From Fulvia fulva (taxonomy: Eukaryota > Ascomycota > Dothideomycetes > Mycosphaerellales > Mycosphaerellaceae), in contig NC_063017.1 in assembly GCF_020509005.1 (NCBI RefSeq), positions 2,170,001-2,234,000 on the forward strand: a DNA stretch of 64,000 bases, read 5' to 3'. A program made the position numbers and the translations under genes. The notes below the pieces were generated by a model. That model was not told the origin of the DNA, made no database searches, and saw only the letters and a list, made by a program, of their open reading frames with translations. Position 1 is the stretch's first letter, and every line of letters starts with the position of its first letter. This document shows positions 1 through 64,000 of the stretch, piece after piece.

Positions 1-335
1 TAGTGCCCGCATCATGAACCCTCACTTGCAGCAAGATCATCTCGAGTAGTTCCGCAATGTCGAAAACTCGACTTGCCGCGGAAGCCATTGCAGGTGGACG
101 TTGGCGGTATATGTGGTGGTGACAGAAGTTTAAGAAGAGCAGTGGGTTGAGAGTTGCGATGGAAGTCTTGTTTGTTGTTCAGGTGAGGTGATTTCCTCGA
201 TTGAGAGTAGAGTTCGGGCAAACGCAGAAAACGCCGCGGGAGCTAGCAGGGATCGCGGCTCTTGCACGTGCGTAGTCACAAGATAGGCAAGAACGCCTCG
301 CAGGGACGATTCTCACGACCAGCAACCAGACACAT
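1..335. other. 3' flank of the MFS transporter gene
   Basis: I see no supportable gene here. A 69-codon frame at 12-221 on the minus strand has no recognisable motif. Base composition is ordinary, with CpA and TpG present, so this is non-repeat host DNA downstream of the transporter stop codon. Confidence 0.5.
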
Positions 336-1742
336 TCATATCAAGCCAGCTCTTCTGACAAACCAGCTGAGCCCACCGGCGACAGCTGTGCAGCCGGAGA
401 AGATAATGATCGGACCGTATTCGCTCCCATAAGTCGAGCCTGCCGCCTCCGAGAAACCCTTGCTCTTCTCCAAAAGCGCTTCACTTAGTGGTCCGGAAAT
501 GATCGAGCCTACACCACGTCCTGCAGCAAAAAGTCCAAACACTAGATTCGCATCCGCGCCGTCATGTTTCCTCTGGATGTCTCGAATCATGCCCGCCCAG
601 CTTGTGGAGTACGCCGAAGCTGTCAAGCCATACATCACGCTGAAGACGAAGAGTGGCGCGACCGAAGTAGTCACACCCAGAATGGCGAAGACTGTTATCG
701 TCGCAATTACGCTCAGTATCAGGAGCACTTTCGTGACGTCGAACCGATCGACCAGAGTTCCAACCCCAATGCAACCAAACACCATCGCTGTGTTGATCAG
801 TGTAGTTGTCAATGATCCGAGGGTCGAGCTCAGGCCAAGAGCTTCGGCGATCGTGGGTAGGTAGTTGATTGGTAAGAAGTAGCCCAGCGCCTGACTCGTG
901 TTGGCTGCCTGCAGTACCCAGAACAATGGAGACCGAAGGAAGGATGGGTCGATTCGTGGCGATGCTTGTGCCGCAGAGACTGGCAGCCGTGGTTTCAACA
1001 CGAAGAGCAGAGGCGAAGCAAGCACTACTAAGATGGCTGCCACGATCCTCAGTGTCTGCGCAAGAACATTAGTTATCGAAGATAGGGTTCTATGGGCCAT
1101 ACTCACCCATCTGAAGCCCACGGCAGACAGCAGTGCCTGCAGAACCAGTGGCAGTATCGCGCCACCTACTCCGTCACCCGCGATAGCGACACCGATTGCT
1201 AGCCCCTTCTTCCTCACGAACCACTCATTGAGGTAGTTGATGGTCGGAATAACCAACGCATTCCCAGCAATGGCATAGATGACGCCCTGCATGACCAAAA
1301 GCTGTGGCACGGTCTTCGCAAAACTGGCTCCGACCAACGCTACCGCGACCGTCGGTAGACTCACATACATTGCCATCTTTCTGAGCCCCGGATGTCTCTG
1401 GAAAACGAAGAGGCACACCGGCATTGTGAGGTACATCAATCCGGTGCAAGTGGTACCGATGGCTGCTATACCCCCAGGCTTCGACGAGAAGGGCTCATTG
1501 GAGGTGTAGTATTCTTGCATGACACCGAAGGATAATGCGAAACCCCATATGAGGCCATTGCTAAGAAAGGCGCCGAAGAGAGCGACCCATGCTTGGTAGC
1601 CTTCGTCTGTTGGTGGGAGACTTTGGTATTGTGGTCCTTGCGGCATGTTGCTGCCGGCAATGCTTTCATCGATCACTCGGTTCGTTGAGCCATGTTGGCT
1701 GGCAAGCTCGATGCTGTCTGCTGAGGCGTGGCCTGTTGACAT
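336..1742 (-). CDS. MFS transporter, monocarboxylate (MCT)-like
   Basis: This is probably a plasma-membrane major facilitator of the fungal monocarboxylate-porter-like family; the substrate is unknown. After splicing the protein is about 451 residues, usual for the family. A short hydrophilic N-terminus leads to DEGYQAWVALFGAFLSNG, which matches the family's first-helix signature (D-G-G-Y-x-W-V). About ten more hydrophobic segments follow, in two halves separated by a polar linker near the middle. The start chosen is the ATG at 1740-1742; the open frame continues upstream to 1805 but has only a GTG there. A minus-strand 51-bp intron (1056-1106) is in frame, so the frame stays open without splicing. 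A short out-of-frame ATG lies upstream near 1814. The gene shows no RIP-type stops and is the only intact host gene in the window. Confidence 0.85.
   Translation of the reverse strand: MSTGHASADSIELASQHGSTNRVIDESIAGSNMPQGPQYQSLPPTDEGYQAWVALFGAFLSNGLIWGFALSFGVMQEYYTSNEPFSSKPGGIAAIGTTCTGLMYLTMPVCLFVFQRHPGLRKMAMYVSLPTVAVALVGASFAKTVPQLLVMQGVIYAIAGNALVIPTINYLNEWFVRKKGLAIGVAIAGDGVGGAILPLVLQALLSAVGFRWVSMAHRTLSSITNVLAQTLRIVAAILVVLASPLLFVLKPRLPVSAAQASPRIDPSFLRSPLFWVLQAANTSQALGYFLPINYLPTIAEALGLSSTLGSLTTTLINTAMVFGCIGVGTLVDRFDVTKVLLILSVIATITVFAILGVTTSVAPLFVFSVMYGLTASAYSTSWAGMIRDIQRKHDGADANLVFGLFAAGRGVGSIISGPLSEALLEKSKGFSEAAGSTYGSEYGPIIIFSGCTAVAGGLSWFVRRAGLI
1056..1106 (-). other. 51-bp spliceosomal intron in the MFS gene
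   Basis: On the minus strand the segment opens with GTGAGT and closes with GCGCAG, with a branch-like AACTAAT about 15 bases before the acceptor. Length is 17 codons and the phase is 0. Retaining it would insert a polar stretch in the middle of the protein. Removing it joins GFRW directly to TLRIVAAIL, which gives a better transmembrane segment. Confidence 0.85.
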
Positions 1743-2311
1743 TGCAGCGGGAAGGAGGGACGGAGACAGGTGAAATGCGAGAGCGGAAAGGACGGAGGAA
1801 GACACTGAAAATCATATGAGGACTGATACTGACCTACGGGGCCTTTACCCGATGGTTCCCATATGCTGCTTACACATCGGTACGGTATTGTTGATGATTC
1901 GATTGTACTTGTCGCGCTCTTCAGAGTTCACCAGTCTGATCAACAAGCAAGTCATTCTCCAAGGTTTGCAATCAAGCCTTGTCACAAGCAAGCAAGTTGG
2001 AAGCCTATAGCTTAGTCAGTATTTTCAAACAATCAAGCGGTGTTTTCTCCTTCGTTTGCAAGCCTTGTGAGCATGTCTGTGTCGTTTTACAAGGTGTTGT
2101 TAATGATATTCAAGGTCATGTCGATCTAAGAAGGTGGAATTCTAGGAAGTGCGGACCTATCTCCAAGCCAATCGGATCACGTACCGACGGTCACGTGCTT
2201 TCCCGCTTTAGTTTTTCCGACTTCTCAATTCCGACGCGTCTATCTTAACCTCTAAGCATCAACTTCACGACCTCACTACACTATGACATAGACTCGTAGC
2301 AAGTTAAAACT
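1743..2311. other. 5' flank of the MFS gene up to the repeat boundary
   Basis: This is ordinary-composition DNA with no convincing ORF. It should hold the promoter of the divergent-to-repeat transporter gene. A CACGTG box lies at about 2192. Composition changes abruptly at the TSD of Gypsy-A1 (2312-2316). I see no clear TATA box or other regulatory element. Confidence 0.45.
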
Positions 2312-2316
2312 AGTAG

Positions 2317-2500
2317 TGTAAGGGCGCGCGTACTATAGGGTCCGAACGAGATAGTTATTGTTCTACGAAGCTACGAAAGAGGAGCGCGAGGCGCGGCGAA
2401 GTTATAAAGCAAAGCTAAGCCGCGCTAACCCGATACGGAAGGTCCGCGGTTCAGCCGGGCCGACGTAGCTATAGTAAGGGGTCGCGGGCTACCCGTAATA
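2317..2500 (-). repeat. Gypsy-A1 3' LTR
   Basis: This 184-bp terminal repeat pairs with 9347-9530. The two differ mainly by transitions of the RIP type, for example tgtaaggg here against tataaggg there. It is the 3' LTR because the polypurine tract adjoins it at 2501. Confidence 0.9.
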
Positions 2501-2515
2501 GTACCCCCCCTCCTA
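2501..2515 (-). other. Gypsy-A1 polypurine tract
   Basis: On the minus strand the bases just before the 3' LTR read AGGAGGGGGGGTAC, a G-rich purine run in the standard position for plus-strand DNA priming. It fixes the orientation of the element. Confidence 0.8.
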
Positions 2516-2699
2516 AAACACGCCTTAGTCCTCTAAGCGTTATCTATCTTATAAGGCTACTTGCCTATCGAGCTCTATATTAGGCAAACGCCTAATTATC
2601 CTCTAGTACCCTATCGTTATCCGATAATATCGTATTCGCTCTATTAAGACTATACTCGACCGGCTTCCTTCGAGAAACATATTACCTAGTTAGCTAGCT

Positions 2700-5600
2700 T
2701 ACCCTAGACCTAAGTCTATCTTCGGCTAGTACTCGCGTATAATCCTTATAACTAAAGTTAGGTATTATTATAGGCTCTATAGGCTCTACTAGAGTATCGA
2801 ATATATACGGAGTAGATTCTATTAGAGGTAAGGCTCGAGGCGACTTATTCGTAACGGTGTCTTTCGGAATGACCCTAATCGTATTAAGCCCGAGTACCTT
2901 AGTAGCTAGTAGGGACTAGTTAGATAGAGCTACGAAGCCTATAGGCGTAGATAACTCCGGCCGGTTATAGTAAAAGTCTATAATAGCGGCGGCTACGTGT
3001 TTAAGTATATCCTCTATAGGTTACTAGGTCTTACTATCCTCCTCGTTCTAATATCTAGCCTATTTCACCTTATACTATATATCTACCTTACACTTATGCC
3101 CCTTCTTTACCTTACCTACCCGCTTACGGGTATATATATTAAGAATCTTTTCTACCTCGTATATATACGTAGGTCTACTACTATATTGGCTACTATATTA
3201 GCCTCGGTAGTATTAGGTTCGATAGTTATCGGTAGTAGCGGCGCTAGATACTACCCTTTAAGTAGTAGGAAATTGGGGTAGTCGGCTCGTTATAGTAGTA
3301 AGGTATAGAAGTAGTTATTAAGTCCTACTAGAGCGTCTAATAGTTTTAGTCGATAAGAGAGTCTAGCCGGTATAACTTCCGTGATCTAGTAAGGGCCGGC
3401 ATATCTCCTATCTAGCTTCTTAGATAGTCGAGTCGTACGGATATTCTTAGTACTAAGATATACCTAATCACCTACCTTATAGTCTAGAGGAATGCTTCGG
3501 TAGCGGTTTGCTACTTCTACTTAAAGAGCTTATAATATTCGTATATTCTCTTAAAGGTACTTATAAAGCTCGCAAATTCGACGTATAAAGGTTTCTACTA
3601 ATCGCGTATCTAGTCGCTAGAGAGTAGTCAGTCCTCCCTCCTTTCTAGCGTTTAGGTCAACTCGCTCTATAAACTTAGGGTTATAGCCTAAGGTAGCGTA
3701 GAACGGCGACATACTAGTAGTCTTAGATAGGTGATTATTGATCGCGAACTAAGCAAGGTATAGCTATTCTACCTAGTTATCCTATGCCTTATTAGTAAAT
3801 ATACGAAGATACTGTTCTATCGCCTAGTTAGTACGTTCTAACTGTCTATTAGTTTCTAGGTGATACAAAAAACTTAGCTTACGATTTGTACGGAGTATCT
3901 TATAGAGTTTCTTCTAGAAGGTAGTAACCTACTACTTACTACGGTCTAATATAATAGTGTTAGGAAACCCGCGCCGATAGAATATATGTTTAAGGAAAAG
4001 CCTTACTATATTCTATACTGTTATTGCGCTAATAGGGATCAGCTCGACTTCCTTAGTAAGCCTATTAGTAACGGTTATAATGTTATTATAGACTATACCG
4101 TCAAGAGTACTATCTAGGAGTCCGATAACGAAGTCGACTACAATGTATTTCTAAGGCCGATCTAGAACAGGAAGTAGCTATAATAATCCTAGTAGCTAGG
4201 AGTATAGAGATTTTGTTATACGGTAGGTACGGTAATTCGCGGTGTATCTACGTACGGATCTCGCTTATCTAGGCTAGTAGAATTCATGTACTACGAGTTT
4301 ATAAGTACGAGCTCGTCCTAGATGGCCTACTACTAGAGCGTTATAGTTTATCTTGATTATTATAGTCTATAAGGCTTAGTCATTTAGTACCTATAAGCTC
4401 TAGCCGTCGTATTAATTTCGAATATATAGTAGGTCGCTATCTACTTTATAGTATACTAGATAAATCTTCGCTCTCTATAGTAGTGTAGGAGTGCGGTCTT
4501 TCTATAGGTCCTTAATCGCGGTCTTAAGCTCGTTATTAGTTACGTACGCCGTCGACATTTGATACTCGAGTTCGGCTTCCCGCTAACTTTTACGCGTCGC
4601 CGGTTATTTAGTAGGCGCATCTCGTTCTATAGGTATAAACTCTTTAGCTTTAGGGTTTAGCTATACTAGTTCCTCTTCTTCCGGCGTATCTTCTACTATT
4701 ACCTATAGTAAGGCGATCTTAAGAAATCGCTTAGGAGGTAGCAATATCTAATACTAATACTAGTTCCGAGGGTCGTCTACCCCCTACGGAAGGTCCTAGC
4801 TACGTCTCGTTAGGCTGTCTAGCTTTATACCTTAAAGTCCTAGACGGTATATTATCTTAAAGTTAAACTATAATAAGAACTTAGCCTAACGCGCTTATTG
4901 CCGATTTAGCTACTTTGTCTTTATAAAGTATTCGAGGTTCTTATAGTCGGTATAAATCTTGACTAGCTATAAGTCCTTATTATCTGCCTCGTAGGTGAGC
5001 TCGGGTCTCTATTCCTTAAAAGCCTTGATAATAGCTAACAGTTCCTTATTATAGATTTCATAATTATACTCCTATAGACCTAACTTCTTCGAGTAGAGGG
5101 CTATAGGATATAGTATACTATTCTCGTTATACTACGAAAGCACGCCGGCGTTTATAAAATCTAAAGAATCTGTCTCTACTACTATTTCCCTACCTAGTAC
5201 GTAATATACGAGTATACCGGCTTTACTGAACGTAGCTTTCAAATTGTTAAAGGCTCGTTAGTAATCTAGTAACTATTGAATCCTTCTGTTCTTATGATTA
5301 CTTAGTCCGTCCGACTTAGTCAGGTTTATAAGAGGAGTAGCTATACGCGAAAATGCTTCGATAAACCGCCTATAGAAGTTAGTAAATCTAAGGAAGGCCT
5401 ACATATCCTTTAGGTTCTTAGGAGCTTCCTATGTCTGAATATATTCGAGTTTCTCGGGGTCTATCTCGATACTATTAGGGGTTATAATTAGCCTAAGATA
5501 CTTCACCTTCTATTAGTAGAATTCGCTTTTATCGATATCTACTATAAGTCCTATATCGCGTAGCTTAGTAAGAACCTTCCGTACGTATTTAATATGCTCC

Positions 5601-6900
5601 TCTAAGGTGTTACTAAAGATAAGTACGTTATCTAGGTAGGCCGACATAAAGTCGTCGAGGTGTTCTTATAAGACCTTATTAATGTATAATTAGAACGATA
5701 CTAGTCCGTTATATAAGCCGAATGGCAATACTAGACACTCGTAGATGCCGTATCGTGTCGTAAACGCCGTTAACTACTCGTACCCTTTAGCTATCCGTAA
5801 CTTATTAAAGGCTACTATAATGTCTAGCTTCGTAAAGTACTTCTTACCGTATATACGGTTAAGCGTCTCTTATATTAAGGGAATCGGATACCGGTTCTTA
5901 ATAGTGATCGCATTTAATCCTCTATAGTCGATATAAATACGTAGCCTACCTCTAGGCTTACGTACCACTAGTACTAGTATAGGAGACTAGCTCGTCTTTT
6001 GCCCTACTTTCCGTACCTTCCCTTTAGATATTTACTCGTCTAGCTATTTCTTAACTACCTCGTTCTCCTTCTTAGCTAGGCCGTAGGGCTTGCGGTATAG
6101 TAGCTCTTATAGACTATTAGGCTTAATATAAATCTTATGATCTACGCCTAGTCGGTAAGGTAGGAGTCCTTTATAATCCTTAGCTAAGAAAGCGTCCGTA
6201 ATATTGTGGTATATCGGCGGTAACTTCTCCTTCGGGTTATAATTAAACTGCTTGTTCAAGAATTGGTCTAGATTATTAGTAGCTATTACACTTAGCTTAA
6301 GCTCTCCGCCGTCGCTCTTACGCCTAGTAGGCATAATATAGAAGTACTTAGCCCTAGGCCGGTGCGCGTACATCCCCTACGCGCGTTAAGAAACGCCCTA
6401 GTAGTCTACTTCTTTATTGTCTATGTCTTCTAGGTTATATAATAAGACGTTTAGCTCTACCCCTCCTACTATAAAGCTCGCTACTTCTCTAGTAAAGGGC
6501 TCTAGTCCGTACCGTACTAGTGCCTACTTCTTCTTCTCGCGATAGTTTAGGGATTATACTATTGTCGATGTCTTATTCTATAGATAGTAACTAAAGTAGT
6601 AATCCGATCTAAATACTACCTCGTCTATCTCCTAGAAGATGTTTAGGTTATACGCTATAAGCTACGGTAGGCTAAAGACGATGTCGTATTCGAGGTCGGT
6701 AACGTAGTATAACATTTGCTCGTAATAATCGCTAATAACTACGTCTATAAGGGCCGCGTATATAATCTGCCGCGTAGTGGCCGTTCTATCTCATAGTGTT
6801 AGTCGTCGGCTCTAAGTCAAAGGGATTAGGGGTATTATATATTTACGTATAAATTTCTAGTTAAGAAAGAGAGAGGTAGAAGTAGAATCTATAAGGCCTC
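2700..6900 (-). pseudogene. Gypsy-A1 pol remnant (RT, RNase H, integrase, chromodomain)
   Basis: Reading the minus strand through stops gives a chromovirus pol. The pre-RT segment at 6107-6373 is open and includes GLLPYRLGVDHKIYIKP. The RT core near 5600-5660 reads YLDNVLIFSNTLEEH, where the second catalytic aspartate is now asparagine, a RIP-type G-to-A change. RNase H and integrase follow to about 3400. A chromodomain-like stretch (VEKILN...KVKKGHK...QYKVK) lies near 3010-3240, followed by IIDFYYNRPE. Many in-frame TAG/TAA codons show it is dead. Chromodomains in this class are known to steer integration to heterochromatin. Confidence 0.8.
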
Positions 6901-7099
6901 GAGCCTTTTTATATTATATTATTACGGGTAACACTATATAAGGGTATATAGCTAGCTATTACTTATCTAGTACGTATACCAATATCTTAAGCTCCTTACT
7001 ATAGTCTATTACCGTCTCTTACATTCCGTGTCTCTTAGTCTTATACTCTTTCTATCCTAGGAAGTTCGGGTAACCGCTATCTACTACGCTTAGGTAGCG

Positions 7100-9200
7100 G
7101 TCGTACCATTTCCCTACTACGGATCGGCGGCTAGGGAACTAAGGTTTACGTTCGGATTCGGTATAGTATTACGTAGACGCGGTGGGCGATAGTCGCTATC
7201 GTACCTATATATTAGGTATTTAGGGTTAGTCGATATATAAGAACCTATACGGTAGCGGTAGTACTTACCCTACTTCTTAAGGTCTTCGCGCTACTTACGG
7301 TTAAGCGTAGGTAGGCTCTATAGATATGTCGGTAGATCCTCCTTCTTCTTAGTACTAGCGTACTATAGTAGGCGCTATACTAAGGCACCTACTAAACCGG
7401 TAGCGGTACTAGTAACTACGTTACCGTTATTCTAGTTATTCTAGCCGCTATTGCCGTTCGAGTTGCTATTACTACGGGGGCGCTCCTTCTACGGGTATAG
7501 TCGATCTGTCTCGTAGAAGCTCTCGTCTAGTACGGTATACTCCTCGATAACGTCTTATATACTATCTAGGCGGCGGTCGACTTTGCGGTCGCCGAAGGTC
7601 TTAATAAAGTACTTACGGTTTAGTCGGTTACGGAATAGTATAAGCTCGGTCTTATCGGTCTTTAATATCTAGGCGCGTAACTTCGAGTAGCGGGTATAGA
7701 AGGCTATAAAGGTTTCGCCTTATTCTTACTTATAGGTAGTAATATTAACTATAGCCTTAGTTCCTTTATTACGTATACTATATTAGCGTATTATCTAATC
7801 TAATAACTCTTCTCTAGTCTTAAACTCGTTAAAGGACTACTGTCTAGGTATAGAGATCCTCGGCTTAATACTTCGCTAAGGATCACCTTACGTCTACCTA
7901 TATACGAAGCGTAGACTATCTGCCTTAGTATAGAAGGTTACTATAGTTAGCTTTAGGAGAATACTACTATACTAGCTATCGAAATTAGGGTCGTTATCGT
8001 TCTTAAAGTACTTAGGATTAGGCATACCCTTACCGATCTCTATACCGCGAGTAAGGGTACGGTTAATAGTAAAGAGACGTTCTAGAAGGTCAACTAGTAG
8101 TGTCTAGGTACGGGTGTTACGTATTCTCGAGTCACGACTATTATTAGGTCCTAGTCGCAGACGGTCGTTATTACGTCCTCGGCTATTATTACTACGGTTA
8201 TCGTCGTCTCTATCGTTATTACTACTACCGCTACCGCTACCTCTACTAGTAGCTTCGCGATACTTACGTATTAGCTACTCGAGTAAGGTCTCGCGTAGGC
8301 GGGAACGAGAGGGTCGGCGGCCTAAGCGGCCCCTACCTACGTTCTATATAGTGTCTCCTACCTTAAGCCGAGCCTTTAGGTTATCGACTTCTTGTTATAG
8401 GGCCTAGTTCTTCGCCTTAGCATCTTGTGCCTTCTTCTTCTCCTTCTCGTAGATCTCGCTAAACTGCTTATATAGGTTATTAGCTTCCTTATATTTCTTC
8501 TCTAGCTCTTATAACTTAGCTAGGTCGTAATCCTTCTTACTCTTAAGATCTACTACCATTTTCTATATAACAAGCTCTTTACTTCGTAGCATCTTATAGA
8601 TACGGTCGTATTCGGTGTATAGCGTAGTATACTAGGTGTTCTAGAGATCGTTAGCTCGCTCTATTATATCGAGTTATCTACCCTTAGTAATCGCCGTATT
8701 AACTACTTATAGTACGAAGTCGTAGGTAGTCTTCAGGTACTAGGATATAAGGGTCGTAAGGTTGTCTAGGGTAACATTCTAGTATTCGGATACAAGAATG
8801 TGTTCTACCTCGTCGAGTAATAGATATACCTCGTCTAGGTTACCGCCTAGGTTCTCTTCGAGCTTGAACTCGAATAGTTCTATAAAGTTAATCTTACTAC
8901 CTTCTTCTCGCTCGAAGGCCTTCTAGTAAGCTTTATTAATCTCTTATTATAGCGCGACACTAGTATCTACTATAACCCGCCAGTTATCGTCCTATGTCTA
9001 ACTCTAAGGAAAAGAGGAGAGGTCGGGGAAAAGAGATATACGCTACTTACTTTTGCCCTTAGGCTTAGGTAGCGGTAGTATACCGCCGTTCGCTATTTAT
9101 AAAGTTATATTGTCTAGGTTCGGGGGAGGCGTAACGGTGCCTATATTCTAACTATCTACGAGCGCGCGACTACCTACTAATAATGTCGCCGCGTTACGTT
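7100..9200 (-). pseudogene. Gypsy-A1 gag remnant
   Basis: The minus-strand region between pol and the 5' LTR corresponds base for base, allowing RIP transitions, to the gag region of Gypsy-A2 at 23640-25690. It encodes a long charged, probably coiled-coil segment, and a degraded zinc-knuckle region near 7170-7290 next to GKYYRYRIGSY. Frames are broken throughout. An open frame on the other strand (8114-8407) is a leucine/arginine-rich shadow. Confidence 0.65.
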
Positions 9201-9346
9201 CTCTAGGTATCTACGCGCTATACGCCTTACCGTGTTCTATATTCTAATACGACTCTACGCGTTCTCGAGTTCTACGGTTCTATCTATTCCTATTATTACG
9301 CGTCCCTTACCTAGATTCGCGATCTAGGTAGGGTAGTAGAATAAAC

Positions 9347-9530
9347 TATAAGGGCGCGCGTACCGTAGGGTCTAAATAAGAGAGTTATTATTCTACGAAG
9401 CTATAAAAGAGGAGCGCGAGGCGCGGCGAAGTTATAAAGTAAAGCTAAGCCGCGCTAACCCGATACGGAAGGTCTACGGTTTAGCCGGGCCGACGTAGCT
9501 ATAGTAAGGGGTCGCGGGCTACCCGTAATA
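9347..9530 (-). repeat. Gypsy-A1 5' LTR
   Basis: This 184-bp LTR matches 2317-2500 and is followed directly by the second TSD copy agtag (9531-9535). It is 5' in the element's own (minus) sense. Confidence 0.9.
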
Positions 9531-9535
9531 AGTAG

Positions 9536-10157
9536 TATACTTCTAACCGTACTAGATACTAAAGATCTATTCGCGCCGACTATCGAGATCGACACCGTAA
9601 ATAATAAAGCCGATATATCTAAGGTACTAGGGAAGAGAAAGCACGACTTGCTTAACTAGCTAGATTAGACGCGACTAAAGGCCTATTACCGTACCTTATA
9701 AGACCGTAACTACTTATTATTTATTAAGAACTACAGCTAGCCTATTAAGGATAAAGATAGGCTTAAATGCTAGCTCTATAAGCTATACTATATCGCTATA
9801 AGCTTCGCCGTACCCTAGTAATCGCCGTACCCTAGTAACTTTTTATTATTAATACTACTAATAACTATTACTTATATCAACTTGATTCTTTTCCTAATAT
9901 GTTCGTAGCTATCTGTTTCTATATTCTATATACTTATATCGCGTAAAAACACGTTATGTTACCAAGAGGTTAGTATTAACGCTTTAGTATAGGATTTTAG
10001 TAAGAGCCCTACTAAAGCTTTATAGGCCCGTGTCGAGATTTACGCGTTTCTTGCTTTCTCACTACCTCACTATATACAATAACACACTATAGAGCCTACT
10101 ATAGTGCCTATAGGTTCTCAAATTTAATATAAGGGTGATCTACTATATAATATTCAT
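9536..10157. other. RIP-mutated sequence of unknown origin, left flank of Copia-1
   Basis: This DNA lies between the Gypsy-A1 TSD and the Copia-1 TSD. It is TpA-rich and CpA-poor, so it was repetitive when mutated. One plus-strand frame (about 9600-9800) reads plausibly as a lysine-rich protein containing KVLGKRKHDLLNQLD, but I recognise no family. With Copia-1 removed it should continue into 22843-23285. Confidence 0.4.
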
Positions 10158-10162
10158 ACTAC

Positions 10163-10360
10163 TATTACGTTAGAAGTATAGAAAGTTATTGTACGGGCTT
10201 ATATAGGGTTGTTTAAAAGCAGGTTATGTATTGTATATATCTATCTAGAATAGATAAGTGTTGCTCTTAAAGAGGCTATAGGTGACTAATCAGTCACCTA
10301 ATTCTTAGCGTACGTAGCCTTAAGTTTTAATAATATAATGTTGCCTATATATACGCTCGG
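10163..10360 (-). repeat. Copia-1 3' LTR, main part (left of LINE1)
   Basis: It begins tattacgttag, probably TGTTACGTTAG originally, and matches 22631 onward over about 200 bp, including the run gtgactaatcagtcac (a palindrome). LINE1 cuts it near its end; the last bases lie at 13381-13389. Confidence 0.85.
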
Positions 10361-11437
10361 TCGACGACGAGAATCACCTGTACGTGGTGTCGGCTACGAA
10401 CCTCTCGTCTAGCTACGAGAGAGCCAAGTATTCTCACGCTGGAGCGTCGTGGGCGCGACGGGCGCGTAGCGTAGGCGAAGCCGCGGCGAACAGAGGACTA
10501 CCAGCAAAACGGGTATGAAAACCATCCGACGAGCGTGTACTCGTGTCGGGAGCGAGTCCCTCTTCTTTCTGCGTGTAAGAAGGGCGCGGAACCGTGGCCT
10601 ATACGCTCGACAGGACACCTCTGGTATGAGTGCAGAATTTTCACCTCCGGAGACCGCAAACCGAGCGGGCTAAGCGACGAACATTGGACGAGCGGACTAC
10701 AGAACAACAACTGAGCGGACTATGCAACGGCGTCGAGCGGACTACGAAACAATCTGGTGTTTGCCAGCGGGCAATGCGGTGGGTAGGTGGACACGCGACG
10801 AAGCCTGTAAGGGCCTGTTGAACACCCGGTATGGGAACGAGGGTTTTGCCTGAGGCACTGCCTGTCCCGCTACACAACGCACCTAGTCTGACATGGTAGA
10901 TTGCGACGAGGAAAAGACGATAGCCTGAGCAAGGAAAAGACGGCTGTTAGGACGGGGAAAAGACGTACAATGCAAGTGGATTAGTTCTGTGATCGGGGAG
11001 GATCGAGGGCAGGGTGATAAGGAACTTCATATTGGTTAGTAGGTGGAAACGCAAGGAGTACGCTGCCCGGCGTGGTGTGTGCCCCGAGCAGACCTGCGAG
11101 GCATGGACGGCCGCTTTCTAGAGATAGGCTGCGGTAACGCGAAGGGCGTCAAAACCTGGGGCGTGGTGTACACTGGCAGCGACGGCTGACACTGTCTGTA
11201 CAGCCCGAGAGGACGGATGCGCATGTCGGTCAATAGAGAGCACTAAAGGGCTCAGGCCTATGGAGGTGGATATTGGCTTAAGGAGCAAACAGGGAGGGAG
11301 GGCGTAGAGGGAAGCTTTTGCTCCGGGCTAACCTCTCGAAACGAGGCTACACGGTGGTGCTAGATGAGTGGGAAAGCGCGGTTAAGACTTGTCACCTTAT
11401 CTCGTAGCTAGCTTGCTAAATACGATTCCTTCCTTGC
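10360..11437 (+). repeat. 1,078-bp module, copy 1 (WEIRD-like LINE 5' partner)
   Basis: The module starts GTCGACGACGAG and ends GATTCCTTCCTTGC. Copies of exactly the same length occur at 25696-26773 and, inverted, at 30098-31175. No frame exceeds about 80 codons, and the downstream RT ORF is joined in a different reading frame in each copy, so it appears noncoding. It contains two arrays of 10-mers: GAGCGGACTA at 10690, 10713 and 10735, and GGAAAAGACG at 10910, 10933 and 10956. A 7-bp hairpin lies at 10402-10421. The architecture recalls the WEIRD part of Magnaporthe MINE elements; homology is untested. Confidence 0.85.
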
Positions 11438-13165
11438 CAGAGACTTACGCAGCTTGCCGAGGACAACCACGTACTCCCAGCAACACAGATGGGGGGAAGA
11501 AGCCAGCGATCGACACTAACAGCAATGGAGCTAATTACGGAGCAAATCCAGACCCTCTGGCACTACGGCAGGAACCGAGCGGCGTCCTTACTATCCCTCG
11601 ACATCGCAGGGGCCTTCGACAACGTCTCACACCAAAGGCTAATACATATCCTACAGCAGAAAGGCATCCCCCAGTGGGCAACGTCGTTCGTCTTCTCCTT
11701 TCTCCAGGAACGGACGACATACCTAGTCCTAGGAAGGTACACGTCCGACCCGGTGAAGGCAGAGACTGGAATACCTCAGGGATCTACTCTCTCCCCTATC
11801 CTGTTTCTAATATTTATGTCGGATCTAATCCCCCTACTCACCTCTCCGCAAACCTCAGCATCGGGGTTCGTAGACGATACAAACATCCTAGCCTGGTCAG
11901 ACTCGACAGAAGAGAACTGTCGCCTCCTTGAAGATAGGCACAAGAAATGCGAGGAGTGGGCAAAGAAGCATGGTGCCCGGTTCGCCCCTGAAAAGTACCA
12001 ACTTATACACTTCAGTAAAGCGAGAACACACCATAATATGAAGGCGGCGGTAAGAATCCAAGGCTACGAGACCAAGCCATCAGCGGAGCTACGAGTACTA
12101 GGGATCTGGCTCGACCCGAAGCTAAGCTGGAATGTACAGATTAAGAAAGCCCAGAGTCGAGCGCAAGTCAATGAAGCCTCGATAAAGAGGCTTACGGCAT
12201 CTACATGGGGAGCAACATTCGACAAGGCAAGAGTAATGTATAAGGCGATCGTCAGACCAGCTATGTTGTACGGGGCACAGATTTGGGGAACAGGAGGCGC
12301 AGGCAAGCCGATCCCGAAACGGATAGAGCAACCCCTAAACAGGACACAGGCAGGCAACCTACGTAGGGTACTAGGCGCATACAAGACAACGTCAACAAGC
12401 ACGGTAGAAATGGAGACAGGAATACCACCAATCGGCCAGTACATCCGGGGAATGAGAATTCAATACGCGGCAAAGACGACAGGTTACCTAGCACAAACCA
12501 CGATCCAGGAGGCAAAGAATAAGATAGAAAGCCGCTACCGGAGAGGGGCAGGATATAGGACAAGCCAAAAAGAGGATGACCTTACGACCTTTACGGCCGT
12601 ACAGACAAGCACCGAATGGCTAGCACGAAAGGAGGAGGAGCGTAGGACTCGCCAGGCCGGCGGGAGCAAGGCTAAGACCCAAAACCTAGCGGAACAGATA
12701 GCGAGCTGCCTATGGGAGCAGGACTGGAAAAGGAAGCCCCCTAAGACAACAGGCCCGATAGCGCTCCGAGCCTTCCAGAGACACAATTACCAGCTATATA
12801 GGGACCTGACAAGGGCCGAAGCAAGCATAGCGATCCAAATCAGGTCCGAACACATTGGATTAAGGGCCTACCTGTTCAGAAGACGCGCACTAGACATCTA
12901 TAGCCCAGCCTGCCAGTGTGGCTACCCATCGCAAAACCCAGAACATATGCTACTACGATGCCCGCAGTGGGCGAGAGGCAGGGGAAATTGGAGGCACCAA
13001 GCGGGAAGGAGAGACTACAAGTCAATTATTAGGGACAAAGGCAACATTCGCCGAATCTCTCGGTGGATACTACAGCAGGGATACCTCCAGCAGTTTAGCC
13101 TCGCGAGCGAGACGGAGGAGTGGATAGACAAGAGGCGGAAGCGAGGGGGGTTGCAGATAGGGTAG
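11438..13165 (+). CDS. LINE1 ORF2 fragment: reverse transcriptase and C-terminal domain
   Basis: The frame is open from a stop at 11417 to TAG at 13163-13165, and the first ATG is at 11489 (558 residues). It enters the RT just before MGGR, has LDIAGAFDN, GIPQGSTLSPILF and the catalytic FVDDTNILAW (about residue 127), then the thumb and a C-terminal CxCx7Hx4C knuckle (CQCGYPSQNPEHMLLRC). The APE endonuclease and the N-terminal RT are missing, and I see no RNase H. This is typical of a 5'-truncated LINE joined to the upstream module. It is not expected to be autonomous, but the frame has not decayed. LINE4 carries a near-identical copy with added RIP stops. Confidence 0.85.
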   Translation, partial: QRLTQLAEDNHVLPATQMGGRSQRSTLTAMELITEQIQTLWHYGRNRAASLLSLDIAGAFDNVSHQRLIHILQQKGIPQWATSFVFSFLQERTTYLVLGRYTSDPVKAETGIPQGSTLSPILFLIFMSDLIPLLTSPQTSASGFVDDTNILAWSDSTEENCRLLEDRHKKCEEWAKKHGARFAPEKYQLIHFSKARTHHNMKAAVRIQGYETKPSAELRVLGIWLDPKLSWNVQIKKAQSRAQVNEASIKRLTASTWGATFDKARVMYKAIVRPAMLYGAQIWGTGGAGKPIPKRIEQPLNRTQAGNLRRVLGAYKTTSTSTVEMETGIPPIGQYIRGMRIQYAAKTTGYLAQTTIQEAKNKIESRYRRGAGYRTSQKEDDLTTFTAVQTSTEWLARKEEERRTRQAGGSKAKTQNLAEQIASCLWEQDWKRKPPKTTGPIALRAFQRHNYQLYRDLTRAEASIAIQIRSEHIGLRAYLFRRRALDIYSPACQCGYPSQNPEHMLLRCPQWARGRGNWRHQAGRRDYKSIIRDKGNIRRISRWILQQGYLQQFSLASETEEWIDKRRKRGGLQIG

Positions 13166-13340
13166 TCATCAGGGCAGGCCCATGACACTAGCGTACCCCT
13201 AACAAGGGAAATTTAAGACGACAACGAGGAGGAAAAGACAGGCGGGAAGGAGGAGGGGTTTTCACCAACACGGTTTCCCCTCTATATATACAAAAACAAG
13301 ATAGCATAGCTGCATAGGCCAAAGGGCACTACAACAGCTT

Positions 13341-13367
13341 AATGAAATATCTATCTATCTATCTATC
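13341..13367 (+). repeat. LINE1 3' tail, (TATC)n
   Basis: The element ends aatgaaa followed by repeated tatc units rather than poly(A). The same kind of tail ends LINE2, LINE4 and LINE5, and each is joined to a target beginning TATATA. Confidence 0.85.
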
Positions 13368-13380
13368 TATATACGCTCGG

Positions 13381-13400
13381 ATCGCGACACACCCCCTTAG
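13381..13400 (-). other. Copia-1 3' LTR edge and polypurine tract
   Basis: The LTR edge atcgcgaca (to 13389) is followed by cacccccttag. Read on the minus strand, CTAAGGGGGTG directly precedes TGTCGCGATC, so this is a polypurine tract next to the 3' LTR. Confidence 0.75.
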
Positions 13401-14330
13401 CTCGTGCGCTAGAGTAAATGAGCTGATTTCTATATAATCGCGTGCACCCTATCATAACTACCCCCCTACCTATAGTAGTGACGTCAGGCCCTCGGTATTA
13501 CTACTACTATAGTAAGGGTAAGTTAGCTATTTTAAGTAAAGTGAGCTAAGGTGAGTAAGGTGAGCTTTGTACCCCTTCCCTTATTCCTCACTTTCACTAC
13601 TGCTATTATTACCTATATAATAAAGTATAGATTATATAACTATTACCGGTAAGATAGCTTAGGTAATAGTCCCGTTATACGGACTTTTACTTAAGTATAT
13701 AATCATCTTACCTACCGGTAAACATTAGAGGTCCTAAGTTCAATCTAGGGGTAGCCTTAGTCCTATCGTATACTTAAACATATATTGTCGTCCGCTCAAC
13801 TTATTAAATTGTCCGATAATTACTCTATACTAAGTTATTTTGCTCCGGCGGATAGTAAGAGAGCTCGCTCTACCCCTAGGGAGTATAAGATACTAGTTAG
13901 TGGCGTAATGTACTAGGCTGTCTACGACAGAGCTTGCACTATATAAGGTGTAATAGGGCTCTAATAGGTAATACCGGAGCAACGGTATCGGAAAGTTAAA
14001 AAGGTACCTTCGGGGTGCCTTACTTTCTACACTTTTAAAGGTCACATCACCTTAGGGTAGTGACACCTTTTTGTTTTGGGCAAGTGTGTACTATATATAA
14101 GGTGCGAAAGTAGCGGATAATATAGTGATAAGGTAGTAGTGTTATTACTAGTAGTAAGTTAGAGGCGTTTCTCGCTTTCTAATTAGACGCGCTACTTTTA
14201 TCGCGCGCGTACGCTACTACTAGTAATAGGGGTGTTTCTCGCCCTTACGCTATTAGCCAATAGGAGTCCGAGAAACACCTATTAATAATAGTACTAGGGC
14301 CGTACCGGTGAATAGTAGATGCTTTGCCCT
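13401..14330. other. Noncoding 3' region of Copia-1 with fold-back repeats
   Basis: About 0.9 kb between the pol remnant and the 3' LTR shows no coding sense. Two inverted repeats stand out. One has arms at about 13643-13672 and 13681-13722 (ttaccggtaagat against its complement). The other has arms at 14221-14241 and 14269-14293 (ggggtgtttctcg against cgagaaacacc). They may be remains of small inserted elements. Confidence 0.45.
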
Positions 14331-16734
14331 AGCTTCGTTGTCGTCTATAGTATTAGTAGCTACTAGTAGCCGTGTTTTACGCCTACTAGCGCTTCTAGAG
14401 AGGTGTCCGTAAAGATGAAGCCGTTCGGTGTTCGTTTCGAGATAAGGTAAGGCCGCTACTACGGGCTTCTTAGGCGTCTATTGGCCTTTTACCTCCTAAT
14501 ACGGCTATAGAGGGCACTAAGGTACGTAGGTCTACGCCTTCCTTAGCTATATTAAGTAGCTTAACGAAGTGCTTGTGCTTCTATAGTAGAAGTAGCTTAG
14601 TTAGCCCGTCTATAGGCATGTCGTTAGTACTAAGATACTTGATCTTAATGTCTCCGCGCTAGTCTCGCTATCGGAGCTAGTAGTAGTAGATATTAACGTA
14701 GCGTAGCTTCGTATTAAGCTTTTGCCCTTATTAGTTGACAAGGCGGATAGTCTACGTGTTATTAACACGCCTTAGAGGGCTGTTACCTCTTCGTATAGGG
14801 CTTCGATCGCTCTTATCGCGATAGGCGCGTGTTCTAGGTCGTATACCGGACATCTAGCCGATAATTATATTAGCGACTATGATCTAGTATATTATATAGT
14901 AGAAGTAGGCCGTTCGTAGGCGCTTTCTATTCTCTATAACTATATAGTTAGACTCCTCTAGTGTATAGAGCTCTAGCTCTAGGGGGAAGAGTTATATATT
15001 AGACGCGTTGTTTATTAACGCGTCTTCTAGTAGTATAAATATAAATAGATATAGCTCGCGATTAGGGTCCGTATTACCTATAATCTCCTTACGGTTCTTT
15101 ACGGTAAGGGCATCTATTATCTACTACTATAGGGTGTCGTAGTAGTTAGTAGTATTGTGTACTGACTGCTATATATTGTCTTAAGTCACGTGATCTGTTA
15201 CGTACTCGATTTGCCGGTCCTTCTAGTTATATATTACTAACTCGCGGTATTACGGCTAGTATAGTTCTTATCTAAGGAGCTTTTAGTAGGCGTCTCGAGG
15301 TTATTAGATATACGGCTACTAAGCCTATTCTTCTACCCCCTCGGTCTATACTATGTCTTGCTCGTAATAAGCGATATATAGGTCGTAGTATTGTTTAGGC
15401 TCTTTAGCCGGTTCCGCTATTACGATGTTCTCGATAGGGGTCGTATACCCTACTGTTAGGCGTAATAGGTTATAGAACGTGGTCTTATCGAAGAGGACGT
15501 CCTTGACTCGTATAACCCTATCTTTTAATAGGTCCTATACGCGGTAGATATTAGTAGAGTCGTATCCTATAAGGTAGCCTATAAGCGCTCTCTCTTAGAG
15601 TTTCTTGCTCTTACTAGGCTGATCTAGTCTATAGATAAACACGTATATAAGGGAGATATATACTACTATATAACCTACGTTCGGAATTCGTCCTATTACT
15701 AATTCGAATAGGGTCTTCTAGCCCTTTAACTAGATAGGGGATCGCTAGAGGATATATACCGCTACTATAGTATATTCTAGCTAAAGCTTTTCCGGTAATC
15801 GTACGTAGATACAAATAGTTCTACTTATAGTAATAATTAGAGCTCCTACTCTTTCTACTAGGTCCTACGTAGGCGCGTACTCCGCGGTTGCGTGCTATTT
15901 AATCTTATTGTTATTAATGACTAAGCGAAACACCTTCCTAATAGCGGGCTTATTATCGCTATAGAAGTATACGAACCTACGACTAATGAAGTTAATAAAG
16001 CTTAGTAGGCTATTAAAGTAAGCTAATACCGATTGCTAATCCCTATTCTTAATAGTGAACTAGAAGTGTCTATAGGTATCTAGATCGTAGAAGTAGACGA
16101 GGTACCTATTACCGTTATAGGCGATAGTGAATTCTGCTAAGTCTATAGCTATATGGCCGTATAGGGTCATTACCCTAATAGGCTAAGACCTATTATACAC
16201 CTTATAAGCTTTGCTAAGCCTATATGCTCTATAATGTATAGTAAGGGGTGCGCTTAGACTATCGTTAATAATCACCCCCTTAACTCTAAGCGGTAACTAC
16301 TTAATACGTTTAGCGCTAATATAACTAAAGATTTGATACTACTAGCGGCTAGAGAGCTTTCGGTGTTTAATAGGGGTCCTACTAGACGTAGCTATACCTT
16401 TAGTGCCCCTAGTACTATTTATAACTACGAGAACGGTACGGTTACTATCCTCTTAAGTAGTTAGAGATACTACGCTATTAGTAGGTTCATCGCCGATGTT
16501 TATACCCCTACTAATAGTACTGATCAAGTACGCATTACGTATCTTTTTAGTGACCTTTAGTAGTACTAGGCCCTCTTTTATAGGCTATTAGTAAATGACG
16601 GGTGACTTAGGTAGTATAACTACCTTAAAGAAAGGGATTGTACTAGTAGGGCGGTATAGGTCTATCAATCTAGTATCGTTATACTACATTAAATTGCTAC
16701 GTCCGTACTACTAGAGTCCGGCTATTTCTATACG
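14331..16734 (-). pseudogene. Copia-1 pol remnant: integrase and RNase H ends
   Basis: On the minus strand the right part encodes an integrase C-terminal region; an open piece at 15629-15814 contains the end of integrase. At about 14550-14710 the RNase H C-terminus reads RGDIKIKYLSTNDMPIDGLT and then KHKHFVKLL, a Copia hallmark. Between them, about 15400 to 14700, I find linker-like and RNase H sequence but no RT core or YVDD box. Stops are of the RIP type. LINE4 separates this part from gag. Confidence 0.7.
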
Positions 16735-16991
16735 TATATAAGAGATAGATACTACTCCTGATTAACGACCCATCTCGGGTACTAGGACGAGGACCATTCA
16801 ATCGATAGCCCTTATCAAGACGAGCAATCTACTCAAGCAGTAGCGACCCGCCTGCGCTAGCGGCGGCGCAATTGTGATACAAAAAAACCCCAAAACCGAG
16901 GTCCCCTTCCCCTGAAGGCAGACCCTAGAATTGCGGAGTTGCGGAGGACAACTGCCCAATTAGGAAGCGCGACCCCGAACAACAGCGAAGG

Positions 16992-18341
16992 ATGGCAACC
17001 AACGAGAGCTATAGCCTTACGAACATTCTGCACCAAGAGTCAAACCGGGGAACAAACCAAGAAAAAACCTAGGACACAAGCCAAGGCCCACTATACAGAA
17101 AGCAGAGGCCAACGACAAACAACACAGCGTGGACGACCCTATATACGGAGGCGGAGAACTTACTAGGGGATGACGAACACCTAGCCCGGGCATATAAGAA
17201 CACTATAGCACAGCTACTAGGAGCGCTAAAAGCGCTATCATACCAAATCCCGAAGACAATCCAACAAGTAACACAGAAGGCAGCCCAGAAACCAACTACG
17301 TGGGCAACAGTAGCAGCAGGCAAGAATCAACCCCCTCCGAAGGCAAGTAAGGCGGTACGCCTATACATTACTGATCCGGCGGAGAAACAAGAAATCGCAG
17401 CCCTAACAAGCAAGGAGATTGTCGACAGAATCGGCCAAAAGGAGGTAGTTGGGGCGAGGGTAGAGGCAACAGGCGTAGTAAGACTCTTTACCGCACAAGA
17501 GTCTAATAGACGAAAGCTAGAGACCTATAAGGAGTGGACTACTAAAGTCGCGAAGTCGGCACGAGTCTCCTACCAATAGTATACCGTCATCGCCCACGGG
17601 GTCCCTAGGACATTCAAGGTCGAAGACCTTCCCCACCTCCAAGTACAGAACCAGAACACCTCCCCAGGAGTACGACTAACGAAGGCGGCATGGCTGCACA
17701 AGACAGTAGACCGAGAAAAGACGCATTCATCGCTTATTATTTGGGTAGAGACAGCGGAACAAGCTAACCAGATATTAGACAATGGGCTATTCTGGAACTG
17801 CGAGAGAATGGACACGGAGATCCATCAGAGCAGCCATAGGGTACTACAATGCTTCCAATGCCAACAGTACGGTCACATAGCCTCAAAATGCGGGGAGAAG
17901 ACCCCAAGGTGTCCTCACTGCGCAGGCCCACACCAGGGAAGGGAATGCCCAAAAAAGGAGAGCAGGTGCGCATGCTGCGGCAGAAGGCACCCAGCGTATT
18001 CAAGCCAATGCCCGGCTAGAATAGTAGCACAAGAACGAGCGAGACAAGCAAGGATCTCTACACTAGCTAGGTACCCCCAACGACAGCAGGAGGGACCTAC
18101 CGTGTCCAAGGGCTTCGAGCCGAGCAAAAGGAAGAGGGCAGAAGAGACGAACAAGGGAACCTAACCGCAAACGCATCCACCTCCCGGTAGGCCTCGACAC
18201 CTTAACCGGGCTGCCAACGAACTAGGCCAAATGCGAATCTTTGGGGCGCCCCAGCGGCCCTAGGGCCAGCCGGATAGCGAGATACAGGCTCAGGAGACAC
18301 AGCAGGTCAGCACGGAAATGGACCTCACGGATAACGAATGA
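16992..18341 (+). pseudogene. LINE4 ORF1 (gag-like RNA-binding protein) with RIP stops
   Basis: The frame runs ATG 16992 to TGA 18339-18341, 449 codons, with at least four internal stops, each explicable as CAR to TAR (for example near 17072, 17577 and 18162). The C-terminal half has three zinc knuckles: CFQCQQYGHIASKC, CPHCAGPHQGREC and CACCGRRHPAYSSQC. Such ORF1 proteins bind the element RNA and form the ribonucleoprotein. Its stop overlaps the ORF2 start as ATGA (18338-18341). Confidence 0.8.
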
Positions 18342-20808
18342 TACTATACGACGACATCACTATCGTACAGTACAACGTAAACAAAAGTAGGGACAAGGTC
18401 CAGCGCCACTTTCTATAAGAGCTAGACCCGCTACGGCACCACGTTATTGCGGTACAGGAACCATAGATCAACCCCTACGTAGGACTCCTAGCCACTTGTA
18501 ATGACCGGAGATACCACACCCTAATCGCGGGCTAACGAGGCGTCATCCCGAGGACATGTATATACGTAAGCAAGACTATAGACCTTGAGTCGTGGAAGGT
18601 TATACTACCGCAGCAGGGCAACCTAGGAGACATAACATCAATCCAGATCGACACGACATAAGGCCCTATCCAGATCCATAACGTTTACAACCCGCCACCG
18701 CGGGGTCGGACGAGTAGGGAACTAGGAACCCTCGCCCACCTAGAGCGGACCCTAAGCCAAGACACGAAGCAAGTACTCCTCGGCGACTTCAACCTCCACC
18801 ACCCACAGTGGGGACTCGAATTCACTCCCCCGCACGCATTTCTAGGGGGGAAGCTACTGGACATAACCGCACGCTACGGAATGGCCTTAGTGTAACACCA
18901 AAGGGAACAGAGACGTGGAAGGCCCGTACTAGTGCAAGCACGATCGACCTATGCTTTCTATCACGAGAACTTGAAGAGAGACTAGTCCAATGCCGACCGA
19001 ACTACGCGCTAGAAGCCTCCTCAGACCATATCCCTATCCAAACGACGCTAGAGGTGAAGGCGATAGAGGAGCCAGCAAACGAACCACGCCGTAACTGGAA
19101 GAAGGCACGCTAGGACGACATAAGAGGCTTCCTAATAGCGAACCTACCACAGCATAGAGAACTCGAGACGACAGCTCAGCTAGATCAAGCAGCGGAACAG
19201 ATTACCTCGGTCATATGGCAAGCAGCGGAACAATACACGCCGTTACTCCGGCCCTCAACGCAGCAGAAGGCCTTCTGGACCCCTGAATGCTCTACGAAGC
19301 AGAAAGGCATCCCCTAGTGGGCAACGTCGTTCGTCTTCTCCTTTCTCTAGGAACGGACGACATACCTAGTCCTAGGAAGGTACACGTCCGACCCGGTGAA
19401 GGCAGAGACTGGAATACCTTAGGGATCTACTCTCTCCCCTATCCTGTTTCTGATATTTATGTCGGATCTAATCCCCCTACTCACCTCTCCGCAAACCTCA
19501 GCATCGGGGTTCGTAGACGATACAAACATCCTAGCCTGGTCAGACTCGACAGAAGAGAACTGTCGCCTCCTTGAAGATAGGCACAAGAAATGCGAGGAGT
19601 GGGCAAAGAAGCATGGTGCCCGGTTCGCCCCTGAAAAGTACCAACTTATACACTTCAGTAAAGCGAGAACACACCATAATATGAAGGCGGCGGTAAGAAT
19701 CCAAGGCTACGAGACCAAGCCATCAGCGGAGCTACGAGTACTAGGGATCTGGCTCGACCCGAAGCTAAGCTAGAATGTACAGATTAAGAAAGCCCAGAGT
19801 CGAGCGCAAGTCAATGAAGCCTCGATAAAGAGGCTTACGGCATCTACATAGGGAGCAACATTCGACAAGGCAAGAGTAATGTATAAGGCGATCGTCAGAC
19901 CAGCTATGTTGTACGGGGCACAGATTTGGGGAACAGGAGGCGCAGGCAAGCCGATCCCGAAACGGATAGAGCAACCCCTAAACAGGACACAGGCAGGCAA
20001 CCTACGTAGGGTACTAGGCGCATACAAGACAACGTCAACAAGCACGGTAGAAATGGAGACAGGAATACCACCAATCGGCCAGTATATCCGGGGAATGAGA
20101 ATTCAATACGCGGCAAAGACGACAGGTTACCTAGCACAAACCACGATCTAGGAGGTAAAGAATAAGATAGAAAGCCGCTACCGGAGAGGGGCAGGATATA
20201 GGACAAGCCAAAAAGAGGATGACCTTACTACCTTTACGGCCGTACAGACAAGCACCGAATGGCTAGCACGAAAGGAGGAGGAGCGTAGGACTCGCCAGGC
20301 CGGCGGGAGCAAGGCTAAGACCCAAAACCTAGCGGAACAGATAGCGAGCTGCCTATGGGAGCAGGACTGGAAAAGGAAGCCCCCTAAGACAACAGGCCCG
20401 ATAGCGCTCCGAGCCTTCTAGAGACACAATTACCAGCTATATAGGGACCTGACAAGGGCCGAAGCAAGCATAGCGATCCAAATCAGGTCCGAACACATTG
20501 GATTAAGGGCCTACCTGTTCAGGAGACGCGCACTAGACATCTATAGCCCAGCCTGCCAGTGTGGCTACCCATCGCAAAACCCAGAACATATGCTACTACG
20601 ATGCCCGCAGTGGGCGAGAGGCAGGGGAAATTGGAGGCACCAAGCGGGAAGGAGAGACTACAAGTCAATTATTAGGGACAAAGGCAACATTCGCCGAATC
20701 TCTCGGTGGATACTACAGTAGGGATACCTCCAGCAGTTTAGCCTCGCGAGCGAGACGGAGGAGTGGATAGACAAGAGGCGGAAGCGAGGGGGGTTGCAGA
20801 TAGGGTAG
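18338..20808 (+). pseudogene. LINE4 ORF2: APE endonuclease fused to RT second half
   Basis: ORF2 starts at ATG 18338-18340. The endonuclease shows VQYNVNKS, IAVQEP, LLGDFNLHHPQWG and later SSDHIPI, with several CAA/CAG-to-stop changes and a one-base frameshift near 18890. At about 19290-19300 it jumps from WTPECSTK directly to QKGIPQW. In LINE1 the latter is preceded by the RT N-terminal region, so roughly 0.9 kb of RT is missing here. FVDDTNILAW and the C-terminal knuckle remain. TAG codons interrupt the rest. Confidence 0.8.
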
Positions 20809-21019
20809 TCATCAGGGCAGGCCCATGACACTAGCGTACCCCTAACAAGGGAAATTTAAGACGACAACGAGGAGGAAAAGACAGGCGGGAAGGAGGAGGG
20901 GTTTTCACCAACACGGTTTCCCCTCTATATATACAAAAACAAGATAGCATAGCTGCATAGGCCAAAGGGCACTACAACAGCTTAATGAAATATCTATCTA
21001 TCTATCTATATAAGAGATA

Positions 21020-22467
21020 AAGTTTATGTAAAAGCCTAGGTAGTAAGCCACATCTAGCAAGGTGAATAAATGGCCCCTAATTGATATATAAACACGCCCT
21101 AACGCTACAATTAGAAAGGTAGTTGTTCTAGCCTAGATTTTTAAGGTAGTAAGGCGCTCTATAATAAACTCTATACCCTCCTAGTCATAATGATTAATTA
21201 TATAAGTGTCTGAATAGTTATTATATACCTAGCAATCCCTAAAGTTAACGCTCAACTTGCTAATTAAGCTAGAAAGAACAGTAAGGCCAATAAAGCCCTT
21301 ATTGCTTAGTAATGCCTTCTTCGTATTAGTAATAGCCTTGTTACGTTCCTAGTCCTTACGATTATTACGATTTAACACGCCAAGTAGACGCTCGCCGTCG
21401 TCGCTTAAGTAGTAGTTAATAAAGTTTTTCTAGTACTTCTTCTACTACTCTCAGCGCTAATCCTTTACTAGGCGCTTATCGGGGTTAATTATATCGTATA
21501 AGAACAGGCCCTTATAATAGGTGTCCTTAGGCTCGTAGGTGATGATCTAGTAGCCGCTTAGCCTATTATTATCCTTATCTTTATTCTTGTCGCCGCGGCT
21601 ACTACTACGACCCTTATTACCGCGGCTATTACTACGGTTATTACTACGGCTACTACTACGGTCACCCTCCTTTTAACTAGTACCTATAGGTGCTATTTAA
21701 TCCTCTACTAAGGTTTCTCCGGAGAAGGTTACGAAGACTAATCGACCGTTAGTTATTACTAGTACGGTGTCGCGTATCTATTCGAGGGAACGCTTAGTAA
21801 GCTTTTGTAGTAACATTTTATTACGCTTCTACTCGTTATATAGAGAAGTACCGTAGGCTAGAGCCTACTTCTACTAAATAGTAAGTAGGAAGTGTCTACT
21901 AAGGTCGCCGTACTCGGCGTAGTTATACTTAAGTATCTTAGTCTATAAAACTAACTAGTCTAAGTACTAGTTATCGATTCTACGTACGCTAGCCTTCTAA
22001 AGCCTAGATAGCTTAAGCGTAAGCTACCGCTTACGTAGTATATCGTCTAGACTATACTGATCCTTAGGAGCCTAGTATTTCGCTCTAAGGGTGTTCTAGC
22101 CGTATATTAGCTCTTACCCTAGCTCTATCGTCGTACGGATAAGGTAGGTAATAAGCTTTAATCGCGTAGTAGTAAAGATATCGTATATCCGTTACCTTCG
22201 GTCTACGTCTATTTGTCGTAGCTTAATAAGGTCTCTTAATATAGCGTCTCCTACCGTATACGCTTATTAGATTTCCTTAAACGTTAAGTAAGTAGGCTCT
22301 ATTAGCTCGTTACTTAGTTAGTAAGGATCTATATACTTCTAGACATTTAAAGACTCTACGTAGAGCTCTAGCTAACGGTCAAACTTGTCCTATTAGTTAT
22401 AGCTCTTTAGAACTACGGTACCCTAAGGTATAGTACCGGTAGTTACCGGGGTCTCGGTAGTAGCCAT
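21020..22467 (-). pseudogene. Copia-1 gag-protease remnant
   Basis: The minus strand opens at ATG 22465-22467 with an alanine/threonine-rich start (ATTETPVTTGT). A long readable Copia gag follows (KFDRQLELYVESLNV), with few stops until about 21700, then a serine/arginine-rich stretch and a degraded protease/pre-integrase region near 21200. LINE4 interrupts the continuation into integrase. Confidence 0.7.
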
Positions 22468-22609
22468 AACTATAAAATAGGTTATAGGCTAGTGAAAGTT
22501 CTACGTGGGTTTACTAGGCCTAGGGGATACTACTATACTAGTTGTAGTAGTAGTGCTATAACAATATAAACTCTACTTTAGGGCTTCCTTAACGTAGCGA
22601 ATATTAGTA

Positions 22610-22630
22610 AGCGCTAACCGGGCTTATAAC
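22610..22630 (-). other. Copia-1 primer-binding site (half-tRNA-iMet type)
   Basis: Just inside the 5' LTR the minus strand reads GTTATAAGCCCGGTTAGC. Undoing one RIP change gives GTTATGAGCCC, complementary to the anticodon stem-loop of initiator tRNA-Met, as in Drosophila copia. Copia-2 has the same site unmutated. Confidence 0.65.
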
Positions 22631-22837
22631 TATTACGTTAGAAGTGTAGGAAGTTATTATACGGGCTTATATAGGGTGTTTTAAAAGCAGGTTATATATT
22701 GTATATATCTATCTAGGATAGACAAGTGTTGCTCTTAAAGATGCTATAGGTGACTAATTAGTCACCTAATTCTTAGCGTACGTAGCCTTAAGTTTTAATA
22801 ATAGGATGTTACCTATATATACGCTCGGATCGCGATA
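22631..22837 (-). repeat. Copia-1 5' LTR
   Basis: This uninterrupted 207-bp LTR matches 10163-10360 plus 13381-13389. TSD actac follows at 22838-22842. It contains the palindrome gtgactaattagtcac. Confidence 0.85.
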
Positions 22838-22842
22838 ACTAC

Positions 22843-23285
22843 TCGTCCGATTTAGCGCGTTACGACACCTATAACACCCTCTATATTCCCTATACGATAC
22901 CCGTCTCGACACCTATCTCGAAGGCTCTTAAACTCGGCTAGTAAGGGCTTTATACCTATCCGAATATACTACTTAGTATTATATCCTCCTACGCTTACCT
23001 ATATAGATAAAGAGAAGGAGCCTAAAGAGATACTACTACTAGATAATAGAACTTTCGACTTATTCGAGGACCTTATACTATAGCTGTTAGGATAGGCTCT
23101 TATATAGGGCTTCGACCTTAAGAAGTAGAAGTAGAAGAAGATAGATAACGATAGTCCTTTAGGCGATCGATATAGGCTCGAGATATACTATTATTATAAG
23201 GGTTTACTTAATAAGCAATTATAAGCTAAATAGGCTACTAAGCTAAGTAAGTACCGGTCTAATAAGTATAGATATCTATAGAAGA
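22843..23285. other. RIP-mutated sequence of unknown origin, between Copia-1 and Gypsy-A2
   Basis: TpA-rich, CpA-poor DNA continuing the target in which Copia-1 inserted. One plus-strand frame reads through stops as a charged, lysine-rich sequence (DNRTFDLFEDL near 23040), but I cannot assign it. No gene is claimed. Confidence 0.4.
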
Positions 23286-23290
23286 TTACT

Positions 23291-23474
23291 TATTACGGGT
23301 AGCCCGCGACCCCTTACTATAGCTACGTCGGCCCGGCTGAACCGCGGACCTTCCGTATTGGGTTAGCGCGGCTTAGCTTTACTTTATAACTTCGCCGCGC
23401 CTCGCGCTCCTCTTTCGTAGCTTCGTAGAATAATAACTCTCTTATTTAGACCCTACGGTACGCGCGCCCTTATA
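23291..23474 (+). repeat. Gypsy-A2 5' LTR
   Basis: This 184-bp LTR is the reverse complement of the Gypsy-A1 LTRs, beginning tattacgggtag and ending gcgcgcccttata. The five bases before it are ttact; the matching TSD copy should lie beyond the window. Confidence 0.85.
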
Positions 23475-23639
23475 GTTTATTCTACTACCCTACCTAGATC
23501 GCGGATCTAGGTAAGGGACGCGTAATAGTAGGAACAGATAGAACTATAGAACTCGAAGAACGCGTAGAGTCGTATTAGAATATAGAACACGGTAAGGCGT
23601 ATAGCGCCTAAATACCTAGAGAACGTAACGCGGCGACAT

Positions 23640-25690
23640 TATTAGTAGGTAGTCGCGCGCTCGTAGATAGTTAGGATATAGGCACCGTTACGCCTCCCCC
23701 GAACCTAGACAATATAACTTTATAAATAGCGAACGGCGGCATACTACCACTACCTAAGCCTAAGGGCAAAAGTAAGTAGCGTATATCTCTTTTCCCCGAC
23801 CTCTCCTCTTTTCCTTAGAGTTAGATATAGGACGATAACCGGCGGGTTATAGTAGATACTAGTGTCGCGCTATAATAAGAGATTAATAAAGCTTACTAGA
23901 AGGCCTTCGAGCGAGAAGAAGGTAGTAAGATTGACTTTATAGAACTGTTCGAGTTTAAGCTCGAAGAGAACCTAGACGGCGACCTAGACGAGGTATATCT
24001 ATTACTTAACGAGTTAGAGCACATTCTTATATCTGAATACCAGAATGTTATACTAGACAAACTTACGACCCTTATATCCTAGTACCCGAAGACTACCTAC
24101 GACTTCGTACTATAGGTAGTAAATATAGCGATTACTAAAGGTAGACAACTCGATATAATAGAGCGAGCTAATAACCTCTAGAACACCTAGTATACTACGC
24201 TATATACCGAGTATAACCGTACCTATAAGATACTACGAAGCGAGGAGGCTATAATATAGAAGATGGCCGTAGACCTAAAGAGTAAGAAGGATTATAACCT
24301 AGTAAAGTTATAAGAGGTAGAGAAGAAGTATAGGGAGGCTAATAACCTATATAAGCAATTTAGCGAGATTTATAAAAAGGAGAAGAAGAAGGTATAGGAT
24401 ACCAAAGCTAAGAACTAGGCTCTATAGAAGGAGGTTAACGATCTAAAGACTCGACTCTAAGCTACTAAAGACACTATATAGAATAGAGATAGGGGCCGCT
24501 CTAGTCGCCGACCCTCCTATTTACCTCCGCGTAAGACTTTACTCGAGTAGCTAATACGTAAGTATCGTAAAGCTACTAGTAGAGGCGGCGGCGGCAGAGG
24601 TAGTAGTAACGATAATAATAACGGTAATAGTAATAACAACCGAGGACGTAATAGAAACCGTCTACGACCTAATAATAATAACGGTCGCGACTCTCGAGCG
24701 CGTAATACCCGTATATAGACTCCCCTAACCGAACTTTTAGAACACCTATTCACTATTAACCGTACTCTAATACGTAGTATTGAGGTTAGTAAGGGCGTGC
24801 CTAACCCGAAGTACTTTAAGAACGATAACGACCCTAACTTCGACAGTTAGTATAGTAGCGTGCTTCTTAAGCTAACTATAACTACTTTCCGCTCCGAGGT
24901 AGACGGCCTACGTTTTATATATAGATAGACATAGGGTGACCCTTAGAGAAGTATTAAGCCGAGGATTCCCGTACCTAGATAACAATTATTTAACGAGTTT
25001 AAGACTAGTAAAGAACTACTAGATTAGATAACGCGCTAGTACGGTACCCGTAACGAAGGAACTAAGGCTATAGTTAATATCGCTACTTATAAGTAGGAGT
25101 AGGACGAGACCTTTATTACCTTCTACGCTCGCTACTCGAAGCTACGTACTTAGATAGAGTAGACCAACGAGACTAAGCTAATACTATTTCGTAACCGCCT
25201 AAACCGTAAGTACTTTATTAAGACTTTCGGTAATAGAGAAGTAGATAGACGCTTATACGATATATAGGATATTATTAAGGAATATATAGTATTAGATAAG
25301 AGCTTCTACGAGACCGACCGACTATATCTATAGAAGGAGCGCCTACGTAGTAACCCTAATTCGAATAATAACGGCGTATAGGGCGGTAGTAATACCGTAG
25401 GCGCCGTAGCTACTAGTACGACCGCTATAACTATCTAGCGACTACTATAATACGTAGGTACGAAGAAGAAGGAGGACCTACTAGTTTACTTATAGAACCT
25501 ACCTTTATTAAACCGTAAGTAGCGTAAGGACCTTAAAAAGTAGGGTAAGTACTACCGCTACCGTATAGGCTCGTACGTATTAACGAACCCTAAATGCCCG
25601 ATATATAGTTACGACGGCGACTACCGCCCTCTACGTCTACGAAATAACGCGAACGCTAACCCGAACCTTAGCTCCCTTACTACTAACCTA
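23640..25690 (+). pseudogene. Gypsy-A2 gag remnant
   Basis: The plus strand reads as the counterpart of the gag region of Gypsy-A1, with a long acidic/lysine-rich helical segment followed by an asparagine/arginine-rich segment near 24600 and a degraded knuckle region near 25550-25640 (GSYVLTNPKCPIYSY). Stops are numerous and of the RIP type. The sequence ends abruptly at the LINE3 5' end. Confidence 0.65.
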
Positions 25691-25695
25691 TAGCG

Positions 25696-26773
25696 GTCGA
25701 CGACGAGAATTACCTATACGTAGTATCGGCTACGAACCTCTCGTCTTACTACGAGAGAGCTAAGTATTCTTACGCTAGAGCGTCGTAGGCGCGACGGGCG
25801 CGTAACGTAGGCGAAGCCGCGGCGAATAGAGGACTACTAGTAAAACGGGTATAAAAACTATCCGACGAGCGTATACTCGTATCGGGAGCGAGTCCCTCTT
25901 CTTTCTACGTATAAGAAGGGCGCGGAACCGTAGCCTATACGCTCGATAGGACACCTCTAGTATAAGTATAGAATTTTCACCTCCGTAGACTATAAACCGA
26001 GCGGGCCGAGCGACAAATATTAGACGAGCGGACTATAGAACAATAACTAAGCGGACTATACGACGGCGTCGAGCGGACTACGAAACAATCTAGTGTTTAC
26101 TAGCGGGCAATACGGAGGGTAGGTAGACACGCGACGAAGCCTATAAGGGCCTATTAAGTACCCGGTATAGGAACGAGGGTCTTACCTAAGGTACTACCTA
26201 TTCCGCTATATAACGTACCTAGTCTAATATAGTAGATTACGACGAGGAAAAGACGATAGCCTAAGTAAGGAAAAGACGGCTATTAGGACGGGGAAAAGAC
26301 GTATAATATAAGTAGATTAGTTCTATAATCGGGGAGGATCGAGGGTAGGGTAATAAGGAACTTTATATTAGTTAGTAGGTAGAAACGTAAGGAGTACGCT
26401 ACCTGGCGTAGTGTGTGCCCCGAGCAAACCTACGAGGTATAGAGGGCCGCTTTCTAGAGATAGGCTACGGTAACGCGAAGGGCGTCAAAACCTAGGGCGT
26501 AGTATATACTAGTAGCGACGGCTAACACTATCTATATAGCCCGAGAGGACGGATACGTATGTCGGTTAATAGAGAGCACTAAAGGGCTTAGGCCTATAGA
26601 GGTAGCTATTAGCTTAAGGAGTAAATAGGGAGGGAGGGCGTAGAGGGAAGCTTTTACTCCGGGCTAACCTCTCGAAACGAGGCTATACGGTAGTACTAGA
26701 TAAGTAGGAAAGCGCGGTTAAGACTTATTACCTTATCTCGTAGCTAGCTTACTAAATACGATTCCTTCCTTAC
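25696..26773 (+). repeat. 1,078-bp module, copy 3 (RIP-mutated)
   Basis: Length is identical to copies 1 and 2 although most CpA/TpG sites have become TpA, as expected if only point transitions have occurred. The 3' end ttccttac corresponds to ttccttgc in the others. Confidence 0.85.
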
Positions 26774-28068
26774 TTAGACTCGCTACGATAATAAACGAAG
26801 GGGCGATAGCGTCGTAAAAGTAAAGAGCGCCCTCGAAAGGCGGCGAACGAAGAGAAACGCGCGGAGCGACGACGCGCCCGGGAGAAACGAAATACGGAGA
26901 CTACTTACTATAACGACTATAATAACCGCAAGCTACTAACTAGAAGAACTAGTATACGAAACACGGTATAGATACGGTAGAATATCCCGCGATTATATAC
27001 GAAATTATAGCTACCCTCGCGAGCGCTAATCTACCCTACGAACGCGCGATCTATAGCCTCCTCGAGAGCTTAGCTAAAGCGATCTAGGAGCTACTACGGG
27101 CGACGAAGGCGCTAGCGCTAGTAAAGGAAGTAACGAACGCGGACCTCCTACGGGAGATCTAGGCGCTAGAAAGAGCTAGGCCGGCAATATATACCTAAGT
27201 AGCTATAGTAGCCGTAGAGTAACTAACGTACCGCGTTAGGCCAGTTTAGCGTAAGGTCACGATCTATATAGACAACCCTAAAGAAAGAGAGCGGGTAGCG
27301 GTACTATCGTACTAACGCCTCGTAGAGTAGGCGCGCTAGGCTAGTAAATAAGACATTATTATAGCCTAGAAGCTAAAGAGTAGAGACGTACGCTATACGC
27401 TCGTAACTATAGCGGGGAGACCGACGCTACTATAGAGCGTAGGCTAGGCGGTCGAGGTACTAAACGCGAAGAGCGTAGCGCCGGTCGCGCTAGTATACTA
27501 GGCCCTTATATACGGTGTCCGAGTTAATACCTTCCTAGTAGATACTAGCCCGGTAGCGATAGGAGAGGCTATCGTAAAGGACAACTAGGCTACTATCCTA
27601 GGCCTCGTTATTACCCGGGCGTACTAGCTAAAGAAGCCGGAACTAATAGAGCGGAAATACTCGTTACTCGTACTCGCGTTTAAGTATAATAGCTAGAGGA
27701 TCTAGGCTATAGAGAAGGGACTAGTCCTAGCCTACTCGTACTACTACGTTAAAAAGCACGACTATACCTATATAGTAACCTAGTGCTTCCGTTACTAGGG
27801 ATTCGGGTATACTATAAAGTATTATAGGTAGGAGACCTACTACGGCTACTACGCGAAGGTATATAATACCCGCGAATACCCCTAACCTAAGATAAGTAAG
27901 TACGCTAACTACGGCGGAGACTATAAGGCGTAGATAGGCGGATATAGAGTAAAGAGGTAGGTAGCGGAACAGGCGGTAGGAGCGCGCCTAGGTATACGCT
28001 AGGAAAGAGGAGGAATAGCGATAGTACTATACCGTCTAAGAGCCGACGCCGACGGCTTCTAGTATAGA
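26774..28068 (+). pseudogene. LINE3 ORF1 remnant (gag-like), first part
   Basis: Read through RIP stops, the plus strand gives a LINE ORF1 with a central segment (VTIYIDNPKERERVAVLS) and a C-terminal knuckle region in which cysteines and histidines have become tyrosines, for example CFRYQGFGYTIKYYRQ. Reading continues across the Gypsy-B insertion into 59871-60150 without change of frame. The sequence differs clearly from LINE4 ORF1, so it is another family. Confidence 0.65.
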
Positions 28069-28072
28069 CGAC

Positions 28073-28282
28073 TAACTACCCTAGTAAGTAAGGGCGCGCC
28101 TAGTAACCTTGAGATAGCTTGCGCGTAGGTATATATACTTGTCGGTCCGCGGGCCGTAAAGTATATATAGTAATCTTAAAAAAAGATAATAAATCTGAAA
28201 TTTTTAGATTCCCGTATCTCCGCCTTATAGAGAGATTCCTCGTAAATCCCACTTCCTACTAAGGTCGCCTCCTAACTATATA
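28073..28282 (-). repeat. Gypsy-B 3' LTR, left portion
   Basis: It matches 59539-59748 and includes the run of A residues (cttaaaaaaagataat). LINE2 interrupts it; the rest lies at 31176-31298. The paralogous LTR at 59539 carries the uninterrupted site. Confidence 0.85.
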
Positions 28283-28482
28283 GATAGATAGATTATTCAT
28301 TCGCCTGTTTTAGTGCCCTATGGCCTATGCAGGTCTCTCGCTATTTAGGTCTATTTGTGTAGGTAGGAAACCCGATTAACGGATGAAAACCTCCTCGTCT
28401 TTGCCCTCCTCGTTCTTTCCTGTCTTGTCCTTTCGTTCTCCTTCCTTTAGGGTACGCTAGTGTCATGGTTGTTACCCTATGA

Positions 28483-30097
28483 CTACCTTGCCCGTAACCC
28501 TGGTGATGTCCTCCTCTCGATTCCCTTTCTCCCTTCTGTTTCCCCGGCTCTTCTCTCTCTCTCCCTCCTCTCTATCCACCTTTCCGTTTCTACTGCTAGG
28601 GAGAATTGCTCTAGGTAGTCCTCGTTAAGGATCCATCTTGTCACTCTCCTTATATCTTGTCTGTCCTGGATGATGGCCTGGTATTGCCTGTCTCTTGCCT
28701 TCGCCCTCCACTGGCTTCTCCCTTTTACCCACTTAGTACAGTTCAGCACCATGTGCTCCGGGCTTTGGGATAGGTAGCCACAGGGGCAACGTTTGGAATC
28801 GTATCCTGGGACTCTTCTTTGGTGCAAGTATGCTCTCAGCCCAATGTGCTCAGAGCGAATCTGGATAGCTATGCTTGCTTCCGCCCTCTTCAGGTCTTTA
28901 TAGATAAGGTAGTTATACCTCCCGAAGGTCCTGGCCGCTAGTGGGGCTCCTGGCCTCACCGGTTTTTGGTTCCAACGCGTTTCCCATAGGTGACCTGCGA
29001 TCCTTTCTGCTTGGCTTTGCTTCTTTTTCCCTTTGTCCCCTGTGTTAGCTTGCTCCCTCAGAGCTTCTCTCTGTTCAAGGGCTGCTAGGATTTCCTGTGA
29101 TGTTTTTAGGTCTGCTTCCTTCTGTGGGATCATGTGTGGCCGGTTGGGTCTTCTCCTCCTCTCCCACTGGGTTCTTATCCTTTGAGTAGCTGCTTGGATG
29201 GTTCCCTGGGCTGGGTATGCTGATGTCTTCTCTGCGTATTGACACCTCATGCCCTGGAGGTACTCCCTGATGGGGGCTGTACCTGATTCCATTTCTATTG
29301 TCCTGTGAGGGGTTGACTTGTATGCCCCTAGTACTCTCTTTAGGCAGGCTGCCTGCGCTCTGTTGAGGGGGTCCTCAATTCTCTTCGGGATGTGTTTTTC
29401 CGCTGCCCAAATTGCTGCTCCATATAGCATTGCGGGCTTGACAATGGCCTTGTACATGGTCTGGGCCTTTGTGAAGGTCGCCCCCCAGGTTGACGCAGTG
29501 AGTCTCTCGATTGATTGTCTGTTGGTGTCCGCTCTCGCTTGCGCCTTCTTCACTTGTGGTCCCCAGCTGAGTTTCGGGTCTAGCCATATCCCAAGGACTC
29601 TGAGTTCCCTTGTAGGATGGGTCTCGAACCCCTGGATTTTTACTAGTGCTGCCAAGTTGTGTTTTGTCTTTGCCTTGCTAAAATGGATAAGTTGGTACTT
29701 GTCCGGTGCGAATTTTGCCCCATGCTCTCTTGCCCACTTTTCGCATTGTCTATGTCTCTCCTCTAGGAGTGCGCAGTTTTCCTCTGTGGACCCCGACCAC
29801 GCTAGGATATTTGTGTCATCCACGAACCCCGATGCTGAGGTGTTTGCTGTTTCTAGGAGTGGGGTCAGGTCGGCCATAAAGAGGAGGAACAGAATTGGGG
29901 AGAGTGTAGAGCCCTGTGGGATGCCCGTGTTCGCAATTGGGGTCTGCGGGGCTTTGAAGGACCCTAGGAGGATCTGGGTTCTGTCCTTAAGGAATGACTG
30001 CACAAAGTGTACTATCCAGGCTGGGATGCTTTTCATTCTGAGGATGTGTAGGAGCCTTGCGTAGGACACATTGTCGAAAGCCCCTGATATGTCTAGT
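28483..30097 (-). CDS. LINE2 ORF2 fragment: reverse transcriptase and C-terminal domain
   Basis: The open frame runs from the module junction (in frame with a stop about 20 bases inside the module) to TAG at 28483-28485, about 530 residues. It starts at the RT motif ALDISGAFDN, continues through GIPQGSTLSPILF, FVDDTNILAW and LGIWLDPKLSW, and ends with the knuckle CPCGYLSQSPEHMVLNC. There is no ATG at the N-terminal edge of the homology, as expected for a truncated fragment; the endonuclease and RT fingers are absent. It resembles the LINE1 protein throughout but differs at many positions. No RIP stops are present, unlike the Gypsy-B LTR around it. Confidence 0.85.
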
Positions 30098-31175
30098 GCA
30101 AGGAAGGAATCGTATTTAGCAAGCTAGCTACGAGATAAGGTGACAAGTCTTAACCGCGCTTTCCCACTCATCTAGCACCACCGTGTAGCCTCGTTTCGAG
30201 AGGTTAGCCCGGAGCAAAAGCTTCCCTCTACGCCCTCCCTCCCTGTTTGCTCCTTAAGCCAATATCCACCTCCATAGGCCTAAGCCCTTTAGTGCTCTCT
30301 ATTGACCGACATGCGCATCCGTCCTCTCGGGCTGTACAGACAGTGTTAGCCGTCGCTACCAGTGTACACCACGCCCTAGGTTTTGACGCCCTTCGCGTTA
30401 CCGCAGCCTATCTCTAGAAAGCGGCCGTCCATGCCTCGCAGGTTTGCTCGGGGCACACACCACGCCGGGCAGCGTACTCCTTACGTTTCCACCTACTAAC
30501 CAATATGAAGTTCCTTATCACCCTGCCCTCGATCCTCCCCGATCACAGAACTAATCCACTTGCATTGTACGTCTTTTCCCCGTCCTAACAGCCGTCTTTT
30601 CCTTGCTCAGGCTATCGTCTTTTCCTCGTCGCAATCTACTATGTCAGACTAGGTGCGTTGTGTAGCGGGACAGGCAGTGCCTTAGGCAAAACCCTCGTTC
30701 CTATACCGGGTGTTCAACAGGCCCTTATAGGCTTCGCCGCGTGTCCACCTACCCACCGCATTGCCCGCTAGCAAACACTAGATTGTTTCGTAGTCCGCTC
30801 GACGCCGTTGCATAGTCCGCTCAGTTGTTGTTCTGTAGTCCGCTCGTCCAATGTTCGTCGCTTAGCCCGCTCGGTTTGCGGTCTCCGGAGGTGAAAATTC
30901 TGCACTTATACCAGAGGTGTCCTATCGAGCGTATAGGCCACGGTTCCGCGCCCTTCTTACACGTAGAAAGAAGAGGGACTCGCTCCCGACACGAGTACAC
31001 GCTCGTCGGATGGTTTTCATACCCGTTTTGCTAGTAGTCCTCTGTTCGCCGCGGCTTCGCCTACGTTGCGCGCCCGTCGCGCCCACGACGCTCCAGCGTG
31101 AGAATACTTGGCTCTCTCGTAGCTAGACGAGAGGTTCGTAGCCGACACCACGTACAGGTGATTCTCGTCGTCGAC
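30098..31175 (-). repeat. 1,078-bp module, copy 2 (inverted)
   Basis: Nearly identical to copy 1 and exactly the same length. Its outer end (31175) abuts the TSD, so the module forms the true 5' end of the inserted molecule. It ends ttccttgc and is then joined to the RT codons for LDISGAF. Confidence 0.9.
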
Positions 31176-31190
31176 CCTCCTAACTATATA

Positions 31191-31298
31191 TATCTTAGTA
31201 GTACCCCTATATACCCCTACTACGTAATTAACCGTTAAAGGTTAACGAGATTCGACGCGCAAATTTCAGGGTCTAAAGGGGCCCTTAGCTCGTTAATA
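31191..31298 (-). repeat. Gypsy-B 3' LTR, right portion
   Basis: Continuation of the LTR after LINE2, ending gctcgttaata, the same edge as 59866. A polypurine tract follows at 31299-31310 (minus strand TAGGGGAGGATA), making this the 3' LTR. Confidence 0.85.
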
Positions 31299-31619
31299 TA
31301 TCCTCCCCTATTACGAAACTGTCCCTAGTTTTACCTCCGCTACGCTAACATAAACTAAGAAACTATACCTATAAGTTATACGTAAGGAAGGCGGATCCGG
31401 TGTCTAGTCAAGTAGTCAGTCTAGAGATATTAAGGAGATCGTAAGTTTATTCTATAAGGGGCTAAGGAGGCTAAGTTAAAGTCTAGTCTTCGTAGTAAGC
31501 CTACTCTTAAATCAAGGATATAGCCTAGAAATTAGTTAAGTACGCTAGAAACTAGGTACTAGAACTAGAAGCTAGTTAAACTAAGGTTAGAAACTAAATC
31601 TACTAAGTAAACTCCTTAC

Positions 31620-33144
31620 GCCTAAGAAAAAAAGAAATAATAAAGTCCTATCCCTCCTTTAACCTAAATCCTAGTAAATTTGGCTATCTCCTCCGTAGTA
31701 AGGTTATAAGGCCGTACCTATAGTCTCGTCGGCTTAGATTCTAGTTCCGGAAGTGTAGTAGCTCTATTAATACCTATTAGAAGTATATTGTTATCCTCTT
31801 CGTCGTTAGATTCGGACGTAGTAGGTCTATTCTTGTTCGGAAGATCGCCTTTTTCGACATTCGTAATATCAACCCTATTCTCTAGCGCTATAATGTCTTT
31901 AGCTTTAGGAAGATTAAGCTCCGGGTGCGGTCTTAATTATAGGATTAGCTTTAGGTTCTCTCGGGCTTATATATCCTTTAACCTCGTACTATTAAGCTCT
32001 TCGAGGACGTATATACTAAATCTCGAGTACACCTTAGCTATACGATACGGCCTAAGCTAGCGGTAAATAATCTTTCTAGATAGGTCATCCTTATACGGCT
32101 TGTCGAACTTAACTATAAGATCCCCGACCTAGAACCCCTAGAAGTTAATACTATGTTTAGTATCGAAGTATTCCTTACTTAGGGTATAAAGCCTTGCTCT
32201 TCGTAACTATAACTCCTAAAGACTTATGTCCCGTACCTATAGTTACGCGCCCGAATAGCTAATAGCTCCTCCTTTAATCTAATAGATCCCTATTTATAGT
32301 TCGCCTATATCGGGTATTCTACCTCGATTAGGAGAATAGTACGATAGCTATATAGGACCTCCGCCGGCGTTATACCCGTGATTCTAGATACCGTAGTTCT
32401 ATTAGCCTAAAGTACCGTAGTAATCTATCGTTCCTAGGACTTATAGGTGTTCTTAGTAAGCTTAGCTAATATAGCTAGAACAGGTCGATGTCCTACTTCT
32501 ATAGTTATATTTAACTACGGATAGTAGGGTAAGATCCGGATATACTTAATATCTATACTAATAAGTATCCTCTCTACCTCCCCTTTATTAATACTAGCGT
32601 TATTAAGTATAATCTTATAGTAGTATCTATACCGGCTAAACACTATCTCGTATAAGAACTTAGTAATCGCCCGTAAATTTAGAGGCTTCCGTACGACCTT
32701 CGCCTTAATCTACCTACTTAGAGCTCCTCGGGCAATAAGTAAGTACCCGTTTCTATATACGTAGACGGGATCGTAGTACTACCTCTCTCCTATAACCTAC
32801 TAAGTCGATAAGTACATTTCTCCTACTCTCTAGTTACCTTCGCGAAAGTTATAAGAAGTATAAGTCCTTACCTAATTCGATACGTCGGAGAAGTAGCCCT
32901 CCTAGTAATACCCGCTAGTAACAAGATTATATACTAGCTCTATACTCCGATAACTATACTTTTCGTAATAGTATATTACGATCTCTTTCTAAGTATTATT
33001 ATCGTCTACTACTAGCTATATCGGTACACCCCTTCGCCGCTAATAAAATAAGAGCTTGTCTCTTAAGTAGTACCGAGGACTCTTCTTAACGAGGTTTCGA
33101 TACTTAGCCCGGGTAACCCCTTCCGGTCGTGTTCGATATACTAG
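31620..33144 (-). pseudogene. Gypsy-B integrase remnant
   Basis: Minus-strand reading through stops gives the second half of a Gypsy integrase. It includes RITGITPAEVLYSYRTILL, a charged linker, VGDLIVKFDKPYKDD and LRPYRIAKVYSRFSIYVLEE, which resemble the usual C-terminal GPY-type fold. The first half would be on the far side of Gypsy-C. RIP has removed catalytic function. Confidence 0.7.
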
Positions 33145-33149
33145 AATAT

Positions 33150-33574
33150 TGTTACGGATCGAGTCGTCTGGACCCTACGAGCCAACCGATTTCGGATCAC
33201 GTGGTGCCGAGCCAACTAGTGGGCACTCCCGCTGCAGCTCGCTCGCAGCGATTTCTACGCTCGGTACGCCTTCTAGAGAAAGCACAGAAATGATGGAAAG
33301 CAAAGAAAGCAATACCCCTGGGCATAAGGGGATCTCCTTTGTATTTAGGAACGCTGAGAATCCCTTATGGCTTCGAGGCGTTCAACTCACTGTTTAATAT
33401 CACTGTTTGGAATACACCACAACACAACCTCTGCCTCACTGCTACTTGATCTCTGCGAGACAAGACAGCTACTGCTTCATCACCCTCCCTCAACTTCCCA
33501 TCGGCCCGAGAACAAACCCGATTGAGCTTGGTCTTCTGATCTTGTGATATCATTAGGTTATACCAAACCTAACA
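33150..33574 (+). repeat. Gypsy-C 5' LTR
   Basis: TGTTACGG...CCTAACA, 425 bp. A TATA-like tgtattta lies near 33337-33344, which would place transcription start about 33370. The sequence GGCGTTCAA at 33377-33385 is complementary to the base run just after the LTR. Confidence 0.95.
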
Positions 33575-33593
33575 GCTTTGAACGCCCTCTACG
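33575..33593 (+). other. Gypsy-C putative primer-binding site, possibly self-priming
   Basis: Only 19 bases separate the LTR from the gag ATG. TTGAACGCC (33578-33586) is the exact complement of GGCGTTCAA (33377-33385) close to the predicted 5' end of the mRNA. This is the arrangement of Tf1-type self-priming, known also for several fungal Gypsy elements. The first three bases after the LTR do not pair, so the assignment is tentative. Confidence 0.5.
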
Positions 33594-35591
33594 ATGGGAG
33601 ACCGACAGAGTGACCGGGGAACACCCGCCCCCAGTGAAGCAAGCAGAGCCCGACGACCTCAGACCGCGAACGATGCTATCAATGCCTTGGCTACTCATAC
33701 AGGCAACGACACCCTCAAGATTGGCAAGCCAGATTTCTACTATGGCGACCGAGACAAGTTCGACACTTGGGTTGCTCAGATGGACATGTACTTCTTGTTC
33801 AACTCCATGGCTGAGAACCTCAAGCCTGTCTTTGCCACTACCTTTCTTCGAGGACGAGCACAGCATTGGGTCAAACCATTCCTTAGGAAGTACCTGGACA
33901 GCAATGGAGAAGATAATGCCGACGGAGTCTTCAAGTCTTACAATCATCTCAAGCATGCTATGAAGAGCGTCTTTGGGGTCTCCAACGAGATTGCCACTGC
34001 CGTTCGTGTAATTCAGCACTTGACTCAGAAGACATCCACCGCCGAATACGCTGCCAAATTCCAGGAGTACGCACAACTTACCGATTGGGACGACGAAGCA
34101 CTTCAGGTCATGTACCGACGAGGACTGAAGGAGCATGTCAAGGATGAGTTAATGAGGGACGGTCGGAGGATCGATGGCTTAGGCGACCTAGTCCAAGTCA
34201 CGATTGATCTTGACGACAAGCTCTACGAAAGAGCTATGGAACGACGATACGACTCCAAGGTATCCGGAAAGGCCGGATACACACCAGGCTACGACAACCA
34301 TAACAAAGGCTTCAACGACAACTACAACCACAAGCCTAACAACAAACCATATTACGGACCTCAACCAATGGAGCTCGACGTTACCGAAAAAGGTCGCAAG
34401 ATCAGGAACAGCAAGGGGAAAGGAAGACCCCCGAGTTCAGGAAGAGAAACACGAACCTGCTATGGATGTGGCAAACCTGGCCACCTAGCAAGGGACTGCC
34501 GCGGTAAGAATATGGTGCGCCGCGAACAGTTCAACATGATGCAACCCCGAACTAGTAAATCTGAGAGCAGTGTTGGATCTCCGGGAGATACCGACTATAC
34601 TCAGAGAGTGGAGGAGAGAGCTAGCAACAGAAGCACGAAGCCTCTCCTGGACCCCTCACAAGGACGAGGAGGATACCATGGGCAGCGAATGGAGGTCATT
34701 CCATTCGGACTGCAGAACCGACCACAACAGTTCAACATGATGGCACGAAGAGTCGATTACGAGATCGAATCCGAATCTCGAAATGGTCATGGAAGCCTTC
34801 ATTGGCGATTCTGTTACCAAGACTCGTGTCAAGTTCACTACTCCGCAAAGGCTGGAGCAGGGTATTGGCCTCAGCAACCGCGAGGAACCCTGGGAGCGAC
34901 GCATAGGCAAGACGCTACGCTCCGAGAAGTGGACATCGACGAATCCTGCTTCGACGACGACGACAAGGAAAACCAGGACCCAGGATGGAATGGATCGTGG
35001 TCACCGGAACCACAAGAACGTCAAGAAACCACCGGGCTGGATACGATCGAAGAAGACCAGGATCCGGAAGAATCAAGCCAAGAAGATTCCTCCGAAGGAG
35101 AAGAGAGCGACACTGACGACGACAACGAACAGTTGACCTTCACGATTGATGCACCTAAGAAGCTATTCGACATGATCGTACATCTACAGAGAAGGCATGA
35201 AGAATTCCTACCGAAAATATCGGGACGGCGAATGCTACACCCAATTGAGTTCGACAAGACCCTCGACACGCTACGGGCAGTGGTATGGACATACCCAGCT
35301 GTGAGCGTCACCGAGAACCTAGCAACAGCTGTCATCGAGAGACCACCGATAGGAAGCCATATGATAGGACCAGGATACCTTACACCGTCAGGAACATTCG
35401 TATCGAACGAATTACGACACGCCGTACAACACGTACGATCTCTCTACTCAGAAACGCAGAAGATCCAGGAACGTCACCGACTACAGGTGTGGACACAGAA
35501 AGGCTCGCGCCAGGTTCAAGCGGAGGCCTCGAGACACGAAGCACGACGTTCCACATACGAACAGGGAAAAGGATCGACTCCTCAGGAATGA
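33594..35591 (+). CDS. gag: Gypsy-C Gag polyprotein
   Basis: 665 residues from ATG 33594 to TGA 35589-35591. It forms the capsid of the intracellular virus-like particle and binds the genomic RNA. The N-terminal 200 residues carry a Gypsy capsid-type helical domain (for example [18 protein letters not shown] and [20 protein letters not shown]). A CCHC zinc knuckle, [14 protein letters not shown], is at about residues 288-301. A long polar, strongly acidic tail follows ([13 protein letters not shown] and later acidic runs), longer than in typical Gag. No stop interrupts it. The stop overlaps the pol start as ATGA, suggesting termination-reinitiation; a -1 shift is the alternative. Confidence 0.93.
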
Positions 35592-38500
35592 GCGACCGAA
35601 AGGAGTTATGCAACACAGAAAAGGCTCAAGCATCGACTACAGTGTTTCGAACGAAGATTATCGTCAATGGGCATCGGACATATGCCATGATAGATTCCGG
35701 AGCGAGCGGGAACTTCGCCTCCGAATCATTTGTCAAACGACACGGGCTAGCTACCCGCAGAAAGAAAGAGGGTTATGAATTGATCGCGGTAGACGGATCA
35801 TCCTTACCCAGTGTGGAGCGCGAGACGATACCGCTACCACTTGCAATCCAACAGCACCACGAGGAAATTACCCTGGATGTCACTGACATGGCCAGTCATG
35901 ACATTGTACTCGGTACACCTTGGTTGAGAAAGCACAACCCAGTAATCGACTGGAGAACAGGAGTACTCAGATTTGAACAATGCGATTGCGTTATCGCTAT
36001 TGAACCTACGCAGCGGCAGCGTTCGCTGGTGGATGAGGTAAGACAGCTAAACAGGATACAGCTTGCACCGACCAGAAGGACAGAAGAACCACCTTCGACT
36101 GGGATAGACACCGACTTGGGGCAGTTGGGTCACGAGATCACCAGAACGGATGGAAGTAACACACCATCGAAGATGACTGGAAAATCGGAGCCAGACATCC
36201 CTCAGGAATATCGCAGATGGTCACGACTATTCCGAGAAGAGGAAGGCAAGAACGCCTTACCTAAACACGCACCATGGGATCACAAGATAAACATTCAGCC
36301 AGGAAAAGAGCCTCCATGGGGACCCCTATACCAAATGTCCGAGAAAGAGCTCCAAACCTTACGAGAATGGCTGAAGGAGAAGCTGGCCAAAGGATGGATA
36401 CGACGATCCACCTCGAGCGCAGGAACTCCATGCATGTTCGTTCCAAAACCGAACGGGAAACTACGACTCGTACAAGACTACCGAAAGTTGAACGAGATCA
36501 CAATCAAGAACCGATATCCGCTACCCAACATCGAAGAAGCACAAGACAGATTAACCGGATCGGACTGGTACACGAAGATTGACCTACGAGATGCCTTCTA
36601 CGCGATACGAATGGCAGCTGGAGAAGAATGGAAAACCGCCTTCAGAACAAGATATGGACTCTACGAGTTCTTGGTCATGCCTATGGGACTGACCAACGCA
36701 CCCGCATCCTGCCAGGACCTTGTCAACGAAACGCTTAGAGACCTGCTCGACGTGTGCGTCATTGCGTACATGGACGATATACTGGTCTACACAAAAGGAT
36801 CCCTCCAGGAGCACACCAAGCAAGTTCAGGACGTCTTCGAACGACTCACCAGAGCCGGGTTCAAGACGGCACCCGAGAAATGCGAGTTCCACAAGAAGCA
36901 AGTCAAGTTTTTAGGCTTCATCATCAGCACAACAGGAATCACCATCGATCCTGCGAAAACACAGTCAATCAGAGAATGGCCAGAACCAAAGACAGTCAAG
37001 GAAGTACAATCGTTCCTTGGACTCGCCAACTACAACCGGAAATTCATCAAGGACTACTCAAAGACAGCAACACCAATGACGATGCTTACAAGAAAAGACG
37101 TCAGCTGGAAATGGGGAAAGGAACAACATGAAGCGTTCACGAAACTCAAGGAACAATGCGCTTCAGCCCCAACGCTTCGACTATTCGATGGTAGTAAGGA
37201 AGTCCACATCGAGACCGACGCGTCCGATATGGCAATAGGCGCATGTCTTACACAGACACACGAGGGGAAACGACACCCAGTGGCCTATTATTCCCGAAAA
37301 ATGACCACAGCGGAACAGAACTACGACATCCATGACAAAGAGCTTCTAGCCATTGTTGCTGCCATGCAACATTGGAGAGTGTACGTCGAGGGCCCACCGA
37401 AGTTAACGATTCTTTCAGACCACAAGAATCTTACGTACTTCACGACGACGAAAGAACTTACCCGAAGACAAGCCCGCTGGTCGGAGCTGCTAGGACAGTA
37501 CAAGTTTGAAATCAAATACACTCCAGGAACAGAGAATGGCCGCGCAGACGCGTTGAGCCGACGAAGCGACTACATGGAAGGAAAAGAACCAGTGCAACAC
37601 AAGATACTTAAGACGAACCCCGATGGAAGTCTTAGTGCCAACACGAAAGAGTTCAACAACATCGTACAGATCCTAGGCGACAAGGAAGAACAGTTCCCTA
37701 TATCGCAAGGAAAATACCAAGTACCGAAGGACCGAGAAGAAGAGTGTATACAACAACATCACGACGAGCCAACTTATGGACACCCTGGAACTACGAAGAC
37801 GGTTGACCTTATACAACGTAGCTTCTCATTCCCACAAATGAGACAAAAAGTATTACGCTACATTAAGCAATGCGTACACTGCCAACAAAACAAAGCTGCG
37901 AGACACGCCAAGTACGGTCACCTACAGTTCAGGACACCACCGACGAAACCATGGGACGAAGTTACAATGGACTTTATTACAAAGCTCCCATTGTCGAAAG
38001 ACCAAGTCACAAAACAAACGTACGACATGATACTGGTCATGGTCGACAGACTCACAAAATATGCACACTTCATTCCTGCATCGGAGACATATACAGCAGA
38101 GCAGCTCGGATACCTCGTACTAGACAGATTGATCCGATACCACGGATTCCCGGAAACATTCATCACGGACAGAGATAAGCTCTTCACGTCCAACTACTGG
38201 AAAACACTTATGGGAACGATCGGGATCAAGCACAAGTTGTCAACAGCATATCATCCAGAGACCGATGGACAAACAGAAAGAACGAACCAAACGCTGGAAC
38301 AATACCTAAGACACTACATTAACTACGCACAAGACAACTGGGTTTCACTACTGCCAGTGGCGCAGATTGCACTAAACAACCACAAATCAGAGACAACTTC
38401 AACGACGCCATTCTATGCGAACTTTGGCAAAGATCCTAACCTGTTCGGAACACCTGGATCTCACCCACAAGCCGAGAGAGCAATCGTGACGACGGAGACT

Positions 38501-39076
38501 CTCAAGGAGGTGCACAAAGAAGCACGCAAAGCGATCGAAGATGCACAACAAAAATTGTCTCAGCAACGGCAAAACCAAAGAAAAATGGCACCTCTACTAA
38601 AAAAGGGGGATAAGGTCTATCTCCTCACAAAAAACCTGAGAACGAGAAGACAGACCAAGAAGCTGGATCATGTTAAGGTCGGACCATTTTTCATCGATAA
38701 AGTCGTAGGACCAGTCAACTACCGGTTACGACTACCACCTGACGCCAAAATCCATCCAGTCTTCCACATCTCCAAGCTGGAACCCGCAGACGCCAAAACA
38801 CCTTGCCAAGAAAGCTTCCATTTCGAGCCGGAAGCAGAAGACGAATTCGAAGTCGAAAGAATCCTAGACAAGAAGGGTCAGAAATACCTTGTCAAATGGA
38901 AAGGATACGACGAATCAGAAAATACCTGGGAGCCAGAAGAAAACCTCACGAACTGCTGCCAGCTCCTGCGACACTTCCGCCAGGATCAACAAATAAAGAA
39001 GGATCGAACCGGAGGGTCCCAGAGACGCCAGCAAAGAAATCTGAGGAATCCAGGGACGGGTCGTTTGCCCAAGTAA
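35588..39076 (+). CDS. pol: Gypsy-C Pol polyprotein with C-terminal chromodomain
   Basis: About 1,162 residues from ATG 35588-35590; the frame is open upstream to 35285, but that part overlaps gag and looks like shadow. Order of domains: aspartic protease ([10 protein letters not shown], about residue 34), RT ([15 protein letters not shown] and YMDDILVY at about 394), RNase H ([13 protein letters not shown], about 541), integrase with zinc finger (H-H then CVHCQQNK, about 723-765) and DDE core ([27 protein letters not shown]). A chromodomain closes it (about 1085-1132: [27 protein letters not shown]). All catalytic residues that I can check are present, so the protein is probably functional. 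The chromodomain makes it a chromovirus that likely targets heterochromatin, in keeping with this nest. Confidence 0.95.
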
Positions 39077-39590
39077 ATGGAGACAAAGCAAGCTCGGGAC
39101 CCAGGGAAGCTACCCCCTCCGGAAGAGATGATAACGAGCGCTCCTCAGCCTCCGCCTCCAGAGCGTTGGCCTCCGCAACCGACACTGCATTATCCGCACG
39201 ACGATCCAACAGCTCCAGCTGTTTCGCCAGCCGCTCCTCCTTCGCTAAAGCCGTTGATGTGGCCTCGCGAGCCCGCGCGACGATCTCGCGCTCCCGATCC
39301 ATCGCAGCGGCAGAAGCCAGACGCGCATCTTGAATTTGGGACAGCAGCTTTGCGCGCTCCTTGCTCAACCTCTCCCATTCCGACGCAGTGATCTTAATGT
39401 CACAACCCTTCAACCCGTGGATGTTGCACTCGCTGCAGCGACCTGATCTTACGTGCACCTTGCACACCCGACCTAGACGACGACAATTCGAGCATGCCCG
39501 AGGCATGATTTCGCCGTTCGCGCGAATAAAAATTCCAAGACGCTTGCGATCGTCGGAGGAAGAGCGTTTTGAAGAGGACGCCTTTGGCAT
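38946..39590 (-). CDS. Antisense ORF in Gypsy-C: Zn(II)2Cys6-like cluster plus coiled coil
   Basis: 214 residues on the strand opposite to gag and pol, from ATG 39588-39590. The frame is open to 39752 but has no earlier ATG. Residues 33-63 carry six cysteines (C33, C36, C43, C52, C55, C63), spaced 2-6-8-2-7, which fits the fungal Zn(II)2Cys6 DNA-binding consensus Cx2Cx6Cx5-12Cx2Cx6-8C. A basic N-terminus ([16 protein letters not shown]) precedes it. Residues about 70-150 are Ala/Glu/Arg-rich and probably coiled coil, as a dimerisation region would be. The tail is acidic and serine/glycine-rich. It overlaps the pol 3' end by 131 bp tail to tail and begins 97 bp from the 3' LTR, which might supply an antisense promoter. 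Function is not known; it could be a regulator of the element or a captured host gene. Confidence 0.65.
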
Positions 39591-39673
39591 GGCGAAGGAG
39601 AAGAAACGGTCATAACGACCTACGAATAGAAGGGACCCCGCAAGCTTATGATTAGCTCGGGACGAGCTAGACT

Positions 39674-39686
39674 GGAAGGGGGATGG
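39674..39686 (+). other. Gypsy-C polypurine tract
   Basis: ggaagggggatgg directly precedes the 3' LTR, the usual site for plus-strand primer generation. Confidence 0.85.
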
Positions 39687-40111
39687 TGTTACGGATCGAG
39701 TCGTCTGGACCCTACGAGCCAACCGATTTCGGATCACGTGGTGCCGAGCCAACTAGTGGGCACTCCCGCTGCAGCTCGCTCGCAGCGATTTCTACGCTCG
39801 GTACGCCTTCTAGAGAAAGCACAGAAATGATGGAAAGCAAAGAAAGCAATACCCCTGGGCATAAGGGGATCTCCTTTGTATTTAGGAACGCTGAGAATCC
39901 CTTATGGCTTCGAGGCGTTCAACTCACTGTTTAATATCACTGTTTGGAATACACCACAACACAACCTCTGCCTCACTGCTACTTGATCTCTGCGAGACAA
40001 GACAGCTACTGCTTCATCACCCTCCCTCAACTTCCCATCGGCCCGAGAACAAACCCGATTGAGCTTGGTCTTCTGATCTTGTGATATCATTAGGTTATAC
40101 CAAACCTAACA
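39687..40111 (+). repeat. Gypsy-C 3' LTR
   Basis: 425 bp; I find no difference from 33150-33574 on reading both. TSD aatat follows at 40112-40116. Confidence 0.95.
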
Positions 40112-40116
40112 AATAT

Positions 40117-43100
40117 AAGCTATAAGCTCGGAATTATTACTATATTAGGGTTCGAGGAGTCGTTTACGCTCTAGAATAACGGGATAAGTATTAACTAGCT
40201 CGGCGTAACGGAAGAATTTGTCGTCAATTATCTTATTAATGTTATCTTTAGGTTCCGTAAGCTCCTTAGCTATAGGTAGTTTACGAGATAGTATATCCGG
40301 TCCGGAGTACTTCTTCCTATTGATATGCCTTACTTTAAAGGTAAATAGCCGGATCTAAGTAACCTACCTTACTATTATAGAGTTTAGAATATCGGATACT
40401 AGCCGATTTAACTACTATACTAGCGTTTTAGTATTAACTTCGAGGATGAAGTCTACTCCTACGAGGTAGCGCTACACCTTCTTAAGGCCCTTTAGTACTC
40501 CAAGGCACTCCCGCTTTCCTATATTATACTTAGCCTCGTTTACGTTCTAGGTGCCGCTCTTATACCTTACTAGGTATCTTCGTCGAATATTATCTAGTAA
40601 CTCCTACGATATTATACAACCCTACCTAATACTACTCGCGTTAATAGAAACGAAGATCCTACTAGCTCCTAGGACGTAGGAGATAGTCACTAACGCTAGT
40701 GCTATTACTAAGAATCTTACTAGGTTCTCTTTCGAGAACTACTTATTCTTAGTCTAGACAAACTCGACGTCCTTTCTTAAAAGCTTATATATTAGCCGAG
40801 CGACGATTACAAACTAGGGGATCTAAATCCGGAAGTAGATATAGATCCTAATATAAACTCGAACGTCCTTTACGTACTTTAGAGTTAGCTAGTCTAAGAT
40901 CTTAGCTAGTACCTTAGGATCTAGATAGCGGCCGCTCGTGCTAGTAATATAGCCTACGATCTTTAGGGTCTTATATAGCCACTACGACTTCTCCTCTACG
41001 ACTACCGCTCCGGCCCTCTCTTAGTCCGTAAGAATAAGATTAAGAAATATAATATATTCTACGACCTATCGTTAAAGGCTAGGCTCTACCTTAGCCTTAC
41101 TATAATCCTTAGTAGGACCTTTTACGCCGATATCGTTAAGAAATAGTTTTGCTCGGTAAGAAATATAGTCTATTAACACCTTAGTTACTACCCGTACGAA
41201 CTAAGTAACTGAGTTCGTCGTAACCTATAGTAACGCTATATACCGTATAAGCCTAGGAGGCGTTATAAAGGCCGTTAAGTCTCGGCTGCTTTCGTTAAGC
41301 GTAATCTAGTCGTACCCCAAAAACAAGTCTACTAAAGAGGCTACTCTAGACCTAGTAAAGTCTTCCGAGAACCCGTCCGTGTCTAGGGGAATATTCGTAT
41401 CCCTTATTGTTACCTCGTTTAAGAGTATAGCGGAGTTAATCAACCTATATAGTATAGCTTTGCTGTTTAGCTTGACCTTCTTCGCTACTAAGAACTAAGT
41501 ATTCGTATAAGTACCTTGACTATACTTAAGAATTCTATTCTTAATTTAAGCGCGGATTATCTATTCTATAATCGCTCGTAAGCTTAGGTATAACCGAATG
41601 TTCCGCGCCTACTACGGTTTATACGCAATCGTTATAATCTTCTAAGGAGGCATAACATTATATCTGATCTACCGTATATAGCTAAAATCCTACGCTAGGA
41701 CACCTTCTCGGTTAAAGAGCATTTTATTTAACATTTGTCTTTCCTTAGCCGAGAGAGCGATACTAACCTTAATACTAGCGAGCCTTTTAGGTATAATCCT
41801 TAAGCCGCGCTCGATACTAGAGAACTTTTTAATAAGATACCTCCTATCGAACGGGCCTTACCCTACTAGTATTAGAGATTCCTAGTAAAGGGCCTTCCGC
41901 TTCTAATCTATATTACTATCTACTTTCGACTAAGGCCTCTCGTAAACGCTCGTATTAATAGGTCTTTTCTTATTAGCTTTACGCTTATATATAGTAAATA
42001 TATACGGTATCCTAATACCGGGTCTATATAACCCTACGTCTCGTTTCTAAGCCTACCTATTAATCTAGCCCCATTTCAGGATCTCCGTATACTAGTCGCC
42101 CTATATAGAGTACATATTTATAATGAGCTACTCTCCTAGAGCGTTAGTAGTCACCTTAGCGCTTAAGTATTAGCGGTTCCCGAGTAGTCCTAGCAATTTC
42201 TTCGAATATAGGCTAAGGTCGAGAACATTTTCTCTTTATTATAATACGGAGCCGCGGTAGTTCTTAAAGTAGTCGAAGATAGTCGTGTCTATAGGCTTGA
42301 GTTTTAGCTTCGTTATACCTTCTTATCGATATCGATACGCCGTATTATTAGAACACTCCGCCCCTAATATATTTACTAAGGTCTCCCCGACTAGACTCGA
42401 AAAGCGGACTTGTTTTAAAACTAGACTTCTGATACTTATAGCGGGTTAACTACCGTAAATTAACCCGCGTTTGTATTCTTCGAGGACTATAGAAGTTCTT
42501 AAAGAGTTTTGTACTTATTAGTACCTATAATAGCCGTGAATATTATACTTTTACCTTTCCTACTAGCGATTGTTCCCTCCTATAATCTATTGTCGTAGTT
42601 ACGGCCTATTAGTCGTACCTTCCTATACTAAGGGCGGCTAAGGATCGTAGGCGAATCTAGATTAGCGGAGACAAACATGTCGATCTAGTAGTATATACTA
42701 AATACCTAAGTATTAAGCTTTGAAATTACCCCCTTAAACTTCGCTCTTCTACCCGCTCCTTAAAAGGACAAGTAGGCGCTAGGTACGATAGGCAAGCCAA
42801 ACTTATATACTATCCTCGGGCTAATAATATTGACTTTAGATCCCTCGCTAAGTAGGGCTCGAGTCTAATCTTTACTAGTCCTAAGCTTAGTAACTACCTA
42901 AGGGCTAGGTACTATTATAAAATCGTCTAGTATACTAGAGAGAGCGATCTTTTTAATGTTCTCGTATAACTCGGCGGTAGGGACAGTATCCTTACTATAT
43001 AACATCGTTAAGAACACACCTATAAAGCGAGCTTAATAATCATCCCGAAAGACTTCTTTATTAGCCTCTTCTTCCTCGTCTTTATAGGTAGCGATATGAC

Positions 43101-45560
43101 TCGTACGGACTTTAGTCCCTTCTTAGCTAGCTAACTTACGGACGGTAGTAAGCTTAGACTATAGATTAGGGGTATTTACTACTCTCCTAAACAAGGTAGT
43201 CTTAAACTAGCGACTATACCGAAACTAGTCCCGGGCATTAACGTTTAGAAACGTAGTCTAAAGGATTTGATCAATCTAATAGGTCACTCCCTCCTCCTTA
43301 CTAACGGGCCTATCTCTAGTACCGTACTATCGGACGTAGTTATTAACCCTTATCGTCTTTGTATTCTATAGCCGTTTACGCTATACGAATAGGGTATTAA
43401 TAGGCCCTACCGGCTATTCCGAAGGCGTAGGCCTTAACTTAGCTCGAGGCTTAGGTGCCCTTCTTCTAAGAGTCTCCCCTAACGCTACCGTTAACTAGCT
43501 TCTACTAGCCCTAGAACCGGCGTCTCTGATTATCTCTACCTTCTACTAACCGAGTTCTTCCTACCGGATCTCCTCTTCGAGTTCTTATCGTATAGCTTTA
43601 GCGGCCTCGGCTCGTACTCTTAATACCTATATACTAGACCTAGTTCGAGGACTCGGGTTCTTTATAATTCCTACTAGAGCTTTGCCTCGAGATTTGTTAC
43701 TCTAGATTAGGTAGGCTTTAACCTTAACCTCGTCGTAGTTTATAATCCTACACCATTATAGAGCCGGTTCTTCTTCTTCCTTAAACTAGATCTAGTAACT
43801 ACTAGCGGCCGTCGGTTACTACCTAGATCTAGCATCTTAAGGGCCGTATTCTATAAGGAATCGGTTATTAGGTAGAGGTTTAGAGTAGTTAGGAAGCTTT
43901 ACGCTTAAGACACTAGTATAATCTCGACCTATCTATTGTTTCCAAAGCGTAGGGATTTTTATGTCCTTATTAAATAGAATCGGGTCATAGTGTTCCTTAA
44001 GCTACGGAAGTATATAAAGGAGCTTAGGTTTACTATAGTCCCGTCGGAAGTTAAACTTAGGGGGATTTAGATCGGTCTTCTTTCCTAGGTACTACTAGTT
44101 ATTTGTCGCTAAAAAGACATACCCTTATAAGATAAGGAATAGTATCGCGGGGTACCTATTAGCCTAATGTTCCGTACTACTATAGTTATAATAGTATCTA
44201 TTAAGCGCTTTAGACTACTCGCGGTTCTATAACTACGGGCGCTATATTAAGTAAACCTATAGTTTAGGTACGCGATCGGGGCTCTCTAGTTATATAGACC
44301 TTTAATTTTTACTAGGGTTAAAGGATCTAATCTCCGCCGCGCGACCTCGTTAGTAAGCCCGAATACTTATTTCTACTATTTTCTGAATAAGGTCATTGTC
44401 GATAGTAGCGGAAATAGCTAGTTTGTTAAGTATATTAATCTTAGGGATTAAGCGCGGTATCTGCTTTATAACTAACTAATAAAGCTACGGTAAAGCAAGT
44501 AGAAAGTCCGTATATACGGCCTTCTATCCTTCTTTACTATTAGCGATACTTATCGCCTCGTCTAGTATCTTTTAAAAGCGCCGAAACTTCTTAGGCTACT
44601 TTAGATAGAGCCTACATTTCTTATAAACTACCTTAGTAACTGACTCTAGAAGCCCCTAAAGTAGAAGACGGCTACGGGAGCTATTATCGAGGTCTTCGGG
44701 ATCAATTAGGTTACTAGAGGCTACGAAGAGACGGATAAACTCCTTTATATCCTATTCCTTAGGGCTTTTCCCTTTCTCGGCCCGGACTATCTCTTTAAGA
44801 TATTCTCGACTTCCTGATATCGAATAGGTATCAAATCTCGAAAATTTAGCTAAGAAGGACCTCCTAAAGGTGCTTCGCCTTACTTACTATCCCTCTAACC
44901 TTATTACTAAACGTCGGATAGTAGTCTCGTAGTTACGCTCGAAGCGACCCTAGAAGTTGTCTTTCTTAATTAATAGCCTTAGTAGATACTAGTATATAAG
45001 ATTATTGAACCTCTCCTAGAATTTAGTAGCGTTCCTACTATTAAAGAAGGGGTTTTCCGGACTCCCTAGAGCTAGGAAGCGAGGTCCTACATTTTCTATA
45101 GTAATAGTAAGACGGCTAAACAAGGCTACTATTGCATCCGGACTATAGGGCATTCCTAACGTTATAGTGCCCTTATTTAAGTCATTCTCCTCTTAGTCAT
45201 TTCGCCGTACTCTTTCCTTACCCTTATTAGAGCCTAAAGCCTCCGGGGTATTGTCTTCGTCGCTATCCGAGTCTTCTATCCCTTCTAGGATTATAGCCTC
45301 CCTATAAGGCCTATATACCTTTGCTAGACTTTCTAGTAACTCTTAGCTAGCTCTAATACTAGTAAACGACTCGAACCTCGATAAAGATATAACTAAAACT
45401 TATGACCTTATTTATAACCGTAACCTTACTCGTAACGTTATACTTGCTTTGCTTAATACTAAGAACCTTAACCTTAGGTGCCTTAATACCTTAAGATTTC
45501 GACTTCGAGTCGACCTTAACCTTAATTTTACTAAAATATACTAATAATACTACCGGGTAT
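40117..45560 (-). pseudogene. Gypsy-B gag, protease, RT and RNase H remnant
   Basis: Minus strand, read through RIP stops. The RT near 41000-41460 includes VDLFLGYD, LTAFITPPRL and, at the catalytic site near 41110-41155, RAKLFLNDIGVKGP, where FLDD has become FLND. RNase H near 40290-40640 gives AKYNIGKRECLGVLK, FILEVNTKTLV and HINRKKYSGPDILSRK. The upstream half (about 42500-45500) should be gag and protease and is too degraded for me to place motifs. The split with integrase at 33144 is due to Gypsy-C. Confidence 0.7.
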
Positions 45561-45575
45561 ATACTTGAACCCCCC

Positions 45576-45733
45576 TATAACGGTTTATAATCGTGTTAAT
45601 ATAAAGTAGCTAGGTACGTAGGAAAGAGGAGCGCGAGGTGCGCCGAGGTTATATATAGCTAAGGCGCGCTAGTGACGCGCGGTCACGTGACCTATATACT
45701 AGCTGACTATTTACTAGGCCTAGGGCCGTAACA
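45576..45733 (-). repeat. Gypsy-D 3' LTR
   Basis: 158 bp, tataacgg to ccgtaaca, matching 59359-59516 with RIP-type differences. It contains cacgtgac. A polypurine tract follows (45734-45746; minus strand AAAGGGGGGGTAG). Confidence 0.9.
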
Positions 45734-46249
45734 CTACCCCCCCTTTAAAATCGCGCTTAGTCCCTTAAGCTCGTATTATCGCTACTACGAAAGTAGTGTT
45801 ATCCTCTATATCGTCATTTCTACTACCTCTATTATCTATTCTATCCGCTATCGTGTCGTCGTTACTATCTCGGTCGGTATTATCGTGTCCTCCGCGGTAG
45901 CTAACCTAGCCTATATAAGTCGTAATTTCGTACTTACCGTAGCGATTTACGAACTCCGCGAAAGAGTTCGTTATAACTTCTATTACTTATATTAAGGAAG
46001 AGCTATAGTACCTATTACTAACTAATATTAGCGGTGTAGCTATAGTTACTAAGTTAAGGGAAGATTACTATTCGCGTTAACGCTTATCTTATACTTACCT
46101 ACTATCGGTCATCTATCTTGAAGTAGCCGCCTACGGGTCTTTACTTGTACTAGTCTTAGGCTCGTAGCTCTTAACCGGTAGTAGAGCTATAGGCACCTAC
46201 GTAATTAGTATACGTAGCCCTCCTATAGTTACTAGGTTAGACGTAGCTA

Positions 46250-46950
46250 TTAACGAAGCGTTTATAGTATCGCTAATAATACCGTCTTCGGGTATATCCT
46301 CGTTCGGAATCTACCCTAGTAGTAGTATAAAGCCGGCTAGCCTATCCTTCGTAGGATAGTTATAGTAGAAGTCCGCGATAGAGGCGTCGGTAGTATCTAT
46401 TAACTCCTTAGCGGGCTCCTAAGTAGGCTCACTATGACTAACCTATTATACTAGATACTCGTATCGTCTCTCCTTCCTTCTACTACGTAGCGCTAGTCCC
46501 GGCGGTAGTATACTCTTTATATCTAGTACCGTATCTAGTAACTAATACGTACTTATGTCGCTATTATCGTCTTCTACCTCTATAGGCGCTAGTAGTAGTT
46601 ACACTTGGCCTAGTATCGGTTTGTAAACCGGTATTAGTAGGTTAGCGTAGAAGCCGTTATATAAGTTGCTTAGCGATTGCGGTAAATTTAGGCGATACGT
46701 ATCGTATAGTAGTACTTTAGTAATTGTATAAGGTCCGGTCTAGCGGTAGTTAAGTTTCTTTAACGGGCGCTTAGTACGCTAGTTACGAGTACTAAGGTAT
46801 ACTATATTACCTACTTCGTATCGTAGTACGATCGTACGGTATTTATTCGCGTACTCGGCTTACGACGCTTATACTATCTCTATCGAGTCTCTTAGTTTAT
46901 AGCGAAGCTCTGTTATGCGCTATACGAAGGCATTTACTAATTCCGCGTCT
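46250..46950 (-). pseudogene. Gypsy-D integrase end and chromodomain remnant
   Basis: On the minus strand an integrase C-terminal segment is readable (ANKYRTIVLRYEVGNIVYLS, then TGPYTITKVLL). Further on RRYEYLV and EPTQEPAKELIDTTDASIAD keep the outline of a chromodomain with several aromatic residues lost to RIP. The region is separated from the integrase core by LINE5. Confidence 0.65.
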
Positions 46951-46965
46951 AGGCGTTGTTTATAT

Positions 46966-47883
46966 AGATAGATAGATGATTCATTTACCCGTTGTGGTGC
47001 CCTCCGGCCTATACGGGTTTATGTCTATATATGTTGCTACATAAGGTAGGAAACCTGTTCCTAGGTAAAAACCTCCTCTCCTTCTCTAATAGCTTCCTTG
47101 CCATGAGTTCTCAGTTTTCCTTCCATTAGGGTGCACTAGTGTCATGGTGGTTAGCCTCTGACTACCTTGTCTGCAACCCTGGAGTTGTCCCCCTCTTCCT
47201 GCTCTCCTCCTCCTTCTTTCTCTCCTCAATCCATCTCTCTGTTTCCCTAGTAAGAGAGAACTGCTCCAAAAATCCTTGGTGGATGATCCACCTTGTAATT
47301 CTCTGGAGGTCTCCCTTATTGCTGATCATGGCTTGGAAGTTTCTGTTCCTTGCCCTTGCCCTCCATTCACCTCTCCCTGTACTCCATTCTTTGCAAACCA
47401 GAAGTCTATGTTCGACATTCTGGGACAGGTAGCCGCATGGGCAACTCTTGTCTTCGATACCTGGGACTTTTCTCTGATGCAGGTATGCCCTGACTCCGAT
47501 GTGTTCAGAGCGGATTTGTATTGCTATGCTTGCTTCTGACCTGGTCAGGTCTGAGTACAGTAGGTAGTTGTGGCTACCAAACTGTTGGAGTGCCTTTGGG
47601 GTTCCTGGCCTCTGTGGGGTTCTTGTCCATTCAGTCTTCCAGAGGAGTCCTGCCATCCTTTCAGCTAGAGACTGTTGCTTCTTCCCTTGGCTGGCTGCTG
47701 ATTCTCTCCCCTGAGCCCCTCTGTCCTGTTCCTGCTGGGCTAGGTGCAGCTGTTCTGTTAGTTCTTTGAACTTCTGCAGGTCCTGCTGCTTCTGTGGGGC
47801 TGGATTGGGTCTTGCTTGTCTGTGCCTTCTTGTGTACTGGCCCCTGATTTTGTTGACTGCCTTCTAGATTACTAGCTAGGCTG
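46966..47883 (-). mobile_element. LINE5: short 5'-truncated Tad1-like LINE
   Basis: An insertion of about 0.92 kb in the integrase region of Gypsy-D, flanked by a TSD of 14-16 bp, ggcgttgtttatata(g), at 46952 and 47884. The (TATC)n tail is on the left. Only the C-terminal part of ORF2 is present, and there is no 1,078-bp module. It is not RIP-mutated. Confidence 0.88.
47162..47880 (-). CDS. LINE5 ORF2 C-terminal fragment
   Basis: The frame is open from near the truncation point to the stop at 47162-47164. The methionine at 47656 lies inside the homology and is not a true start. The sequence aligns by eye with the C-terminal regions of LINE1 and LINE2: RSEASIAIQIRSEHIGVRAY, then the knuckle CPCGYLSQNVEHRLLVC, and ITRWIIHQGFLEQFSL. 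No RT catalytic motif is left. The divergence from LINE1 and LINE2 makes it a third family or subfamily. It is a dead fragment by truncation rather than by RIP. Confidence 0.8.
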
Positions 47884-47899
47884 GGCGTTGTTTATATAG

Positions 47900-49565
47900 G
47901 AGTAGCTATATAGGTAGGTTGAGCTCTATATCCGCGTATCTCGGATTCTTGCTAATGTTAGCTATAAAGGGGCTTATACTAGTCGTTTTAGAGACATAGT
48001 TATTAGCTATAAATTCTACGAGCGGTAACTAGTCCGGCTAGTTATCTTATATATAGCTAATAAATACGCGTAGATATTGCTCTATTATCTTATTCGTAGT
48101 CTCGCTCTATTCATCGGTCTTAGGATAATACCTAGTAGAGATCTTACGCTTAATCTATAGTAGTTTATAAAGGCGTCCCTAAAAGGCTAAAATCTATTAA
48201 GGTCCGCGGTCCGATATAATCGTCTTTAGTAATCCGTAGCGTAAGAAGATATACTTAATATAGACGTAGGCGATGTATTTAGCTATTATTTCGAGAACTA
48301 GAATATAGTAGCGCTCCTTACCTAGTCTATTAGTCACCGTGAGCGCATTCTCGTACTATTGACCGTCGGCCGTACACTCCGCTCTAGGCAAGTCGACAAC
48401 GAAGTCTATAGTAACATTATCCTAAGTATCGAAGGGGACAGGTAGTAGGGCCAAAAGTCCGTACTATAGTTCGGTAATACTACGGCTATTACGATATATC
48501 CGGTAGGCGCGTACGAAAGATCTAATAAAACGGGTTATCCTTAGCTATATATAATATCGTAATACGAGCCTACTCGTAGTAGTCTTACCTAGGTGTCCGG
48601 CTACCGGTATATCGTAAAAGGCTTTAACTATACGTATATAGACAGTATTCTCCTTATCCTCTATAGGTAGAACGAAGAGGCTATATCCGCTATGTCGGTT
48701 CTTAATATATATTATACTATCGACTAGCATTACGTACTTGTCGTCTATCTTCTTCTTTCGGAGTAGTTTTACTAGTTCTCCTACCGCGAGTTAGGTAGTA
48801 GCTTCGACTACGTTATCTTGTTCGTATAACTTACTAATATCTACTACTAGGGCTTCGTCTATAACTACTCCTTCTACTTCGGATACGGATAGTCTTAGGA
48901 TCTAGCTTATACTAACCGATAGGAAGTGTTCTAGTTTCAGTAGTACCCTATCCTATTAAGTATAACGCGGATCTGACTTGTTATATAAGATAGCGTCTTA
49001 GGAACGTCGAAAAAGGCTATCTAGCTTCGCTCCTTATACTCCTAGTCGGTATACAATCTTAAAGAAGAACTATAATAGGAACTCGGCCTACCTAGCTTAG
49101 CGTCTGTTTAGCTACTTAGATATTAAAAAGTATTCTAAGTTCTTATAGTCGCTATAGACAAGTATAGGGTAGCCGCTTAGGTCGGTAAAGTTCTCGAAGT
49201 CTAGTCTATCGATGTCGCCGGCTATTAGCTCTAGCTTCTATTCCTTAAACGCCTTAACGATTACGAGTAACTCCTTATCGTAGATGTCGTAGTTATACTC
49301 CTACGGGCTCATCTTTTTCGATAGGTATACGATAGGGCGGAGGATATTATCCTCGTTATATTACAATAGGACTACTACGGTCATAAAGTCGCTTACGTTA
49401 GTCTCTAAGACGGTACGTCTCCCGGGGATAAACATCGCTAGTACTATTCCCTTAGCGTCGGTAAATGCTTACTTTAGTCCTTCGAACGCATTCTAACATT
49501 CGTTTGTCTAGTACTAGGGGTTGTCCTTCTTAGTTAGCTTTACTATAGGTAGAACTATCTTACTA
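47900..49565 (-). pseudogene. Gypsy-D RNase H and integrase remnant
   Basis: Minus strand. RNase H follows the Copia-2 insertion point: YDIYDKELLVIVNAFKE, VYSDYKNLEYF and LNRRQARQAEFL at about 49360-49060. The integrase zinc region is open at 48545-48730 (TVYIRIVKAFYDIPVAGHLG), then IDFVVDLP, ISDRGPQQ and NKIIEQYLRVF carry traces of the DDE core. Stops are of the RIP type. Confidence 0.75.
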
Positions 49566-49570
49566 TAGTC

Positions 49571-49804
49571 TGTTAAACAGGTACGAGTTGCGCAGCAGTG
49601 GAAGACGGCGGATCACACCAAAGACGAAGAAGGACCTAATGGGATAGCGTGTATCTACATACAGTATCGCCGGTGTTGGTGTAGGTAGATGCTAGGTGTC
49701 CGGATGTTGGCCAGCCTATAGGCTGGCAAACCCTAGTCACGTGATCTAATCACATGACACACCCACACCTACATGCTTGTCCTGCGGCCTGTATGTTCTC
49801 AACA
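49571..49804 (-). repeat. Copia-2 3' LTR
   Basis: TGTTAAACAGG...TTCTCAACA, 234 bp, same as 54874-55107. Contains the inverted repeat ccagcctataggctgg and two runs cacgtgat / atcacatg. A purine run (minus strand GAGTGGGAG, 49805-49813) lies next to it as polypurine tract. Confidence 0.95.
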
Positions 49805-49839
49805 CTCCCACTCAGGCCACATGGTCTCCTACAATCCCT

Positions 49840-52800
49840 TTACGCAAGCTGGAGCTGCCTTACAAAGTTTTGGAACTGCTGGCCATTGAGGGGCTTTGTT
49901 AACCCATCAGCAGCCATGTCCTTTGTATGGCAGTAGTCCACTGCAATCTTCTTCTGCCACCAGAGATGTCTGACATAGTTATATGCAACATCAATATGCT
50001 TTGACCTTTCATGCACATGGGCATCTTTGACAAGTGTCAAAGCGGCTTGGTTGTCACCCATGAGCTTGACTGGCCTTAGCTCGTCAACAGTGCCCTTGCT
50101 TGCCCTTACACTCGGCTGGAAAGAGCTCTTTCCCACCAGTTCTGGGCACCCCATTTCCCTGAGGACAGCAGCAAGAAATTGTGACTGCTTTGCGGCTGCG
50201 TTCATAGCCATGAACTCAGCTTCCATTGTTGATGTTGCAACAGACTTCTGCTTCCTACTCATCCAGGACACAGGTGATCCACAAAGGAACCACACGTATC
50301 CCAGAATTGAGACTCTATCCACTTTGTCCATAGCGTAGTCAGAGTCCGAGTATCCCTGGAGATTGCCCCCTCCCTTTCTATACATAAGACCTAGGTCTGG
50401 GTACGACCGCAGGTATCGGGAGAGCTTCTTCAAAGCCTTCATATGCTGCTGCGAGGGATCAGCAACAAATGAGCTAATTCTTCCAAGGGGGAATGCTAAG
50501 TCTGGCCTTGTCATTGTCATTGGCCACATCCAGGTACCATTGTGGCTCTGGTAATCCTGTTTGTTGCACCTCTCATCCATAGGTGCCGTAGGTACTAAAT
50601 GCTCGTAGCTCTCCATAGGTGAGTGGGTTGGCGTAGCCTTCTCTCTAGCCATGTTCATCTTGGCTAAGTTAGCGTGGACATAGTGTCCTTGATCAAGCTT
50701 CAAAGTGCCTTGGGACCTGTCTCTTGTAATCCTCATTCCAAGGATCTTCGTAGGTTCACCAAGATCTTTAATCTTAAACACTTTTCCAAGCTCAGCCTTA
50801 AACCACTGAACATCTGACAGCTTCGGAGCTGCAATGGGTATGTCATCCACATGGGTAAGGACCATAAGGTCTCTATCCGTATGGATAAGTAGGCATGGAT
50901 CTACCTGGGACTGGGTAAATCCAATCTTCTCTAGCTTCGCAACACAAAGCTTGTTCCAGTCTCTAGCTGCTTGCTTAAGCCCATAAAGGCTTCGTAGGAC
51001 CTTGAACACCATGTTTGGAGGTGCTTCAACTCCTGGGGGTGGGATCATATAGATGTCTTCAAGAAGGCTGCTTTGGGTAAAAGCATTATTCACATCCACT
51101 AGGTGCATCTCGAGATCTCTCTCACATACTACTGCCATGAATACTCGGAGAGTATCATGTCTAACAGTAGGTGCAAAGGTCTCTTCGAAGTCAACCCCAT
51201 ATTTCTGTGAAAACCCTCTTGCAACTAGTCTTGCCTTGAACTTCTCAATGGCTCCACTAATCATTCTTTTCACATCAAAGACCCACCTAGAAGTAATTAG
51301 ATTCGCACCCTTTGGCGGTACAACTGCTTCCCAGGTGTTGTTGCTTGCTAAGGCAATAAGTTCGTTCTCGATTGCCTCTCTCCACATATGTCCCCATTCG
51401 GGGTCTCCTACGGCTGCCTTATAGGACTTTGGGATTGGCACTTCCTGCTGATAGGCTATGGCCTGCCCAACAGCAGCAAATGCATGTTCTTCCACGTCGT
51501 TCAGAATCTCCTCTACCCAGCTCATTGTAGGGTCTAGATGGAACATCTGGGCGATAAGAGCCTTATGGTGTTTAGCCTCATGCTCTTCAGAGTTATCATC
51601 TCCGTCCCCCCTTGACCTCTTGTTGCCTGCAACCTGAGGTGGCGCTAGGTGTTCGGATGGGTCGAACTGAACGACATCTTCTTTTTCTTTCATTGGAGTA
51701 CCCTGATCTCCAAACTTCTGGTATTCCCCAATGTCCTTTGGGGGAGGGGGAAGTTGCACAAACAGCGGTTGCTGTGGTGTTGATGACTTGGGTAGGTTCT
51801 GTACAGATCCACCGTTATCGGCCTTCGACAGTGTTGAAACCGCCTCAATATTTTCTCCTGGCCTTCGTAACGGTGTCTCTGATAATCCCCTATCGGAAAA
51901 TTTCGCCCCAAAGGGCTTCCTCCCAACAGGATTGCGCTGTGGCGCTCGACTCGGCTGGTTAGTGAAGGTGATACCAAGATCCATATCTCCCCCCTTCTCA
52001 TTCTCAAACCAGTCGACGTGACTATGCGCTTTTATTGCTTTCATGTCGGGATCCCAGAACAGCCATTGTTTTGTGGTGTTTTCTGAGTAGCCCACAAACA
52101 CGGCTTCTTTTCCTCGGTTCATCAACTTGTCTCTCCTCAAGCCTTGAGGTTGGGCTCTTGGGTCTACATAGACCACAGCTTTGCATCCCCAGACGCGGAA
52201 ATGGTCGACTGACGGTACTTGGCTAGTAAAGGCTTCTTCTGGTGAAAGAGCAATACCATCAATGATCGGACCATTAGGCAGTCTGTTTCTGATCACAGTC
52301 TGTGCTTGCAAAGCTTCTGGCCAGAACTCAACTGGCATGCCAGAGTCTTCAAGCATAGCCCGGACTGTGTTCTCAGAGGCTTGAATTGACCTTTCCACAG
52401 GTCCATTTTGAAGAGAGTTGTAGGCATCAGTTGTGTCCATCTGAGTGCCAAACTCCTTCTCCCACTCTTTTAGCAAGGCGAGAATTTCCTTTGCACCATC
52501 ACTGCGGATCGCAGACAGAAAGCACCTTGACTGCCGTTCTGCCTGGACCTTCCAATCCCGTAGGGCTGCAGGAGCGTCGCTCCTGGCCTTCAAAGGGATT
52601 ACCCACTTCTTCCTAGAGAAGTTGTCTACAATCTCAAGCCAATATTTGTATCCTAGCCTAGAGACTGCGCCCTGAAAAGGCCCACAGATGTCAATGGAGA
52701 TGAGGGCCAGCCTCTCCCCTTTCCTCTCTGTGGCAGGTCCTTTGAACTTCCTCATGTTTGCAAGGGAGCAGACCTTGCAATTCTGGTGTTCAGAAGGAAC

Positions 52801-54366
52801 AGGAATGGGATCTTTCTTGTCAGTGACTCTATGCAGGTTTCTTAGCAGTCCCTTGCCAAGGTGTGCACATCTTCTATGCCATAGCTCCCACTGATCTTCG
52901 GACTCAGTGTTAGCCATAGCGGTACCGTCACGTTCTTGAGAGAGTATGCCAGCATGCTGTGGCTCAAGAATTTCCGAGATCGAGTGGATAAACGGTACTC
53001 CTCCTCGAAGTTTGGTCTGGACAACGGGTTTACCAGACAAGGATTTTAGGGTGAAACTGGGTGGTTGGACAGCAAACTGTTGGCTGAACTGATTCCACGA
53101 AACAAGACTAACTCCAAGGCCAGGAACAAACAGGACATTTTCTAAGACAATTTGCTTTCCAGAAGGACCACCCATTACTGCACTTCCCATATGTGTAGCT
53201 TGTAGATAGCCACCCCCAACCTTGATCCACTTCCTCTTTTGAAGAGGCTTCAGTGTCCTGAATAGTGAATCTTGGTCAGTCATATGTGATGATGCACAAG
53301 AGTCAAGCAACCACTCGGACGAGGGGTACTTGCCTTTGGCTTCCACAGTGGAATGGGCAACCTCATCAACATCATCATCTTCTGATGGTATCTCAGGGTC
53401 TGATGCGTCTTCCTGGGTCGCATGGGCCCTTGCAGGCTTACTAGAGGAGGCCTTTGGCTTGCGGCTCTCCTTCATCTGCTTTGCAAGGTCCGTCATCACC
53501 TTGAGGACATCACGAAGGTTTGGTGATGATGACCTCCTACGAGGTGGTGACGGTTGTCTCTTAGCAGGGTAGGTAACCCTAGCTAGTTTGTCCTTGTTCC
53601 TAACAGCCTGCTGAGCTGCAGAAAGGTGTGGGCACTTGCTCATAAAATGGTCACCACCGCAGAGATGGCACGTGAGCTTGCCCTGGAAACCCTTCTTAGC
53701 GAACATGGCTGTCCCTTGATGAATCATTGATTCTTGCTTCTCCCTAAGAATTGCAAGAATGTCTTGTGGTGAGAGATTCACCTGGGCATCAATTGCATCG
53801 CGAATTGAGCCAAATGAGTCTGGCAGAGCTGCTAAGAGTTGCTGGATCTTTCTGTCCTCAGTCTTGATGTCTTGGAACTGAGGCGAGATTGAAACAGCCC
53901 TCCTTGCAATTGAGCTAAGCTCCTGCCAGGCGTCATCTATAGACTGGTCTTCTGTCATCACGAAATTGGTGTATTGCTGAAGCAAACTTCTTCCAGTAGC
54001 GAGAAGTCTTCTCTTATATTTAGCTTCAGCCCATTCCCACAACTCCTTCGCATGCCGGATCTCGTATGTCATCTCTTGGTCATCTGTCGACAGACAGATG
54101 TACATCTCATACAGGGCCGTTGCATTGTGCCGTCTGTACGATGCCTTCCTTATCGCTTGATCCAAAGGAAGGGATGACTCCGATGATGCAGAGGGTGTCG
54201 CTATAGATGGGGTTGCAGCGGGAATGTCCGTGATGATGTCTTCGAGGACCCAGTCAACCTGCTTTGATACCAGGTGTATTCTCATCAGCTTGAACCATGT
54301 TTCGTGGTTCTCTCTTGTCAGAAGAGGTGCTGCTCTCTTTCTTATGAACCCAGTCTCGTTCTCCAT
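49840..54366 (-). CDS. Copia-2 Gag-Pol polyprotein
   Basis: 1,508 residues from ATG 54364-54366. The frame is open to 54540, but only from a GTG, so I reject that start. Order: Gag (WEWAEAKYKRRLLATGRSLL), zinc knuckle CHLCGGDHFMSKC, protease LLDSCASSHMTD (Cys replaces the usual Gly after Asp-Ser), GAG-pre-integrase (LWHRRCAHLGKG, CKVCSLANMRK), integrase core (SIDICGPFQG, IRSDGAKE), RT (LVARGFSQKYGVDFEETFAP, VDVNNAFTQ and catalytic LTHVDDIPI), and RNase H (DSDYAMDKVDR, VATSTMEAEFMA, DNQAALTLVKD, KHIDVAYNYVRH, DMAADGLTKPL). A single ORF for Gag and Pol is usual in Copia. No RIP stops are seen. It should support a full replication cycle. Confidence 0.95.
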   Translation of the reverse strand: MENETGFIRKRAAPLLTRENHETWFKLMRIHLVSKQVDWVLEDIITDIPAATPSIATPSASSESSLPLDQAIRKASYRRHNATALYEMYICLSTDDQEMTYEIRHAKELWEWAEAKYKRRLLATGRSLLQQYTNFVMTEDQSIDDAWQELSSIARRAVSISPQFQDIKTEDRKIQQLLAALPDSFGSIRDAIDAQVNLSPQDILAILREKQESMIHQGTAMFAKKGFQGKLTCHLCGGDHFMSKCPHLSAAQQAVRNKDKLARVTYPAKRQPSPPRRRSSSPNLRDVLKVMTDLAKQMKESRKPKASSSKPARAHATQEDASDPEIPSEDDDVDEVAHSTVEAKGKYPSSEWLLDSCASSHMTDQDSLFRTLKPLQKRKWIKVGGGYLQATHMGSAVMGGPSGKQIVLENVLFVPGLGVSLVSWNQFSQQFAVQPPSFTLKSLSGKPVVQTKLRGGVPFIHSISEILEPQHAGILSQERDGTAMANTESEDQWELWHRRCAHLGKGLLRNLHRVTDKKDPIPVPSEHQNCKVCSLANMRKFKGPATERKGERLALISIDICGPFQGAVSRLGYKYWLEIVDNFSRKKWVIPLKARSDAPAALRDWKVQAERQSRCFLSAIRSDGAKEILALLKEWEKEFGTQMDTTDAYNSLQNGPVERSIQASENTVRAMLEDSGMPVEFWPEALQAQTVIRNRLPNGPIIDGIALSPEEAFTSQVPSVDHFRVWGCKAVVYVDPRAQPQGLRRDKLMNRGKEAVFVGYSENTTKQWLFWDPDMKAIKAHSHVDWFENEKGGDMDLGITFTNQPSRAPQRNPVGRKPFGAKFSDRGLSETPLRRPGENIEAVSTLSKADNGGSVQNLPKSSTPQQPLFVQLPPPPKDIGEYQKFGDQGTPMKEKEDVVQFDPSEHLAPPQVAGNKRSRGDGDDNSEEHEAKHHKALIAQMFHLDPTMSWVEEILNDVEEHAFAAVGQAIAYQQEVPIPKSYKAAVGDPEWGHMWREAIENELIALASNNTWEAVVPPKGANLITSRWVFDVKRMISGAIEKFKARLVARGFSQKYGVDFEETFAPTVRHDTLRVFMAVVCERDLEMHLVDVNNAFTQSSLLEDIYMIPPPGVEAPPNMVFKVLRSLYGLKQAARDWNKLCVAKLEKIGFTQSQVDPCLLIHTDRDLMVLTHVDDIPIAAPKLSDVQWFKAELGKVFKIKDLGEPTKILGMRITRDRSQGTLKLDQGHYVHANLAKMNMAREKATPTHSPMESYEHLVPTAPMDERCNKQDYQSHNGTWMWPMTMTRPDLAFPLGRISSFVADPSQQHMKALKKLSRYLRSYPDLGLMYRKGGGNLQGYSDSDYAMDKVDRVSILGYVWFLCGSPVSWMSRKQKSVATSTMEAEFMAMNAAAKQSQFLAAVLREMGCPELVGKSSFQPSVRASKGTVDELRPVKLMGDNQAALTLVKDAHVHERSKHIDVAYNYVRHLWWQKKIAVDYCHTKDMAADGLTKPLNGQQFQNFVRQLQLA

Positions 54367-54860
54367 TTTTTGTAAGTTGAGGGACAGGTTGGCTGCCCTC
54401 AGGTAAAAGGATGTATTCGGTCGTACGCGATCGGATCGAAATGGGATAAACCGAACGCGAGGTTGATAGCGGAGAGGATGGCTATCCGCCGGGAAGAGGA
54501 GGAAAGTCGGTCGGTAAGGATCGTGTTGGTGCTGAGACACTGTAGCGTAACTCTCTCAGCAGAGGGGGTTTCTGAGACACTGCGGCTCTCTCAGATGGAA
54601 CAGTTAGTCGATGCGAACGCGATGTCCGGAGAGCGACTCTTCTCAGTAAGCTCGCCCACTTGTCTGAGGTATTGGCACAGGCTCCCTGACTCGGAGTCTG
54701 ACAGTGCCTCACTAGGCTCTTTCACGTCTTATATGCACCTACAGCGCGGCTGTAGCTTCCTGTGCAATGCGGGTGCGGCCTCCAGTCTGCCTTCCTTTTG
54801 TTCTGAAGAGGAATAACTCCAATACGACTTTGTCGAGGGTGAAACACCGAGTTGCTAACC
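54367..54860 (-). other. Copia-2 5' leader
   Basis: About 0.5 kb between the primer site and the ATG. It has no supported gene. A repeat of the octamer ctctcagc/actgtagc type and the phrase tgagacactg occurs twice near 54533-54580 (a short duplication). The leader probably holds packaging signals, which I cannot identify. Confidence 0.4.
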
Positions 54861-54873
54861 CGGGCTCATAACC
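54854..54873 (-). other. Copia-2 primer-binding site (half-tRNA-iMet type)
   Basis: Directly inside the 5' LTR the minus strand reads GGTTATGAGCCCGGGTTAGC. The first twelve bases, GGTTATGAGCCC, are complementary to the anticodon stem-loop of initiator tRNA-Met (GGGCUCAUAACC). This is the half-tRNA priming known from Drosophila copia. Confidence 0.75.
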
Positions 54874-55107
54874 TGTTAAACAGGTACGAGTTGCGCAGCA
54901 GTGGAAGACGGCGGATCACACCAAAGACGAAGAAGGACCTAATGGGATAGCGTGTATCTACATACAGTATCGCCGGTGTTGGTGTAGGTAGATGCTAGGT
55001 GTCCGGATGTTGGCCAGCCTATAGGCTGGCAAACCCTAGTCACGTGATCTAATCACATGACACACCCACACCTACATGCTTGTCCTGCGGCCTGTATGTT
55101 CTCAACA
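54874..55107 (-). repeat. Copia-2 5' LTR
   Basis: 234 bp, reads the same as 49571-49804; TSD tagtc follows at 55108-55112. Confidence 0.95.
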
Positions 55108-55112
55108 TAGTC

Positions 55113-56950
55113 CTTAATAAAGCGTCGATAGAAGCCTAAGAATCTATTAAACGTAAGGATGTCTTTTACGTTAGTAGGAGTCCCCTATTTATGTATCGCT
55201 TATACCTTAGCTAGGTCTATTAATACGCTATCCTTACTTATAATCAATCCGAGGTACTTAGTAGACTAAGTATAGAACTCGTATTTAGAGATATCGAGCT
55301 AAAGGCCTGCCTTACCGTATTTACGGAGTACCTTCTTTATATACTCGATATGTTCTTCGAGCGTATCGCTAAAGATTAGGATGTCGTCGAGGTACGCGGA
55401 CGTAAAGTCGTCGAGGAACTCTCTTAGGGTATCGTTAATATACAATTGAAATGTCCCGGGTGTATTATATAGTCTAAACGGTATTACTAAGCACTCGAAC
55501 TAGCTATACCGTATTGTAAACGCCGTTAGCTATTCCGACCCTTCCGCTATACGTATACGGTTAAAGGCGGCGATGATATCTAGCTTATTAAAGTACTTCT
55601 TCCCTATAATACGGTTAAGTATATCCTATATTAGGGGTATAGGATACCTAGATTTTATCGTACGTTCGTTTACCTATCTATAGTTGATATAAACTCTAAG
55701 TCCTCCGCTAGGTTTCTTAACGATAAGTATAGGTAAAGGTACGTCTACCCTTCCTTCGTATCTACGGATACCCTTCTAGGCTAATTGTTCTTAGACCTAA
55801 TAAGCTATTACCTCGTCCTCTTAGTTTAATATACGGTAAGGTCGGCTAAAGGGCAGAGTCGCGCTAGGCTTTAGTTTAATCTTATAGTCGATACCTAGCC
55901 TATACGGTAGGAGCTCCTTCGTATCTTGCTTAGAAAAGACGTATATAAACTCGTAATAGATAGGTAGGAGGTGATCCTTCGGATCGATTGTCTCCTCCTT
56001 TTTCTTTATAAACTTGTTAATATTAGACTATACGTATATCTTATAAGCGGATAGTATCGGGCTAGTACGCTACGCTACTAGTACGAACGCCGCTACTCGA
56101 GTATCTAGTCGTTCGATAGTTTTATTATCGGATAGCATTCTATAGCTAGTATTAGGCCTATATTCTACTACCTTACGTATATTCCGAGTACTTATAGTAT
56201 AAGCTATTAAAGGGTCCGTTACGCGGAGATTCCCTAGTTACTATTATTCGTTCTTATCGAAAATAAACATTATATATACTTTGGCTCCCTTTTGCCTAGC
56301 TATCCTGTCGATAGCCGCTTCGCTAACTTCCTAGATATCGATATCCGGTAGTATCGGTACGGGCGGCGTCTCGGTCGATATCTCGGGCTTAGGTCGTTAC
56401 TTTATAATTACGTCGGAAGTTATAGTCTAGACTAGATCTCCTTTATCGTCTTCTTTAACGGTGGCTTGATATAGTAATCGGGTCTTTAGAGCTACTTCGA
56501 AGCTTTGCTTAGTAATTATAGGCTCCTACTTATCGTTAATACTCTATACCTAGACTAGCTTGCCGCTCTATAGGCAATGTTCCTTATAGTACTCCGAGTC
56601 GAGGGTTATTATACTAGAGGCAAAGTGGATACCTAGCTAATATTTATCGTGCTAAGGTCTACCTAGTACTATATCGTATTCTAGATAAGTAACCTAGAAC
56701 GTTCTCGTTTCTCTATAGCTATTACTAAGCGTGAATTCTATAGTTATACGGTATTTAATCATTTCCGTAGCTATAGACCTATTAGCTAATCCGAGTACTA
56801 ATAGGTTATTAAGCTTAGTTAAGGGTAGGTTATGTTTACGCGTATAAGAAGAGTTAATATAATCTAAGTTAGCACCGTTATTAAGGAAAGTCAATACATA
56901 TTGCCTATTAGCTACGCCCGGCATTACTAGGTATAAGCTAATAACTAGGT
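55113..56950 (-). pseudogene. Gypsy-D protease and RT remnant
   Basis: Minus strand. The protease is open at 56694-56924 (TFLNNGANLDYINSSY, where Asp-Asn-Gly has become Asn-Asn-Gly; then LPLTKLNNLLVLGLANRSIA). The RT follows: [36 protein letters not shown] and a well preserved catalytic [18 protein letters not shown] near 55330-55390. The frame leads into the Copia-2 insertion point. Stops are mostly RIP-type. Confidence 0.75.
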
Positions 56951-57049
56951 CATATTCTATTTCTACTATCCTAAGAACATATAATAATAGCTTAAGTCCT
57001 TCTAGTAAAGGCTCTACTAGTAGTACTTTTCTTAATTCTTTGTATAACT

Positions 57050-59300
57050 GTTCTTATTTATGTCTACTTACTTCTACGCTTAAGTAGTAGAGTACGTATT
57101 TCCCGCCGGTAATTCGACGACGTTAGTACCGCTAGCGTTAGTACCTAGACGTACCGGCATTTCGTACTCGAAGAGCTTATAGGTACGCTACTATAAGCGG
57201 TAACCGGGCTTACGGCACTTCTTATAGAGGCTCTCGCGTATATAGCGAGTATTCTCGGCTTCGTCTAAGGTCTTACCGAGACTACTCTTAAAGGGCTTAG
57301 GACGGGTCGACTAGGCCTTACGAGGTAGCTTACCGGGAGCTACGCCTACTAGCTTATCGTCCTTGTCCTTACCGTCCTTCTTATTATTCTTAGGCTTCTT
57401 ATTACGGGGGTAGAGGCTGTCTAAGATCTTAAAGTCTTTATCGGCTTAATAAAGGTTATCGATTATATCGCTAAGAGAGGTTAGCTAATACGTTAGATAC
57501 TTATTAAGGTAGCGGACTATTAGCTTGCGTTATAGGTAGTCTATCGCGTCTTTACCCTTTAGGCCTAGGATGTTTACGTTTTAGCGCTACTTTAGGTAGA
57601 AGGACTAGAAGGTGTCCTTACCGTCTATCTTTAGAGAGTATATACGCTCGCGGGCTCGGCCGATAGGATTACGGTTACTATAGCGATTAGCGAGCTCTTA
57701 AATTAGGTCGTTAATGCCCTTATATAACTTCTTATTACTCGTATAGACGCTAGAGATAGTAGGAATCTTAGGTCCGACTAACTCCTACGCGTCGCTAGGA
57801 GAAGTAAGGAGGTTATAGACAAACTTTAATACTACCTTCTTATTACGGAAGACCGTATAGTCGACGATAGTCTCTAACTCTAAGAGGAACTTCTTAAGGG
57901 AGGGTTCTAGTAGCTTACTATCGATAGTACCGATAAACTTCTCGGGCTTATTAACACCGCGCTAAGTCTTAAAGGGCTAGCCAAGTTCGGTATCGTACTT
58001 AACTAGAGACTCGAAGCCGTATACCTACTTCTTCTTCTTAGAAGAGCGGCGATAAGTACGGGCATCGCTATCCGACTCCGAGTCCTCCTCTAACTCTAAA
58101 CTTTCGGATAACGGGTCCGAGTCGTTATTATCTATCTTACGAGAGTATTTCTTACCCTTCTTAGTTGCTCGTCTACCTTCCGCCCTATTATCCTTACCTC
58201 TTAAAGAGTCACGACCGTTCTATAGTACGCGGCGTTATAACATTACGCGAGATAGCGACGAGCGTACCCTAGACCTACTACGATCCTCGAGTTGCTTCTT
58301 AAGCTCGTCGACCTAGTTTTACTAGGATTGATTTAGCTCCTAGATGTCGTTCTAGTAGGTTTAAGCCTCTGTCTTATATATGTCGAGGTCTAATTTAAGT
58401 GCCCTAATCTTAGAGTCGTTATCGTTAAGCTATTATAGGGCTTCCTTAGCTTACTTCTTTAGAGACTCGTTTTGTACTACGAGTACGGCGCTAGAGGAGG
58501 ATTTAGGTTAAGCCTTTAGGTTGTCGAGTTCCTACTAGACCGTAATAAGCTACTACTTAGCCTGATTTTTCTCTACTCGTACTGTGCCTAAGTCCTTCTA
58601 ATATATATTACGGTACTTAGTAGCTTTCTCCTTCTTAGTCTTCTATATATCGCGGTCCTTAACTGATACGTTATACTCGTTACGTATCTACTATTCGTAG
58701 CTCTTCTATTTCCCGAGTTCCTACCCTACCTTACCTAGTTGTTCGTAAAGGATAGTAGCTATCTATATTACATTCCTATACTCTTACTCGGCGCGGCGTA
58801 GGATAAAGTAAATAGCCGCTACTATCTCGGGATCTTATATTAGCCTAACGAGCTAGTTAGCGTCGAGTTAGAGGAAGTTATTAACTAGGATACGGAGGGT
58901 TTTCGCGACTTATTATATTTCTTCTCCTTCGCCTTCCTCGGTCGCGCCGTCGTTATCGTAGTCGACTACCGCTATAGCTATACCGTTAACTTCTTAAATC
59001 TCGTTGTCGGTAAGGAGGTCGTATAAGTTGAACTTAGTAGGTAGGTAGGTAACTAGGCGCTATAAGTTCTTAAGTCTCTACTAGATAGCGTCGTCGGTAG
59101 CCTACTACTATTCTTAAGTTTATCCTTAAGTCTATATATTAAATATAGACTTGCGCCGTACTACTAGGCGTATAGCTAGTAGCGAGCCTCGCTATCCTTA
59201 GGGTCGTACTATATTAGGTACTACTTAGCCTAAGGTAGTCTCTTATACTACGTCGTACTCTTCTATCGTACGCCGCGATTTCTTATCGCGGTTATTAATA
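57050..59300 (-). pseudogene. Gypsy-D gag remnant
   Basis: The minus-strand region between the 5' LTR and protease. It reads as a long charged, lysine/glutamate-rich sequence with heptad-like stretches near 58300-58900, then a basic region, as in the gag of Gypsy-A. I do not see a conserved zinc knuckle. Assignment is by position and composition. Confidence 0.55.
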
Positions 59301-59358
59301 ATCTACGCTCTTATAGATCCCGTCGTAGCTCTTCTTTAGATATAGAGATCTAGCTAAG

Positions 59359-59516
59359 TATAACGGTTTATAATCGTGTTAATATAAAGTAGCTAGGTAC
59401 GTAGGAAAGAGGAGCGCGAGGTACGCCGAGGTTATATATAGCCGAGGCGCGCTAGTAACGTACGGTCACGTGACCTATATACTAGCTAACTATTTACTAG
59501 GCCTAGGGCCGTAACA
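59359..59516 (-). repeat. Gypsy-D 5' LTR
   Basis: 158 bp, pairs with 45576-45733. Confidence 0.9.
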
Positions 59517-59538
59517 ACCCCCTTATTAACTACTAAAA

Positions 59539-59866
59539 TATAGACGACTAACTACTCTAGTAAGTAAGGGCGCGCCTAGTAATCTTAAGATAGCTTACGC
59601 GTAGGTATATATACTTATCTATCCGCGGGCCGTAAAGTATATATAGTAATCTTAAAAAAAGATAATAAATCTGAAATTTTTAGATTCCCGTATCTCCGCC
59701 TTATAGAGAGATTCCTCGTAAATCCCACTTCCTACTAAGGTCGCCTCCTAACTATATATATCTTAGTAGTACTCCTATATACCCCTACTACGTAATTAAC
59801 CGTTAAAGGTTAACGAGATTCGACGCGTAAATTTCAGGGTCTAAAGGGGCCCTTAGCTCGTTAATA
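59539..59866 (-). repeat. Gypsy-B 5' LTR (uninterrupted)
   Basis: 328 bp, tatagacgact to ctcgttaata. It carries cctcctaactatata once (near 59745), the empty form of the LINE2 target in the partner LTR. TSD ctag follows at 59867-59870. Confidence 0.88.
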
Positions 59867-59870
59867 CTAG

Positions 59871-60154
59871 CCGGTTATATATAGGAGTAAGAAGAGGAAG
59901 CTAAATAGCGATAGACGCTTAATATACGGAGTAGGCCGACTAGCGCTTACCGACCCCCGGGCTTAGGGCCTCGGATTCACGCGCCTCGATACGACGATAT
60001 TCCGCCTCTACGGAGGTAGCGCGCCCTTACCGGTAGCTACGCTAGCGACGCCGGCCCCGCGATAGGATAACGAACGCGAGGGCGAGGGCGACGAGGACGA
60101 TAATATAGTAGTAAACCTACGGAGGAAGAATAGGTAACTATAGCTAATATAATA
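59871..60154 (+). pseudogene. LINE3 ORF1 remnant, C-terminal part
   Basis: The plus strand continues the frame of 26774-28068 across the Gypsy-B insertion, with no shift at the shared ctag. It reads ADADGF, then (after the TSD codon tag) PVIYRSKKRKLNSDRR, then an acidic segment EREGEGDEDDNIVVNLRRKN. The basic-then-acidic C-terminus suits LINE ORF1. It is cut off by the pogo-like element at 60155; ORF2 is not seen beyond it. Confidence 0.6.
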
Positions 60155-61287
60155 ACGTGCTTTACTACCGAGCGGGCTATACTACCGAGCGGGCTACTTT
60201 TACTAAGAACTATACTACTTCTACTTTAATTACGACGGTATCTTAACACGACGACATACTATAGAATCGTTACTAGGAGGACAATTCCTCTTTAGATTCT
60301 TCGCTATCTAGCGAGTCTACTTAATAGGTACGTACGTTATACCCCGACTCGCTATATCGCTTATAGCGTCGTAGCCTTAGTACTAGCCGAACACTATCTA
60401 GCGACTCTCTACTCACTTCCTACCTCCTAGTATCCTCTAGAGGTATCAATTACGACGCCTTATCGAAGGTTAGAGACCCTCTAGACTAAATGTACTTGCG
60501 CTTTCGTGCTTTCTGCTATATAAGGGCCTCGTTAGACTTACGTAGCTTACTAATCTCGCTTTATATAAGAGCTATCCAATACGCTATCTCTCTACTCACT
60601 CTCTATTGCCCTGTTAAACGACCTTCCTCTTTCTACTACGCCTTTTCAAACCCGTAAAGACGCTCTAAGACGTAATGACACCTATTATAAACCCTGTCTC
60701 GTCGAAGTTATAGGTGTCCTAGTTAAGGATACTATACTTCTCCTTTATATTACGTATAAGTAAGAACTACTTCTCGATAACGTCTAGATCTTCTATTAGG
60801 GCTCGCTAACGATCGTATCTACGTGTTATACGAACCTTTAGCTCACGATGCCGCCTAATAAACCTGTCTATCTAATTAAGACTAGCGGGCTTAAGACTAT
60901 TCTCTTATAGTAATAAATCGGCTATTACTTATATACTAGCCTTTAATAGCGGGAAACCTTTAAGATCTAGCTCGAGTATATACTCAAGTATTACCCTCTC
61001 TTCTAGCTCTATAAGCTTCTTCGAATTAGGCTCGTAGTCACCCCGAGGAGGTCGTCTATTCAATCGATACCCTAGTGTAGTTCGAGACGCGTCGTATACC
61101 TTTATAGCAAGTCGATTCGTAATTATCGCGTCGCGTTTCGTAGCCTAGACAGCTAAGGTCAGTTTGGCCTCGTTTGAAGACAGTATACACTATAATAGTA
61201 GTTATATAGCTATATCTATAGAAGTGGTACAGTTCTTAGTAAAAGTAGCCCGCTCGGTAGTATAGCCCGCTCGGTAGTAAAGTACGT
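60155..61287 (-). mobile_element. Internally deleted pogo/Fot1-like DNA transposon
   Basis: 1,133 bp bounded by terminal inverted repeats of about 69 bp (60155-60223 and 61219-61287) and TA dinucleotides (60153-60154 and 61288-61289), the TSD of the Tc1/mariner-pogo superfamily. Each terminal repeat contains accgagcgggcta twice in tandem. It is RIP-mutated. The size is about half of a Fot1 element, because the middle of the transposase is missing. Confidence 0.8.
60230..61200 (-). pseudogene. Pogo/Fot1-like transposase remnant
   Basis: On the minus strand the first part reads as the DNA-binding half. Next comes LNxDTYNFDETGFIIGVITS (x is a stop), in which DETGF carries the first catalytic aspartate. 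Directly after it the sequence passes to a lysine/arginine-rich C-terminal region (EISKLRKSNEALI, then QKARKRKYI), so the second half of the DDE core is deleted. RIP stops interrupt it. It cannot make transposase and could move only in trans. Confidence 0.75.
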
Positions 61288-61289
61288 TA

Positions 61290-62425
61290 CGCTATTAAGA
61301 TACGCTAGAATAACTATGTCGATAGTACCGAGAGAGCCGCGTACCTAATACTAGCTATCGACGAGTTTATACGCCGAGAAGTCGATAGCTAGTATAACTA
61401 CCTACGCCGCTATATAGAGCGCGGTATAGAGCCTAGTCGTAAACCTCCTTCGATTGTATACGATACTCTTACCGCTAACTATTAGACTATTATTAAGTAA
61501 TATATCGAGATCCTTCGGCCGTTAAAGGACGTAATAATAGCTCTATAAGGTAATACCGGCGGTAACTTCGGTATAATCTAGTAGGTACTACCTACTTTTA
61601 CTCGCGTAATATAATACTTCGAAGAGTAGCGGGAGAGGTATCTACTTTAGCTACTACGGCGTACACTACCGCGGTCTCGAATAACGGCTAATATAATACT
61701 TAAACGAGTATTAGATAAGGGGCTCGAGCTACCCTTAACCGTAGAGGGTCACTTCTCTATAGCGATCAACCTTACTTAGTAGAAGATAAGTAAATACTTT
61801 ATACGATTAGACGACACGCCTATATACGTAGTAGTAGTCGTATTATACCTAAGAATAAAGTAGCGTTAGCTTAAGTATAACGAGAGTAATAGCCGCTTCG
61901 GTCCTACTAATACGTAGATTATAGGCCGTAAGAAAGAGGTAACGAAGCTCTAGCTAACCTATAAGCTAGTCACGATTAAGAAGAAGTAGCCGTAATAGTC
62001 CTTATACCTTACCGTCGATAAGAGCTTTATCGAAGATTACGAGAGCGACGAAGATTACGCTTAACGAGGCCTCGATAAGATAGAGTAGTATATACGCCTA
62101 CCGCGGTACCCTAAAGCTAAGCTTACTATTACTCATTCACCTATTGAGTATTAGGTTGATAAGCTACCGTAATAGTCTAATCTAGTACGAATAGCGCTCG
62201 ATATCTACTACTACCCTATAATAAGTAATAAGCCGGAGCGATAGTTTAGTCAAGTAGGTAATATTCTTTGACCGAAGCGAAGGCATATAGTAGTAAGCAC
62301 TATTAACAACCTAATGACCTTGAAAAGCTAGTATAAGTAAGGGGTGATAACGATTGAGAAAGAGCTATTTAATAGGGTAAGAACTCCGGTAATAACACCT
62401 CCGATAGTAATACTAAATAAATATA
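61290..62425 (+). pseudogene. hAT transposase remnant (C-terminal half)
   Basis: The plus strand, read through RIP stops, matches the C-terminal half of hAT transposases: YVDSTERAAYLILAIDEF, ILRPLKDVIIALQGNTGGNF, then KISKYFIRLDDTPIYVV, and finally the dimerisation region IALDIYYYPIISNKPERQFS with MTLKSQYKQGVI. The N-terminus (zinc finger) is not seen, being cut off at the left by the pogo-like element or by earlier truncation. No terminal inverted repeat was found at the right. Confidence 0.75.
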
Positions 62426-62829
62426 AATAAATATATTTATAATGCCTATCTAGCTCCTAAAAGGTCTACGAGGCCGGGGGCTATTAAGGAAGAGGGAGGG
62501 GAAAACCGTCGTACGGGGAAAAACCCTCTATAGGTATTAGTAAGTTCTCTCTATTACTTATCGGTCAATCTGTCGTACTAGAAGCGGTAAGTACTAGGTA
62601 GTTAGCCGCCCCGGAGTACTAATCTGCCCGGTGCCTAGAAACGAGTATTATTAGCTAGCCGACTATTGAGTAGACGACAGGTCGACTATTAGTAGAGGCG
62701 GGTCGCCTATTAAGTAGGATATAGGTCGGCCGTCGAGCGGAGAACGAGCTAGCCGTCGAGTAGACGACGAGTCGACCCTTCCGGGCTCCTATACTCTATT
62801 AGTGCCCCTATCGCTATTCCTCCTATACT
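62426..62829. other. RIP-mutated noncoding stretch with a short imperfect repeat
   Basis: No gene visible. Around 62650-62780 the motif gagtagacgac(a/g)ggtcgac recurs imperfectly (62660s and 62755-62775) with related gtcgcc/gtcggc units between. An AT-rich run with ataaatataaataaatat at about 62413-62437 may be the transposon's old 3' region. Confidence 0.4.
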
Positions 62830-64000
62830 CGGGGTTGCTATAGGCTACGGTCTACCCGCCTACGTAGTCGTCGGTACCGCCGGAGTCCTACTACGTCTAT
62901 AGGTAGGGCGCCTTCAAAGGCTTCCTAGAGCTCTTCCTCCTAGGCTATCTCCCCTATTCTTACTACTATCTTACCCGCTATCTAGAACTACTATAGTAGG
63001 CCGGTCTATATTACTATTCGTACCGCTACTCGTATCCTACGCGCTATACCTATTATATATTAGAAGTCTATAGCCCTAGTCTCGAGGCGTATTACCTATT
63101 GGGCTTCTATAAAGCGTATATAGAATAGTACGACGTGTTTCGGCGTCTAGACACTTCTATATTCGTATAGGCTACTATCTACTCCCGGTACCTTTTGGCG
63201 GTATAGATAGTCCTTAAACCTAATATATTCTAAGCGGAGTAGTATCGCGACTATTACCTATAGGCGGGTAAGGGCTCGGAAGAGTATTACCCTATCTCGG
63301 CTAATAGGTCCTATCTTTGCCGCTACCTCGTCTTTTCGTCGGTATACTCGTCGCCGTAGTAGTTACCCGTTTAGGTACCGTTCGCCTTTCTCCTAGCGCT
63401 CGTTCTAGATTCCCTATATATATCTACGGACCGCGTTTACTATAGCCTTCCGTTCTTTGCGTCCCTATCCCGCTCCTACTACTAGTATACTACTAGCTAG
63501 AGCCTATACTCGGAGCTTTACTATCGGGGTTTATTACGTATCTAGCTACCGCTAGGCCTATAATCCTATCTTCTTTTTAGGCGCTATAGATCGAAGGCGT
63601 GTCGTAATCGCCTAGTACGCCGCGCGGATGTCGCTCCCTACCTTACTATTCGCCGTCTAGAGCGTATAGCCTATAGCGAGCTATTAGAGGTAGAGGTCTA
63701 GTAGCGTAATCTACGTATCTACTTCTAGGACCTACGTCGGTATAGTACGGTATACCCTAGTCACCCTACGTAAATATTCGTTCTATACGTTTTAAATCTA
63801 CTTTATCTAGCCAGTCGCGTAGGATAGATACTAGACTAGTACCCTAAAGGTAATCGCCGGTCGGACGATAGAGCTATATAGCTAGCGTACCTTTACGAAG
63901 GCTACGCCCTATATAGAGGCCGCGAGGCGTATAACTAAGGCTTTATTCTAGTCTCCCCGCTACCGGAGCTACTTTAGGTAGGCGTACTACCGGAGTTACG
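62830..64000 (-). pseudogene. RIP-mutated LINE reverse transcriptase remnant, continuing off the window
   Basis: From the right edge the minus strand reads the thumb and after of a Tad1-like LINE RT: NKALVIRLAASI (before a stop), LYSSIVRPAITFRVLV, YLRRVTRVYRTIPT, EVDT and LLDLYL, ending near 63500 with KVGSDIRAAY and IAPKKKIGL. It is a family different from LINE1, LINE2, LINE4 and LINE5. The catalytic part would lie beyond 64000. The left part to 62830 is only assigned by continuity. Confidence 0.65.

Follow-up and report, generated by a model that had tools for sequence, protein, structure and literature searches.

A fixed 1,078-bp noncoding module joined to truncated LINEs of several families in Fulvia fulva, probably through template jumping

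The genome of Fulvia fulva, the tomato leaf-mould fungus, carries about 500 copies of a noncoding module of 1,078 bp, and in nearly all junctions examined the module is fused to the 5' end of a truncated LINE. Both ends of the module are fixed, module and LINE were inserted in one piece, the LINE partners are diverse, and the breaks in the partner sequences follow a short motif. Fusion has recurred independently, and modules are occasionally joined to other modules. We consider it very likely that these chimeras arise when a LINE reverse transcriptase (RT) switches onto the 3' end of one particular noncoding RNA, in the manner of the MINE elements of Magnaporthe. An earlier note on this DNA had suggested template switching of that kind, and the fixed ends, the truncated LINEs, the target-site duplications (TSDs) and the break motif all support it.

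Under this explanation, the module would represent, in DNA form, a noncoding RNA of ~1,079 nt that has two fixed ends and no poly(A) stretch at its 3' end. During target-primed reverse transcription of LINE RNA, the RT would halt beside the dinucleotide YC (mostly at RYC*C, where the asterisk marks the break) and jump onto the 3'-terminal UUGC-3' nucleotides of the module RNA. Copying of the module RNA would continue as far as the 5' terminus, and the resulting composite cDNA would be inserted as a single piece between TSDs. Many independent events would be involved, drawing on at least four LINE families and on recurrent hot spots, and an occasional second jump would start within a module RNA and land on the 3' end of a further one. 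We infer the free module RNA, the jump and the order of these steps.

Three modules lie in the window, by which we mean the whole analyzed stretch of 64,000 nucleotides. Each is exactly 1,078 bp long at the coordinates that the earlier note had given, and all three share the same first bases. Copy 1, which represents variant 212G, occupies 10360..11437 on the plus strand and joins, at the break GCC*CAGAG, a 5'-truncated LINE of family A that comprises the downstream RT part and an (ATCT)n tail (11438..13367, plus). The whole is enclosed by TSDs at 10348..10358 (TATATACGCTC, 5' side, plus) and 13368..13378 (3' side, plus). The G ahead of this module (10359..10359, plus) is of ambiguous origin because the target carries a G too. 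An unoccupied target site akin to that of copy 1 is present at 22812..22827 (plus), where the 199 bp upstream are 93% identical to the copy 1 flank. A gene for an MFS protein lies on the minus strand at 336-1811; its product is 96% identical to a Fulvia fulva protein across 95% of the length.

The earlier note had exchanged the LINE partners of the other two modules. It is the minus-strand copy 3 (30098..31175, lightly mutated) that enters the RT at LDISGAF, in the reading frame 28483-30123, and its partner is a 5'-truncated LINE of family D with RVT_1 from LDISGAF on (28283..30097, minus). This copy is preceded by a G (31176..31176, minus) and is flanked together with its LINE by TSDs at 31177..31190 (TATATAGTTAGGAG, 5' side, minus) and 28269..28282 (3' side, minus). 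The plus-strand copy 2 (25696..26773) is heavily mutated by RIP and leads into a RIP-mutated stretch (26774..28255, plus) that is probably LINE ORF1, judging from a zinc-knuckle-like reading and a weak translated match to an ORF1 piece of LINE B (E 8e-5). This stretch shows no match to the proteins of families A-D, and neither a 3' end nor a TSD was found for it. TSDs adjoining the module had been claimed for copies 1 and 2; one was found at copy 1 and none at copy 2, and copy 3 does have one.

There are 19 base differences between copies 1 and 3, 120 between copies 1 and 2 and 105 between copies 2 and 3, and of the 120 that set copy 2 apart from copy 1, 102 are of RIP type (C to T before A, or G to A after T). 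The last bases of copy 2 are TTAC, versus TTGC in the other window modules, and the common end ttccttgc attributed to all three is thus found in copies 1 and 3 only.

A search of this genome with the module alone, as the earlier note had proposed, covered 67,169,167 bases in 14 contigs and yielded 515 5' ends and 490 3' ends when RIP-type changes (G to A, C to T) were allowed. Exact patterns matched 144 5' ends and 177 3' ends. Reversed patterns of both ends gave no match in the whole genome, and the module ends are therefore not due to chance. In a DNA search, 39 of the 40 scored copies (the best 40 of 656 candidates) align over module positions 1-1078 and one over 1-1077; a single extra match is a partial module abutting a full one. 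An exact 5' partner exists for 76 of the first 100 exact 3' ends, at 1,078 bp in 75 cases and at 1,073 bp in one. Of the remaining 24, 20 modules without an exact start were viewed: 16 begin at the usual base and carry point changes, another is displaced by 6, and the last three do not begin at the expected base.

A G stands directly before the module at all 25 starts of one set and at 15 of the 16 starts of another. Because this G is missing from the 3' TSD copy in 13 of the 19 loci that have TSDs, we take it to be part of the insert, where it may represent the first base of the RNA or a copy of its cap.

The module is noncoding, as had been proposed. It has 57% G+C and no stop-free stretch of more than 101 codons, and an Rfam search of window positions 10000-12000 at E values up to 1 returned no known noncoding RNA. 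For the first 998 nt of the module, predicted folding on both strands is no stronger than that of shuffled sequence, so that a strong global fold is not supported for this part. A telomerase RNA was discarded as a candidate because TAACCC is missing from both strands, and a Pol III origin because the B box is missing and internal T runs are present. The same applies to a SINE, given the lack of a B box or a strict A box (there are two loose A-box matches) and the presence of three TTTT runs. One 23-mer of the module has no exact match in viral contigs, and one 21-mer has none in prokaryote genomes. A perfect inverted repeat of 12 nt lies close to both module ends, pairing 50-61 with 1041-1052.

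The 20 best-preserved modules, chosen as such, are only 0-2 bases apart from each other; more strongly mutated modules include window copies 2 and 3 and the second modules of L013 and L017. The search for solo modules that the earlier note had called for found none at the ends viewed, which are all but about 380 of the 490, and no ATCT tail occurs within 30 nt downstream of any exact module end.

Longer stretches were examined around 20 of the 40 scored copies, window copy 1 among them. In these long loci the module lies at the 5' side of the insertion, beside the TSD. TSDs of 11-16 bp surround module plus LINE in 19 of the 23 module loci in the long stretches and the window, and are missing at four (L015, both L017 modules and window copy 2). 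These shared TSDs bear out the claim that module and LINE were inserted as one molecule. The LINE tails are (ATCT)n, and the TSDs mostly start with or near TATATA.

Junctions were tabulated by LINE family and breakpoint, again as the earlier note had proposed, for 113 cases comprising 89 short loci and 24 in the long loci and the window. The 89 were drawn from the 100 exact 3' ends that head the list (contigs C1-C6), a sampling that selects intact ends. The module is followed by a LINE at 110 junctions, by another module copy at two and probably by a LINE at one (window copy 2). With a nucleotide match of at least 85% over 150 bases as the cut-off, 48 junctions fall to family A, 29 to B, five to C, four to D and two to the module, and 25 lie outside the references. 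Seven of these 25 are collinear in one RIP-mutated copy of family B (L020), seven match, at 97-100%, a part of L022 that continues into family C, and the L080 junction falls in the leader of the LINE A copy present in the window. Nine more have a LINE protein match with E 0.002 or better or the same start as such a junction (L049 and L050 with L048). Because the evidence for the partner of window copy 2 consists of the zinc-knuckle-like reading and the weak match described above, 112 of the 113 junctions are counted as assigned to LINE or module.

The use of several LINE families was thus confirmed, with at least four (A to D) that are 72-76% identical in their alignable parts. Chimeras within one family are 99.3-100% identical, leaving aside RIP-mutated copies. 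LINE A carries endonuclease and RT domains, and the window's D copy carries RT. Module-free 5'-truncated LINEs provided two usable cases, both of which start at A*CCCAG and one of which has a TSD. LINE/Tad1 elements are a major repeat class of Fulvia fulva (PMC10823647).

For 79 of the 113 junctions the donor could be compared with a reference at least 94% identical to it, and these 79 represent 48 distinct contexts (46 LINE, 2 module). Four pairs of these contexts are one site in diverged subfamilies, which leaves ~44 sites when merged by eye. In all 48 contexts the last donor base before the break is C and the penultimate base is a pyrimidine. The third position before the break holds a purine in 45 contexts and T in three (TCC), and the triplet is GCC in 11. 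In the LINE sequences as background, YC precedes 11-13% of positions and RYC 6-7%. The base after the break is C in 35 contexts, T in seven, A in four and G in two. C occupies position +1 at 76% of the 33 used RYC sites found in the references versus 30% of the 705 unused ones. Predicted folding energy, tried over four stretches, shows no difference between these 33 and 705 sites, and break-site hairpins of the kind proposed for Magnaporthe were rejected on this ground.

One C is common to the donor and the module 3' end (UUGC) in all 48 contexts, so that the exact joint can be placed only to within that C. The 34 junctions outside this count have references that are diverged, RIP-mutated or missing. 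Most of those readable at lower identity fit the motif; L100, which reads ACT* against a reference only 84% identical, and L058 in its first reading do not. At C1:3571163 the last module base is 1077, and LINE A follows from the position that is base 3 in the LINE part of L010, which is either an exception to the break rule or the result of a later small deletion.

Sequence variants of the module indicate that such joints were formed repeatedly. Variant 212G has six copies genome-wide, and the five viewed are at five different breakpoints: GCC*CAGAG (window copy 1), GCC*ACTTG (L010), ATC*CCTCGAC (L037), ACC*CC(C/T)AACGA (L097) and ACC*ACGATCC (L105). Variant 517G has seven copies, compared with 140 exact copies of 517A, and the five viewed are at three sites in LINE A (L024, L045 and L086), at one in LINE B (L076) and at one in the module (outer module of L023). 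Conversely, the breakpoint GCC*CAGAG holds 212G (window copy 1), 517G (L024) and neither (L028), and ACC*CCTGGAC holds 517G (L086) and neither variant (L011, L021 and L022). LINE A itself falls into subtypes A1 (L010 and L018) and A2 (ten others) with 11 fixed differences in the compared columns, and one break is common to L010 (A1) and L016 (A2). The presence of variants at several breakpoints and of several variants at one breakpoint points to repeated fusion at hot spots.

These patterns weigh heavily against the idea that one or a few master chimeras formed once and afterwards multiplied like any ordinary retrotransposon. A single LINE A junction was indeed seen eight times and 14 of the 48 contexts more than once, as copying would produce, and the commonest junctions may in part be re-amplified chimeras. 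The other 34 contexts are single, however; both 212G and 517G are spread over several junctions, more than one variant can be found at a given junction, and one junction exists in both LINE A subtypes. Master chimeras are thus contradicted as a full account, which we regard as very improbable. Still less credit is due to the view, named by the earlier note as its own possible refutation, that the module is simply the native LINE 5' UTR and the junctions are internal deletions. The module does lie beside the TSD at the 5' end of the insertion in long loci, as a 5' UTR would, but a family A copy in the window (16748..21006, plus; 884-bp internal deletion at 19298) has a leader of its own and no module. 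This leader, known from one copy, begins GATACTACTCC directly after the TSD, the insertion being flanked by 13-bp TSDs at 16735-16747 and 21007-21019, and the module is therefore not the native 5' UTR of family A. Additionally, among 12 LINE A loci, eight, one of them the reference, still show LINE sequence over the 1,500 bp upstream of the L010 breakpoint; a further two are module junctions at that breakpoint, and L123 and L129 reach one further upstream. One module common to four LINE families also speaks against the native 5' UTR, a reading that is contradicted for family A.

A premade RNA fusion is harder to distinguish from a jump. LINE RNA cut at RYC* and ligated to the 3' end of module RNA, with the chimera then retrotransposed, would yield identical DNA. 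The strict sequence at donor breaks could reflect the specificity of an RNase, in keeping with used sites that differ from unused ones in the +1 C and not in predicted folding, and ligation by RtcB has been put forward as one route to the chimeras of mammals (PMC13174262). This route requires an extra ligase step, however, and a jump with one-base pairing predicts the C that both partners share in all 48 contexts, which would be accidental under ligation. We judge the fusion of RNAs before reverse transcription to be unlikely. Trans-splicing of module RNA onto LINE RNA is extremely improbable and contradicted by the break motif: 3' splice sites end in AG, whereas the donor breaks end in YC in all 48 contexts. 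The fixed module end could mark the border of a 5' exon in such a process, which is among the routes discussed for L1-mRNA chimeras (PMC13174262).

R2 reverse transcriptase reportedly jumps between templates in vitro, and the likeness to the proposed process lies in a second RNA whose 3' end receives the enzyme. End-to-end template jumping by R2 reverse transcriptase is also cited in the description of MINE (PMC2104539).

The kind of chimera is already known, both from MINE and from mammalian U6/L1 insertions. MINE are chimeras of WEIRD, of 1,113 nt, and the LINE MGL in Magnaporthe grisea, of which 33 were surveyed (PMC2104539). Like them, the chimeras described here have a full-length noncoding RNA of ~1.1 kb at the 5' side, a 5'-truncated LINE in the same orientation at the 3' side and TSDs around the whole (PMC2104539). 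GCC or a similar triplet before the break, shared break sites and a double jump are further common features, as is the failure to find a solo RNA copy, which holds here for the examined junctions and there for the account of the survey (PMC2104539). The differences begin with the host, another fungus, and with numbers: about 500 copies contrast with 33 and at least four LINE families with MGL and Mg-SINE (PMC2104539). Moreover, the +1 base is mostly C here, whereas the Magnaporthe rule is GCC*A/U (PMC2104539, Table 3), and module-module joints are a feature of the Fulvia set relative to the MINE chimeras as that survey presents them (PMC2104539). Of the 20 bases in each primer, 11 match the module for either of two WEIRD primers and 13 for a MINE primer, and none of these matches, which concern the primers only, beats shuffles, a weak hint that the module differs from WEIRD.

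Mammalian U6/L1 and small-RNA/L1 chimeras likewise carry a noncoding RNA 5' of a LINE with which it was co-inserted (PMC13174262). In that account U6, U3 and 28S sequences are mostly in sense orientation, and ligation or template switching is proposed (PMC13174262). Unlike those chimeras as reported, a single unclassified RNA of 1.08 kb stands at all sampled junctions here, which were retrieved by its sequence, and the breaks obey a short rule (PMC13174262). Searches of the open-access literature showed no report of such chimeras in Fulvia fulva. Hundreds of copies of one acceptor, many donors and a Magnaporthe-like break rule are combined in one genome, and with so many copies and donors under so short a rule, how jump sites are chosen can be put to a direct test. 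The findings also suggest that MINE-like capture is neither confined to Magnaporthe nor tied to one RNA sequence, and they describe a route by which LINEs of several families can gain one common new 5' end.

The module RNA could be owned by the host, or it could maintain itself through the chimeras. One tentative possibility, which we regard as somewhat less probable than its alternatives, is that it is a selfish RNA that parasitizes LINEs, as the earlier note had suggested; the hints to this are indirect. Such a parasite would be the opposite of a SINE, because it would offer its own 3' end to an RT stalled at RYC* rather than mimic the 3' end of a LINE. Each new chimera would carry a whole module, from which transcription and trimming could yield that RNA again.

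Two loci contain joints between modules. L023 comprises a full module, then module positions 165-1078 and then LINE A, all inside one pair of TSDs, and in L081 a module end is joined to module position 297 onward. Both internal breaks read ACC*, which suggests that the acceptor was again the 3' end of the module and that module RNA served as the donor. The outer module of L023 carries 517G and the inner one 517A, and if the locus arose in one insertion event, two different source RNAs took part. On the same proviso, this locus hints that a parasitic module RNA would be sourced from multiple copies.

On contig C1 of genome G000, three modules (loci L048 to L050; 8826062-8835432) lie on one strand at a spacing of about 4.67 kb, and possibly represent a single chimera that was duplicated in tandem. 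The LINE junction is identical in all three. Elsewhere, at loci L077 and L082, the junction apparently falls a short distance 5' of what resembles the start of a LINE ORF1. Judging from the 250 bp viewed, these two loci possibly join the module to a complete LINE coding region, which would make them potential leader swaps.

The module itself contains a perfect 12-nt inverted repeat. Its arms, at module positions 50-61 (window 10409-10420) and 1041-1052 (window 11400-11411), sit close to either module end, and their pairing could close the RNA as one domain.

A module-free, 5'-truncated copy of LINE family C (window 46964-47885, minus strand, 14-bp TSD) starts at A*CCCAG (asterisk, break position), not after YC. 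The window also holds gag and pol frames whose translations, judged by eye, resemble those of an LTR retrotransposon (33582-39076), and a putative Copia-type polyprotein, likewise judged by eye, in one stop-free stretch of 1,571 aa (49840-54555, minus strand).
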